Positions 1-64,000 of a DNA stretch of 64,000 nt are shown here, in pieces. The position numbers and the translations under genes are program-made. The stretch lies in the NCBI GenBank assembly GCA_015039365.1, contig WION01000158.1:1-64000 (forward strand). The letters are read 5' to 3'. The stretch is from Amanita rubescens. Its lineage: Eukaryota > Basidiomycota > Agaricomycetes > Agaricales > Amanitaceae. Position 1 is the first letter of the stretch. The number at the start of each line of letters is the position of its first letter. The notes below the pieces were generated by a model. That model did not search any database. It saw nothing but the letters and a program-made list of their open reading frames with translations, and had not been told where the DNA came from.

Positions 1-3000
1 TCCCACGCTTATTAGGTGTAGATCTTGGCCCATCGGACCGGCCATGGTTCTTCTTGTGACTATCTCCGCCCATCTTTGAAGCTTTTAGGCCGGAGATATC
101 CCCGTCTATCAACTAGATCCCGTGCGGTCGGCGCATGGCTGACAAAGATCAACTACAGGTTATATCGATCCTTGGATCCATAACTATGATATGAAATCGC
201 ATCGCCAAGGACTCTTACTAGGTGCTTCCAAGTCGAACACTGTCGAACATGTATCGGGTTTCGAAATCAGCTTCTAGGCATATCCTCGGTAGTTTGCGCC
301 ATTATGTAACAACTGTACTTCCAGAAGCTCTCTTGACAAAGCGATGTATAAGCAAGTTTTGGCCGATCGCACCCCATCACGTCAGACAGTGTATAAGCCT
401 TTCAGTAGTGCTGAGGAACATGGGCAAAAGGGTGAGTAACATGCGTTCGTGACCGTGTGCCACCTTGTTCGTAATTGTATGGCCAAGGAACGAACTAATT
501 GGGATTGGCCGAGAGAGTTGAGCTTATTTCTATCGAGGACATCTTTAGAGCAAGGCAAGCACTGCCGTGAACAAACAAAACATCAAGGTAAGCTGTTTTT
601 AGAGCTATGTATTGTCCTGAAACAGAACAACCTCTGTGGCGTAGAAGAAGCTTATCGTGTTGATTGATAGGAAGGGGGGCGCCCTGCGAGAATAGAAGCT
701 GGTCTGGCGCGAGAAAAACGTAAATTGATGCACCCCATCGGTGCGCATACCCTACTTTATGAGGAGGATGTGCGCACCCCAATCCAGCTATACTATCTTA
801 TCGGTGTTGAACATGTGCATGCAACCCTAACTTGTGTGCACAATGGGCCGCTTATCATCGTCACCGCCGCGCGCCACTATTCGAAGGTGCCCTTGTGAAA
901 AAGAAGTGAGGAGCGGCTCCAAGGTAACAACGGCACGTCGTCCTATCAACATACTAACCATGCGACTTAGGAGGCGCGCGGGCGGGCACCCGTTTCCAGT
1001 TTCGCACTCGCTTGCTTCGACAAGGACAAAAAATAGTTGACAGTTTGATTCGCGAGCTTGATTGTCGATGTCGAAATGGATGTAACGCTGTGATACCGTA
1101 ACTCCGCTTATCGCACGTTCGACGGTGATCGTCCGTCGTTCATCCCTTGGGGCGAGCCTCGTGCTACCTAGTGGTGCACAGATGACCGTCTCGCACCCAC
1201 TCCACACAAAAACATAACAATATGGAGATAGCGGGATTCAAAAGGCAAAATGCTTCTTTACTGGCAAATACCGAGTCGTGCTGCGTTCGTTGGGTTTCAT
1301 TAAACGCGAATAATGAACAACGCATCGCATTCTCGTCTCGCATTCTCATCATCAACTTTCGCAATCACCCTTGGCTTCTTGTGCGAACAAGCGAACGCTA
1401 GATGACATAGTACGCTTCACTCTCCCTGTCAGACTCGGAAGATTCCGTCGCTTCGTATCATCCCCCACTCCAAAGTTCCACTTTCCAAGTATGTAAGTTA
1501 AAAAAAGAGACATTCACCCTCACGCTCACGCTCAGGGACGTCATATCGTGCTCGCGCCTCCCTTGAGACGTTATCGACGTTATCGACGTTATCATTTTAT
1601 GATGCGTTTCGTTTTTCCTCTAATCAATTAGCCTCGTGCGCCGAGGAGTTTACTTATCAAACCCTCCGTTGTAAAATTGTTATCAATAATAGTGATAGGA
1701 GGTAGTACGCTAGTGTAGGCTTTGGTTTTTTCTTTCTCTTTTGTTGCCTCGTTGCTCGTCGCTTATTGGTTTTTTTTCTTTTTTGCTTATCTTTTGACGT
1801 CGACGTGGGTGGGATGGGAACGAACGAACGAAGGCGTGGGTGTGTGTACGTTTCGTGCAGCGTGTTGGGTGTTGACTCGTATTGTACGTGTAAGGGTAAA
1901 GGTTGGGGTAGATCTTTATCAAGTTTCGCTCGTCAATTCAAAAATTCATCGTGGAGGACGTGGGCCGTACAACCGTCGTTTATTTTAAAATCGTACACTA
2001 AATTGTGGAGAGGAAATGTGGGGTACGGCGAGAGACGGGGAGGATACGTACAATGTATCAGTTTGACTCTTATGGTCGTGCCTCGTGTCAGTCTGGACAG
2101 GTCTTCTGTAACATATATCTTATTAGCGGAGTAATAATGTATGTATAGTATACTCAGGGTGGAAGTTCTTATGGCTCGTGCCCTGGCCTGGTCTAGTATT
2201 ACTCTGTTCGTTCGCGAGCGGGGTATCGCACCTGACTGTGCGAGGTGCGAATGACGCACGAGTGACGAGCTTGTCCCCATAGTATTTGGGATGTAAAAGC
2301 GAATGACGCAGGAGTGACGAGCGTTGTTCCCATAGTATTTGGAATGTAAAAAAAAACTATGGGGATTCGGCCGCCAAACGTTAAGCATGGAGACGGATGC
2401 GGATATGAACAAGGTTATGTTAGGTTTGGGTGAGAGTCGGGCTTACTTTGCTTTTTTCTTCTTGCTGTGGAAAGGTAGGTGAGGGTCGATATATAGGCCT
2501 TCAGGGTTAGTGTAGATAACAGTTCATAGATAAGAGATAGACATACATACATATCATGTACGTACGTACGTACGTATACGCAGGCTACGGTAGATTTCTC
2601 TCGAGGTTACACGGCGCAAGGTAATATATCACCGAATAATTGAATTTGTACGGGTAAGACAGTTGATAATCACGACGCCACGTTCGTCGGCTAGCTGACT
2701 AGACGAGGTAGAAGACGTGTTGATGTGCCAAGGCTCATTACAGCGAGTGTTCTATATGCCGCAATGAACGGTTTGTTATTAATCATACGGTTGTCAAAGA
2801 AACGTGAAGAGAAACAGGTGCTTACTCTGTGAATTGAAAAAAGAAAGAGGGAAAAAAGGAAACATACGGTCGTTGGGCGGAAAAGGCAAGTTCAAGTGTG
2901 CCGGTGGCCGGTGATTCATGCTAGTAAGGGTTTCAGGGACAATTTGGCATGGAGGGCTGAGCCTGCTGATGGGGCGCGGGCATGAGCGGCGAAGGTTCCA

Positions 3001-3849
3001 GGGAAGGATTTGTAGACATATAATGGTTGACGTGTGTTGTGTTATGTTCTCGAAAGGCGGAGTAATGAGGAGTAAAATGTGCCACGCGCGGGGCGGTGGA
3101 CGGGTGATGGTAGAGCCATGCATGGCGCCATTGTCAAGCAATAGAATAGATTAGCAGATCGCGCGTACTAAGCGTGGGTCAATTCACGAAGCTTGAGGAG
3201 ATAAGGAGAATAATGTGTGTGACGGTCGGCCGACTTTGCGGAGCCACGGTCGTGACTGGTTCGAAATTCGAAATTCTAGCTTCATGTATTCCATTCATTT
3301 CCAGTCCAAGGTGTGCTCCACTTGAAAGCGAAATGCTGTCAAGCTGCAGACTAACTGCTGCATTTATACATACGCGACACCGCCATCAAAGAAAAAAAAA
3401 AAGAGGGTGTCCCTGAACACACGGGCAAATAGGAAAATAATAATGATTGCGATTCAGATCGAATGGACAAGATCAACAACAAGAGAACAACAAAATCACA
3501 TCAGGGTCTATACCTAAATGTGACCCTGTGTATTGGGCCACCAAGTATGGAATGTGAGAAGGTTACGAGAAGCTGTGCGAGACTCCTGTGTTTTGAGTGA
3601 GGGATCGGCCGAGGGGAGGGGCTAAAGTACGGAGGGCGATGATAAGCGTAGTGAACGCGATACGCAGATAAGAAAGCAGTCCGTGGCATTCGAGAGCGAC
3701 GAGAACGGCGGGAAGGCAGAGCCGGTGATCAAAATATAAATGGAGATAATGGAGTAAGATCTGATCTCGGTCCCGGTATCCGGACTTACAAGGTACAAAG
3801 ATAAGACGCGGTTGGATTTGGTACAGGTAACTCACCCCCACAGCTAGCC
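1..3849. other. Gene-poor region with short tandem repeats
   Basis: I see no open frame on either strand with a recognisable family, domain or exon structure. The sequence holds small repeats: a 9-bp unit GACGTTATC three times in a row (1567-1593), an imperfect duplication of about 52 bp (2247-2298 and 2299-2351, containing CCCATAGTATTTGG), and a GTAC microsatellite at 2559-2576. The last 1-2 kb must contain the promoter and 5' UTR of the gene starting at 3850, but I cannot place a TSS. Confidence 0.6.
2247..2351. repeat. Tandem duplication, ~52-bp unit x2
   Basis: Two adjacent copies beginning GCGAATGACGCA and ending ATGTAAAA differ at a handful of positions. The second copy runs into an A-tract followed by ACTATGGGG, which partly mirrors the CCCCATAGT inside the unit. 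Confidence 0.75.
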
Positions 3850-6317
3850 ATGTTCAGGCTTCACGATAGTTCTGAAGACGACGACGACGAGAGACAGACT
3901 TCTTCTGTTCCTTTTCCTTCTGCTGCTTCACCAGTAATCTCGGTTTTACCTCCAGCAGCTCGTCGTTCTTCAATTTCAGCCGTACCTCGTACAACTTCAA
4001 CCCCAGTCCTCCTCGTTAATGGCAAACCTCTAAAGTCATCTCTAAAATCTTCAAATTCTTCTCCATCACTCGTCATTCAACCACCTCGAACACGTTCAGA
4101 GCCAACTACCCCATTATTAGCTCAGAAAAATGTTCATTTCCCAGAAGGTGACCTTGTTTCCGTCCGCGTCTTCAATCGTTCTGCAAGACCGGCTTCCCTC
4201 TCAAAGCCTTTCGGAGACGACACAGAGACAGAGACAGAGACTGACAACAACGGCGTTGCAGCTTGGCCAGCCGCGGCTTCCTATTTCAAATCCCTCGCCG
4301 TTGCAAAACCTGCCAAAAAATCTTACCAACTAGACGCTGAAAAATGTTCTGTGGTCCCACGCAAGCACGAACGGCTCGACCGCTGCGCCAATGTCCATCT
4401 CGAGAGCCTCCAGCTCAAATCCTCTCCAACGGTCTCTCCCGCTGTCTCAGGCTCCATCCTCGTCCGCAATGTGGCTTTTGAGAAAACAGTCGCGGTTCGT
4501 TTCACCCTCGACAATTGGCAGACCACCAGCGAGGTTTTAGCTCGCCACCAGGCTTCCCTCGCTCGTCTTCCGGAAGATTTTCTCCGCTCGTCTACAGCGT
4601 CCTCGCCCTGTGCCACGCCGGGTTCGGCCTATGGTCTCACCATCGGCGATCTTGTAGCCAAGGCGCCCGAATGGGACCGTTTTTCGTTTACAATCAAACT
4701 CGAGGATTACGCTCAGCATCTAGATCAGAAAACGATGTGGCTAGTCGTGAGGTACACCGTTCCAGGCTCTGGGGAGGAAAGTGGCGGTGAATGGTGGGAC
4801 AACAACGCATGTGCGAATTACAAATTAGGGTTTAGAGCGGCCAGTCCTAGTGCGTTCTTTCTTTCTTTTTTCGCTCAAACCCTCGTTTCTAACGTTATGT
4901 CCAGTCCCTCAATCGCTGCCCAAGTTATCTTTCCCCATCGCCCGCTCTATTTCTGTCCCCTCCCAGCACCAAAAATTTTACTCGTACCCAAATACCACTA
5001 CCTCAACCCCGCGGCACGAAATTTCTGCGTATCCTTATCGGCCACAACCTCCATTACTGTCTCACCAGCAACAGCAGCAGCACGATCAACATGCTCAGCA
5101 CCAGGCCGCCTTGGCTCAGACAACCTTGACCAGGTTGAAGAAGCTCAATCTACGGAATTATGCCGCTCCCAGTCCGACGACCAGCCCCATCACCAGCCCG
5201 CGTACGAGCCCCTCGTCCAGCCGACGTCCCTCCGTCTCTTCAGAGGCCGACGTCGTCTCCGTGGCCACTGCCATCGGCGTCGGAATCACCGGCAGTCCCT
5301 CCTCTTCTGCCTCTTCCACCCCGTCGGGGAGCGGGAGTGGAAGCAGCGCGGAGACCACTCCGATGTCGTCGCCCAAATCGTCTTTCTTGGGACTGGCGCT
5401 GGGGTTGGGTCCAGACCACAAGCCTTACGGCGATCCCGAGTTTGGACTCGATATGGGGATGCATTTCCAGGACGGCGCGCCTGCCACGACGAGCCCTGTT
5501 CCTGTTCCCGGTGTAGGTATGGGGGGTATGGGTGGTATTACTATGGAAGAGTGGGGCGGGATGGGGAGCAGTCCACCGTTTAGCATGCTGAACAGCCATG
5601 GCGGGTTTACCAGGCGTCATCACCCTCAGCATCACAGCCTCCACGAAGAAGGGAAACCACCATCTTTGAACCCGACGCCTGCCCCTACGCCCACTCACCC
5701 ACCTAGGAGGGTACGAAAGCCGGCTACCACCACCGTCCCTTCTCGTCGTCGATCTATCGATTCTTCGTCATCATCGTCCGAGTCGGAAAGAGCTAGCCAA
5801 CAACGAAAGGAAGAAGAAGAAGACGAACACTCACGGACACCTCGACCGCTATTGCCTTCTCCTCCTTCACTTCACGTACACACCCAGGGCCCGAGCTCTC
5901 GCCTGATATCAGGCGTGAGCGTCCTACTAGACGAAATCAAGGAGAAAAATACCTCTCCCGGGTCAAGACGTCGCCACCCTGGTTCGGGCTCTGGGTCGGG
6001 GTCGGGGTCAAGATCGAGTTCGGGTCTCGAGCAGCAGCAGCAGTAGCGATTCGGAGAGTACCGGACCGATATATACAAAATCTTCGTCTTCTTCGTCCGC
6101 TTCGTCTTTGGTTGGGATCGGGATTTCACGTTCGCCGCCGCCACCACCACCTCCAGGATCATCGCTATCTCCTCCCCTGCCGCCACCACCGCCAGGACCA
6201 CCAGGGTCATCCTCACCGCAGACAGCCGATTCGGTGTATCAGGCATTTGTGAGGCAGTGGTGTTTTGCGCAGGGAGGGAATCCTCCTTCGCCGGGGTTGG
6301 GCGTGATCGTGAGGTGA
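3850..6317 (+). CDS. PP1 regulatory subunit, glycogen-targeting (CBM21, Gac1-like)
   Basis: This protein would bring type-1 protein phosphatase to glycogen so that it can activate glycogen synthase. The PP1-docking RVxF-type motif is KNVHF at residues 93-97. A CBM21 carbohydrate-binding domain covers about residues 180-330 and ends with the hallmark WWDNN (315-319) followed by NYKLGF. Exon 1 is 3850-4849; a 55-nt intron (4850-4904, GTGCGT...CCAG) joins in phase to exon 2. The tail is low-complexity (Q, H, S, GS, poly-P) and ends in a YQAFVRQWCFAQ block that looks conserved rather than random. The reading frame shifts by one between about 5960 and 6045, inside a GGGTCG/CAGCAG simple repeat; a short intron (for example 5995-6043) or an indel in the repeat could explain it. 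The ATG at 3850 follows a long untranslated stretch and opens an acidic DSSEDDDDE start. Family assignment is firm; the 3' exon structure is not. Confidence 0.88.
4850..4904 (+). other. Intron 1 of PP1-targeting subunit gene
   Basis: GTGCGT donor and CCAG acceptor, 55 nt with a pyrimidine-rich middle. Removal joins GFRAASP to the downstream frame at a phase-1 junction. Without it the upstream frame runs into unrelated out-of-frame sequence. Confidence 0.8.
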
Positions 6318-9300
6318 ACGATGAAGGGTGAGGAGGGTTGATGATTTTTATTGTTATTATTTCTTTTTTCGTGGATTGGATTGGCTTTGGTGGGGGTGGG
6401 TAGGAGGATGGCGGAGGGGGGAGGAACACAAAAAATTCGACTCAAACTCGACGTCAACTCGAACGCGAAACGAAACGACTGCTTACGAACTCATACACGA
6501 ACGTTTTTTTTACATTTTCAACAACCAATCTCTCTCTCTCTCTCACATCCACATTGCTCTCATATATCATCGCTTTTGTTTTTTCGGACTCTGCAAAAAG
6601 TGCCCGCGGTTATATGCATCATCACATTGGCTTGGGTTTTCCTTTCTTTCTCTCTCTCTTTTCTGCATCCGTTCTGGATCGACCTACGTATGCGCATTTC
6701 TTTCGCCCTCGTTTGTCTATAATGATCCTTTTCGTGACTATATATTCCCCCTTCTCTCTTCTGACATGTAACAAAAGTCCTTAACTCGAATCAATATCGG
6801 TATTAATCGTTATCGATTCACGACGGTCGTTAAATAACGTTTATTTATTTAGAGTCGGGTCGTTTTTCACTATACTTTTAATGATTAAGACAAGGATGGG
6901 TGTTGTTGTTTCACGTTATCGCCACCATCGATCCGTAAGAGTTGCAAAAAGGAAGCTGCCTATTGAAGCGGGTACCTTAGAATGTAGGTGTTCCATACGC
7001 GCCGTTTAAAGTGCGCCTTGCCGCTCGTTTATGCCGACCACATGACTGAATGTCAATGAAGAAATGACATCACGTTTTGAATTGTCGTGCCAAGCTTTGG
7101 CAGAAGAATGGAGAGAGTGAATGGGCTGGAAGGAGTAACACGGGCCGTTTGCTGTGGGTGGGAAGTTACACCACTAGGGTCCAGTCTGGCCGATTATGAC
7201 ACCATGGTGACGATACCGGCAGCCTGACGATTATCATATACCTAACCTTGGTTACAAGGCTTACGGATACAATGGCTCTTTAATATACGATCGAGAACGT
7301 TTTGCAAAAAGTCTAAAAGGCGATTTCGGGACGACGAGCCTGAGGCCGATAAACCGGAATTTGTCAAGTTTTTTGGGCAAAGGCTTTGCTTTTGGTAATT
7401 TGTAATTTGAAAAGGGCATGACAGTGGCGGCCGTGGCGGGTGGCGCTGACAAGACGGCAAGAGGATCCACTAACTAGGCTTTCATTGTCGTACGTGTGGG
7501 TGATGACTAGTGCGGTAGGACGTTTCCGTATTCGTATACGTGTACTAGTAAGGCAGGCCTGGATGTCTTTCCGGCCACAAGTAGCGCGTGCGTTCGAGCT
7601 GGCGCATGTCTCGCGTACGATCGTCGAAAACGCTTAACCACGGCCGACGATCGAACGAACGTGCCTCAATTCAAAGAGAAACAATGACGGCACCACGCGC
7701 CCACGGTTAAGCGTTTGCTTTTATTTGACTTGCTTCTTTCATCCATTTTTTTCCGCGTTTCGGTGCCACGGTACTCAATTATTATGTACCGTATCTACGT
7801 TTTGAAATGAATGATACTGATAACGTGGGTAAAAAGCCGAGCGACCCTAACTCAAGCTTTAGGTGTAAGTAGCGCTTCACACACACACGGCAGCTGTCTG
7901 CCAGTGCGTCACGGAAGTTTTGGCGAATTGACGCGGCCGTGTCGCGCGGATGGCGGGCTCGGAAAGTCACTCAGACACCGTCAGGTTTGCTTTCTAGTCA
8001 TGTTCGTGCGCCCGCGAGTCAGCCGAGAGTCAGGTTCATCGGACCGGGTACGTCATCGTGCCGGTAAGCGGGGAGAGCGTGGGTAACCAAAGCGCAAAAG
8101 ATAATCGGCAAGTCGCGAAGCGTGTACACTTACCACTTGCCGTTTATGAGTCCCAAACGTCGGATAATGATGAGGACGATGATATGATGGCGGTTTGAAG
8201 GGGATTCCCTATTGCTGTGGTGGGTAAGTTGTATGGGGCACGGCGCGTGTTCCTATTGACGCCGACCACGAGGTGAGCAGCTACTGCTACATTTGTTCCT
8301 GGCACTGTCACGCTACCAATCAAGGCAGCTGTACTATCTTTCTGCTGCCAGTTTGCAGTTTTGGATATCATCCTGTCATGACGTCGATGGCCGTAAAGAA
8401 GTGTATACACGCTCAGGGTGAACGATTAGACTCAAGGGTTCGACAAGGGCAAGCTACGCGTTATCTAACCTCAAGCTTCGTCGGGGTTGGAATCGACACT
8501 TCCACTTCGCATTGATTTCATTGGAAGGAGATCCACGGCGTATCGACCAAGTGCAGTAAGTGATCTTCCCATCACACGGTCAATTCAAATCTAACTAGGT
8601 ATTGACTTATGTGTATCAGTCGGCAACCAGAGCCTAAGCTTGAGCGTAAGTAACTGAAAAAGTGAGATAACGAATAAGGTTAAGCTAGAAGTTATTAATA
8701 GGGTAAAGTCTGTTCTCTATTCGTGCAAGAGAAAATCATATTCTGTTCTGGGTTTAAACAGGTGGTTACCATCTCTTAGTGGGTGAGGCGGTGTTAGTTA
8801 GACCTTTGGACCTGAGAGCAAGTATCTCTATCGCTCGGTCTCAGGGATATCAAAGTGCTCAAGAAGGAAAGGCGCGATTTAGTGCGCCCGCTCACGACGC
8901 AACAGGTTTTCCCCACACTTGCCAGTCAGTAACAGGTGAATGCACTTCCGAGGATGTGGAGGCGGCTATCGCTGCGGCACAACCTGACCCTGCGAAACGT
9001 TATCGACGCTGCGGACTTTACGGATCTTCGTGGAGAGTCGCATGACTTTCATGAATGTGTGCTTCGTGCGTCATACCGCCGGCTCTTGGTGTGTGCATAC
9101 TCGGTGGATCCATGATGCTACCGTTCGCCTCGCCCGTCAACTCAAATCCCAGATGATCCGCTCTTTTCGTGCGTTATCTCACTGATCAAGGGCTCAAGGA
9201 CGCCGGCGCGCTTAATGAATGTAGATCCCTTGCTTGTGGAGGTGCAAACGTGTGTTCTTAGATCGCGGAGTTTAAGCTACCTATGCTATCAGCAGAGCGT

Positions 9301-10489
9301 CGATCTGCTCACTTGGCGATTCGGACATGCTGCGTTGTGATGGTGTTATCTTCTCTGACAATTGCGGATTCTCGCGCGATTTCTACGCGGGAAAATGGAG
9401 GCACGTTGTCGATGATAAGTATCTGATAACCCGTATTCCACGCTCTCCTTGACCCTCTACATTTCTTGGTAATCTAGAATGCACCGGTGTCAGTCCTATG
9501 TTGATTCCCGACATGAATGAATACTTGTCAATCTCTTATCTTGCTGCGCTGGAAATTTTTTTTTCTCAGGATGTCCGGCGTTGTTGACTCAATTGCACAG
9601 CCTCCGGTGTGGTCTTATATGCGGAATAACTCATATTCCGCGGAAGTAAAACATTTGAGAAAGCGGACGATTCATACGGTGTCTATTGGCTGACAAATTG
9701 ACGATCAGTCGTAAACTTATCTAGGAGCGGCACTGACCTAGGGGACCATCTATTCTTAATCGACGTATTCCTCCTTGTATGGTATAGATCACCATGCTGG
9801 TTCATACGGCATTATCCACTGTACACACACGGGTCAAGGACGGCGTCATTGGCGTCAGAAGCCCCAACATATGACAACCTTCACTGATGTCTACATTTTC
9901 CAACTCGAAAATATCAGCACGTTGATTGGGTTCAAACCGAGAAGTGTCTTCCCTAACGTGCATGGCAGATTTGAGATCGTGTTCGGATTCCTCATCCAAC
10001 TCCAACTTCTATACTAGTAGGATATTAATCGTGGCGACGTCCTTGTCGCAACTTGGGAACGGCAGGGGTGCGTATTATCTATTGGTTGTCCGGCCTCTGC
10101 ACTGGAATGTCACGCCCTAGAATAGTCAAACGCAAAGCCAGAACATGCAACACGTGGGCTCTTCATTTGATTGGACCGCAGCCCAAGGCAGAGTGCTAGG
10201 CTTGCGCTGAGCAGCCAGATACCATGCTCTAGGACCTCAGCAGAAGCCCCGTGGATGCATTCATTGATCGGATTATCATGCAAGTGCAACATTTGTTATA
10301 TTATCGCTTCTCCTGACCCCAATCTTTAGTTCACTCGGACCGTTTACTTGTTCGATTACCCCTCGATCTCCTCAAGCTGAAATCCTTTTGACATGCTTGA
10401 CTCTGCCGGCAGGAGGAGTCATCAAAATGATAACACTCTGGGCAATGAGATCACAGACTGGATCCTGATGGCGTAGTAACGGTTTTTCG
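6318..10489. other. Long region without a supported gene
   Basis: Short open frames exist on both strands, but none shows a family motif, a coherent exon chain or coding-like composition. I could not identify any transposon domain either. A CT/TC-rich tract near 6530-6545 and scattered A/T tracts are the only visible simple sequence. Part of it (about 8750-9500) may be an old element relic, but I have no domain evidence. Confidence 0.5.
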
Positions 10490-11440
10490 CCAGCTCATTG
10501 CGCAGTTTTGGCTTCCAAAAAGGTCAAGTTGAACCACTGGCCCCGAATTTTGGATGGAATACTGTTCGAGATTGGCGGTGTACCTAGGGACAAAATTAGG
10601 ACGGTATCGCCGGGCGTGGATAATAAACTGGACAAGGTGAGTACGATAGATTCAGCGCAATGTTTTTCTTTTTTATTTCCAAGGCTTTCACCGGAAGTCC
10701 AGAAAGAAACCGTGACACAAGGAGAGCGGCCGAATCTTGCTACGTAGCTACGTTTGCCTTCAACATAGTTCGGAAAATCTGGAGGTGTGTCCATAATCAA
10801 ACCGTTGCATCACATGCACGAGGCAGAGCTCGAATGTTGTTAAAGACTTCCAAGGTATGTACCACTCGCTAACGTGTGTTCCGAGCTAGTACCAAGGACA
10901 ATTTTTGTGTAGGAAAGCTGAGAATGTCGAAATGTTCCGCCCGTTAAACAAAAGACCGCGAGGGGGTGTATTCTTTGTAAACTTCGGAGCGTGATTCGAC
11001 GCACCCAGTTTCGAACGCAAGGACGTACCTTCCAGATCCTGCTCCGATTCTGAAAATGACTCTAGGAATATCACATTCACCGCAAATCTGAGCGTCAAGA
11101 GAGGCTTCGGTGTGAGTTTTCCGCATATTTCATCCGCACTATTCCGACAACGCATATAGATATCATTTGACTTGTACTTGTGGAATTCTCCACACCATCT
11201 ACTTTCCAAGTCAACGCGTCTGCGCCAGTCGACGATGCGAAAAACGAGGGTCGTCCCACATGATGAAGAGGACTTAGAGGCGGTTATTGTCCGCTGGTGA
11301 CGGGCTGTTGAAGGAGTGCGTTGAGCTCCACAAAGATCTGGGAGAAATGACAGTGAGCGGATGCAACCCGTTTACGCTTGTGCAGCTGGCAGAATTGTGC
11401 TTCATTGCTTATCGTGCTTATCAACTTACTGAAGTAAAAT
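10490..11440 (+). pseudogene. HisRS-derived composite repeat, copy 1 (fragments, non-functional)
   Basis: Three pieces of a histidyl-tRNA synthetase gene lie on the plus strand in the order exon 3, 5' end, exon 2. The exon-3-like piece (about 10525-10636) reads LNHWPRILDGILFE...GVPRDKIRT and still ends at an exon/intron border (GACAAG|GTGAGT). The 5'-UTR/start region (about 10765-10818) matches the real gene's TTCGGAAAATC and start-codon surroundings, but the ATG is ATA. The exon-1 end and exon-2 start (about 10819-11020) read LLKTSK then EMFRPLNKRPRG with stops between. From about 11020 to 11440 there is non-HisRS sequence (SCSDSENDS; NPFTLVQLAELCFIAYRA) that is shared with the copy at 18.6-19.2 kb. 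Introns are retained, so this is a DNA-level copy, not a retrocopy. Confidence 0.8.
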
Positions 11441-11469
11441 ATGTAGTTTTTCTGATGAGTTCCGAGTGT

Positions 11470-13059
11470 CTAATATACTTCACTGTCCATCGCATCGATT
11501 TCATGCCCATAAGTCCACCATTCGCGGTCAAATGAATCATACTTTTCCCACAGACCCCCGTCTGTAACTGACACGCCTAGTTCCTCTAGTTCCCTCAGGC
11601 GCCACTTATCCTCAGGCCACCACTGAGGTGTACCGTCATTGTATTTTAACTCCTTTGCCCCACATGCCCGAAATGCCTCTACTACAGCGGGTCCACTCAA
11701 TGGAAAGTCACAGTCCACCAATCTAAGCCTTTTCAACGGAATCATTGGTCTGCTTGCAAACTTCCTCAACAACCGGTTATTGAAACCCCAATGAGTGCAA
11801 AGGGTGCCCAATATCTGATGTAGCGCAATATACTCCAGCTTCCGGAACGGCGGCTGTCTCCCATCCTCTCCACACATTATCCACTCCCATGAAGTTCGTG
11901 CCAAATATGCGTTCGTGACCGCAAGCCGCCGCACATCCTGGGACCGCAATGCCAGGAGCTTCAGTGCATCATACACCAGTTTCTTCTCCCAACCAGCCCA
12001 TTCATACAAAATCGATTCCGGGTCTTCTTCTCGTCCACGCGAGCCGTCCAGATGTAAATCTTCCAGCGCAGGTGCCGTGATGCGCCCCATCAAGTTGCAC
12101 GCTGGCCCAGGAATCGACACTGCCAAATGCTTCAGCCTTGGCAGCTGAATGTCCGGCGATATGTTCGACTGTCCCTTTGAGTAATAGGGGGGCTCACGGT
12201 TTCATAGTCCTTCCAAAAATAGTGCTTCACCCACAGAGATTCCAGCTGTGACGTGCAATGGAGGAGGGCCGCGAGGAGCCCAGCGGAAGGAATGTCGTTT
12301 CCGTGCGATCCATTGAGAATGAGCCTACTAAGATTGGTGAAGGAGGCGGAAAGGGGCAGTATTGGCACAGTGTCGCAAAAACTATTGATATGGAGCTCTC
12401 GCAGGTTTGGAAACATCATAGTGGCGTCCGCCAGCATCAAGTCCAATTGCGGCCAAACAGCATCCAACGGATTGCCAGTTGACTCACGTTCTGACAGTAT
12501 AAAAAGCACCTCGAGTGTTGGAAACGGTCCCTTCAGGTTCGGGAAGACGGCATGGACGAAGCTGCCCGCCAACATGGCAGTGCGTGTGGTGAGCTTGAAT
12601 TCACGGATTTGACCATTACACTCCTCTAAAACCCCGCACACTGCAGGAACTTCTGTCGTTTACTCCATAATGGTTCCCACAGACACGTAAAGTAGCGCAC
12701 CATTTGCACGCAAGATTTGTGCTCGAAGGAAATCGGGTCCATTAGGGGTGAATTGCTGTGGTCCGAGACGAATAGAAGTCCAAAGGGCTGAGGTAGAAAA
12801 TGCCACTGCAGCGATTGTTTTGCAAGTCTGAAATATGACCTTGTCCGAGCATTCGCACAGGATTTCAGCCAGGATCTCAACAGATCTCAACGGGCAGGTT
12901 GAAGAGGATGGGGCAGATGATTATATAAGCCAAGGATTCGGCGTCACGCTTTCGGCGCGATCGAAAATCATCTCGATTTCGATGTCCGTATTGAAATGGC
13001 GTCCAGGATTGCCTTGCGAGCAATCGTTCCGTGTTGTTATCAAGACACAACATTTTCAA
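11470..13059 (-). pseudogene. F-box protein gene, decayed
   Basis: The N-terminal part contains an F-box core (LPVEI then LAEILCEC, followed by VIFQTCKTIAAVAFSTSALW and SIRL), the usual basidiomycete form that would bind Skp1 in an SCF ubiquitin ligase. About 480 further residues form a leucine-rich C-terminal region with repeated L-x-x-L patterns (FPNLRELHI, LPRLKHLAV, LKRLRLVDC). Three lesions break it: an extra TTGAGATCTG unit inside the F-box (12873-12890), an in-frame TAA (12660-12662), and a +1 shift at a six-base C run (12187-12192 on the plus strand). All parts otherwise follow each other without gaps, so decay looks recent. Substrate is unknown. The possible start near 13059 is uncertain. 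Confidence 0.8.
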
Positions 13060-13612
13060 GCTAAAAGTACTTTTCAGTCCGACCGAGATTCGATTTTCCC
13101 ATCTTCATTCGTAAGTCGGCACATTTGCTCGACCTGTATTGTGGGCGTTGGCGAGCAGTGAGCAAAATTAAAGTAATGTGAAGGAGCCTAATGGCGGTGA
13201 GGAATGTTGTGTTGGCTGGAGTGGTGAGGGGCGTCAGTTTGGAAGTCCGGGTAAGAAATGGCATTCACTATGAAAAGCGATGCCACATCCCAGTTGTGAC
13301 CAAAGCTGGAGTTGCCAGAGCTGACGTCGCCAGAGCGGAAGCGATCAAAGCAGACGAGCGCAAATCAGTCGATAATTGGCATTTACGAGGTGCACCGAGC
13401 TGGGAAAAAGGTGGAGGGACGTGACTCGCAAATTCAGCCTCGAGTTCGATAAACTGGAGGAGAACCCAGGCTTACACGAAGTATCACTAAACCAAGGGCT
13501 TCGGTTGGTTTTGCGGTCTTCGAAAGGCCAACAGTTTCACCCCACTCGTATCATAACACCAATATCGCGTTGTATTAATACGAAAGGTTGTAATCTGGGG
13601 TTTGCACTTATT

Positions 13613-14357
13613 CTACGACTCCAAAAGCGAAATTGTCTTGTGGAATGCTGCCCCCATGTTGGCCCGGAGGCTCCTTGCTTCGCCTTGAAATTGGGACTGG
13701 TAATTGCCGCTATCAGCGAAATTGGCGTCACAAAGGAAGTTACAAACCGGAACTGCTCTCGTCAGCTCACCCATCAACCCCGCTACGCCACTTTGCAACA
13801 TTTCCAGCTCCCCCAAAATGAAGGAGACCATGTTCAGTTTCTTAAAAGCAGATTTCTTACTTCGTACATTCTTGAGCATTCCCGTAATACTAGGCTGAAA
13901 GTCGTGCATCAATTTGAGCACTATAGTTGCATCGACGATATTGATCCTTTTAATCCTCTGTTATTCGAAAAAGCAATGACAAGAAATCAGATAAGCATTC
14001 GAAGCCCGCCCTCTGGCTTCGGAACTACTCACGTTGATATCATCGATGCACTTGTTGGAGATCGTTATTGGTAAGCGCGAACTCGGAGGGGAGAGTCTGA
14101 ACGTGCTAAGAAACATATGGAAGTGAGGTTTGGATTCGCGGCTCTAGTAACTGGAAATCACTCACCGTTTGCATCCGACTACGGTCCGGGCTAAAGGAAG
14201 CTATTGAATCGGATAGGATATCAGTATCCCCAAAGAAGAGCTCCAGATCACTCTCAAGCTGATTGATGCCTCGTCGGAGGAGGGGAAGCGCAAAGGCGTA
14301 GTAGGCGACGAGGCTCGCGAAAAGGAAAAGAATAGAGGTCGAAGTGAGTTTCACCAT
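13613..14357 (-). CDS. HsbA-like secreted surface-binding protein
   Basis: The N-terminus (ATG at 14357) is a signal peptide: MVKLTSTSILFLFASLVAYY then AFALP. The last exon (13957-13613) carries the HsbA signature of helices with KNVRSKKSAFKKL and repeated Leu/Ala spacing (LGELEMLQSGVAGL, MGAAFHKTI). Known HsbA proteins are secreted and adsorb to hydrophobic surfaces, helping fungal hydrolases act there. Exon 1 is 14357-14166 with a clear GTGAGT donor. The last exon has an AACAG acceptor at 13958-13960 and opens in frame. The middle exon (about 14105-14025) is the weak point: the two possible frames there do not give one clean path, so either splice sites are non-obvious or the gene carries a small lesion. 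Confidence 0.62.
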
Positions 14358-14399
14358 GGAGAGGTTCTGAAACTGAAGCCTGAGGGGCCTAAGGAACAC

Positions 14400-15090
14400 C
14401 TTTATGCTTCGTTACGAATTGAAAGACCGTGGGGATGGTTTATACCGCAAAGTATGAAGAGCCAGGTAGATCATAATACGGGGTTGTGTGGCCTATGGCC
14501 CTGTACATCAAATTGTGGCACTGTCCAATTAGGATGACTTGTTAGATAGTTGGAATGGTGTGCACAGCATTAAGGATGACAACCCACATATATGATGTTA
14601 GGCTGCCAAGAAAATTATCAACGTGACGCTTGTTGCCATGGAGAAGTTCAACGTTGTCAACACCTGCCACATACTCCGCCTGTGAATGTGACCTGTCATG
14701 CATACGATCCCGCATTTACTAGGCACATAGATATATGCAAATACAGGTTATCTTAAGTAGTGTCTCGGATGCAGCGAACGGCTTGGCGTGGTGATAGTTG
14801 AGGGTCAAGGAATGGCTGTGGCTGTTTAGTGAATTGCGAGTGACTGCGGTGAATGTTGCTAGAGCGGTGGCTGGCAGAGCTGATGTTGTTGGCAGAGCCA
14901 AAGTATTGTTTGGCTGGCTTAAGTGGCCGCCGAATACCTTCTCCATTTGGCAACCTCGACCAGAGTTATCGCAGAGAAACTGGTGCTGTGGTTGGTCTTC
15001 GCTGCAGGTCGACGAACGCGTCCGAGGAATTCCGCAGAACTCCGCACCGTTGTGGTGGCGCTATGATGGTTGCAACGTTGGTCAGCGACA
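14400..15090. other. No gene seen
   Basis: Intergenic sequence between the HsbA-like gene and the second HisRS-derived repeat. Open frames near 14800-15000 are short and overlap the start of that repeat. Confidence 0.5.
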
Positions 15091-15097
15091 TCATCGC

Positions 15098-15880
15098 GCA
15101 GTTTCGGCTTCCAAAGTTGAACCACCGGCACCGTATTTTGGATGGAATACTGTTCGAGACTGGCGGTGTGCCTAGAGACAAAATTAGGACGAAATCGCCG
15201 GCCGTGGATAATAAACTGGACAAGGCGAGTTACGATATAGATTTGGCGCAATGCTTTCTTTTTTATTTCCCTTTTCACCGGAAGTCCAGAAAGAAACTGT
15301 GATGCAAGGAGAGCGGCCGAATCTTGCTACGTAGCTACGTTCGACTTCAACATACTAGTTCGGAAAATCTGGAGGTGTGTCCATGATCAAACCGTTGCAT
15401 CACATGCACCTCATTCCAAACTTTGATACGCTACATCAGTCTCATCAATCCAAGAGTTCAGGCCAATACACCCACAACTATTGGATGTTCAGCGTCACAA
15501 TCGCGATTTGGGTATAGGCCCAGCGAGAAACGAGCCTGCGGCGCATAATGATGTCCTCGATCACTCAGTTGACCGGGCGAAGGCAGAGTTGGGAGAGTTG
15601 AAGAAGGCTCGTGCGGTTCAGGTTGGCCAAAGTCGGAAGGAACAGGAGAAGAAGAAAGGGAAGGACAAGAGAAAGGGATAAGAAGTGGACGAGGCAGAGA
15701 CTCGAATGTTGTTAAAAACTGCCAGGGTACGTACACTCGCTAACGTGTTAACAGCTAGTACCAAGGACAACTTTTTTGTAGGAGAGCCGAGAATGTCGTA
15801 TGAAATGTTCCGCCCGTTAAACAAGAGACCGCGAGGGGATGTGTTCCTTGCACACTGGTGTCGTTACGTGAACACATTCG
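15098..15880 (+). pseudogene. HisRS-derived repeat, copy 2 (exon order 3-1-2)
   Basis: This is the longest copy. 15110-15222 matches HisRS exon 3 (LNHRHRILDGILFE, VPRDKIRT, DNKLDK) up to its GT donor. 15355-15385 matches the HisRS 5' UTR, and 15384 onward matches the mitochondrial start region (ATGATCAAACCGTTGCA, then CTACATCAGTCTCATCAAT). 15540-15680 matches the N-terminal helical region ([29 protein letters not shown]). 15690-15860 matches the end of exon 1 (LLKTAR), an intron, and exon 2 (YEMFRPLNKRPRGDVFLA). Stops and shifts abound. Exon 3 lies upstream of exon 1, so the order is circularly permuted relative to the real gene at 25136-27420. The copy ends where a copia relic begins. Confidence 0.82.
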
Positions 15881-16083
15881 ATGGTAGTCAGAGCCGTGTT
15901 TCCGTTGAAGTCCGACTTCTACTCGTCTTTGAAAATATATGCACTATTACACCCAAGCCCACACGACGAATCATCAGCCATTCCCCCGTATCGAATAACG
16001 GCCTATATAGTGTCAATAACGCCAAAAGGAGACTCTACCAGTCGCGACATCTCAACTCCGATCGGAATTGACCTCACACCTGG

Positions 16084-16637
16084 TACACCTCACGTATCGC
16101 CTACCAAACTAGGCGAGAACAATCCAAGTGTAGAGAGATGATCGGCGCGCTACTCTGCTGCTCAGTGTCACGCGCCGATATCGCTTACACCATCGGGACC
16201 TTATCACGGTATCTCGACGATCCACATCGAAAACTCTCCTCGACGCTGCTCGCCGAGCTATCCGAAACCTTAAGGCAACCCGTGAGAAGTGACTCGTACT
16301 TGGCGGAACGGAAACTCTGTGGCTACATGGACGCCGACTGGGATATTCCATGAGAATGGGGCCATATCCTGGAGTTCCAAGAAGCAACACAACAAAAGAA
16401 TTACTTTGGCATCGCAAGCTCCACTCCGAGCTCTCACCATTCTTCAACCCAATCACCAACTCAATCCCACTCTTCTGCGACAATCATGGTGCAATAGTCC
16501 TCTCCAAGGACTCAACTTTTCACATGCGTACAAAGCATATCGATGCCCGCTTCCACTTCGTTCGTGAAGTTGTTAATAACGACATTCCCTCTATTTCCTA
16601 TTGCCCTACAGACGAAATGAGGCTTATCTCTATTTAA
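16084..16637 (+). mobile_element. Ty1/copia pol relic (end of RT and RNase H)
   Basis: Shifted frames read as copia polyprotein: ADIAYTIGTLSRYLDDPHRK is the classic sequence just before RNase H, followed by LCGYMDADWD, GAISWSSKKQ, PLFCDNHGAIVLSKD, then MRTKHIDARFHFVREVV. At least two frame changes and missing segments show that it is dead. No LTR could be matched on either side. Orientation is plus. Confidence 0.82.
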
Positions 16638-16973
16638 GCCCGGCGTGAATTCTTCCTGCCAGGTCAAAACTTATGAAACACGAGGAATACAAGGTAAGCC
16701 CTAATGCATCTCAAAACCTAACCCCCTGTATCATACGGCATGGTCTGCGGTCTGCGTGTTGGCTGTCAGCGAATCTCCCAGTTACTAAAAGCAGTAGTCA
16801 GTTCAAACTCAGTTAGGTCCTAACCCTTCCTAACCGCGCTACACCGGCTGGAGCTCCAAGCCAAGCCACTCACTAGGACACAGGGTTCACTGACGGGGAA
16901 GCTTAAAGCTTCAAGCTTCGCAGGCACTGCCAATAGCAACTCTCTGTTGACCGCACCCCTTTCACTTTTAACG

Positions 16974-18224
16974 ATGCCCTTAGTAGGAGTGTCCTCATCC
17001 ACCACACGCCCGCGCGACGGGTCATCTATCCCAATAGATGATGATATCTACGAATGTTATCCCAACCTTTCTTTTGACCGTCTCGAACTCTGGAAGGCAA
17101 ACGAGGAGCCAGCAAGACACGAGTTTGTCATCCTCCATATGACAGCTGACTCTCCGGGGGCAAAGCAGTATCGCATCGAACGGCGACCTTCAGAAGGAGC
17201 GAATATCACCTCCAAGTTAGGTGGCTGCGGGGCAGAGGATACCATTACTCCTAATCTCAACCAATCGGGTCCACCGTTGTGCCTCGAGGCGAATAAGAAG
17301 ATTGACCTGCATTTCCATCGGGCTGAACCAAAGCCTGACTTGTATACGGTTTTTGCTATCTGCAATGCCATCCGCATGGACCCCGAATCCGAGCAATACA
17401 CGTTGAGGGAGTTTAACTGTTACTTCTTTGCACGCACTCTCACGCTACTCATCGCCCGCCATTTCTTCCTGCACCAATATTGCCGCATTCACAAACCACC
17501 GAGAAACGACCTTGGCAGCCTTCCAGGACCTGAGATTGATGACATCCTGATCGAAGCGACGAATAGTGGGACCCAGGAGCTCAGGAGGTGTATTGCGATT
17601 AAGTTTCAAAAGACGAATGTGAGGATGATATTACTCAAGTTCTGATTAAGAGATGACGTATTAATATTATCTTTTTTTTTTCAGAGCTTTCAGAGGGAGA
17701 GTTACAAGGATTTTCGACAGTATATACTCAACATGAACAAAAGACACTGCGACAGGGTTACTCTGTCGGGTGGAAATGGTGATGCGGTTGGTATTAACTG
17801 GGACAAGAAAATGGAAGAGATGTGGAGCCGCGTGTATTCTGATCCGACATCGGAGAACGAGGACGAGGACGAGGAAGATGTGGTGTACGATACTTTGGAC
17901 AAGGAAGAGGAAGAGATATGGCCTCGCAGGCGTTCCAATCCGACGATGGGACAGTTCTTGGCTGCTGGCGGCGCGCGCAGCAACCGGCGGCCGCCACCGC
18001 AGCCGCCCAGAGCTGATTATTCCTACCATCAGTCTTATTCTCCCCAACCTCCGCCCGGACCTGATTACTCCTACCATCAGTCTTATTCCCCCCGTCGCCA
18101 TCTCATCCCAAATTCCACTGGGGTAGCCCACCCTACGCTTATCAGACATCGCGGACCGCGAAAACCTGCTTTTAACAATTATGGTTTTACGCCAACATAC
18201 TACTATGCACCCGCGGCACCATAA
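16974..18224 (+). CDS. Uncharacterised two-exon protein, 394 aa
   Basis: Exon 1 (16974-17618) and exon 2 (17685-18224) join in phase 0 across a 66-nt intron with a GTGAGG donor and a T10-CAG acceptor. The start is the ATG at 16974 (MPLVGVSSSTTR). The first half is a globular fungal region (YTLREFNCYFFARTLTLLIA, HQYCRIHKPPRNDLGSLP). The second half has an acidic stretch (ENEDEDEEDVVYD) and two copies of a Pro/Tyr motif (DYSYHQSYSP). I do not recognise a function. There is no signal peptide or membrane segment. The intact frame through two exons argues that it is a real gene although it sits among relics. Confidence 0.75.
17619..17684 (+). other. Intron in the 394-aa gene
   Basis: GTGAGG...TTTTTTTTTTCAG, 66 nt, phase 0. 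Splicing here connects FQKTN to SFQRESY and avoids the TGA at the end of the unspliced frame. Confidence 0.8.
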
Positions 18225-18639
18225 GTGCTCCCTGCCTCATCCCCACCAACCTACGTCCGGTCTCGTGCTCCCACGTCTTGAACAATGCGAACATATTTTT
18301 CTCTCTTTATGATGATGACAGCTATGATTTCTACGACATCTATTTTTGCTTGTATAGTAGACTAGGAGGTACGCATACTACTTGAACTGGCTTTGGAGTT
18401 CTCATCCAATCAAATGGAGATAAAATTTCTCTTTTTTTTCCGGAAAGAACAAAGCCTTGCGTCAGCGAAACGACATGCGATGTGGAGAGATCGCTGATCA
18501 GCGTTTCACCCCAGCTAAGTAGTGGCATGCTGCGTCAACAAAAGATTGACATCTCCATTTTGTCAACCCTGAAGGCAGCATTCAATTCTTCCAACAACGG
18601 ATATACAAGTAAGCAAACGATGAAAACATATAGTTGAGG

Positions 18640-19190
18640 CTTTCTGGGCGCAAGGACAATTTTTGTGTAGGAGAGCGTTGCTATGAAATGTTCCGCCCGT
18701 TAAACAAAAGACAGCGAGGGGATGTGTTCCTTGCAAACTTCGGAGCGTGATTCGACGCACCCGGTTTCGAACGCAAGGACGTGTTGACCAACAAGTACAG
18801 AGAGGATCAGCTATATGCTAAGCTCAAAGACAAGCGTCCGCCTTCCGGATCCTGCTCCGATTCTGAAAACGACTCTGGGCATATCAGAGTCACAGCAAAT
18901 CCGAGAGTCAAGAGAGGCTTCGTTGTGAGTTTTTCCGCATATTTCATCCACACTATTCCGACAACGCGTATAGATATCATTTGAGAGGTTATTCCAATCC
19001 ACGTGGGCGCCAACATGACAATTTCGTGGCTGAAGGAGTACGTTGAGCTCTACAAAGATATGGGAGAAGCGAGCGCTGCAGTGAGCGGATCCAATCCGTT
19101 TACGCTTGTGCGGCTCGCAGCATCAGAATTGTGCTTCATTGCTTATCGTGCTCTGAACTTGGCGGGCGACGTCGACTCTAGCTTGGTCTA
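18640..19190 (+). pseudogene. HisRS-derived composite repeat, copy 3
   Basis: This copy starts near the intron end (GGACAATTTTTGTGTAG) and reads HisRS exon 2 ([34 protein letters not shown]). It then continues into the same non-HisRS module as copy 1: GSCSDSENDSGH, TANPRVKRGF, then TISWLKEYVELYKDMGEAS and NPFTLVRLA, ELCFIAYRAL. The exon-3 and exon-1 parts found in copies 1 and 2 are missing. It carries several stops. Confidence 0.8.
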
Positions 19191-19205
19191 TTGTTCTTTT
19201 TAAAG

Positions 19206-20332
19206 ATTGGGGAACCTTACACGTAATGCGACGCGACGCACGGAGGGGGTTACTTCTCGATGATCATCAGGGAATGAACACGCATATATACGCACTTGTC
19301 TGAAATAACAATATCGTACGACTTGAACTCCCCCCATCTCTCGTTGATTACGACTACATCGTCTCGCCCCCACCAAGCGCTTCAGTGAAACCCGCCGGAC
19401 AGTCATCAGTACAGCATCGGCTCCCCAGCACCATGCCAGATTTAAATCTGAGAAAGAGAGACTTTGAGCGACGACAAATCAACATAAAAAGAGACATCCA
19501 TACAGCAAAACCAGTTTAGGGTAATGGATGGGCGCGGGACATATAGTAAAAGAAGAGGGTCAGTCTGTTGCGCATGTGCCAGTGGGCATGAGAGTGGCAG
19601 CGCCTGACTCGGGACGATCGTATCTCTCCGCTGCGCCATATAATCTGCATCCTTTGCCTTGTTTTGTACCTGTACCGTGATAGAAGCAGCTCGTTATTGT
19701 CGGTAGGAGAGGAGGAACGCTTGACGCCAGCAGACGTCTTACGCTGAGCAGCAAGTCGTCTCACTCTGGTTGTTGCTGGTGCTACCGGTGGTGGTGCTTT
19801 CAATGATGAGTAGAGACAACTGCATAGACACGAAGCATAATATGGGCTAAAGAGTTTGTGGGGGCAACGGTTGCTGGAAAACGTCGATTTGAGAAGGCAT
19901 CATTAGACCTGGGGTGGGATCCGATCACTGAGGTAATGGATTAGAGATTATACGTGGTGGCAAGTGGAGTCGCGTTTCGCAGACCTACGCGCCCGCTATC
20001 ATCGTGACATGAGCTGTGGTAGTGCCGCGCGGGGCCGGCGGGCCGCAGGCCAACAGCGCATCACGTGTTGCCTCCTATTTTTCCAGTGCCATGTCCTGAA
20101 GGCTGAAACGCTGGAAGACTTCTGACTACCTTTCTATTCACCGAATACTGGTCCTCTGGCGAACTGCTCACTGTCGGGGATATAAAGCCCGTTATAGAAG
20201 GCTTAGTCACCAACCAAGTCAACGAGACGTTTGGCTACGATCTCACCAGGGACAAAGTCTCTACTAATCAAAATCACTATTATCGTCCAACCCAAAGCCG
20301 CAGCACGGGAGCGCTTAGGAGCACTTCCATCC
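19206..20332. other. No supported gene
   Basis: Short frames only. A minus-strand frame at 19516-19803 is rich in Pro, Arg and Ser but has no partner exon or motif. Confidence 0.45.
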
Positions 20333-21062
20333 ATGACGGAAATATCGGCTTCTAAAAAGAAGCTACAGCGTCAGCTAGATGCGGTATCTGGGACAGCAAG
20401 GCACCTGCACCGCGAGCTTAAGGAGAAAGAAGCCACCGCCGAACATCGGGACTTGCACGCATGGCTGCTAGAGATAAAAAAGCTGTTGGATGCTGAAACC
20501 CAAGCGAGAAAAGAATTGGAACTGAAGCATGAAGCGTTGAAACTGAAGCATGAAGCGTCGGAACGGGAGCGAAAAGCGTCCGAAGCGAAGTCGAGACTGG
20601 ATATTGAAGCGGTGAAGCGCCGGTTGGGGGATAGCGAGGAACGTGCCAAGAGGGTGTGTGCGAAACAATGACCCCTAGCCGCTCAAGCTAATATATTCTT
20701 AGATCGAGAAACGTTTTGCTCCAATCATTCTCCGTACCCTCTTGGATCACGCTCGAGATAAAATTATCCAATGTTTCGAGAACGAGGCAAGCACCTGGGA
20801 GGAGCTAGTCGAGCGATTCGGGGGCAGCCTGGTAAACTCCATCCTGGAAAAGTTGAAAGAGGAGAAATATGTCAAATACGGCCTCTCACAAGAGGCTGTT
20901 CGTTTTCTTTGTTCGCTTAATGATATCCGCAAGGCAGGTAATGACCGGGCGCACAACGCCACATCCGCCGAAATAAAGAGCGCGATCACAATGCACGACA
21001 ATCCTATCCGTCGTCCCACCTTAGTAGAATTATACCAGTATACTTACCAGCTTCAGTATTAG
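20333..21062 (+). CDS. Coiled-coil protein with C-terminal helical domain, 226 aa
   Basis: Exon 1 (20333-20653) encodes a Lys/Glu-rich coiled coil (KKKLQRQLDAVS, LELKHEALKLKHEASERER). A 49-nt intron (20654-20702, GTGTGT...CTAAT...TTAG) leads in phase to exon 2 (20703-21062): IEKRFAPIILRTLLDHARDK, then a helical domain with DIRKAGNDRAH. That R-x-x-GN-x-x-AH pattern resembles helical DUF4145/HEPN-like domains, but this is a weak similarity from memory. The exon-exon junction is clean and both exons are open. Function unknown. Confidence 0.65.
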
Positions 21063-21212
21063 TGTACTAGCTTTTCAACCATGGATACCCGTGACTCGGA
21101 CCGCATTGTTTCCATTCTGGCTAGAAAAATACTGGAACGAAAGTACTTGGGATGATGCAGCCGAAAACAATATAAAGGCGCCCCAAAGGGCCGTCAAACT
21201 CACCGATCCGGC

Positions 21213-23520
21213 ATGTCATGTTGGATCGAGTTTGAACGATCCGAGAGTCTCGTGTCATCGCTTCTTGACTTCGTACCACCACAGCGTGGTGGTGCCAACC
21301 CATCTCAAATGTCTATTCCCCCTTTCCGTTCCCAAGAAGCCGCTACCTTTGACATCGTTCCGAGACAGTGTCTCGATGACCATCAGTATTTTGAACTGTC
21401 CACCGACCTCGATTTTACGAATTTATGGAATATCAGAATCGTGCAATGTGGTTTCGACCACAGGAATCCTTCTAGTATCCCCAAAGACGACTACGTAAAA
21501 CTCTTTGTGGAGGCCCGACGCCTCTTTCTCGAAGGGTTTCGACCCCTCCAGGTGAATGGAGGGTGGGACCTAGCCCTCCCTCGACCTCCTTCTGCTCCCC
21601 CAGTGGCCGCTCTTCCTGAAGAGCCGCAGACCCCTGCCCCCCCAGCGCCTTTGAAGCCCTCAAAGCCACCTCCGCTGCCCCAGTGGAAGAAATGCAAACC
21701 GAACCCGAATTGTCGCATTCGGATTTGGTTAATGATGTCGTGGGACAGACGACGATGGTCGTGGTCCCTGGAAGGGACCGTCAAGTCAGACCTTAGTGAC
21801 GAGTCTGTTCGCATCTTGCAAGAGCTCGCCCTCAACATTCAATAGATCATTGGTGAGCCGGCCCCCGTGCCTCGTGCTCCTAAAACGCCTCGTGCCGCAT
21901 CTCAAGCAGTAGCTATGCAATCCGCAGGTCAGGTTACTAACCCTGTCCCCTCTGTCCAGGCCATGTTGCCTCCACCACGCCCTCCACGCTCCCCGGACCG
22001 ACTTCCTACGAAACGTCCAGCTGCCACGGCCGGTTTACCGAAACGCCCCACTCTGCCTCCTGCGAAGCCTATGTTCGCTCAAGCTGCAGCTAAATCGATG
22101 ACACCGCAGGCACCAGCTTCTTCAAGGACCGCTGCGCTCCGCAAGTCCTGCATTCGCCAGGGTACTAAGGCCACAAAAGTGGTCTTGCGCTTTGCGCCTG
22201 ACACTCCTGATGCTCCAACAGCGTCTAAACTCACTCGCCTCCTCACTGACTATACGCCAGCTCCTTCTCTCATTGAAATCACCCTCCGAGGTGATTTTGT
22301 ACTCTCTTTTGACAGAGTACTCTATACAACGGATCACAGAAAACTGATCGAACAGATCGCAAACGCTGGCTACACCGGTGCCCAGGTTCTCAACAGAGGG
22401 ACGACGTCTCTCCTCAAATTTCCTCTGGTGCCCACGCACCTTCCTGGCGGATCAATTGTCACATTCCAGTGGCTCTATAACACTATTACTCAGCACCCGA
22501 AATGGCGCGATGTGCGGTTCGTTCAACGGCCGCGCTTTGTCACCCCTGCTGGAAGAGTCAAGCAACCTGGCCTCTCCGCCACAGTTTTCATGGAGATCTC
22601 CGATGAGATCTTCAAACACCGCTAGACGGCTACTCCAAACTGACATCCTTTTTCAGGGTGTCCCAAGACGTACACGGCCCTGGACCCTTACCTCTGGTGC
22701 CAAACAATGGATTTGCCTTCGATGGGGGCACCCTTCTCATCGCTGTTCGTCCAAGACAGCATGGTGCAACTACTGCGCCGGTAACCATGAGACGAGTACT
22801 CACATGCTCGCCAAACGGGACTCACCCAAGTTCGACAGACTTCTTTGCGCAAATTGTGGTGGATCTCACCCTGCCACCAATCGAGCCTGCCCTTTCTACA
22901 AGGCTCGCTTCAGTCCTACGGAGCTCGCTAAGCTTCAAAAAGAACGAGTAGAGCGTATTCGCCAAGCTCGCCATGATCAAGAAGGTCCACATCGTCGTCG
23001 TGACAAGGGATCGGCCACTTTCATCACCACCCCGCGTCCCGAACGCCGGGAAAACGAGTCGACCTCCCGGGCTCCCACCCAAGAGGAACTCCAGTCACAC
23101 ATCCAACCGTGGCATTTGCAAGGCGACGTCGATTTCTGTTTCGACTAGCTGCGCCTTTAAAGTGAAGAAGACTTCATATAGGTTTTCACCTAACGAAGCG
23201 GTGCCAAGCACTTGCCGGCCTCTGGTCACCCCCCTTTGATCCAATGACGGTGTTGAGTCACCACCCGGGTTTGTTTTGGCTAACGATGCGATCTCCTTGC
23301 GGCGCTCGTCTTTTTATCCCCGATTCGCTTTCATCAGTCTTACTTGAATCGATCCTCCCCTTTTCACCCTTGTCATACCTTATAGCGTTCTCATACGTTC
23401 CCCTCTTATACGCCCGAAGGCGCATTGCATTTTACCTACATCGGCACACGTGTAGACTACCCTGCTACCTCATTGAGACTACGACATTTCTTAATTGAAA
23501 AAAAAAAAGAAAAAAAAGAG
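21213..23520 (+). mobile_element. Decayed LINE (non-LTR) ORF1 with A-rich 3' end
   Basis: A Pro-rich gag-like protein is spread over three frames (about 21300-21845, 21867-22610, 22600-23148). The C-terminal part has three zinc-knuckle-type blocks: CLRWGHPSHRC (first Cys of the pair lost), CNYCAGNHETSTH, and CANCGGSHPATNRAC, the pattern of Tad1/I-type LINE ORF1 proteins. After the stop at 23148 there are about 350 bp of 3' UTR and an A-rich tail (23498-23518), typical of target-primed insertion. No reverse transcriptase ORF is present, so this is an ORF1-only or internally deleted copy. Frameshifts near 21690 and 22600 show it is inactive. Confidence 0.75.
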
Positions 23521-23540
23521 TGTTTCGTGTTTAACAACGA

Positions 23541-23888
23541 ATTCAGAGAAGCCTAGGACGCCTGCATTGGGGACGTACGCGCTGAGCAAGGCGTATCTCC
23601 CGAACGAATTCAGATCGGATTCGAGAATCAACTGGGTCTTCCAATGGATAGTACCTTCACATGCTGATGGTATCGATGAAATACCTCATCAAGCGTCACA
23701 ACTTTATCCGAGCACGGTGCCTCATCTCGGTGCACGACGAACTGCAGTGCCTCATCAAAGAAGAGGTCAAGTACCGCGCCGCGCTGGCATTGGAAATCTC
23801 AAATCGGTGGACGAGAGCAATGCTTGCATATATCCTCGGTATGGACAGTTTACCCAGGGAATCGCATAGTCTTAAGATTACGGGCTGA
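23541..23888 (+). pseudogene. MIP1: Mitochondrial DNA polymerase gamma (Mip1) C-terminal fragment
   Basis: The sequence reads RTPALG, SRINWV, then after a small deletion/shift LHMLMVSMKYLI, CLISVHDELQCLI, EEVKYRAALALEISNRWTRA and MLAYILGMDSLP. These are the conserved end of family-A DNA polymerase gamma; VHDE is palm motif C. The stretch expected between INW and LH (QSSAVDY in the family) is damaged. Upstream parts of the polymerase are absent; the LINE tail ends only about 25 bp before the match. It is a truncated copy with no function of its own. Confidence 0.8.
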
Positions 23889-24260
23889 AAATGGTGTGAT
23901 GTAGCGCCCTAGCGCATATTTTCATCTGGAGTCAGACGCGCTTCCAATCACAACCGATGCTTCAACGGCGACGAATGCCAGTTAGTCTCTCAACAATTAA
24001 GTCTAGTGACATAAAGTAATGATAGTCATCAAGAAAGTTCGTCACTATCTTGGTACATACAACAAGAAATAAAGAATCGTCGAATAGTCAGCCTTGGGTA
24101 CATTATTTTGGAGACAAGGGATCAAGGCCAAAGTTCTAACGTCGTAACGTGTCCAATGGGTATGCAAAGAAACAAGTGTCTGCGAAAACCCAGAGGGAGT
24201 CGTAGGGTGCATAGTATCGTGGCGCGCATAGTATTACTCTTGATCATGATGTCCGAGCAA

Positions 24261-25128
24261 TCATTCGTGTATAAGCGAGCCGCCGTAACCTTCCCCACGC
24301 TTCGCAGCGAGGATACCGCGGAGGACAACCAAAAATATGGCAATTGTTAATATAATCCTGTCATGTAAACATGTTAGCGTCAGCAGATTAGTGCACATTA
24401 TGGACTGACCATATCATCCACGAGAATGCTTCAAGGGCGTTCAGCTGTCCGCAGAAGACGAACAGGGTTTGGGTTCTGTAGGCAGAGGTAAGTAGACGTA
24501 TAGACAACATATAGTCGAAGACACGTACCCACAATCCAGACCTCTACCACCGCCTAGCGTTGCTGTTATCGCGCTCGCCGCACTCATCCATAGTGCCCAT
24601 GTTATGAATAGGCTGATATCGTGTCAAAACAACATCAATGATAATGTGCAAAACACGGGCTCACTAGATAAGATGTGATGCCACGCTGGTCAAAGGATGT
24701 CCCACCGGTGCAACCAAGAAGAGCACCATATAGATTGGGGCAGTGACGAGCGTCCATATGGAGGTGAAAAGGATGAACCGAACACGATCGCGCTCGCCCA
24801 AATTGGTGAAGTTGTGGCGAGAATTGAAGCGAGAGACCAGAAAGGCGGCATCGGATAGCTGGATATCGGGCGAGTAAGTCAGACAAGTGCGGCGAGACCT
24901 GCTCTGGAGGGCCGTACCGTGACGATACTGAATAGAATAAGAATCGTGAAGATAACTGGCAGAAAGATTACGTTTTGAATGAAAATACGGGAAAAGCGAG
25001 CGTACTAGGATGGCCATATCTGAATGTAGCGTTGAGCGACATGTTGGAAGGATGAAAAAGGTATCTGAGCACTCGAGGTAGTGGAGAACAAAAAGTACCC
25101 TAAAATTCAACTCGACGTCATTCCGCAT
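24261..25128 (-). CDS. MARVEL-like four-helix membrane protein, 185 aa
   Basis: Six exons join in phase: 25128-25099, 25004-24918, 24858-24665, 24612-24529, 24475-24410, 24357-24261, with GT-AG introns of 46-94 nt. Total coding length is 558 nt. Four hydrophobic segments are visible: NVIFLPVIFTILILFSIV, FILFTSIWTLVTAPIYMVLF, LFITWALWMSAASAITATL and WIILTIAIFLVVLRGIL. Between helices 3 and 4 is CGQLNALEAFSWMIW, characteristic of fungal MARVEL-type proteins of plasma membrane or secretory vesicles. The short first exon encodes MRNDVELNFR. Its ATG lies 7 bp after the stop codon of the HisRS gene on the same strand. The start exon is the least certain part; an in-frame TAG precedes exon 2, so an upstream exon is needed. 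Confidence 0.8.
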
Positions 25129-25135
25129 CACGTGA

Positions 25136-27420
25136 TCACCACCGCCCTTGCTCCCATTCCCCGTATGTCCGTGTAGCCCGAATCCACTCCACCAGCTCGC
25201 TTCTCTTCACTTTCACACCCGTATCTGTACTCATAACCTTTTCCTTCTTTCCATCTACCAGCTGCCATTTCTGTTCTTTGACAGTAACCAACCCACTCTT
25301 AAGCTCATCACCTCCTAAAATAATTGCAAATGGAACTTCGTCTCGCTCTCCGGCGTCAAATTGATGCCCGATTTTTGGCTTAGCCTTGGCCAAAAAGTCC
25401 GTCTGCGTAGGAGGTGAGTTATATAAACGTAGACCCAAGAGTATCTGCCTGCCTGGATGCCTGCTTCTCTAAGCTCCTTCACGAGATCAATACGCTCCTT
25501 CAGCAGCCCTTCTCCAGCAGCTAAGACAAATGCCATGGTGTTCTTGCTCCGCATCCCTTTCTCGATCCATTTGGGCCACACCAGAGCGAAAATCCTGTCC
25601 ATTCCAATACTCACGCCAACGCATGGCAGCTGGGCCGCTTTTCCCTTCTTGCCGGATGATTCGCCAGCTGCGGCTGATGTAAACATGCCAACGAGATTGT
25701 CGTACCGACCTCCTGCGGCGATGGAGCCAACGCCCACAGTGGACTCATCGACCTCGTCTTCGCCATCTGGACCGACTTTCTTGGGCTTTGTGGCACCATC
25801 GATTAGTGCAGATGCGTTTGCTTGGAAAGCAGGTGGAGCGGACGCTTCCACGACCGCTTCGTAGATAATACCAGTGTAGTAATCTAGACCGCGAGCTAAT
25901 GACAAGTCAAATGATATCTATACACGGGATCAGGATAGCGCGCAAAATTTAAGCAGTGAACTCACTCTATTCATGACTTGATATGAATCTAAGAGCTTGA
26001 ATAAGAGTTCCATGTCGGCAAGACCTTGCTTGGCGCTGGTATTTGCAGTGAGCGTGGTATCAGTCAATAGCCGAGCTAAAAGTTCCTCTCTGCCTAGAAC
26101 CACTTTTAAGAATCAGAACAAGATACGGAAGGCTAACACTTACCTTTGTGCTTGACATACTCTCCAATCTTGTCAGCAACAGCGGGATCCAGTCCCTTTT
26201 CTTCCGTCATTTCCTTCTTAACCTCCGGCCAAGGTAACTTTAAGGAACAATAAATGAGGACAATAGTACGTCAAATCAACCGCAGCTCACCTTGTCCAGC
26301 TTATCAACTGCGGACGATATCGTTCTAATCTTCTCATGAGGCACACCGCAAACTTCGAAAATCCCATCCAAAATTTTCCGATGATTCAACTTGATAGTAA
26401 ACTCGCCCACATCAAGCTTGGTCAAAATCGTACACATCAAGCTTATCAGCTCGGCATCGGGGATCATCGGATCCCATTGTCCTGCAATATCAAAGTCCTG
26501 TCAAAAAAAAAACATCACCTTTCTTTACGTTCTAGAAAGAAGAATCAAACTCACCGCCTGCATAAACTCCCTCATCCGCCCTTTACTCATAACTGGGTTA
26601 TCCCTCCTATACACCTTCCCAATCTGCCATATCTTCCCCTGCCCTAGCCCACCCTCAATACCCGTCCCAGCGCCGTTCATCGCAAGATACCTCGCAAGGG
26701 GCACCGTGTGATCATACCTCAACGCCAACTGCTCACCCCCCTGATCCATCAGATCAAAGATCAATTTTTGATCTTCCCCGTACTTGCCAGTCAAGACGTC
26801 CTTGCGTTCGAAAACGGGCGTGTCGAGACATGCCCCGCCATAGGCGAGGAAAATGTCCCTCACCGTCTTCTCGATGTGTAACCGGCAGAACATTTCGTTT
26901 GGACCATAGTCTCTAGTTCCCTATACCCGTTGTGTTTTCAGTTGGCCCAAAATACGAACCGACTCGTGTAACCCACCTTGGCAGTTTTCAACAACAATCT
27001 CCCCGCCTCCTCCGCTTCTTTTCCTTTTTCCTTGTCTTTTCCTTTCTTCTTTGCCCGTTCCTTTCCGACTTGGCCAGTCAAAACCGCTCGAGCCTTCTTC
27101 AACTCTCCCAACTTCGCCTTCGCTCGATCAACCTCTTCAGAAGGCGCGCCAGAAAGCCTCAACTGATTGAGAACGTCATTCTGCGCGGCAATCTCTGCAT
27201 CTAACGTGTCCAGACTCGTTTCTCCCTGAGGCTGTGCTTGCGGTTCACTTTGCGACAGAGACGCCATTCCGCTGAACTTTCGATAGTGGATATAAGGTCT
27301 AAACTGGAGGATAGCGCGGCTTTTAACAGTTTGATTGCACTGCCTTGTATTGATGAGACTGATGTAGCGGTAGGATATGCGTCCAAGTTTGGAATGAGAA
27401 GTGTGCAACCGTTTGATCAT
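25136..27420 (-). CDS. HTS1: Histidyl-tRNA synthetase, dual start (mitochondrial/cytosolic)
   Basis: The enzyme charges tRNA-His with histidine. Seven exons join in phase: 27420-26977, 26920-26555, 26497-26291, 26237-26144, 26093-25966, 25917-25453, 25402-25136, giving 656 aa from the first ATG. Visible HisRS motifs are [25 protein letters not shown], motif 2 [16 protein letters not shown], the histidine A motif [19 protein letters not shown] and motif 3 [13 protein letters not shown]. Residues 1-51 are rich in Arg, Ser and Tyr with no acidic residues (a mitochondrial presequence). A second in-frame ATG at 27267 starts a 605-aa form with an acidic N-terminus and a WHEP-like helical region ([15 protein letters not shown]). 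Yeast HTS1 makes both enzymes this way. Intron 6 is GC-AG. All key motifs are intact, so this is the functional gene; fragments of it or a paralogue recur at 10.5, 15.1, 18.6 and 55.2 kb. Confidence 0.95.
25403..25452 (-). other. GC-AG intron in HisRS
   Basis: Read on the minus strand, ATCCAG is followed by GCAGGCAG and the intron ends CTACGCAG before ACGGAC. Removing these 50 nt joins REAGIQ to [10 protein letters not shown], the conserved order in HisRS. A GT donor with the correct frame and normal length is not available; the only GT nearby would give a 32-nt intron and six extra residues. Confidence 0.75.
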
Positions 27421-27470
27421 GGACGCATTTTATTTTTGATTTTCCGAACTGTGAGACTCGATCGCTGTTA

Positions 27471-27497
27471 AGATAAGATAAGATACGATAAGATAAG
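27471..27497. promoter_or_regulatory. GATAAG repeat upstream of HisRS
   Basis: Four to five overlapping AGATAAG/CGATAAG motifs lie 50-80 bp upstream of the first HisRS ATG (as GATAAG on the plus strand). Fungal GATA factors bind GATA cores, so this could be a binding cluster, or it could be a plain microsatellite. Confidence 0.35.
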
Positions 27498-27657
27498 TGA
27501 ACAATGTTCGATTGCACGTAACGGTGGCAAGGTTCACAACAAGATGTATAAAAGCATTAAGTAAAACTACTACTGAAGATGAAGAGAACAGTAACAAGGT
27601 AACCATGTTTACGTTGACTCATATGTGCTCTGTAGCTAGAGTGAATAATAAATCATT

Positions 27658-27972
27658 CTAATGTGACCGTCTAGGAGGGTCACCAAATCGCCTAGGAGGG
27701 TAACCGCCGTCGGCGGAAAAGCCATGGGTGCAAAATGGCTGCGCACAGTTATTTGGTCTAGTCGTGTCATGAAAATGGCCTCTCTGGTGTGCCGGGGGAA
27801 GCATTTGGGCCATCAGTATGACTGACCATATCAGGCAAAATTCAGTTAAACATATATTTTCATTGCGGTACATAGTGACCCAGCATGATCTAGCGTGACC
27901 CACCGGGATCCGGCGTGAATCGGCGTGATCGAGAGTGATCCTGCGTGAACTGAAGTGAACATTTTTTCGCAT
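27658..27972 (-). pseudogene. Relic of the GHFHD/FCTHG secreted-protein family
   Basis: The minus-strand frame reads RGHFHDTTRPNNCAQPFCTH then GGYPPRR, which matches the central part of the protein at 50367-50996 (LGHFHDGVRPSNCERGFCTH, GGHPPRD). The N-terminal signal peptide and FVGYHG repeats are not in frame here. The region downstream (27890-27957) has the same kind of GTGATC/CGGCGTGA short repeats that lie next to the intact gene. Confidence 0.6.
27819..27890. repeat. Dispersed repeat shared with 63937-64000
   Basis: The segment around CCATATCAGGCAAAATTCAG, then TTTTCATTGCGGTACAT and GTGACCCAGCAT, recurs at the right edge of the window with about 85-90% identity by eye. On the minus strand both give YRNE/HRNE..CLTEFCLIW-type frames. 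Confidence 0.7.
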
Positions 27973-28420
27973 GATTAACCAGAAAGAAAACCCCGCAGGT
28001 CATTTCCACCATGCCCAACTCGTGCACGCTGGTCCACTCCGGCGCTATGCATACCGAGAAATAGTTGTACATGCGCATGCCTTGCAGGCCAGCTTCCGAC
28101 TCTAGCATAACTTAATCTGTAGACTGTGCATCAGGCAACGTAACAACACCCGGCCCAAAATCCGCGGCCCGCGACCGCAGCAGGTACAACGTCTAGCGCT
28201 GGTAATGATGCTAAAGAGCCGCTGATGAAGGCCGCTGGGGGTGATGTCGAAGTGACTCAGTGATAGCAGGCCGAAGTTGCCCAGGTAAATCAGAGGACCC
28301 TTTGTACTAGTACTAGTACCACCGGCAATTGACTCAGAAACAGAGTTATATTAAAAACTAAACATGTACAACGATAAAACGATGCTAGAAAGAAGCTCAG
28401 CATTGTACCGTCGCGTGGAG

Positions 28421-28656
28421 GTGCAGAGACGAGGGCGAGAGAAGCCGAATGGCGTTGGACCCTCAACGTCGTGTGGGGTCCATGGGGTGTGGAGACGAGT
28501 GTGTGTTAGGAGCGGACTGGCATTGGATGTGTTCACCATCTTGTGGGGTCCATGAGGTGTGGAGACGCGGGTGTGAGAACCAGAAAGGTGTTGGACGCGC
28601 CCAGCGTCATGCTGGGTTCACAAGGTGCGAAGACAAGGATGTGAGAAGCGGAACTA
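28421..28656. repeat. Minisatellite, 66-70 bp unit, ~3.5 copies
   Basis: Units start at 28421, 28487, 28557 and 28625, each opening GTG(C/T)(A/G)GAGACGNGNGTG or close to it and ending near GTGGGGTCCATG(A/G)G. Divergence between units is 15-30%. Confidence 0.75.
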
Positions 28657-28659
28657 GTA

Positions 28660-30160
28660 CGAAAAACTGAATATATGCAACTTACATGAGCATAACTTAG
28701 CTCAGTTCAGTGTGTTGCTGCTAACACTGAACTCTGGACATGCGCAGTGCGAACAGTTGCTAGAGGCGGAGGATTAGGATGTGAGCTGACACATTATGCG
28801 CATATAGTAGCACGTACCTCATCAGCGATGGTCTGAATCTACCTTTGCAGATGTAGATTGGGTTGACATTATGCGCATATAGTAGTCGGCTCGTACCTCG
28901 TCAGCGATGATCCGGCGCTCTTGGGCCCAGTCAGGGCAAGTGGACGTTGAAGATCCCGATTCCCGGTCAGCCACATCAGACCGGAGAAGGGCCAGGGGCA
29001 GCAATGCAGCGTGGTCAATTTCATACAACAAGTAGAATCTGCGTCCATCTTCCGTTAGAAATGCAGAGGAAAAAGTATAAGTATGGGGGACATACCTGTA
29101 GCGCGGTCTTTCCAGATAGAGAGAGATAACTACGCCGCTGTGTAACAATTCGTGCAAAGGATAAGATAAACGTTAACGCTTTCGTCGAATTAGTTCAAGA
29201 TACCTCTGGAACTGGAAATTAATCCCTTGCTTGTCCCCGAGAAGGAAGGGCGGCCCCCCAAACATTTTCTTGTGGTAAACCCTTACGCCCAGTGCGTTCA
29301 TCAACGACTTCTTTGACCTCTTGCTATGTGCGATCTCAGAGCTGGATAGGGAGGGGGACGTGGGTTGCTGCCATGCCAGGTGCGTTTGTAACAATTCAAT
29401 TCGAACGCCCTTTCACCCTAGTAGCGAACTGGATTCGAGATAATCTCAAACGAACGGGGAACATGATGGGGTTGGTTTTGCTAAAAGCTGCGTTCACCAG
29501 CGACTATGTCTTTGCCACTAAATGTTGAGAAGGTAAAGCGAGGAATGTAGTATTCTGGATAGGAAATGTGTTCAACAAATTGGCAGCGGTCGTTGTTTCT
29601 TCCACACGTGCTTCCACCGACGCCCGTTAACAGCGTTTGATCCATGAAACATGAAGTAGTGGATTCGGCAACTGGGAGGTGTGAGAACAAGGAACCCCTA
29701 ATTATAGTCCAGCAGAGACGGCCGGGGAGATGAGGGCCGGGGAGCACATTTCTTGCACCTAAAAGGAACATTCATTTTTGTATCCATGGCGAATTTTTTG
29801 TGTCTGCGCTTTTGGATATTCGACGACCCCGTTTATCTTGCCAGCGGATCTTCATACGCTATCTTTACCACCCTTTTTTTCGCTGATATATCCCGTTCGT
29901 CATCGCCACCTAAGTGATCCGTTCCTACCATCAAGCGGATCACATAATCCCCTAATGTATCAGCGATAAGAAACATTTATTCCCAAGAGGCAATTCTGAA
30001 TGAAATATGGATTAGATTGTGTCGTCGACAAGCAGGGAATCGGGGTCACTAAATTGTTGATCATGTAGACTCGGGGACGGAACACATATCCCCGCATTTA
30101 TTTAAGCTGATATAGACATTTTGAAGAGTAAAGAAACAAGTTTGTAACGGAAACAGCCAA
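28660..30160. other. No supported gene; one direct repeat
   Basis: A direct repeat of about 45 bp (ACATTATGCGCATATAGTAG, then CGTACCTCNTCAGCGATG) lies at about 28791-28838 and 28866-28911. Minus-strand frames at 28822-29157 (RRFYLLYEIDHAALLPLALL) might be exon remnants of a lost gene, but I find no consistent splice chain or family. Confidence 0.4.
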
Positions 30161-30164
30161 AAAA

Positions 30165-32241
30165 TCAGTCTTCAAGATACATGGGTACGGTTGCTGCGCG
30201 GCCAAAAAAACGGAAGAAGGACTGGGTGTAGAAATGTGCTACGGCTTCCTCGTAGACCATCCCTTCAACCACTGGAGCATCTTCTGTCAGCACCTCCAAG
30301 CGGCCAATCGGATGAACCTCATAACCATCCCATTCTTTCATGACCGCCCGCAACGCATTGAGATACGGTATTCGATCTCGAATTGTTGGTGACGCCAAAC
30401 CGCGCCGGGCATGTTGACGGTCGACGAATGCGAGATGACGAGGATCGGCCGGGCCAAATGGAAAGCAAGCCATGATTAACCGTTGGCGAGACAGAGGAGA
30501 TAGCAACTGCATATTGTAGGCAGTATTCTCCAGTCCCCGAGCGGCTAGTGCCTTCTTGTCCAACATGACCAAATCAAATCTGAAAGACATTTCTGCAAGT
30601 TCCCATAACACCCCCTGCGCGTCACGTATCGAATATTCGCCGACTTCCACCTCGTGAATCTTGGACAATCCCACTCCCAAATCCAAAGCATCTTGAGACA
30701 AGAGATCGGTTATGGAGGCGCGCACAGACCCTCTCTTCGTTTTGTCATTGGGTTCACGTCCTGCGAGGAGGATGCGCCACTGTTCGTTGGATAACAGGGA
30801 TACGCTACCCAGGTCGGAGCTCATGCGATTGACAACGACAGGTTGCAAAATTTCCCAAACGGTCAGAAACTTGTTGCGTCGACGAGCATTATCACCGGAA
30901 CAGAAAATGCCCGGTTCGGGGAATGCATATTTCCCGTCATTGGAGCTTAACTTTTCAAGAGAGTAAAGACATTGACGCCTTTGGTCTACCGCGCGCAATG
31001 CGGCTCTCCATGAATCTAGGCAAGGAGGCATGTAGAGGCTATTTACGAGGTCGAATTTGTCTCGCCCACCAGTATTCCCACCCGACGGTTTCTTATCTGA
31101 TTGTAGAAGTCAGTTTACGTACATCATGATTAAAAATCCAACATACATGGTTGAAAGGAAGTAGTGTGGTTGCGAGTAGAGCCCTCTCGCGATCGACCAG
31201 CCTGGGAAATCATCTGAGAGAAATTATGAGGGGATATGCCTCTTGGTAGTACTCCACAGAACGGGTCCGCGTAACCCATGAACTTGAGCGAGTAATTACA
31301 GATAGTCATATACCGATTGTCGTTGGAATCGCCCTGGTAGATGCGAGGAGCATATGTGGGATGATCTTCGACCACCAACATATCTTGAGGCTTGACAATT
31401 GTACCGATAGAGAGGATGTTTTCCTTATCAAATGTACGTACTTCGCGTACGACCCAGTATGGTATCCCCGCCGAGAAGAGTCGTTGAGCACTATTAGCCG
31501 TATGAACAAAACAACCAACGACGTCCGCAATCTGGGTTTCAGGAGGAGCCCGGCCTTCCATGGATGGAAGATATTTATCCACGTACTCCATCAGAGCATA
31601 TAACTCCAACCATAATCGCTGCGCCAGTCGTAGACAGATCACTGCCCCTCGGTAGCCCACCGGAACCGCACGCAACCTAGATAAGGCACGCTCCAGATTT
31701 GTTGATAATGCTACAACCTCTGGATGTGAATCCAGCGTTTTGTTATTCGCACGGCGGCGAGCCAACTCCTCCAATAGCCAATTATTGCTCTTGCGTAATG
31801 CCTCAAGCAATGATCCGGACCATTTGCCTAACCCAATAATATCATTCTGAATTCGTTCAAAGTCATGTATCTGAGGATTTTCCCAGATGACAGAATGTGG
31901 ATTGCCCTGCTTCTTTTTGGGTATGCAGCACAAATGCGGAAACCTACGTGAAAATGGCTGCGGCCATTGCGTATGGTCGTCTGGTCCAAAGCGGCCATCG
32001 AAGCGTACGTAAACGTTGCATCAGGTACCAGGAGGCAACGCTATGTAATCGCAGTTAGGTGACAAGATGAACCATCCAGGTCGCTCAGGGTGAAGAACAG
32101 CAACACGACCGTTGAATGCCCCTAATGGTTCTAAAAAACATTTAGCAGAGAATACATGAACGTCGATTCGAAAGGCATACTGTTGGTATTGCGATTACGA
32201 AGAAGGTCCTGCTCGATGTTTGACGCGCTTGTTCGATCCAT
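30165..32241 (-). pseudogene. Uncharacterised fungal protein gene with one in-frame TGA
   Basis: Three exons join in phase: 32241-32181 (MDRTSASNIEQDLLRNRNTN), 32130-31147 and 31096-30165, with GT-AG introns of 50 nt each. The protein would be about 650 aa, has no signal or membrane segment, and shows conserved-looking blocks (LHPERPGWFILSP, VYVRFDGRFGPDDHTQWPQP, FVHTANSAQRLFSAGIPYWV, and FFRFFGRAATVPMYLED at the end). I recognise the style of a lineage-expanded Agaricomycete family without known function. One TGA (32021-32023) interrupts exon 2, probably a former Trp codon. Everything else is open, so it is either a very young pseudogene or the TGA is hidden by an intron I cannot place. Its start lies about 115 bp from the first subterminal repeat of the integrase element. 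Confidence 0.6.
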
Positions 32242-32355
32242 ACCTACAAATTCAATACTCAGATGCATGTAAAATGAACGAGGATCATGATACCTTTTTA
32301 TCACGGGTCAGACAGTCCTCCCTGAATTTAATGTCCGTTTGCTTCGTGAATGCGA

Positions 32356-32475
32356 GGGTGACACGAGGTCTAACACTCCGGAGTAACCAAATGTCTAGCC
32401 CCGAAAGTCGGTTTAAGCAAATTTGGGCGGGCAACTCGAGGTCTAACCCACGGGAGTGACAATTGTCTAGCTCAA
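32356..32475 (+). repeat. Subterminal repeats R1 and R2 (left side of integrase element)
   Basis: R1 (32356-32400) reads GGGTGACACGAGGTCTAAC then GGAGTAACCAAATGTCTAG. R2 (32430-32475) reads GGCAACTCGAGGTCTAACCC then GGGAGTGACAATTGTCTAG and CTCAA. The same ~46-bp motif is found inverted at 45.9-46.3 kb and direct at 44.9-45.5 kb. Confidence 0.8.
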
Positions 32476-33107
32476 TACTGAGAGGTTCCAATAACAGCAG
32501 CAGGATCTAGAGTTGGGAGAGCGAGAGCGAGAGAGACGAGCCCTGAAGCCCAATTTGAAATAATGAACTTCGCGTAATGCTCCAGCTGAACCAAATATAT
32601 GCAAAGCATGCAATGACATGTGATTCCGTTGCTGAGACGTTCTTTTACAACATATCTACCGCCTATCTTTGTGAGAATGAAAGTTCTAGGGAATCTACTA
32701 TATAATGATTTTGTTCAACTGTTTGTGTCAGTCGCAATTACGTTCTCTCAGACATAATCCATAGTATGTACTAGCTTTATCTAATGGAAATGTGAGCAGC
32801 ACGTTTGGCGAAACAAAATATTGATGGCTGGTACCTTCATCTATCCTTGACGTTGCTGGACTAAGGTACGACATAGCTCCAACCCTCTATTCCAGATGAG
32901 CATGCGTTCCGGCATGCTTCGAAAGTGGTTTGTGCCAAACTCATGCGCAATGGTTGCGTCAAGCCATTCTTTCTCTTCCGCGGAAAGAGAGCAACCTGGA
33001 GGCTCGCAGGTTACCTCGTGAAGCTCGCCGGGGCGATTATCAATTTGAAAAGGCCCCTGATCTTGACCGCCTTGTGCCAAATCACGGGCAACTTCATCTT
33101 CGAGATC

Positions 33108-33112
33108 CTCCC
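33108..33112. repeat. Target-site duplication CTCCC (left)
   Basis: CTCCC directly precedes the TG of the left LTR and is repeated at 40950-40954 directly after the CA of the right LTR. Confidence 0.95.
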
Positions 33113-33598
33113 TGACGAAGATACGCCCAGCAGCGCAGCGTCTAAGTGTTAAAGTGAATACTTACTTAGAGTGGAGTGTAGAGTGGCGGTGACGACCTCA
33201 AACGATAACTCACTATCCTATGGATATAGGATGTGGTGGTAAGAGGAGAAGGAAGGTTCTTATTTGTACCTACATACAGGTAGTCTTATATACTACCAGT
33301 ATCCTAATAAGTACAATGTATAGTAAATAGAGGAAGAGCTGTGCATGACGTATGTTATGACGTCTAGCGCAGCTATGACGCGTCTACCGCAGTAATGGGA
33401 TGACGCAAGCGACTATAGGATATTCCAGTATCCTATGTATGTATATGTACATGTGTATATGTATGTGAATACATATACGCATGTATGTCCATCTAATCTG
33501 TATATCCTAATCTATAGGATAAGATATGATGTATTATCTTATATGAGATAAGATAAGATATACGTTATCTTATATGATTAGATAAGATAACTTTAACA
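33113..33598 (-). repeat. LTR (3' LTR of the element)
   Basis: 486 bp, starting TGACGAAGATACGCC and ending AACTTTAACA on the plus strand. It matches 40464-40949 base for base as far as I can read. Its inner half is rich in GATAAGATA/TATCTTAT palindromes and TGTATATG/CATATACG alternation. Confidence 0.95.
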
Positions 33599-33609
33599 CA
33601 CCCCCTCGC
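33599..33609 (-). other. Polypurine tract
   Basis: On the minus strand GCGAGGGGGTG directly precedes the TGTTAAAG that opens the 3' LTR. This fits plus-strand priming and fixes the element's orientation. Confidence 0.75.
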
Positions 33610-36600
33610 TAAGTTATCCAGGAATATATGAAATATTTTTATACGAGTCACCGGAATTACAAGACTTTTATAAAGTCTTCACGGAAGATCTCTCGTTTCG
33701 TGTACAAGTACGGGGATCCAGACTATATGCTGCTTTCACCTTAATCCCTTGTATTTATATATTTCTTTAATATTCCTATAATGCTTGTTGTATACGTTAT
33801 ACAATATTTATCATTGTTTAATCCTAAGGATATAGGATATGACTTTGTCGAAAAGCCAATACAATGATGTATATTGTTTGAATCGATTTATCAAAAATCG
33901 AGTTTCCTGTCATATTGACAATATCCATTATAAAGGCACCCCCAGGCTTCAAGCCTTACAAAGTGTGTGAAATCATATTTGTTGAGAAGGGGCTTGTTCT
34001 ACTGCCTTCGCTGTCTCTGATATGATTTATTACTTTGTTTAATAAAGGATAAGAATATATCCTTAAGTGCTAAATGAATATTTTTGGCAGGTAAACGATA
34101 ACGTTTAACAACTTGCATAAATATCAAGCTATGTAAATAGCAAGATATATGACGATGATTCTTTTGTGTGAAAAGAATCCTCTGATGGATATGCGAGTGT
34201 GTATATGTCGCATTGTCAAGTAAAAACTTGACGTGTCTTCCTAAATACACTATTTAGACGAGTATAGTATCTCTACAAGGGGAGCTTCCTCCCTTGCAAA
34301 TACTCTCTGCTCGTATGTGTGACGAGTGCAATAATCATTCCTTGTTTCTTTTACAAGTTCTGATTATGTACGCTGACTCGTGTATTCTCCTATTATATCT
34401 AAAGGCGTCCAACGCCTTATGTGGTGTAAAGGTGACTAGCACCTTTAATCGTAAAGGAGTATATATTCTCTTTGCACAGCAATACGAGAATATGATGTGG
34501 CGTGTTCACTTGATCAACAAGTTGCACGCTTGACGATTTTACTTGTGATGACAAGTATGATCGTATTGTGGTCTAATATAATTGCTTGTCCTTGTAAAAA
34601 CAAGTATGACGACAAGCAAATTATGTTTATAGACGATTGCCCAGATAATTCTTATACATCATGGTTTACATCTCTGTTATATCGATAAAAACTCCTTTTT
34701 AAATTTCGATAAAGAGTTCAACCATGTGTCTTAAAGAATATCTATGTTGTTCAACAGAGCGAAGTCCTTGGGCCTTTAAAGGACTTATGCTTTCAAAGCA
34801 TTTGACCCGTCTGTTATAGAACAACGAATGTTCCCTTCTATAGATATGTGTGTATATCTTGTCTTTTGTAAATGATGATAATCCGTCTGGTATGAATGAT
34901 TTGCATATCATTAAATCCTTTATAATCACTTTCATAAAGGATTGTATTTTGGTTGTGATTCCATATATCCCTATTTTGACAGGAACGCACAATACCAGCG
35001 GGGAGACGAATCTCCTGATTTCATAATAACGAAATGAACTTCATCATTATCCAATTCCTGAGCATGTGTGACGATTATTAAACTTGAGCTTATATTTGAT
35101 AAGCTTTCTTGTTTTAATCGTGTAAGTGAATCCAGATACATTTTACTGGATGCTCATACAGATATGATTCCCTACTTGACTTATATGTGGTGGTCATCCA
35201 CATTTGCAATATATCTTGGTAATCATTATAAAAGGGTTTTACCATATATGATCAGCAGTAAGAACTGCTATAAGTGCCCAGCGCATTTTATCTTAATATA
35301 AAGATAATTTGCTGGCAGTATTGTGTCTGCCGTACCCGACGATCATTAATGATGTAATCCTTTGTTAGACACTGTGTACAAGATGTTTGATCTTGTTTTA
35401 TATATATGCTATATTTATTGTACCTTGTGTATGGATACAAGATACGAATATGACTTTAAAGGTCTACACCCACAGGGATACGACCGTTGTCATGACAAGT
35501 TTAATTGAGGATCCGAGAATGATCGACATTCCGCATTCACTCATACTTGTATATTTGGGGATTTGCGCAAGGCAGGCGCCACCCCATTATAGCATATTGA
35601 ATCTATTTTTGATATAGATTCTTACAACGAAGAGGATATACTTGTATTGACGACAAGTATAATTATAAGTGTTTGTATAGAAGAACAAACACTTATATAA
35701 TATCTCGTATGAACGAGATTTGACCTCTAAGTCATTTAAGTGTCAATGACTATCTTTTTGGACGATATATTCAACATGAACACGTCTACTGGGAAGGTAT
35801 AACTGCGACGTTATCCGATATAGGTTTCCTTTTCAGTACAGCCTATATTAATCCTTAAACAAGGATTATTCCTCTGTTACGTGTAGTCCGTTGGCAAGTA
35901 ATGTCCTCTTAACTCTGTTAATTCTTGTTCTACCCTGGTTCTATTTTATCTTTATGCATTATCCAGATGCAATAAGAGTATAGAACTCGAACGGGGAAGT
36001 CTCGTCGAATGATTTTGAATATCCTTTTTGATGTTCAATGTATAATGACAACATTTAAACTGAAATTCGTTATTTATAAAGATCCTCCTTATGAGTTGGC
36101 CGAAGCTCATTCATATACGGTATATTTTGGCAATGACAATATGTCCTTGCTAATACCGCCAGAAAGATCATAACGATATCTCAAAGTCATAGCAGTATTG
36201 GGTCTGCTGTGCCCCTGAACGACCCACAATATGTAAATATTGTTACCCATTCAAAGGTTGACCTGTACAAGTTTATTTTCGTAGCAGTATTGGGTCTGCT
36301 GTATCCCCAAGTGATCGACAATATATAAATATTGCTAACCAACCTGAAAACCGTCAAAACTTGTGTAAGGAAATTCTCCATTGTTCGGATGAAACCAAGA
36401 ACTAGAGTTAATTAAAGAGGGTGTTGGATTATACGCAAGGTGTTCCTATCTTTAGCTTTTGAGGGCTAAGATCTGTGCAAGGAACTAAATGTATTCCAAT
36501 AATCCAACCGTAATATCGTATTAACGATATTTGGGAATCTGTATTTTGAAAGGAAGTGGCGCAAGATTGACATAACTATTTCTTTTGTTTTTAAGCTACC

Positions 36601-38284
36601 ATTGATTCTTATAAAGAAATACTGTTATATGTATGGAGAGGATATGTGAGGTTATTTGCGATAAGCCATAAGACAAGCTTATTTGAGATATGCATTAATC
36701 CTGGCATTCCATATAATACACGTTTCTGACTAGGATATTTGTCAGAAGTGTAATGTCATATTGTAAAGACGAGACGCTTTCAAGACCGTATAAGTTTCAA
36801 CGGCAAGGAGCCTTCTCTATACAATAGACGGGGATAAAACTCCAATACATATGTTTGTTCGTGTTCAGGCATCTGTATATTATCGAGGGAGCTTCCTCCT
36901 CTAATACAGTGTGATGACCATTATAATTATGGGCCTATTTCTAATACGCAACCATAATGTACAATATGGGCCTATATCTAATACTGCATCCATGATTGTT
37001 TGTATATACAAGTTATATCGAATACTTGTTTTGATTGGTCATATACAAGTCGTAATGGGCTTGTTTATTTGCAATGATTCCCCCTCAATCAAGACAGGGA
37101 TTGATATTGCGTAATATAGCCTGATAGAATCATGTATATTTTTGACATGATCTATTTATCACATATAGATTGATGTGATATGAACAGTATTCTTATTTTA
37201 ACATGTGATGATTTATGAAAATCATCTTCATGTATTAAAGAAATCAATGATTTCGTCAATTTATCATCTTTATAAAAAGATGTAACCGTTCTTGTGTTTC
37301 ACACAATACATTATCCAACATAACGACGTTGGTCAACGTATATGGTCATGGTACATGTATTTCGCTCAAGGATGATTTGGTTCCTATAGATAATCATTTA
37401 GAATTATAATCCACAATTCTTAAAGCTATAAGAATTATTTCGAGGTATTTTAGTTACGTCTGTCCTGTTATTGGAAAACCTATTTTGATATGAAGAGGGG
37501 ATGAGCGTTAAGACGCCGCCGAACAATTCAATTTATAGGTTGAGTACAAAGATACTCTGGACGTTTATAGATGCTTATATAAATAAGCATAGGAGTCTAT
37601 TCTTATACAAGTGATCGAAATTCCCTTGTATGCGACAGTATTCTGGCAATGATGATAAATCCTTGCTAACGTCGTTAAAGAATGACGGTGTTTATACCAA
37701 GAAATTTGTTATCTCCAACAGATAATGTTTAGCAGCTTGAAACTGCTATTGCGACTACAGTGTTATGAGACACTTTCAAGACCGTGCTATTTCAACGGCA
37801 AGGAGCCTTCTCAAATGTAGGAAACCATATTATGAGACGTTTTCAAAACCGTGTGAGTTTCAACGGCAAGGAACCTTTCTCAAAGGTAACACATTACTGT
37901 TATCTGCAAATGGATTATAGCCGTTTATAGGCTATAGACATCGGTTTGCATATGTGGAGAGCTTTTAAAGATATTGTTTTTATAGTGTAGACACTATAGA
38001 TATTTCTGAATGACGAAGATAATATGTGTTGATGCTTGTATATGATGACAAGCATGATGATCTTTCTTCAAGTGATCGAAATTCCCTTGAACGCGGTATA
38101 TTATGGCAATGATGATAATCCTTGCTTAATACCACCAGAAAGACCTTTATTTATAAGTGATCGGGTTTGCAAGGCATATGCCTACACGATTTCCTTATTT
38201 TGAATATAAATTGTATGACAAGTAATCGGATTTATAAGGAGTGATCCTTCACGATACTCTTGTGTTGACGACAATTTATATTTA
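33610..38284. repeat. Hairpin-dense non-coding interior of the retrotransposon
   Basis: About 4.7 kb of AT-rich sequence with no pol gene contains closely packed short perfect inverted repeats with small loops. Examples (coordinates): 33661-33679 (8-bp stem), 33788-33804 (7), 34157-34179 (9), 34215-34232 (7), 34540-34557 (7), 35600-35620 (7), 35665-35696 (12), 35702-35719 (7), 37571-37590 (8), 37981-37998 (8). Some stems occur in multi-part cassettes that recur: GAGACGCTTTCAAGACCGT with CAACGGCAAGGAGCCTTCTC (36771, 37767, 37833), GCAGTATTGGGTCTGCTG followed by ACAATAT-ATATTGT (36188, 36284), and GGCAATGA with TCCTTGCTAA (36133, 37653, 38110). Confidence 0.85.
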
Positions 38285-39433
38285 TTACATATATATCTTC
38301 CAGAAATTATCTAAGTCTATGCTATATTGTTCTTCTACCCATTGATCATAGCTATTCATAGCCATGAAATTTCCATAATGACGCTCGAAATCTTCATGAG
38401 CATCATAAAATTCCTCCTGGGAATTTGTTATTCTTGTATCCAACGAGTCTGTCAAAGGCTCGTGTGATAAAGGTGAAGGCGTGGAGACATTTGATTTACA
38501 TGATTTAAATGAATCATGTGTGGAGTCTGATTCCTGATCAGATTCGGGCTGTTTGACTAATAGTGGAGATCCTCCCCTGATGTAATCAGGCTTGCTACTA
38601 TTTTTAAAGTCTTCCCAGCGCAAATGTGTAGGCTGTGGATGCGGCGAGCATCTGCAGCGGCCTTTGCCTTTGTTTGTTAAGGAGGCATTAGCTAAACAAT
38701 TTTCCGTATGCAAGTTAGGATCTTGCGTTGACGGAGGTGATTGTTTTATAGCCTGATGCCGTAACGACCATGATGAACGAATTTCGCTAGCAAGTTGCTG
38801 GACTCTGATTGGTCCAACTTGTGTGGCAGTGTTTCCTGAACGAACTGCCATAGGGCTAGAGTAATTCATATTGATAGCGGTAACGGATGATGTAGCCGCT
38901 GTTTGGTTGATCCATTTTAATGGAACAGCCCTGATGGTCGTAAGTGCTTTATTTAGATGAGCAGCCGGGAATTGATGTCCCTGTGCTGCTATGTGTCTAT
39001 AACGAGTGATGATTTTGTTTATAGATCGATCATGATCTATTTTGTCCAGTGATCCGTCGAGGATTGCTGGCGAATCATCTTTGTATCGTTCTTGCAAGAA
39101 CATCCATAGGAGTCTTGCGTTGTAAACGTGTTGATAAAGCTCAAAGATTGTAAAGGACAATCTGAGCTTAATGGCGTGTAACGCCTTCTCGTTTTGTACA
39201 AGCTCATCAGCTTGTATGATGATTGCTGCCTTATTTGTGGCAGTGATCGGCGCAATTACTGCTTTGAGATGAGCAGGGATTGCATTTGGAATAACGGGAC
39301 ACATGAATACCATCAGATTTGAGATCTGAAAGTATGCCGTTATTTGTCGTGCCCAGGCACGATAATTGTTTCCTTGTAATTCGTTGACAAGGGAACATAA
39401 AGCGCTGTCTTCTTCTTTAGTAAAAGAAGACAT
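38285..39433 (-). CDS. Copia-type Gag, 382 aa
   Basis: An uninterrupted ORF starts at the ATG at 39433 and ends TAA-side at 38285. The N-terminal half follows the copia Gag pattern: LQGNNYRAWARQITAYFQIS (the L-x-G-x-N-Y-x-x-W-A motif), a run of alternating helices, ELYQHVYNARLLWMFLQERY and IITRYRHIAAQG. No CCHC knuckle is visible; the C-terminal third is Ser/Pro-rich and acidic (ESDQESDSTHDSFKSC). Gag would form the virus-like particle around the element's RNA. The open frame in an otherwise non-coding element suggests it is kept by selection or that the copy is very young. Confidence 0.85.
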   Translation of the reverse strand: MSSFTKEEDSALCSLVNELQGNNYRAWARQITAYFQISNLMVFMCPVIPNAIPAHLKAVIAPITATNKAAIIIQADELVQNEKALHAIKLRLSFTIFELYQHVYNARLLWMFLQERYKDDSPAILDGSLDKIDHDRSINKIITRYRHIAAQGHQFPAAHLNKALTTIRAVPLKWINQTAATSSVTAINMNYSSPMAVRSGNTATQVGPIRVQQLASEIRSSWSLRHQAIKQSPPSTQDPNLHTENCLANASLTNKGKGRCRCSPHPQPTHLRWEDFKNSSKPDYIRGGSPLLVKQPESDQESDSTHDSFKSCKSNVSTPSPLSHEPLTDSLDTRITNSQEEFYDAHEDFERHYGNFMAMNSYDQWVEEQYSIDLDNFWKIYM

Positions 39434-40446
39434 GACAAGAATGTTGATAAAGGTTTATATTTATATAAAACCTTATGGAAATGTCGGTTACAAGGTTTGA
39501 TAGCCTTGTATTGGAGTGGGTGAGCGAGAAATGTTATTTCTTGCTTCTTGATGATAGAACGATTGATTGAGATGAAATCAATTGATCGTTTGATGGATTA
39601 TTTATAAATTCAATGATTTATATCTATTTAAGGATTTTATTAATGAAGGTGTCATTACATAAACGACAACGACTTCATAGGCGAGGGTGTCATAACGAAT
39701 ATGACAACAACCTTGCGTGCAGCATTATGAGCTACAGCCAAGCATGATAATGCCTAGCACCAGGATCGATCCGAGGAACATGTACCAGACTTGTGTGCCT
39801 GACCTGTAAACGAGTATGACATGCATAAGGTCCGCGGACTGCAGTGCGCCTGCGGCAACTGCCTGGTCCCAAGAGGTACCAGTTGTCTTTGGAAAATGAA
39901 AGGTGTCCGGTCCATAAACCGTCCGTGACCACCTTTATGAGCACAACAAGTAGCGAATATGAAAGTATACGTGGATGCCTTTTGAGCAGAGCCAACGGCT
40001 AATCTAAGGCGCTCTCTAGGAGTGGACGCCTAATAGTCTGCGTGTATGGTCCACAATGGGACCCCAGCACGACCTTTATACTTTATGAATGCTACTATGG
40101 GCCATACGTTCTACATATGGTAACTAAAGGCTCTAAGGGCCTTATGATGGGATAGCGTGCTGTAATACCCCAATCACATCATGGCGCGCAAGCGGCGAAA
40201 ACACCATGGGGGTCAAGGTTGCCATGCCAGCCTTGAGAAACATAGGTGGTACCCTTATCCCTGGGTGCAAGGAGATCCCCCTAAAGCCCTAGGGTCCGGG
40301 CGCATGTCATGAGCTCGTATGTCAGGTACAAGAACTTAGTTAAATTGACGGATGCCACTCAGGTCTCCGACCCGCACAATACTATACCTGTTCACACATC
40401 TTGCATGGTAACATGCCTGGAGGCGATGGTGATGCAAGCAATACCA
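39434..40446 (-). other. Leader between primer site and Gag
   Basis: About 1 kb on the minus strand between the primer-binding site and the Gag start. It is more GC-rich than the hairpin interior and contains no ORF with a recognisable domain. It probably includes the packaging signal and 5' UTR of the element RNA. Confidence 0.5.
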
Positions 40447-40463
40447 TGTCGGGGCCCATAACC
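40447..40463 (-). other. Primer-binding site, copia half-tRNA type
   Basis: Immediately inside the 5' LTR (…TTCGTCA) the minus strand reads GGTTATGGGCCCCGACA. GGTTATGGGCCC is complementary to the anticodon region of initiator tRNA-Met, the site used by Drosophila copia with a cleaved 5' half of the tRNA. It is not complementary to a tRNA 3' end (no TGG start). Confidence 0.75.
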
Positions 40464-40949
40464 TGACGAAGATACGCCCAGCAGCGCAGCGTCTAAGTGT
40501 TAAAGTGAATACTTACTTAGAGTGGAGTGTAGAGTGGCGGTGACGACCTCAAACGATAACTCACTATCCTATGGATATAGGATGTGGTGGTAAGAGGAGA
40601 AGGAAGGTTCTTATTTGTACCTACATACAGGTAGTCTTATATACTACCAGTATCCTAATAAGTACAATGTATAGTAAATAGAGGAAGAGCTGTGCATGAC
40701 GTATGTTATGACGTCTAGCGCAGCTATGACGCGTCTACCGCAGTAATGGGATGACGCAAGCGACTATAGGATATTCCAGTATCCTATGTATGTATATGTA
40801 CATGTGTATATGTATGTGAATACATATACGCATGTATGTCCATCTAATCTGTATATCCTAATCTATAGGATAAGATATGATGTATTATCTTATATGAGAT
40901 AAGATAAGATATACGTTATCTTATATGATTAGATAAGATAACTTTAACA
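40464..40949 (-). repeat. LTR (5' LTR of the element)
   Basis: 486 bp, same length and, by eye, same sequence as 33113-33598. In the element's direction it starts TGTTAAAG and ends CTTCGTCA, followed directly by the primer-binding site. Confidence 0.95.
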
Positions 40950-40954
40950 CTCCC
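40950..40954. repeat. Target-site duplication CTCCC (right)
   Basis: Directly follows the terminal CA of the right LTR and equals 33108-33112. Five bp is the usual size for copia and Ty1 integrases. Confidence 0.95.
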
Positions 40955-42462
40955 ATGCCACCCCGTAGTTCGGCAAATCGTCTACAACCTCTTCTTGTTG
41001 TTCAATCCATTCGCGGACGCCCGGCGTTTCACGCTCCACCATACCCACCAAGAACATCTCAATCGGCGACTGGTTCCTCTCCCCTCTCAATTGCATCTTG
41101 TGATGATTCCAACCCTTGACCCATTCCTGAAGTTCGCTGTTCAATTCTTCCAAGAAAAGATGAAGAAGAAGCCACGTATGGTCACCGTCTTCAGCGTTCA
41201 TGCCGTGGTGAGTTTCCAGGTCCTGAAAGAACTTTTTCCATTTTTGAGAAAGATCGTTCACTAGATCCACCCATAGTCGTTCGGATCTTGTATTATGGAC
41301 GGAGCTGGGAGATATTTATCGTCAGATTAGGCACATACACGTCAATGTCACTTACCGGCCCCAAAGATACGAGCCTCTCCCGTTCCCTCTTAGTTCCAAC
41401 ATGCGGTCTGCCACCCTTACGTTCTCAGTACCGTGGTCACCCCGAACCCGACTCGGCAAACCATGTAATCTCACAGCTCGTTCAAATACTTCTAACACGG
41501 TATCTGCCCGATTATTGTCGTTGAACTGTGCAGCTGTAATAAGGCGCGTCTTCCCATCCACGAAAGCGTGGCATACGATTCCCCATCGAATCAACTCTGT
41601 GATCATCTAAGTAATTGAAATGAAGCATGCGCTTGTCTTTTACTTACTGTGGTTCCCGTCGTGATGCCAAAGACTATTAGGAGCTGGCACATAATAAGTT
41701 CGTCTCTCTATCTGTCGTCTTGCGAAGTGTGCAGGTGCGCCATGTACACGAACGTACGACTCCCTTAGCCGCTCCCTGGGAATACGGCAGCCTCTTGCTT
41801 TTAGCAACCCGTCCAACTTTTGTCTCCCAGAGTTCGGAAAGGTTTGCAACACATCCCTGACCAACTCATCCAGCGCATTAGGGTCGTCAGCAATAGCTGA
41901 GTATTCAGGGGTGGACGACGAGGCCCATGCACGAGACACTGTTCCATCAGGGTTCTGAACGGTCTGAAACACAGGTGGAGCTTCATTCCTGAGACCATAT
42001 TCGACCGCTCGCCTTCTGATTGTCCGCGGGCTACACTTCATCACCTGCCCCAATTGATATGGACCCCGAACTTTCAATGCATTCTCCAAGAAATTCCTGT
42101 CGATTTCGACGCGTGGCCGTCCTACCCTGCCTTTCACTCTACATGTAACTTGCAAACCAGGGGCAGGGGGGTCCATTGCCTCGTTCTCTGCAGTGCGAAG
42201 GCACTCTATCATAGTGTTCACAGACTCTTGTAACGATATGAAATCCTGTACTGGCACCTGATTCTGGTACTAGAACGTGTCAGAGCCCTGACATGTAACG
42301 GTTGTTTTGGCTACAGACCTGTCCGGCGACATTGAAGAACTCCAGCACCTCGTTGCGTAGCTGTCGATATCGCATCGCGTCGCCGACGTGTATCTGTAGA
42401 GAAACTCGTACCCTTTCAGCCAAGCGTAAGTACGCCTGCCGCAGGTTTTCTATCTGGTCCAT

Positions 42463-43109
42463 GGGCGTTGCAATCGGGAATAGGAATGGGAAATGCCGCT
42501 TGTGACATGTGCTGCGGATGCAAAACCTTGGAGGCGAAATTTTTCAGCCGGTCCTTCCAATTGTTTCCACCACTTCCTCTCACCCAACCACCCGCCAACT
42601 CCCCTTCTTCTACCACCGTTCTATGACCACCGTAACGCGGGCGGGACGCTGTCGTAGACCCCCGCTCAATAGAGACGAAGCCATGGTGCCGATCATGCAA
42701 AGACGAGGAGAGCGTCAGGCGACAAACACTCGCCCTCCATCCTCCGCAGATTCAACCCTCGACACTGGTAGGTAACTCATTGAGCGTCAGGCGATGAACG
42801 CTCATCCTCCTTCCTCCGTAGATTCCACCCTCGACACTGGTAGGTAACAGATCTACCCGCTCTTGTCCGCAGCATAATCCTACGGTTAGGCAACACGGGG
42901 AACGTCCAGTCAGCGACGTCAACGATGGCGCCAGACGAAGCCAGTAGGTGACTGAAACACATATGCCACTGCTTCTTAGTGTTGTTCTAGATTCAGCTGC
43001 GGACGCTATTGCTGGAGAACCAGAAGCAGGTTGAGATACGTTGATTCTTTTTGTGGGCAGAGAAACTTACCATCTCTGTTGTTAGACGTAATTGACCTCA
43101 CTAGCACCA
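42463..43109. promoter_or_regulatory. Divergent intergenic region between integrase and orphan gene
   Basis: About 650 bp separate the two divergent start codons, so both promoters must lie here. It contains a 72-bp tandem duplication (42710-42781 and 42782-42848, beginning GAGCGTCAGGCGA and ending CTCGACACTGGTAGGTAAC) with about 85% identity. Confidence 0.55.
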
Positions 43110-44599
43110 ATGAACAAGACGGTGTCGACGGAGGTGTGTGATCTTGCAGTCCTCAACACCAACGCTGATCGGTTGCCCGTAGATGTTGCATCTGTGGATG
43201 CGTTCAGGACCTTTGCAAGTAGGACCTTCACACTTTTGTTTACTCATGACCTCAATCCATAACGTTAACGTCAGATTTGGGACCTGAGTTTGAGATGTAT
43301 GCACGCTCGTCGCTTAGCTCGCCGATTACCGTGCCGGAGCAGACCGACGTGCATTTCCAGGACCTAATTGCTGCTGCCAATGCGCAGGGTATCGTCTATA
43401 CCTCGCGTAAAGGTAAAGAAAAAGAAGTACGAGCGATGCCCGCGGTTTCTGCAAATGGGGGAAGTACTGTCTTTACCTCCCATAAAGAAACAAACGGGGA
43501 ACCTCCGTCATCTTCTGGGCATCCCGTATTCGAGGACGCAAATGATAACAAGCTGTCGGTCTTGATGGTCAGCACTCAATGCCCCAGGGGGATGAATAGC
43601 CATACCATGTTCACTGTTATGACCCGTGATACTGGAATCCCGGGGAATCCTGCAAATGTGGTTGATCTGTATGATGCCCTCCGCAGCTCTCAACAACTGG
43701 AGTTCCGGGCTGTGAACTTGGACATCGACGGCATGGACGAATCAGAAATTCAGCTTGGCACCGCTGGCGTCCCTGTATTCATGGATGACCTCGACAATTT
43801 TGGTCGTTCGTGGACAGGTTTTCGAGCCCTGGGTTTCCTCAAAGACTTGGAAATGAATTTCTTGATTAAGCCAGTACGCGACAGCGAGGGCAAGTCCTCA
43901 ATAATGGATCTTTACAACCAGGATCCCACTCTTGACTTGTACATTCTCTATGTTTGGGAAGGGGTGAGTCTAGGAACCGATGATGAGGATGCGTCTTCTA
44001 ATGTCTATTAGAAACCTAACATACCTTCAAGGCCGATAAATTCTTCTACACCCCAGGCCATCGCGACGGTGTCAACTACATCCACAATTGTCGGGTCTCT
44101 CGTCCAGCAGTACTACGATAACTTCCAGAAGCTAGTCCTGAGGAAAAACGGAGAGAACGAAAGCGCATTTGCCCTGTTCATGTTTGTCCGAATTGTAACA
44201 GAGGTGTGCACGGCATTGGGGATCCCGTGCGGACGCCGCGTGGCCATTTTTACGAAATTCCAAGCCGGCAATGAACAAATTTGTATCGCGGACATTGTTG
44301 AGGCGTTCAAAGATGGGACAACGCCATACAGGAGTCCCAATACATTCAAAAACTACCGTGGATTGAAGCTTAATGCAGCGGCTCTGTTGGAATATATGGA
44401 AAGGGAAAGAATGGTTACATCCCCTCGGGATATCCGATATATAAACCGAGCGAAGGAATTGTTGTTAACGCCACTCGACGAAGCTGTCCGCCTGACAGCT
44501 TCTTGGTACGGAAAAATAAAGAATTTCGAATATGAAGTTAAGGAGATGGCGCGTTTATGTAACATGGGGTCCCAGCTGACGCTGGAAGAGGACGATTGA
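43110..44599 (+). CDS. Orphan protein, 446 aa, partner gene of the integrase
   Basis: Three exons join in phase: 43110-43218, 43275-43963 and 44057-44599, with GTAGGA...GTCAG (56 nt) and GTGAGT...CCCCAG (93 nt) introns. Total is 1341 nt. The start is MNKTVSTEVCDLAVLN. The protein has a Lys-rich patch (SRKGKEKEVRA), an acidic middle (LDIDGMDESEIQLG, FMDDLDNFGRSW), a hydrophobic YVWEG junction and a helical C-terminus (SLVQQYYDNFQKLVLRK, FKNYRGLKLNAAALLEYMER) ending in acidic residues. I see no known domain, signal peptide or membrane segment. It lies divergently next to the integrase gene and inside the same set of inverted repeats, so I infer that it is the second protein of that element (DNA-binding or target-choice factor?), without direct proof. 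Confidence 0.7.
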
Positions 44600-44870
44600 T
44601 TGTGTACTTCGTCAGAATGTAAAGTCGCTGCTTACTTCTTGACGCCAATGTATACATTAAGAATTTCGATCATGAAGTCAAGCGGATGGCGCGTTCATGT
44701 AAAATGGGCCCCAGTTGATGCTGGAAGAGGACGATGTCGTCAGCAATTGAGAAAAAGAACGTAAAGTCGCTGCTTACTTGACGCTGCTACCTCAGGAGCG
44801 ATGTTTGCGACAAGCGACAGTTCCAAGTAGAATAACGTTGGCGTGAATGTCAGAGGATCTGGACAAAAGG

Positions 44871-45505
44871 GGCGACACGAGGTCTAACCCATTGGAGAGA
44901 CAATTGTCTATCTCCTTGCATTCCAGGTCTCCTTTGCGAGTTGGACGACATCACAAGGGTTGCTCAACAGAGCTGGTGAGTCATGGTGTCAGGGTCGCCA
45001 CCGTAGACCCCCAGATGCTTCGCTTGTCCTGTAACGTGACGACGCGAGCAAGGGTAACGAGAATAGCCTAACATTCATAGCATCAGTGTTGAACAGTGAT
45101 ATCAAGAGGCATATTGGCTCACCATTGGTGAGGTGGTGATTTTGATGAAGGGCAGCTCGTGGATGAAAGGGCGACACGAGGTCTAACCTTCTGGAGAGAC
45201 AAAGGTCTATCTCCTTGCGCTCCGAGCTCGCGTAACGAGAAAAGCCTAACATTTATAGTGTTAAACGGCGACGGCGTGATGGCAAGAAGAGGTGTGTGGC
45301 TCACGATATAGAAAGAGCGTCAGTGACTGGATGAAAGGGGACACGAGCTCTAACCCTCTGGAGAGACAATGGTCGATCTCCTTGCGTTCCGGGTGACGAC
45401 GCGAGCTCGCGTTAACGAAAGCCTAGTAACAGTCGTAGTGTTGAACGGCGTGACGGCGTGAAAAGGCGACACGAGGTCTAACCATCTGGAGAGACACTGG
45501 TCTAT
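44871..45505 (+). repeat. Array of direct copies F1-F4 of the subterminal motif
   Basis: Copies start at 44871, 45170, 45337 and 45464. Each has GGCGACACGAGGTCTAACC, then GGAGAGACAATGGTCTATC or close. F1 contains the perfect palindrome AGACAATTGTCT. Between them is shared filler (CTCCTTGCGTTCCGGG, GACGCGAGCTC, GTTAACGAGAAAGCCTAACA, GTGTTGAACGGCGTGATGGC), so the whole unit is a tandem repeat of about 120-290 bp. Confidence 0.8.
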
Positions 45506-45639
45506 CTCCTTGCGTTCCGGGTTACGACGCGAGCTCCCGTTAACGAGAAAGCCTAAACAGTCTTAGTGTCGGACGGTGTGATGGCAAGAACAGGCGTATG
45601 GCTCACCATATATAAAGAGCGTGATGGCGGGTAAGGAGC

Positions 45640-45790
45640 GACGGAATGTGAGCGACGGAATGTCTAGCTCATGTTTCATGACGAGGTTCAACTTCCCAAC
45701 TTGGAAACAACCCCAATTGGGCTGTTGTTTCACGACGAAGTTTAACTTCCCAATTGGGAAACAATCCTAATTTGGCCCAAGTCTCACGTA
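45640..45790. repeat. Tandem copies of a CCCAATTGGG-containing unit
   Basis: Two ~65-bp copies contain ACGAGGTTCAACTTCCCAAC and ACGAAGTTTAACTTCCCAAT, followed by GGAAACAA. The second contains the perfect 14-bp palindrome TTCCCAATTGGGAA. Confidence 0.65.
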
Positions 45791-45940
45791 TTCCTACCTC
45801 TTTACTTCTCGCTTTCTCTGTTGCTCTACTTCCTCATTGACACGTTTCCCCAAAAGGTGAGTTTTCTGGAGAAAAAAAGGCCGCGAAAGTCAGCCAACGG
45901 ATGTTTGACACAGATACCAAAGAAACGGCGTGGAACTTTC

Positions 45941-46280
45941 TGAGTTGGACACTTGTCGCTCATGTAGGTTAGACCTCGAGTCGCCTGCTCATTTGCCGTT
46001 TCACTGCTACAATCGCGTTTAAAGGCTACCCTCACCATCTTTCAAACGACCCTACTGCCCCATTGACAGTGCGAAAGAGTGCGTTCTACCGACATGCGGG
46101 CGTCGGCTTTGTATTTTTTGAGTCAGACAGTTGTCGCTCACGTAGGTTAGACCTCGAGTCGCCTGCTCCATGTGCAAGTGTCAAGGGAGGGGCGTACTAG
46201 TGCGGATTTTTTGAGTTAGACAGTTGTCGCTCACGTAGGTTAGACCTCGAGTCGCCTGCTCATGTGCAAGTGTCAAGGCT
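45941..46280 (-). repeat. Inverted copies A-C of the subterminal motif (right side)
   Basis: Three copies on the minus strand: A at 45941-45990, B at 46115-46190, C at 46208-46280. On the minus strand each reads GGCGACTCGAGGTCTAACCT then GTGAGCGACAACTGTCTAAC (A differs slightly). B and C are near-identical over about 75 bp, including a flanking TTGACACTTGCACATG. They are the reverse complement of R2 at 32430-32475. Confidence 0.82.
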
Positions 46281-46427
46281 GCATAGCTGTCGCCCTTGGG
46301 ATTGACATCACTTCTCTCGGACACTGACGATCTGTAAACATGGGAGGAGGCAGCCTGTATTGCGCAACGACCGCATGCTCAACCATTAACTAATCTATAT
46401 ACGTACGTGTGTGTTTTTATCGCGTGC

Positions 46428-49400
46428 TCAAGCTCTGTTAAAATCATCTCCAAGAATCATTTGCGCGTGCCACCACATGTCAAACTCCGTACAGACTTCC
46501 TTTCCTTTAGCATCGTGACGGTATAATAGGCCGGGTTGGACCAGAAGACGGGCTATTTCTTTGTTGATGTTGAGATAGATCGTATTTGTGCAAACGGAAA
46601 ACTTGATGGTGTCTTCATCACGGACAAGTGGCCGGTAAGCCAAGCGGATCTATTATGTTGTGAATATGGTTGACGTGAAGAACATTCTTTCCCATACATT
46701 GATAAACTCATCCTGCAAATTTAGTTTCAATGAGCACCCCGTAACCACCTGATGAAAGAGCCTTGCTCGTAGACCACGGTCGAGTCGTGCTTGCGCGTAT
46801 TGCTGCGAAGTTACAAGGTTATCTTTCGTCTCACGAGGGTGCCCGATTCCTTCGATCCAACGCGTAAACCGCATGATGAACAGGCAGCAAAGGTTGTAAG
46901 TTGCGGGATCGTCCACATCTGTAGCATGCCAACGAATTAGCGGAATGACGTCTCCGGGGATTTCAATGCGACGATTATATAGAGTGGCGAGGAAACGTTG
47001 GAGGTACCGAGGCTCGTCCCATCGCGCAAGTGGAAACTAGTCAACGTGAGATAGATCAACTTGGTTTGGACTATGAACTTACCTTTAGAAAGGGACCGGA
47101 TGCGATGGAATTGAAACCCTCTTTGAACGCTTGGAAATTTGTATGCTTCCAAGGGTCACGATCACCGATGAGGTAGTACGCAAGCATTTGCTTCTGCATT
47201 TTCTGGTGTGCCTCAACCGGGCGTGATTGCGTCAAATGGTTTGCCTGAAAGACATCAGGCGTGTTCTGGTTTAGCGGTCAATGGTTGCACTTACAGGGAG
47301 TTCAATATCCGAGGCCAGGGAATGTAACCAATCTTTTGACATGTCGGTCGCGTCGATCTTGCCAACAGGTAAGTTAATAATGTGTTCTACCTTGTTCAAA
47401 AGGTCTTCATCTGGGATCATAGCCCTCGCAAACTCCACATCAAATTCAAATTCTTCCAACTTAGTTAAGGTGGCGGCGAGAATGACAAAGGGAGAGATGG
47501 GATCGGGACCAATAGCGAGGTGTGTAGTGAAAAGCGCAGCAATGTGCCCTTCAACCTTGTAGTCTATAGTTTGATTAACTATATCAAGGTCCGGGTTCCG
47601 AGATAAGTGAAGCTTATGGTATCCCTTGTTCACACTGGGGATCCACCTGTGGGATTTTGTAGATTGCTGTAGCGCTGATTGAAATACAGTACGGAGAAGG
47701 CCGTTTCCGGAAGTGTCAATTCCAAGGTCAGTTACGGAGATCTCAGTTCTTAAGAGGATTTAGAGCATGAAAGCGGATAGACGCGAGAAGGCTCTTACAC
47801 GATGAAAGTTGGGAACGGTTTAAATAAGGAATAAAGGGTTTTGATATGGTTAGAAGTCACGCCTAATTCATTGTCTTTTTCTGGTACGGGTTCTTGTTTG
47901 GCAAGTGCGTAGACTGCGCTAATAAGAAATGTCGCAAGATCAGTGGCTTTTGGCCCCTTTATGTGCGGTGTCGGTGCCCTTGTTACTTCCCGTTTTATCT
48001 GAAGGGAGTCTTGCCACTGACGGATGACCGAATCGGGTAGGCGATCATCGAGTGCGGGCCGCAATAAAATAGGTGGAGGGGTGGGAGAACGGCTATCGTG
48101 GCGTGAGCATTCAGCAGGTGGACTGTCGGGTGTAAAGAGTGGTTCGGTTACGACAGCCTGAGATGACGAGGGGACACGAGATTCAGAAAGAAATGATGGG
48201 AGGGGAGGTTGAGATTGACCAGGCCCGCTATCCAAACGAACGCGGCGAACGGGCCGAGGATGAACAATCGGAGGTAAGTAGCGCTTGCGGGTAACAGGAG
48301 ATGGTTGAAACTAACAAACAGTCAGGAGAAAATGGAGGTGCCGACACACGGTCAAACTTACTTCATCGTCATCGCCGCTAGCCCCTCCGTCATTAATTTG
48401 ACACTCAACTATGCAGGAATTTGCTTGGTAGAGATCGTTCTCGCCTCCAAACCTGAGCCAGTCATGGAAAGGAGATACAACCCGCCATGGCCAACAGGGA
48501 TGGTGGCTGAGATCACTTGATTCTGGTAGTGGCCCTCGGAGGTGGTTTTTACGGGGAGCTGATGGGGGTAGGTTGATTCAGCCTTGGATGACGGTAGTAA
48601 AATGGAATAACTGACCGACAAAAAACACACCGTAGCCTTCCTCGATTGGATCGGGCCATGCTAGCCCCTGCAAATAATTAAACGTAAAAGCATACTGGGG
48701 AGGCGTCGACGGGGTATAATTGCTGATTCCCGTTTTGTTGGTACGCGCGGCTTGGCAGACGGACCATGAAAGGTTGAAGTAGGGATGGTCCTGCAAAGCA
48801 GGAGGTTGTTCGATAGTAATATTATGCGCCTGGAGATGGTGAGTAATAGTTTCATCAAGTACTTCCCATATAGTTTCTGACTGTTCTGGTTCCGTAAGTG
48901 GGATGACAAGGTTCCACTTCGCAAGCTGCGGAAGCAACTGATCACGTTGGATGTCAGTAAGGCGGAACATATTCGGAGGACAGGGAGTCTCAGAGTTGGT
49001 GCGGTTCTAAACGGTTAAATTCGTAAGTACATCTGATCTAAAGAATTAACAATTGATTGAATACCGCGAAAGGTATTATTGCACATTTAAGTTTCGACGG
49101 CAAGGGCATCGCCATTGTCCTTTTGCCCTTTCTTGAAGGGATGGTGGTGGGTGGGCCGGGTGTTGGACCCTGGCTTGGATTGTATCCAAAACCACTCGTG
49201 CCGGCGCGGCGGGTCCTAGTGGCAGAAACTTGACGCTGCTGAGATGCAGAAAGTGATGATGCAACAGGGGCGACAAATGCAGGGCTGTACGTCCCAACTG
49301 TGCGTACCGCGGCGAGTGGTGTTGGGATTCCAGTCGTGACACCTGTGGGTAGCGCAGGTAGAGGCGTCTCAATTTGGGCTGGAGTGAGATGGCCAGGCGC

Positions 49401-49956
49401 GGCGTGGGTATTTGATATTCGGGGTGGAGGAGCCACACTTAGAGATAAACAAAAGGTGAGTCTGCTGTCGTGAAAGAAAGAGAATTATGGACTGACTCTG
49501 GTATGTCCCGAGTATGCTGAAGATAAGGTGCGCCACAAGCGCAAAGAGTTTGCAAGGTCATCGTTGTGGACATTGATGACTGTAAGTGTTGATTATTCAG
49601 ATGAAAACTTGTGTTGTATTGATCGTTACCAAAGGAATGAAGCCTCCACATCCAGTCGCTTGACAGTTACCACGAGCTACGGCTGACACACTCGATGCAT
49701 TAGGAGCCAATCGAATCGCCGGTTGGGTGATATAATGCTGCCAGTAAGGGTGGCCGCAACCGCAAAGCTCCGTAGCGTTTATTGGTTCATGACGTTGAAC
49801 AAAGAACTAAGCAAGATAAGGTGTGCTCATAGACTGGGAAGCATAGAAATCACTTACTTGTCCAAAGGTGGCACCCGCGCACACTGTCGTGCATTGTGTG
49901 CAACGATCACGAGGGATGAGAGGAAACAGCTCAGCGACAGAGGTGGTTATGGGCAT
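46428..49956 (-). CDS. Large multi-exon protein with N-terminal Cys/His knuckles
   Basis: About ten exons can be chained with short GT-AG introns from MPITTSVAELF (ATG at 49956) to ILGDDFNRA (stop 46428). The N-terminus has four Cys/His clusters: CTQCTTVC, CGCGHPYWQHY, CQATGCGGF and CACGAPYLQH, suggesting zinc binding. A Pro/Ser/Thr-rich linker follows (about 49420-49090). Conserved-looking globular blocks follow: LRFGGENDLYQANSCIVECQ, MLAYYLIGDRDPWKHTNFQA, MRFTRWIEGIGHP and TNTIYLNINKEIA. I estimate roughly 950-1000 aa. No active-site motif is recognised. The frames are open in every exon I checked, so it is likely expressed. It is outside the inverted repeats of the integrase element, on the right. 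Exact borders of the middle introns are approximate. Confidence 0.65.
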
Positions 49957-50283
49957 GACGAAGAAACGAGGAAGAGAGGGGAAGGGAATTTTTTCTGTTT
50001 GTCACGGCGCTACTCTGTTTTACTTTTGCCGCTATAGTCACACGGCTGGGGGATGTCAGGTGGGCATTGCCATATTATTTTTCCGGTAACGATGAACAAC
50101 GAGCACAGTGAATAGGTATTGGTCGATATGCAAGGTGCTACTGCCGACCGCCAGCTCACTGGGTGACCCTCAGTGTCAAGATTTTCCTCAACATGTACCG
50201 GGATCGGAGTGACCTGAAGGGCTACGATGATCGAAAGGTCACGACAGGCATGCACGATGGGTATGCACGATGAAGCACGGCGG

Positions 50284-50366
50284 GGCATGATAGATCACGA
50301 CGGATCACGCCGATTCACGCTCGATCGCGGCGGATCACGGCGGATCACGGTAGATCACAATGATAA
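50284..50366. repeat. GATCACG-type short repeat array
   Basis: Eight to nine degenerate 9-10 bp units (GATCACGACG, GATCACGCCG, ATTCACGCTC, GATCGCGGCG, GATCACGGCG...) lie just 3' of the secreted-protein gene. A similar but more degraded array lies at 27890-27957, next to the relic of the same family. Confidence 0.75.
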
Positions 50367-50996
50367 TTAAATGTAATTAGATATTGTCCGATACGGACCG
50401 TCATACATCAGCCCTTGATTGAGTTGGTCGACACTATGAGCTTGGGGACCGTAACCAACAGGGATGCCATGATAACCAACGAAACGAGGATCACGCCATC
50501 CTCTATCTCTAGGGGCGTCGATAGTGCCGGCGAAGCTATGAATACTACTGGGAACGTAAGGTGTATTGTGGCCACCACGACCACTGGAAGTGCCGGGAGT
50601 ACCGTGACCGCCACGGCCACTGGAGGTGCTGGGAGTACTGTGATCATTATAACGGTAAGGGCTACCCTGAAGATAATCCCTAGGAGGGTGACCACCGTGG
50701 GCAGTCTCGCCGTGGGTGCAAAACCCCCTCTCACAGTTGCTTGGTCTGACACCATCGTGGAAATGGCCTAGTTGTTGTACCACGTCATGCCCTCCGGCCA
50801 GTCGTTCGTGATTAATTTCGTCAACACGTTGAGCATTACCGCCATAACCAACGGGAACACCATGATAACCAACGAAATCAGGATTGAGACGGCCAGTGCC
50901 GTAGCGACCATAATGGTTAGGTGGCGGCGTGGGGAGAGCCGTGATGAAAGGGCTGAAGAGAAGAATTGTGGCGATGGCTAGCGAGAGGCGTTGCAT
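50367..50996 (-). CDS. Small secreted protein with duplicated FVGYHG repeat, 209 aa
   Basis: The ATG at 50996 opens a signal peptide (MQRLSLAIATILLFSPFITA, then LPTPPP). The mature protein has a first repeat (NPDFVGYHGVPVGYGGNAQR), a central Cys pair in LGHFHDGVRPSNCERGFCTH with GGHPPRD, a Ser/Gly/Thr-rich stretch with three HGTPGTSSGRGG-like units, and a second copy of the repeat (DPRFVGYHGIPVGYGPQAHS) near the C-terminus. An in-frame upstream extension to 51125 exists but would bury the signal peptide, so I prefer 50996. Function unknown; secretion and low complexity suit an effector or cell-wall protein. A relic of the family is at 27658-27972. Confidence 0.7.
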   Translation of the reverse strand: MQRLSLAIATILLFSPFITALPTPPPNHYGRYGTGRLNPDFVGYHGVPVGYGGNAQRVDEINHERLAGGHDVVQQLGHFHDGVRPSNCERGFCTHGETAHGGHPPRDYLQGSPYRYNDHSTPSTSSGRGGHGTPGTSSGRGGHNTPYVPSSIHSFAGTIDAPRDRGWRDPRFVGYHGIPVGYGPQAHSVDQLNQGLMYDGPYRTISNYI

Positions 50997-51159
50997 GTTT
51001 GAAAAAGACCTGCTTTTGGGGAATGCGGTGGTTGGCACAGAAAGGAGGGCGATGTAAGAAGAGACCAGCTCTGAGGAAAAAACGGGAGCATTTCGATGAG
51101 CCTTTTTATACGAATGACTCTCCACTTAATTGCGCTGAATTTTCCAAAATGTGACCCAT

Positions 51160-53518
51160 GCTAAGCTTGGAAATTTCAGAACGTTCGCATGCAAGTGTCA
51201 CGGTAGCACGGATCTGTCATCTGTCAAGTTTCAACTTTGCAACTAATAACGCACTAACTCTCATCTGGACGCCAAAACGCCAGTCTCTGCCTGATCAGCG
51301 CCACTTACGCTATATCATTTCACCTTCCAAGGCATTGCATCCGCGTCCACAGTCCCAGCATTGCATCCGTGTCCACAATCGCAGCATTGCACCCGTGTCA
51401 ACAGTCCCAGCATTGCATCCGTATCCACAATCCCAAAGTCAAAATTAGACACTCTTCTTTGATGTCCAGGTCGCGTTACATCGCTAACGGCACGGCTGCC
51501 TAACATCCTAACGCCTCGCACATAACTTGATACGCTGAATACACATGTTAAAATATACTCGATTGCCCACCGTACACAACTTCCCGTGGCCAGAAATGCT
51601 CCGACATTCCGCAGCGCGTTGGTGGACCCCGTAACTGCAATTAATGCGCAGGCGTACTCATCAGCTGTGGGCGCCGAGTACATACTTACGTATAATTAAG
51701 TAAACCGCTCCGCTGGTGGTCCTGTATCAACGGGATCGGGTGGTAATCTTAATTACCGGAACGGCGGGAAACATCCTCACAGCGCCCAACGGGAGCAATC
51801 TCTGCACATGCTTTGCCTGCGCCACCACCCGGTAGTTACAGACTAGCGTTGCAGGGTAAGCGACAGCCCTGGGGTCGATGGGATTTAGCGTTGTCCCAGT
51901 AGCGGCAATAAAACCTGTCGTCGTACCTATACTGATGGATTTTGATTTTGTCGTGATTGTGGCGTGTTAGCGGAGGCACGCCAGGTGGAGTAGAGTCATA
52001 GCCATTGTTGGGAATCGTGGACCAAGAGAGGCGAAGGGTCACGGGGATGGAAAGGTGATGAAAGAGTATATGTTGAGGTGAAGAAAGTTTAGTTAATGCG
52101 ACAGGCGCAGCGTACAATAGAGCGCCGTTCACAGAATTCAGAGTCCCGTAACTTTCAATAATGGTGCAAATTTGCTCACATATTCCCTTCCTGAGATAGT
52201 CTCAACAGCCATACGTTCACCGTGTCGGTTGGAAAATGGATGAAAGCCTGCCTGACCAGCATACGTGTCATCTGCATCACTTGTTGCAAACGTTAGAGCT
52301 GCAGGCAAAGTATAAGAACGGTTATGCTATCGTGAGGAGAGGAATGAATCGGAGAGAAGCTGGACACGCATAAGTGACAAATTCATATGGAACAGGGTAA
52401 ATGCACACCATAATTGACTCGGAATCCTTCGCGTTAAACCCGAAATGCGAAAGCGGGTTTCATTCACCATCGCGCCGGGTTCTAAATGGGGGTCGAGTAC
52501 ACGGAGTGGATTGCATGGATTTTGGCTGGGTTTGCGCCGTAGGAAGTTGTTGCGGCGAGGGGTAGAACCGCGAGAACGCGAAAATCCTTCACCAGATGTA
52601 CTACTGCCATGTTGGCCGACTGTATCTTACGCTCACACCACAATTCAACTTATAGTGCAATTCGAGAGTAAAATAACTCACTTGAATATATGAACTTCCG
52701 TCAACTGCGGAATTCGATTAGGCAACATTGGTTGAGGTTCGCTCGCATCAGCACAGCCACGTCACAATACATTGTTTACTCCCCTCATTGCATTTACCGA
52801 AAAAAACATCCTTCATTGTCTTCTCGGTGTGGAAGTGGAGGTATGGCCTGCCTGACGCAGTACGTCAAGACTATAGTGATGCGTCTACGCCAAGGGACTC
52901 CGAGGAGCGATGCTCCTCTTCTCTCTAGCTCGCTCCGCTATTCTCATTCTCTCGTTCCCACCCTCCACACCATCTCACAGGTCCGTACTAAGGAAGGCTA
53001 CAAATCATTCCATCCGATGCGCTGCAGTCCTAGGCTCACCTGTTTGGCGCCCGCCTGCCCTCACAGCCCGCCTCACCGACCCCTAGCGTTTCGGGCCGGG
53101 AGTCCCATCCGTAGTCTGTATCTCAATTATACAATACAATACGGTCAGTCGCTCTCTTGTAATAGTGGTCAAGTATAAGAACAGTTCTACCATAGGAGGA
53201 ACGAATTGGAGGAAATTTGGACGCGCATGCTAAGTGCAAATTCGTATGGGGCATGATATATATATGCGCGTCATATTTGGGTCCTCCGCGTTAAACCCGA
53301 ACTCTGAAAGTCGTTTCATTCCCATAACGACGAACCCAGACTCCCCGGCATGCGGACGCCCTCAGAAAGCGTGTGTTGAAGTGGCCCAGGACACGGAAGA
53401 TGCTCTGCGAGAGATCAGGCTGACTCAAAGTATCAACTGATAGTATCACTTTAGTATTCTGCCTGTCCAGCAGACAGACCACCACCACGAGCTCAATAAT
53501 ATCAACACGTTGCTATGT
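51160..53518. other. Region without a confident gene
   Basis: It contains a 26-bp tandem repeat (51332-51435). Minus-strand frames at 51836-52330 (AGQAGFHPFSNRHGERMAVE with a GTGAGC donor, then NGALLYAAPVALTKL) may be exons of an unrecognised gene but I could not complete a chain. Plus frames near 52690-53180 look non-coding. Confidence 0.4.
51332..51435. repeat. 26-bp tandem repeat x4
   Basis: Units at 51332, 51358, 51384 and 51410 follow GCATTGCATCCGTGTCCACA then ATCCCA, with 2-4 differences per copy. Confidence 0.9.
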
Positions 53519-54690
53519 TCAGGACGGTGTCCCCGGGCGTTTCTCCGGTATAATTTGACCTGGCCATCTCCCCTTGTCCACAACTTCTAGATCCATATCG
53601 CCTCCACCCTTAAGAACCACTTTGATTATGCTGCCCTGTATGGAGTCCACCATATATAAGAGACAGGTACACCTTGAAAAGTCGCGATATACTGACCGTT
53701 GCCGGACGTTTCCAAGTAGTGCCACAGAGACCGTTAACAATCAACTTGTCAAATGTTTCGGCTCGAAATGCACTAGCTGGATGCCATGGTGGGGATAGGA
53801 GCCTGTCATCTTCTAATCGAAAGATGAGTCTGCCAGCCTGCTTTTTCCATATCATCCTTGTTACTTCTCTATTCTGTCGAAACGTGTGTGAGGTAAATAC
53901 GGATGTGGATACAAAATACCAATATTACCACCGGTTTCTGTCAAGTATGTCAGGCGCACATATGAAAAGTTTTAAATAATTTACTTACCGTTGGGATCCA
54001 CAAACCAGTCTCGGCTGTGAAAAATTCTGTATTTTCCTCGAGCCTGGTGGGCGCCCTTTCCGATGCCCAAGTTGAGTGTACCCCCGGGTCTTCCTCCGTT
54101 ATAGTTCCAGCTTTCCATCTACCCTTGTCTACAACTTCTAGATCTATATCGTTTTCACCCTTAAAAATCACTTTGATTATGCTGCCCTGTATGGAGTCCG
54201 CCATGTATAAGAGACGAGTACACCTTCAAAATCGCGATATACTGACCGTTGGTGGAAGTTTCCAATAAGTGCCACAGAGACCGTTAACAATCAACTTGTC
54301 AAATGTTTTGGCTCGAAATGCACTAGCTGGATGCCATGGTGGGGATTGGAGCCTGTCATCTTCTAATCGAAAGACGAGTTGGCCATTCTGATTGTTCCAT
54401 ATCATCCTTGTTACTTCTCTGTTCTGTCGCAAAGTGTGTGAGGTAAATACGGATGTGGATACAAAATACCGATAATTACCACCGGTTTCTGTCAAGTATG
54501 TCAAGCGCACATATGAAAAGTTTTGAAAAATCTACTGACCATTGGGATCCACAAACCACCGTCGAATGTGAGCAATTCTTTATTTGCCTCGAGCACGGAG
54601 GACGCCCTTTTTGATAATACTGGTGTCGTAGTCGGAGCCGCAGACACAAATGTGGTAAAGAGAAAGAAAATCAGAGTGTACGAGAACAAC
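53519..54690 (-). pseudogene. Secreted protein gene with tandemly duplicated domain, decayed
   Basis: The N-terminus at 54690 is a signal peptide (MLFSYTLIFFLFTTFVSAAP). The downstream domain is present twice with a 550-bp period (about 54530-54050 and 53990-53520): GLWIP, intron-like sequence, NYRYFVSTSVFTSHTLRQ, FRLEDDRLQSPPWHPASAFR, TFDKLIVNGLCGT, an intron, then MADSIQGSIIKVIFKG and EVVDKGRW. The second copy lacks one base in the NYRYF region (AATATTGG versus AATTATCGG), causing a stop. In the first copy the obvious GT-AG intron does not restore the frame. I therefore call it a pseudogene, though unusual splicing cannot be excluded. No known domain recognised. Confidence 0.6.
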
Positions 54691-55229
54691 ATGCTTAGGA
54701 ACGTGCTATACAATGTTCGGAAGGGGAGGATAGAAAATAAAAGTGCCGTGTGGAATTTCCAGGTAGCGGAGGCCAGCTCTAAGGGATGGCATAGAAGCGA
54801 TAGATTTTATACGTTCGGTGCTGAGCATGCGCATTACAAGTACCTTCGGTAATCACGACGCTTGATACAGCTTGCCAGGAGACGTGGCGACACATCATAT
54901 CAGATAGATAAATGGTTGTAACCTGATGTAGAGACGCCATCCGTTGTCAGGCAACCAAAACCCGAATTGAACGTGACGAGAAACTTGCCCTGCGTCAATG
55001 ACTCGATCTTATTTCGCGTTGAAATGAGCCGGAACGCAAAGTAGTGACTACTATGGGAGGTGCGGTCTCAAGCGTGCCGGAGAGTCATAACACTGTACAT
55101 CAGAAAACTCCGACTGATGCAGGGCTGATGAAGTGGCAGCATGGCTCAAACGTTTCGATTGTTGCTTGATGAAATAGTGGGTTGCGTTTTTGGGAGCGCG
55201 TGAAGATGGAAAGCGGAACAGCGAGGAAG

Positions 55230-55600
55230 AACAAGGTTTCTGCGCGGTTTTCGCGGAAACAAGAGTTCCAGTCAAAACCGCATGTTTTCTTCAACTCTAA
55301 CTTCGCGTTCGTCCGCTTCAGGAATCAGAAGGCGACCCAGAAAGCCGCAACTGGTTAAGTGCATTATTCTGCTCAGTAATCTCAATATTTAACGTGTCCA
55401 GATTTATTCTCCCTACCAAAGGTATACTGCGTTCAGTCTGCGCCCGACTCCCGAGTCGCCTTTCCGCTGAACTTCAGATAGTCATGGATGTGGCGTCTTA
55501 ACCGGATGGTGGCGCGGCCTTCGGTTACACTGCCTTCAAGGATTGACGAGACTGGCGTAGCGGTAGGATGAGGTTTTCGGCCATTTCCGCTCGGGCCGCT
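55230..55600 (-). pseudogene. HisRS N-terminal fragment, copy 4
   Basis: On the plus strand, AGTCAAAACCGC, TTCTTCAACTCTAACTTCGC, TCAGAAGGCG, AACGTGTCCAGA, TTCCGCTGAACTT and GACTGGCGTAGCGGTAGGAT follow the real gene (27080-27385) in order, with small indels. It covers the mitochondrial presequence region and the cytosolic N-terminus, in the same (minus) orientation as the functional gene. Frames are broken. Confidence 0.78.
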
Positions 55601-56126
55601 TAACGCTCGGCCAAACTTGAGGAGTGGGCCACCGCATCGCGTGGCAAGGTCCGAGGCCATACTTTGTTCCTGCATTTCTGCAAGTTGACATCATTGTTTA
55701 TTAACCATTGACATATTAACTCCAGTGATCATGCCATCATGAAACCATACAATAGAATTGCGCGCGTAGCAAAAGTACAATCTGCGTGAATCTGGTTGAT
55801 ACAGCGTCCGTTAGTCGCTACCATGGGGTCCACCTTTCTCACAGTTAAAAGTGCTTGCGAGCGGTAAGTATATTGAAAGTGCTGAGCGGGTTTATAGAGG
55901 GATGGAAGAGGGTGTGAAGATCGAGTTGGCGACGAGTGCGAAGGAGATGGCGATGACGAGAAGAATCCCGCGCGGTTGCATTGACGTTGAGAAGATGGGA
56001 CAGTCGAGGAGTGTGGTAAGTGGTGCTTTTGTCGTTGCTTTTTCCTCATTGAAAAAGAATATGCGAAGGTGTGATGCAAGCTTTTTTTTTCGTCAAGTAC
56101 TACAAACAAAATCATTTAATCCTCTA

Positions 56127-56900
56127 TGACGTTCAACCTACCAGTGAAGACCCAAACGATAGGTTTCGCAAGACCCCGTAAAACGTCATCTTTTTCTGAA
56201 AGGTAATCTTTCATTTGAAATTGAATTGAATTGAAAGGTCCAAGTCAGGAACGTTGATCATAGGAAACAACTGTTGAGACCAGCAATGATCGTCACCAAT
56301 TCTCCTATTCTTGAGAAGAAGTTCTGTCGTTAGTACCTTAAACAGTGAGTTGACTATTACGTGTGAAAGTGTCTTCCATCCACGCTCCTCGTATTTCTCA
56401 AGTGCAGAAATAAATTTGTTCGTTGTTGTTCCACAAACAAGTGTTTTCCGTTCGCAGAAGGTTGTAAATGGAAATAACGCATACGCCGTGAGTGATTATA
56501 TTCATGACGCAAGCTGTTAAAAATGCTCAGTAAATCTCGGTAATATCACACAAATGACTTACTGTAGTGAAATTGTAAAACAGCGAAAACGGGATCGCGT
56601 TCAGTACTAATGAGCTGAATAACTCTTTTCGTTCCAATCCGAACAAACATATCCACGCGTTTTATTTCTGTTTGACCAGGATAACCATCCCCGGGATCCA
56701 GAACGTCGTTTGTTCGCGGTCAGATTGAGCGTATGCGAAGGTGGCCAAAAAGGTTTGAACAATAGCTGCTATCCAGATCTGAATCGTCGTATTGGACCCT
56801 TGCGAAAGCCTGAAGGGCAGTAGATCCGCTTAATATCGCTCCCGTTAAGAGCATCATATAGCGAAAAAGATCCAGGGTGTAGAGGGATAACGGGTGGGTG
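56127..56900 (-). pseudogene. Fungal protein with GS...DLD (nucleotidyltransferase-like) motif, decayed
   Basis: The minus strand reads LLTGAILSGSTALQAF, YDDSDLD, then GYPGQTEIKRVDMFVRIGTK, VIQLISTERDPVFAVLQFHY, an intron (GTAAGT...ACAG, 49 nt), CVMNIIT, YALFPFTTFCERKTLV, ALEKYEERGWKTLS and LLKNRRIGDDHCW. This order is that of a family common in Agaricomycetes; the GS followed ~14 residues later by DLD resembles the pol-beta-type nucleotidyltransferase motif, which is my inference. A TGA lies after RIRSI (about 56728) and one extra base near 56483 shifts the frame, so it is inactive. The N-terminus is unclear. Confidence 0.6.
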
Positions 56901-57329
56901 TAAAGGGTTCCACGTGCTCGGAAGAGGCACATCGACGGACGATGTTGGTATGTTTCTCCCCCCAAAAAAAGGAGATGTCGTGTAAATGGTTGGACATGGG
57001 CGGACAATGTTGAAAGGAGATGTCCCAAAAAGGAGACGTTCGCCAGCGAGCCTCTCCTTTTTTGGAAACAAGCTAAGCACATAGTAAGAGGTCGCAGGTG
57101 GGCGTAAATGGGTGGTTGGAAGAGGTACCTGTGGGTGGGATTGGGTATGGAGAGGTGTAGAGGGGTCACAGGCAGGTGTCGAGCCTTTCGCGTTGTTGTA
57201 AAAAACGCGGGGCAGGATTTGGCATGGTGCTTGAGCGGGACATGTGCCGCGAGTCGGGATTCGCCGCATCCTAATCCCAAAAAAGACCGTGCGGAGGGTA
57301 TGATTGAAACAAGCTGACCGTGGAACACA

Positions 57330-59100
57330 GTTGGTCAGCGCGATCGAACGGATTGGCGAGGGAGTCCTTTCACGGGTGGATGTAAACCAAGCAAGAGACG
57401 TGGCATAGTGAGCAGGAGTGCGTCGGGTCTCATTTTACCGAATGGAGCCGGCGGCCCGTGCTCCCGTGGGTATGTCTCGCGTCTGGGCGTGTCTCGCGTT
57501 TTCCCGGTTCATTGACCGGACAAAGCCGCGTCAGCAAGATACCGAGTCCTTTCAGGCCTCGGAACAACGCTTTGACGACTCACGCTCTGGCGACGTCTGC
57601 TCTGGCCACTCCTGCTCTCACTGCTCTCGCTCTGGGATGTGGCATCGGCTTTGACAGTGAGTGTTATCTCCCACTGCTATCATTTACTGCTGACGTCCCT
57701 CACCACTCCCAGCCAACTTCATCACATTCCTCACTGCCGTTCCCCTTCGCTGCCGACGCCCGCAATCCGTACCAAGTCCCTCCACTCATTCAAGCTACCT
57801 ATGCCCCCACCATTTGCCGGATCCTCTTTGTAGCGCATTGGATGATCAGCTGTATGCCTTTGTCGTACGAGGAACATACTACGGTCCTCTCCTCAAGGGT
57901 TCTATGCGGATTTCGAGGAAGCGTTGAAGTAGGCGTGGCTACCCCTGCCCCAACAACATCTCGCTCTTTCGACTCTGCTCAACAGCGTGAAGATGGAGGA
58001 ACGGCTCATCTAATGCAGGACCACCACCTTCTTCTCGTCTTGTTCTAGCCACGCTAGCACCTATACTTAACTTCCAGCCGGCTCCAAAACGGGATTTTCC
58101 GCTTTGGACGTACAGGTGAGACTATATGCGCGTTTTTCCGCTTCTCAACTTAGATTCGTACTAGAAAATACGATCTCGTGTTTTGATAAGTCATTCTAAG
58201 AAAGCCATCGTCACTCAGGTTGGAACCTTGCATCATTCGAAGTGTTGAAGCTGGGAGCAAGAAATCTGTTCAACCCTCCAATCCCCCTTGCCAACCGGGG
58301 CAACACCTGATGCGATGTTCATTTCTCCCCTCTACTTCGACAAGTACGTTATCATCGCGAGAACAATCAAAGTCAGCAGCGCTGAGAGGATTCTGGTGCT
58401 AACGGATTAGAACACTTGAAAAGAGTTACGGCGTATGGCAACCTCTCCCTCAAATCCACCCCTGGCTTCCGAGGACTAAGATACGCAGTTCTTGGAGGAG
58501 CCGCTTTTTTAGGGCATATATCTTCACACACGCCGTTCGGCCTCTTGATAGGTGCGTTTGGGATGGTCTCTGCAGGACGCGTATGCTAATTCCTCACCAC
58601 TGTCGCACAGCAGTTGTTGCCCTTTAGAAGGCTCGCAATTGATCCTGGTTGAACGTGCTTTATCTCTGCGAACGCGCTGAGGGAATGGATATAGGAGACT
58701 GAAAATTGGTTCGCCGGCTACGTCGAATTAATGGTTCTTACTCACCGCCAACATCCAGCTACTGCATCGCGGCCCGTCAATACTTCCGTCCTCTGAGAAC
58801 CACTAGGTTTTGATCAAACTCTCCTGCCTACGTGACGAGGCCCGGCACGCATCCTTTTCCTTCCCATATGACCTCAATGAGGTTGGGCCGTATTATTAAG
58901 CATAGTCGCCTGACGGAGCAGAGCGTCAGAAGCATATATCGATATAGTTCCGTTCCCGCCCAAGCGGAAGCAGTTCCCTCGAATGCCCGAACGAAGCTGC
59001 GGCTCTCTCGTTGCAGAGCGGGAAATAACTCGTACCCGGAGACGTCTTCTCTGATCTAGACTTGGAGAAAACGTATGAAGTCGACGCATAGGCTGCCGAT
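57330..59100. other. No supported gene
   Basis: Pro/Ser-rich plus-strand frames (57458-58048) lack motifs. A stretch at 57928-57976 resembles 62184-62235 (see repeat entry). Confidence 0.4.
57928..57976. repeat. Segment similar to 62184-62235
   Basis: GTAGGCGTGGCTACCCCTGC with CCCAACAACATCTCGC here, against GTAGGTGCGGCTACCACCGC with CCCAACACCATCTCGC at 62186. About 80% identity over 48 bp, same orientation. Confidence 0.55.
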
Positions 59101-59159
59101 TTTGGATTAGATGCGGGGGTTCGTGTTGGGACACAGATGATGACTAATTGAATGGGTTA

Positions 59160-59660
59160 CAATGACTGAATGTTCGCTCCACGTCTTATCTACCACTTTG
59201 GCCCTCAATATGGTCATAAGCAGTGACGACGGATTGAACAAGCATGGGGAGCAAACAATTGGTCGAAGTCTCGAAGATGACGGGTCGTTGGAGCACGTTT
59301 GGTCCCCGGTCACGGACGATCAATATAACAGGCTGCAGTTTCGCGATTTGTTGAATGCGATCCTCGAACTACGGCGGGAATCGTGGCTAACTGGGAAATC
59401 GGAACGGAATGGTCCAAGAAAATGTCGACACTATCCGACCACCTCTCCGACCTTTCTCTTCGCATCACTTACACATCCGTCATCAATCTCAACCCGGCTG
59501 AGCCTACATCGCCATCGTGCCTTCCGTGCCCCTGTTATTACCCACACGCAGCCCGCCCGATTTAACGGCTCTGAAGGCGCTTTGACCGCTCTCTTGAGTG
59601 GTTTTTCTTCTTTTTCAATGGTTCACACTTATCAATGCCACACGAAAATCACTGTATTAT
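59160..59660 (+). other. Open frame of unknown meaning
   Basis: A plus-strand frame of 166 codons contains a plausible globular stretch (DDGSLEHVWSPVTDDQYNRL, LLNAILELRRESW) but turns Pro/Ser/Thr-rich without motif. I cannot tell an exon from chance. Confidence 0.3.
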
Positions 59661-59954
59661 GATATGTACTGCGGGAATACAAACTGAAATCAGGTACAAA
59701 GCGTGCAGAAAACTGTTTGAAAGCGAGTGTCGTTGGAGGAGAGGTAGCAATTCAGTCCGTATTTGCGATAGTGATGGGTCAAATTCATGTGATAGATGGA
59801 ATACTGCTGGGAAGCAAATGAGTAGAGTGAATTAGAACATGAACGTCAAATGGAACGCTAGCCTCGGTAAACCTATACTCTACTGGAGGTTGAAAGCGGA
59901 GTTGAGTGTAACGGGAGGCATAGGAATGGTGAACATGGCGCATATAGTGAGATT

Positions 59955-60110
59955 TAAAGACATACCTGCAATCCCGACGTTGGTATGGCATGTTGTCAAG
60001 TGATCCGGAGATGATGCGTGAGCCGTCAGCAGAGAAGGCGACCGAAAAGACGACTTGACGAGTCAGCGAGTGGCAAGGATGAACCGAAGCCCGTACTCAC
60101 ATAAGCGGGT
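59955..60110 (-). pseudogene. Single WD40-repeat scrap
   Basis: The minus strand reads VVFSVAFSADGSRIISGSLDN, the core of one WD40 repeat of the fungal NACHT/WD40 style, preceded by an intron-like GTGAGT...CAAG. No neighbouring repeats are visible on either side, so it is a fragment. Confidence 0.5.
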
Positions 60111-60399
60111 CCTTGGAAGCGCATTTTAGCAACTCGGCAAGTGGTGAGGGTACAGAGAAGCCCGTTGATGCGTCTGACTACGGTCTAAGTGGATAACGCC
60201 GTAGCGAGATCGTCAGACTCAGGTTGCGAGAGAAACCAAACCAAAACCTAAAACAACCAAAACAAACACCTAGCGAGAGCGGAGATAGTGAGAGGGAAAG
60301 GAGAAAGTGTAGTTGGGCTTATTAATATAGCACGACAGCTCCGCAATTGAGCCGAAGGCCAGAGGGTAATGTAGTTGTCAAGAACGTCGGTGCCGACGT

Positions 60400-60715
60400 C
60401 AAGAGAGTCGAAGTCGAGGCGGTAGCGATGGTGCCGAGGCTAAGCGTAGAAGCCGAGGGTCGGGAGACGGTGTCGAGAGGCCGCAGTCGCTATCGATAGA
60501 TGGTAACCGGTGCTGCTAGCTGGAGTCGATATGCGGAGCTGTAAACCGATAAGACGAGGTTGAGTAAACGCAGACGCAGAGAAGAAGACGAAGACGCGGT
60601 TTAACGAAGACGAGGACGTGGTTAACGAAGCCGTGGACGCGATGACGAAGACGAAGACGCGGTGACGAAAGCGAGGTAAACGCAGCCGATAGCGAAGGCG
60701 CAAAAGCGAGACAAC
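60400..60715. repeat. Degenerate GACGAAG/GGCGGT repeat tract
   Basis: Imperfect repeats of GACGAAGACG, CGCGGTTTAACGAAGACG and GTGGTTAACGAAGCCG dominate. The minus strand gives an Arg/Leu/Phe-rich frame that reflects composition, not a gene. Confidence 0.6.
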
Positions 60716-61045
60716 TGTGCGGAGTTATTCAGGACCGCAAACTGAAATCCTGACGAAGGGGGAAAGGGAATCTGGTTTATTGGGTGTTTCGTTACAAGTT
60801 AAATAGTAACGGGAATGTGCTACGTCAGAATGTACATAAGGAGCTTAGCATGTTAAAATAGTGAAACAGGACGTGAAACAGGACGCGAGGCAGGACACGG
60901 GGTTAGTCTTTTGACAGAAAGTGTCTGTTAGTGATAGCGAGCGGCCGCACAAGGCTGCATTAGTTCCTAAATTGGTAAGTAGTAATGGCGTCGCATGGAG
61001 ACTGGGCTTTCTAACTATAGGTGTAGCGCCGGAGGCAGAAAAAAA

Positions 61046-61070
61046 AATAATTGATTAATTAATTAATTAC
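61046..61070. repeat. TTAA/TAAT microsatellite
   Basis: A short A-tract followed by TTGATTAATTAATTAATTAC. No further structure. Confidence 0.7.
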
Positions 61071-61934
61071 TATACGAGAATCGAGTGGTGGTGGATGAGA
61101 GCGCTCGTCGTTGATTGGGATGATACCTAAGACATAGAAGCAGTACAGGAACCCTGTAAAAACTAGGGATTAGCGCTGCCAGACGAGACTCAAGAGCAAT
61201 AAACTTCTATTGCTCACCGTGCATTTGTCTACTTTCCACCTCCCGGGACAGTCCATTCTCCTGCACTTCAAACAAGTTCCGAGGCCGTAGCGAAACGTAG
61301 GTCTCGGTTTTATAATCTGAAACGACTCTCCATTCTTGTTCCCGTTAAACGCCGGCACATCCCGGATTATATAATCCACATACTAAAAATGAGCACTTCG
61401 TGTGAGTCCCCCCCCCCATTTCTGCACGGAATCTGTATCACTGATTCACTGTATCCACAGCGAGTTTGGCTGGCACAGCCCCGCGTGGAATGTGGAATTC
61501 CAGCAGAATACGAGTGGAAAATCCGCACATCGGCATTTACCGAGCCGCGACTACACGCCTCTTTCCCACGCATCACAACGCTCCCCGACATCGTCATGCT
61601 CGCTCACCCATTGCCTCGCCCTCACAACACGTCCATTCCATCCTAAACCCACGCCCGAAGAGCCCTGTACACCCTCAGTCCACCTCAAAGATCTCACGCC
61701 CCTCGATCCGCCGTACTTGCCAGCCAGCCACTTCCCTCAACCCCAGCACCATCGGCCACCATCCCGTGCGTCCCGCAGGATGCGGTCACTCTACCGCATC
61801 ATCCAAAGACTGTCATCGACACTTTCGCGCCCAGCAGAGAGCGAGGTTCAACACAGCGACAAAGTCCGATCCGACGTAGTCTATTACGACGTCCATGGCA
61901 GCTAGCATCCATCATGGCTCCCAGTACCGGGCGA

Positions 61935-62375
61935 GTCCCTCCACCTTGGCTACAACACTGCGGTGCACCCCCTACGCTGGATTCAGTGCCGCATTTCGCA
62001 TCCGACTAATCCCGCAACTCGTTCTTTCCGGTTTCAACGCTAGCGCTCCCCCGATCGCGTTCAAGTGAGATATCTTCATTATTTTTCTCGTATTCTGACC
62101 ACACACGTAGCTATAACCGGTGCCCATCTCGAGAAATACAACCAACTGATCTGGACGCCGACACCAATGCGACCAATTGGACGATGTAGGTGCGGCTACC
62201 ACCGCCCCAACACCATCTCGCGCTTCCAACTCTTGCGTTCCTTCGTACGCAGCCCAGCGCTGAACACCGTTCCCTCCCTGCAAACCTCAGCGTGCCACCA
62301 ATGCAGTCCCAACCTCCCAGTATAGCAGGCGGCTCCCTCCGTGGCTACAACACTGCAGTACACCCCCGCTATGCA
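61935..62375. repeat. Internal duplication of a ~45-bp segment
   Basis: TCCCTCCACCTTGGCTACAA with CACTGCGGTGCACCCCCTAC (61939) recurs as TCCCTCCGTGGCTACAACAC with TGCAGTACACCCCCGCTATG (62333). It lies within Pro/Ser-rich open frames that I cannot assign. Confidence 0.6.
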
Positions 62376-63137
62376 TCCCTTCACGCGCCATCGCTCCTGC
62401 AGCAGCATCAACAGTATCAGCCTCGTCATCATGTCGCACCCGTCCCTCAAGCACCTCTGTCTTCCGTTACTGCGCAGCCCGCCAGCACCTCTCGTAACGA
62501 AGATCATCGCTTCTCTCGTCACTTCAGACACGTCCTAAATTATCAATCATGATTTGGTGATTTCTCCGCTCTCAGCTCTCTGCGTAATCCTTACGCCTAT
62601 AACAGGTCACCAAGTCTCCCAAATAAGTCTCTGCTCTTAAGCCTTGATCCCGTTCGATTGTATGCCCTTCGACGATCTCCCTTCAACTCTCTTCTGGTCT
62701 TCCTCACCCATCAATATCACCTTTATCGACAAGCTGTGTGCAGACTTAACCGCCCGTTCTTGTCCATCTCTCATCTCTCGGCTTTACTGCGGGTACACGA
62801 AAACATGGTGATCCTCCTCCTTGGCTCTCTCGAGTGACCCCTCAACTCACCCTCTAGACTGGCTTTTCGCCATATCAATGCCTTCCCGCTACCCATCCAA
62901 AGAATTCGGACCAGGACTTTCCCACCATCATTGACACTTTCGTGCCTAAGCCTTAAGTACGTGATCTATCCCCTCCCTCGTCTGCTAGCAGCAAGCGGGA
63001 TTTAACATCACCTCCCTACACATCAAATCAAAAGTTCTTGTTCAATGCATTCATCGCTATGCGTTCTCAAGTTGTCCAGGTAAGTGGTATTCTCATTACG
63101 TTTGTTCTTTTCTCATGCATAACGGCCGTAGTTATCT

Positions 63138-63281
63138 AATTTGCTTGTTTTGGCACGATCTTTTTTATCAGCTGTGGTTCTCCCGCAAAATGTACATTTC
63201 CAGAATTCTAATTTGCTTGTTTTGGCACGATCTTTTTTATCAGCTGTGGTTCTCCCGCAAAATGTACATTTCCAGAATTCT
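63138..63281 (-). repeat. Perfect 72-bp tandem duplication, in frame
   Basis: 63138-63209 and 63210-63281 are identical by eye. On the minus strand the duplication is exactly 24 codons and duplicates FWKCTFCGRTTADKKDRAK, a CxxC-containing motif, within an open frame (63313-63113). The flanking frame is short, so whether it is part of a gene is unclear. Confidence 0.85.
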
Positions 63282-63431
63282 GTCAGAAGTTTTACAGTTA
63301 TATACGGTGGCACCTAGGAAATATCTCTACACCTTTTCACTCTGGATTCCAAGGGATTTGGGACCAAATGTGGACGTGTGTTTGAAACCTGACCTTTGTA
63401 TTTAGACAGTATTTTAAGATAAATATGTTTC

Positions 63432-63941
63432 TCATCTCCCTTGAAAGCCTGAGTCATGGTCAGAGCTAAAGCAATCAAAGCAACTTGGACAAATTCTAAA
63501 GCTCAAAAAGCCAGCAGACCCAAAGCTAAAGCTTAAAAAGTGGGCATGCCCAAAGCTAAAGCCCAGGAATGCTCTACTGGCAAAGCCGAAGCTGCCAAAG
63601 CAAAACCAGCTGTTTTCCTGATGTAAGAGAGGGGCCTCGGACCTGCCACTTGGTGGCCCACATCTACAAGTCCGGGGTGCACGGCGTTTAGCGCTAGTAG
63701 GCTCGGCTTCTTGATCATTACTATCAGTTTCAGAGCGCACCCGTTTCTTCAAGCTCCCAGCTTTGCTTTGCGATTGGTTGGTTGCGGCTGCACGGACAAA
63801 TCTTGATGGGTCGACGTACTTGAATATCGTCGTCGTCGTCTGGCTGCTTTGTAAGCATAGTAAAGTACCAATTTCCCAGCTTGTTGGGACGTCATCTTCA
63901 CGCGATTCTTGATGAGTGGGCTTGATTTTATAGCTGTCCAT
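63432..63941 (-). CDS. Possible protein, N-terminal part plausible
   Basis: From an ATG at 63941 the frame reads MDSYKIKPTHQESREDDVPT, then IFKYVDPSRFVRAAA and a basic Ser/Lys stretch (KKRVRSETDSNDQEAEPTSA) like a nuclear signal. After about residue 100 the frame runs through an AAAGCTAAAGC repeat (63460-63605) whose plus strand encodes Lys/Ala repeats, so the C-terminal Phe/Ser-rich half is doubtful. No family recognised. Confidence 0.35.
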   Translation of the reverse strand: MDSYKIKPTHQESREDDVPTSWEIGTLLCLQSSQTTTTIFKYVDPSRFVRAAATNQSQSKAGSLKKRVRSETDSNDQEAEPTSAKRRAPRTCRCGPPSGRSEAPLLHQENSWFCFGSFGFASRAFLGFSFGHAHFLSFSFGSAGFLSFRICPSCFDCFSSDHDSGFQGR

Positions 63942-64000
63942 ATCAGACAAAATCCAGTTAAACACACCTTTTCATTGCGGTGCATTGTGACTCAGCATTA
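63937..64000. repeat. Dispersed repeat shared with 27819-27890 (runs off the window)
   Basis: CCATATCAGACAAAATCCAG, TTTTCATTGCGGTGCATTGT and GACTCAGCAT match the copy at 27.8 kb and continue to the last base. Confidence 0.7.

Follow-up and report, generated by a model that had tools for sequence, protein, structure and literature searches.

The stretch of DNA analysed here, referred to below as the window, comprises 64,000 nucleotides of the Amanita rubescens assembly GCA_015039365.1 (contig WION01000158.1, positions 1-64,000, forward strand). It contains four genes, arranged in the order gene 1 (minus strand), integrase (minus), orphan gene (plus) and gene 3 (minus), together with clusters of a 44-46-bp motif, a nested LTR retroelement and a pair of TIRs. 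Contigs of the A. rubescens genome are designated by C-numbers, the window copy being that of C66. The features are located as follows:

27811 to 27816, no strand: target-site duplication CATCAG, left copy, from junction reading; single copy in empty sites
27817 to 50405, no strand: whole element, 22,589 bp in the window, with sharp ends common to C27, C103, C201, C223 and C771, and with empty sites
27817 to 27841, plus: left TIR, TATGACTGACCATATCAGGCAAAAT, matching the right end at 19 of 25 positions
27886 to 27951, plus: left subterminal array of ~10-bp units (GTGATCNNGC-like), from local alignment of the two ends
30165 to 32241, minus: gene 1, 658 aa in copy C27 (P0005), no known domain
32357 to 32400, plus: motif, left copy 1 (all motif copies from the search with the 19-bp half)
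32430 to 32475, plus: motif, left copy 2 (R2)
32844 to 42462, minus: integrase/transposase gene, 540 aa in 4 exons as read from copy C103, rva_4, DD34E
33113 to 40949, no strand: nested LTR retroelement, ~486-bp LTRs with 1 mismatch in 492 aligned bases
42623 to 44599, plus: orphan gene; exons of the 446-aa reading at 43110-43218, 43275-43963 and 44057-44599
44871 to 44914, plus: motif, right direct copy 1
45170 to 45213, plus: motif, right direct copy 2
45337 to 45380, plus: motif, right direct copy 3
45465 to 45508, plus: motif, right direct copy 4
45942 to 45985, minus: motif, right inverted copy 1
46120 to 46163, minus: motif, right inverted copy 2
46213 to 46256, minus: motif, right inverted copy 3, the outermost, compared with R2
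46428 to 49956, minus: gene 3, 1002 aa (P0036), no known domain
50292 to 50357, minus: right subterminal array of like ~10-bp units, inverted, from local alignment of the two ends
50381 to 50405, minus: right TIR, reading TATGACGGTCCGTATCGGACAATAT inward
50406 to 50411, no strand: target-site duplication CATCAG, right copy, from junction reading; single copy in empty sites

The DDE integrase gene that had been recognised in the original prediction was borne out by the Pfam search, in which its 540-aa product matched rva_4 with an E value of 3.9e-62. The catalytic triad is formed by D250, D307 and E342, with 34 residues between the last two, and no H2C2 zinc family was among the Pfam matches to this protein at E<=1. 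Sequence searches of the PDB gave nothing significant for the integrase, gene 1, the orphan or gene 3. In the window, the last ~90 codons of the integrase are cut off by the nested retroelement, which is flanked by the 5-bp duplication CTCCC (33108-33112 and 40950-40954) and was present only in this copy among the copies examined. By its near-identical LTRs the retroelement is young, and its ORF at 38285-39433 is copia-gag-like by eye. Gene 1, for its part, has a premature stop near 32021-32023 in the window. Since the retroelement splits the integrase and gene 1 contains this stop, the window copy looks disabled. The stop-bearing string of gene 1 was found in none of the six other family loci tested; in stop counts for gene 1, C66 and the diverged C784 copy had one each, and C27, C103, C201, C223 and C771 had none. 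One stop was counted in the last integrase exon of the C223 copy.

The divergently transcribed 446-aa gene was present as predicted; its annotated relatives are 549 and 604 aa long (P0002 and P0003), and likeness to them suggests a start ~490 bp further upstream, from 42623. This upstream model includes a VIDLT stretch (43088-43102), in a frame different from that of the 43110 start, which we take to be SUMO-interaction-like. Gene 3 encodes two CxCGxPYxQH modules near the N-terminus, followed by a long C-terminal region with an LFHQVVTG...FSVCTNT stretch reminiscent of a HECT C-lobe. The HECT idea was discarded as a likeness at motif level only, unsupported by Pfam, profile comparison or structure: gene 3 had no HECT match in Pfam at E<=5, none of the 31 HECT matches in the genome (29 candidates) lay at the element, and a comparison of gene 3 with the HECT profile, of low power, was not significant. 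Pfam searches with gene 1, the orphan and gene 3 gave no significant match, and an alpha-kinase or TET identity of the orphan was rejected, there being no Pfam match. The AlphaFold models of the orphan and gene 3 were unusable (pLDDT of 31 and 28, respectively). Relatives of gene 1 occurred at many other loci (best 67 of 148 candidates scored), and the gene is not exclusive to the element; a plasmid search with it gave no match. When compared with diverged relatives, dN/dS values were 0.08-0.13 for the integrase, 0.20 for gene 1, 0.27-0.39 for the orphan and 0.16-0.50 for parts of gene 3 (11 comparisons, all <=0.50, as point estimates with approximate exon limits).

Alignment of copies, which had been proposed together with the original prediction as a way of finding common ends and flanking duplications, revealed that identity between copies in the same genome extends far past the 46-bp motifs. 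A search with flanks placed common sharp breaks at window positions 27817 and 50405. The end bases were the same in six copies (C66, C27, C103, C201, C223 and C771), all of which read TATGAC...GTCATA at their junctions. This end was also observed at the left end of the C784 copy and at the right end of a second C66 copy; the right end of the former and the left end of the latter were not confirmable as termini. Once the nested retroelement is subtracted, the element has a length of 14,747 bp. Pairwise identity among the five non-window copies was 99.9-100% over 7.4-9.9 kb, and the element has apparently been mobile recently. The TIRs are imperfect and span ~25 bp, and the inverted ~10-bp arrays just inside each of them are, as read from the alignment of the two ends, the true subterminal repeats, in place of the 46-bp motifs to which this role had been assigned. 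The latter are internal, with the true termini ~4.5 kb to the left and ~4.1 kb to the right of the motif bracket. Similarly, the two-gene element of ~6 kb that had been envisaged gives way to one of four genes and 14.7 kb, of which the integrase/orphan pair is the core.

The 19-bp half of the motif, GGCGACNCGAGGTCTAACC, was found nine times in the window at <=3 mismatches, versus 0.01 occurrences expected in shuffles. The two direct copies on the left and the three inverted ones on the right (ending at 45985, 46163 and 46256) were where they had been predicted, and four direct copies on the right had gone unlisted. R2 and the outermost right copy, for which an inverted match at ~38 of 46 positions had been given, matched at 40 of 46, while the best match of R2 elsewhere was 26 of 46 (in the 41 kb of the window outside the element). 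The window copy, the second C66 copy and C76 together supplied 14 motif copies with the usual 10-base gap, and the consensus of these reads GGCGAC(A/T)CGAGGTCTAACC, five mostly variable bases, and then GAGNGACAAN(T/G)GTCTANCTC. The 12-bp half GACAAYTGTCTA alone was unspecific, with 39 matches in the genome versus 117 for the reversed control; the long motif was specific, and the genome search for further copies, as suggested at the outset, yielded 70 matches versus 0 in the reversed control. Element copies or fragments accounted for 67 of these. The remaining three, on C268, C354 and C646, were accompanied by a gene 1 relative and by no rva_4 match. The motif was absent from 117.7 kb of 12 control loci and from the rest of the window. 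A search for motif variants was not clean, giving 60 matches, mostly copies already found, versus 7 in the control.

At C268:10462, C354:206927 and C646:18968 the motif has the variant form CGAAGTCTAACC...GAGNGACG. Its distance from the gene 1 relative is ~7 kb at C268 and ~0.6 kb, on the upstream side, at C354 and C646. Possibly these loci represent another transposon group that has gene 1 and the motif in common with this element.

Within the family, loci with the four genes in conserved order have motifs in the same two gaps. C76, whose integrase differs at dS ~1, keeps the motif in the two corresponding gaps, where the copies at 14342 and 21236 form an inverted pair; the motif was absent from 8 kb of the C146 relative at the same threshold. 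That the motif persists in the corresponding gaps of C76 speaks, on sequence grounds, for its being bound by a protein of the element, perhaps the one encoded by gene 1. The 44-46-bp clusters flanking the integrase/orphan pair would then be internal binding sites, with the gene 1 product or the N-terminal region of the integrase as the most likely candidate binder, and they would act on expression or on transpososome assembly, not as ends.

As a tentative alternative, the motifs could serve the genes of the element as cis-regulatory or RNA-level sequences. Gene 1 starts 0.1-0.2 kb downstream of the left pair, and the right direct and inverted copies occupy the interval towards which the orphan and gene 3 converge with their 3' ends, an arrangement that would allow transcripts to pair; the conservation of the motif in C76 and a consensus stretch, GAGNGACAA..TTGTC, that is partly palindromic by eye would also suit such a role. 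However, no Rfam family reaches its gathering score, and the right clusters are not near any gene start. Bolder, and rather improbable, is the proposal of a new helper system, in which gene 1 would read the motifs as assembly or regulatory sites while the orphan and gene 3 would act on host ubiquitin/SUMO pathways, protecting or timing transposition. If true, such a system would be new for DNA transposons.

The preferred reading is that of internal binding sites within a single four-gene transposon. The distribution of the genes was compared across the genome. The orphan was found at at least 25 loci; at 23 of them, all but C113 and C774, a divergent integrase match lay no more than ~10 kb away on that contig. 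The integrase was found at at least 38 places, 15 of them without an orphan match, several of these being short fragments; all these counts, obtained from genome searches for relatives, are lower bounds. The expected joint travel of the two genes was seen from the side of the orphan and did not extend to every integrase. Among the matches listed, the four-gene set occurred in one order at 10 loci (C27, C66, C103, C201, C223, C771, C784, the second C66 copy, C76, and C223 at 1.15 Mb). By likeness, six of these are near-identical, and C76 and C223 at 1.15 Mb are more distant. The C784 copy is 95-98% identical and has an insertion between the orphan and the integrase. C146 carries the integrase, the orphan and gene 3.

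The second C66 copy (C66:66895-80198) lies ~16 kb downstream in like orientation, is ~80-88% identical and has a different left 2 kb. A distant integrase/orphan pair was observed in seven copies, on C35, C42, C49, C135, C277, C318 and C719, with 38-57% identity in the integrase and 25% in the orphan, and with no gene 1 or gene 3 among the matches listed.

These data bear on a composite origin, in which the integrase/orphan pair and its motif bracket would be an inner mobile cassette captured by an outer element, the transposase of the latter being either gene 1 or gene 3. The motif clusters enclose precisely this pair, and inverted copies are found both in the window family and in C76; gene 1 relatives are widespread, and those at C268, C354 and C646 coincide with the motif variant and no rva_4; and distant pairs (C12/C495, the C35 group and the C9 group) lack gene 1 and gene 3 among the matches listed, the best 67 of 148 candidates having been scored for gene 1 and the best 46 of 127 for gene 3. 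We nevertheless regard this origin as very unlikely, given that the outer unit has TA..TA ends and 6-bp duplications of the kind that go with the integrase class, that the motifs form multi-copy clusters in both orientations instead of single ends, that no short duplication was seen by eye beside the outermost motif copies, that no gene 1/gene 3 pair lacking the integrase and orphan in between was among the matches listed, and that the gene order is kept at 10 loci.

Matching 6-bp duplications flanked two of the six assembled copies, CATCAG in the window and CAAAGG in C223. A third, TAACGG, is deduced from two separate flanks, the left one taken from C462, a contig that ends within the element, and the right one being that common to C103, C201 and C771. 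The 6-bp flanks of the other four copies (C27, C103, C201 and C771) are mismatched as assembled, and these copies may be assembly joins or chimeras, or else recombinants. C103, C201 and C771 have one right flank in common and three different left flanks, and C27 shares its left flank with C223 and its right one with C348. When the joined flanks were used in searches, the insertion site of the window copy was found uninterrupted at C188 and C57, and that of TAACGG at C311. The C223 joint lies in a dispersed repeat, found at 19 places with 98-100% identity and with 25-29 bp of its left side. The case for transposition holds because the empty sites of the window and TAACGG insertions carry it. 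Counting the diverged copies, seven left and seven right flanks were distinct. Although the flanks held in common and the four copies without matching 6-bp flanks could be taken as signs of segmental or assembly duplication, we disfavour this explanation as scarcely credible in view of the matching duplications of the window and C223 copies, the uninterrupted sites of the window and TAACGG insertions and the number of distinct flanks.

An ORF on the minus strand (27658-27999 and 50367-51125) encodes a secreted-looking protein whose repeated HFHD...C...FCTHG blocks lie to the left and right of the insertion. The element sits within or beside this ORF, and the site is uninterrupted on C57 and C188.

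An integrase-type transposase, as in the Amanita element, is also a feature of Ginger1, Ginger2 and Polinton/Maverick, and the last of these has in addition genes for a protein-primed polymerase, a packaging ATPase and capsids. No Pfam match to the Polinton polymerase or capsid was obtained in 10 frames and 8 proteins, which is a weak test for capsids, and no packaging ATPase gene was recognised. In PMC10045372, duplications of 6 bp are given for Polinton, a likeness to the Amanita element, and of 4-5 bp for Ginger, in contrast to the 6 bp observed here. The same source treats IS3EU and GingerRoot together and describes TA..TA ends and usually 6-bp duplications for IS3EU families. TA..TA termini, a 6-bp duplication and an integrase-like DDE transposase without an N-terminal HHCC zinc motif are all found in the Amanita element. 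Unlike IS3EU/GingerRoot, this element has four genes, three of them without a known domain, a length of 14.7 kb, internal 44-46-bp motif clusters and subterminal ~10-bp arrays.

A further comparison is with the IS3EU elements of rusts, which, according to PMC12730594, carry TET/JBP and alpha-kinase genes, end in TAYGG..CCRTA and have TIRs of over 30 bp. The Amanita element resembles them in being fungal, in its extra genes, in having a gene opposite to the transposase and in its 6-bp duplications, and differs from that description in its TATGAC ends and its shorter, imperfect TIR of ~25 bp. No Pfam match to TET/JBP or alpha-kinase was detected in the orphan and gene 1 relatives (P0002, P0003, P0005-P0007 and P0022) or in gene 3, and the layout of the TET-containing rust elements, with TET/JBP between transposase and alpha-kinase, was not seen in this test at the Pfam level only.

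Because of its TA..TA ends, its 6-bp duplications and the type of its integrase, we place the element, with its four genes and 14.7 kb, among the cut-and-paste DNA transposons of the IS3EU/GingerRoot type, at a probability of roughly 0.87, the assignment being made by features (ends, duplication and domain). Copies in which all genes are open are probably autonomous. The common ends, TIRs, duplications and empty sites sustain the integrase-type DNA transposon of the original prediction, and a type that could not be named there can now be called IS3EU-like. The integrase would bind the TIR and the ~10-bp subterminal arrays, excise the element and join it to a target whose strands are offset by 6 bp. 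The other three genes (gene 1, the orphan and gene 3) would provide helper functions, kept because elements carrying them persist.

The class looks known, and the gene cargo and the inner repeat clusters look unusual. A literature search returned no publication recognisably on this element, which is not proof of its being unpublished. The analysis describes almost in full, from a single genome, a multi-gene IS3EU-type element that has apparently moved recently, down to its exact ends, its empty sites and its diverged relatives. The roles of the three domain-less accessory genes and of the internal motif clusters thereby become directly testable, and the element shows that, in a mushroom, the conserved cargo of a DDE transposon can amount to 14.7 kb.
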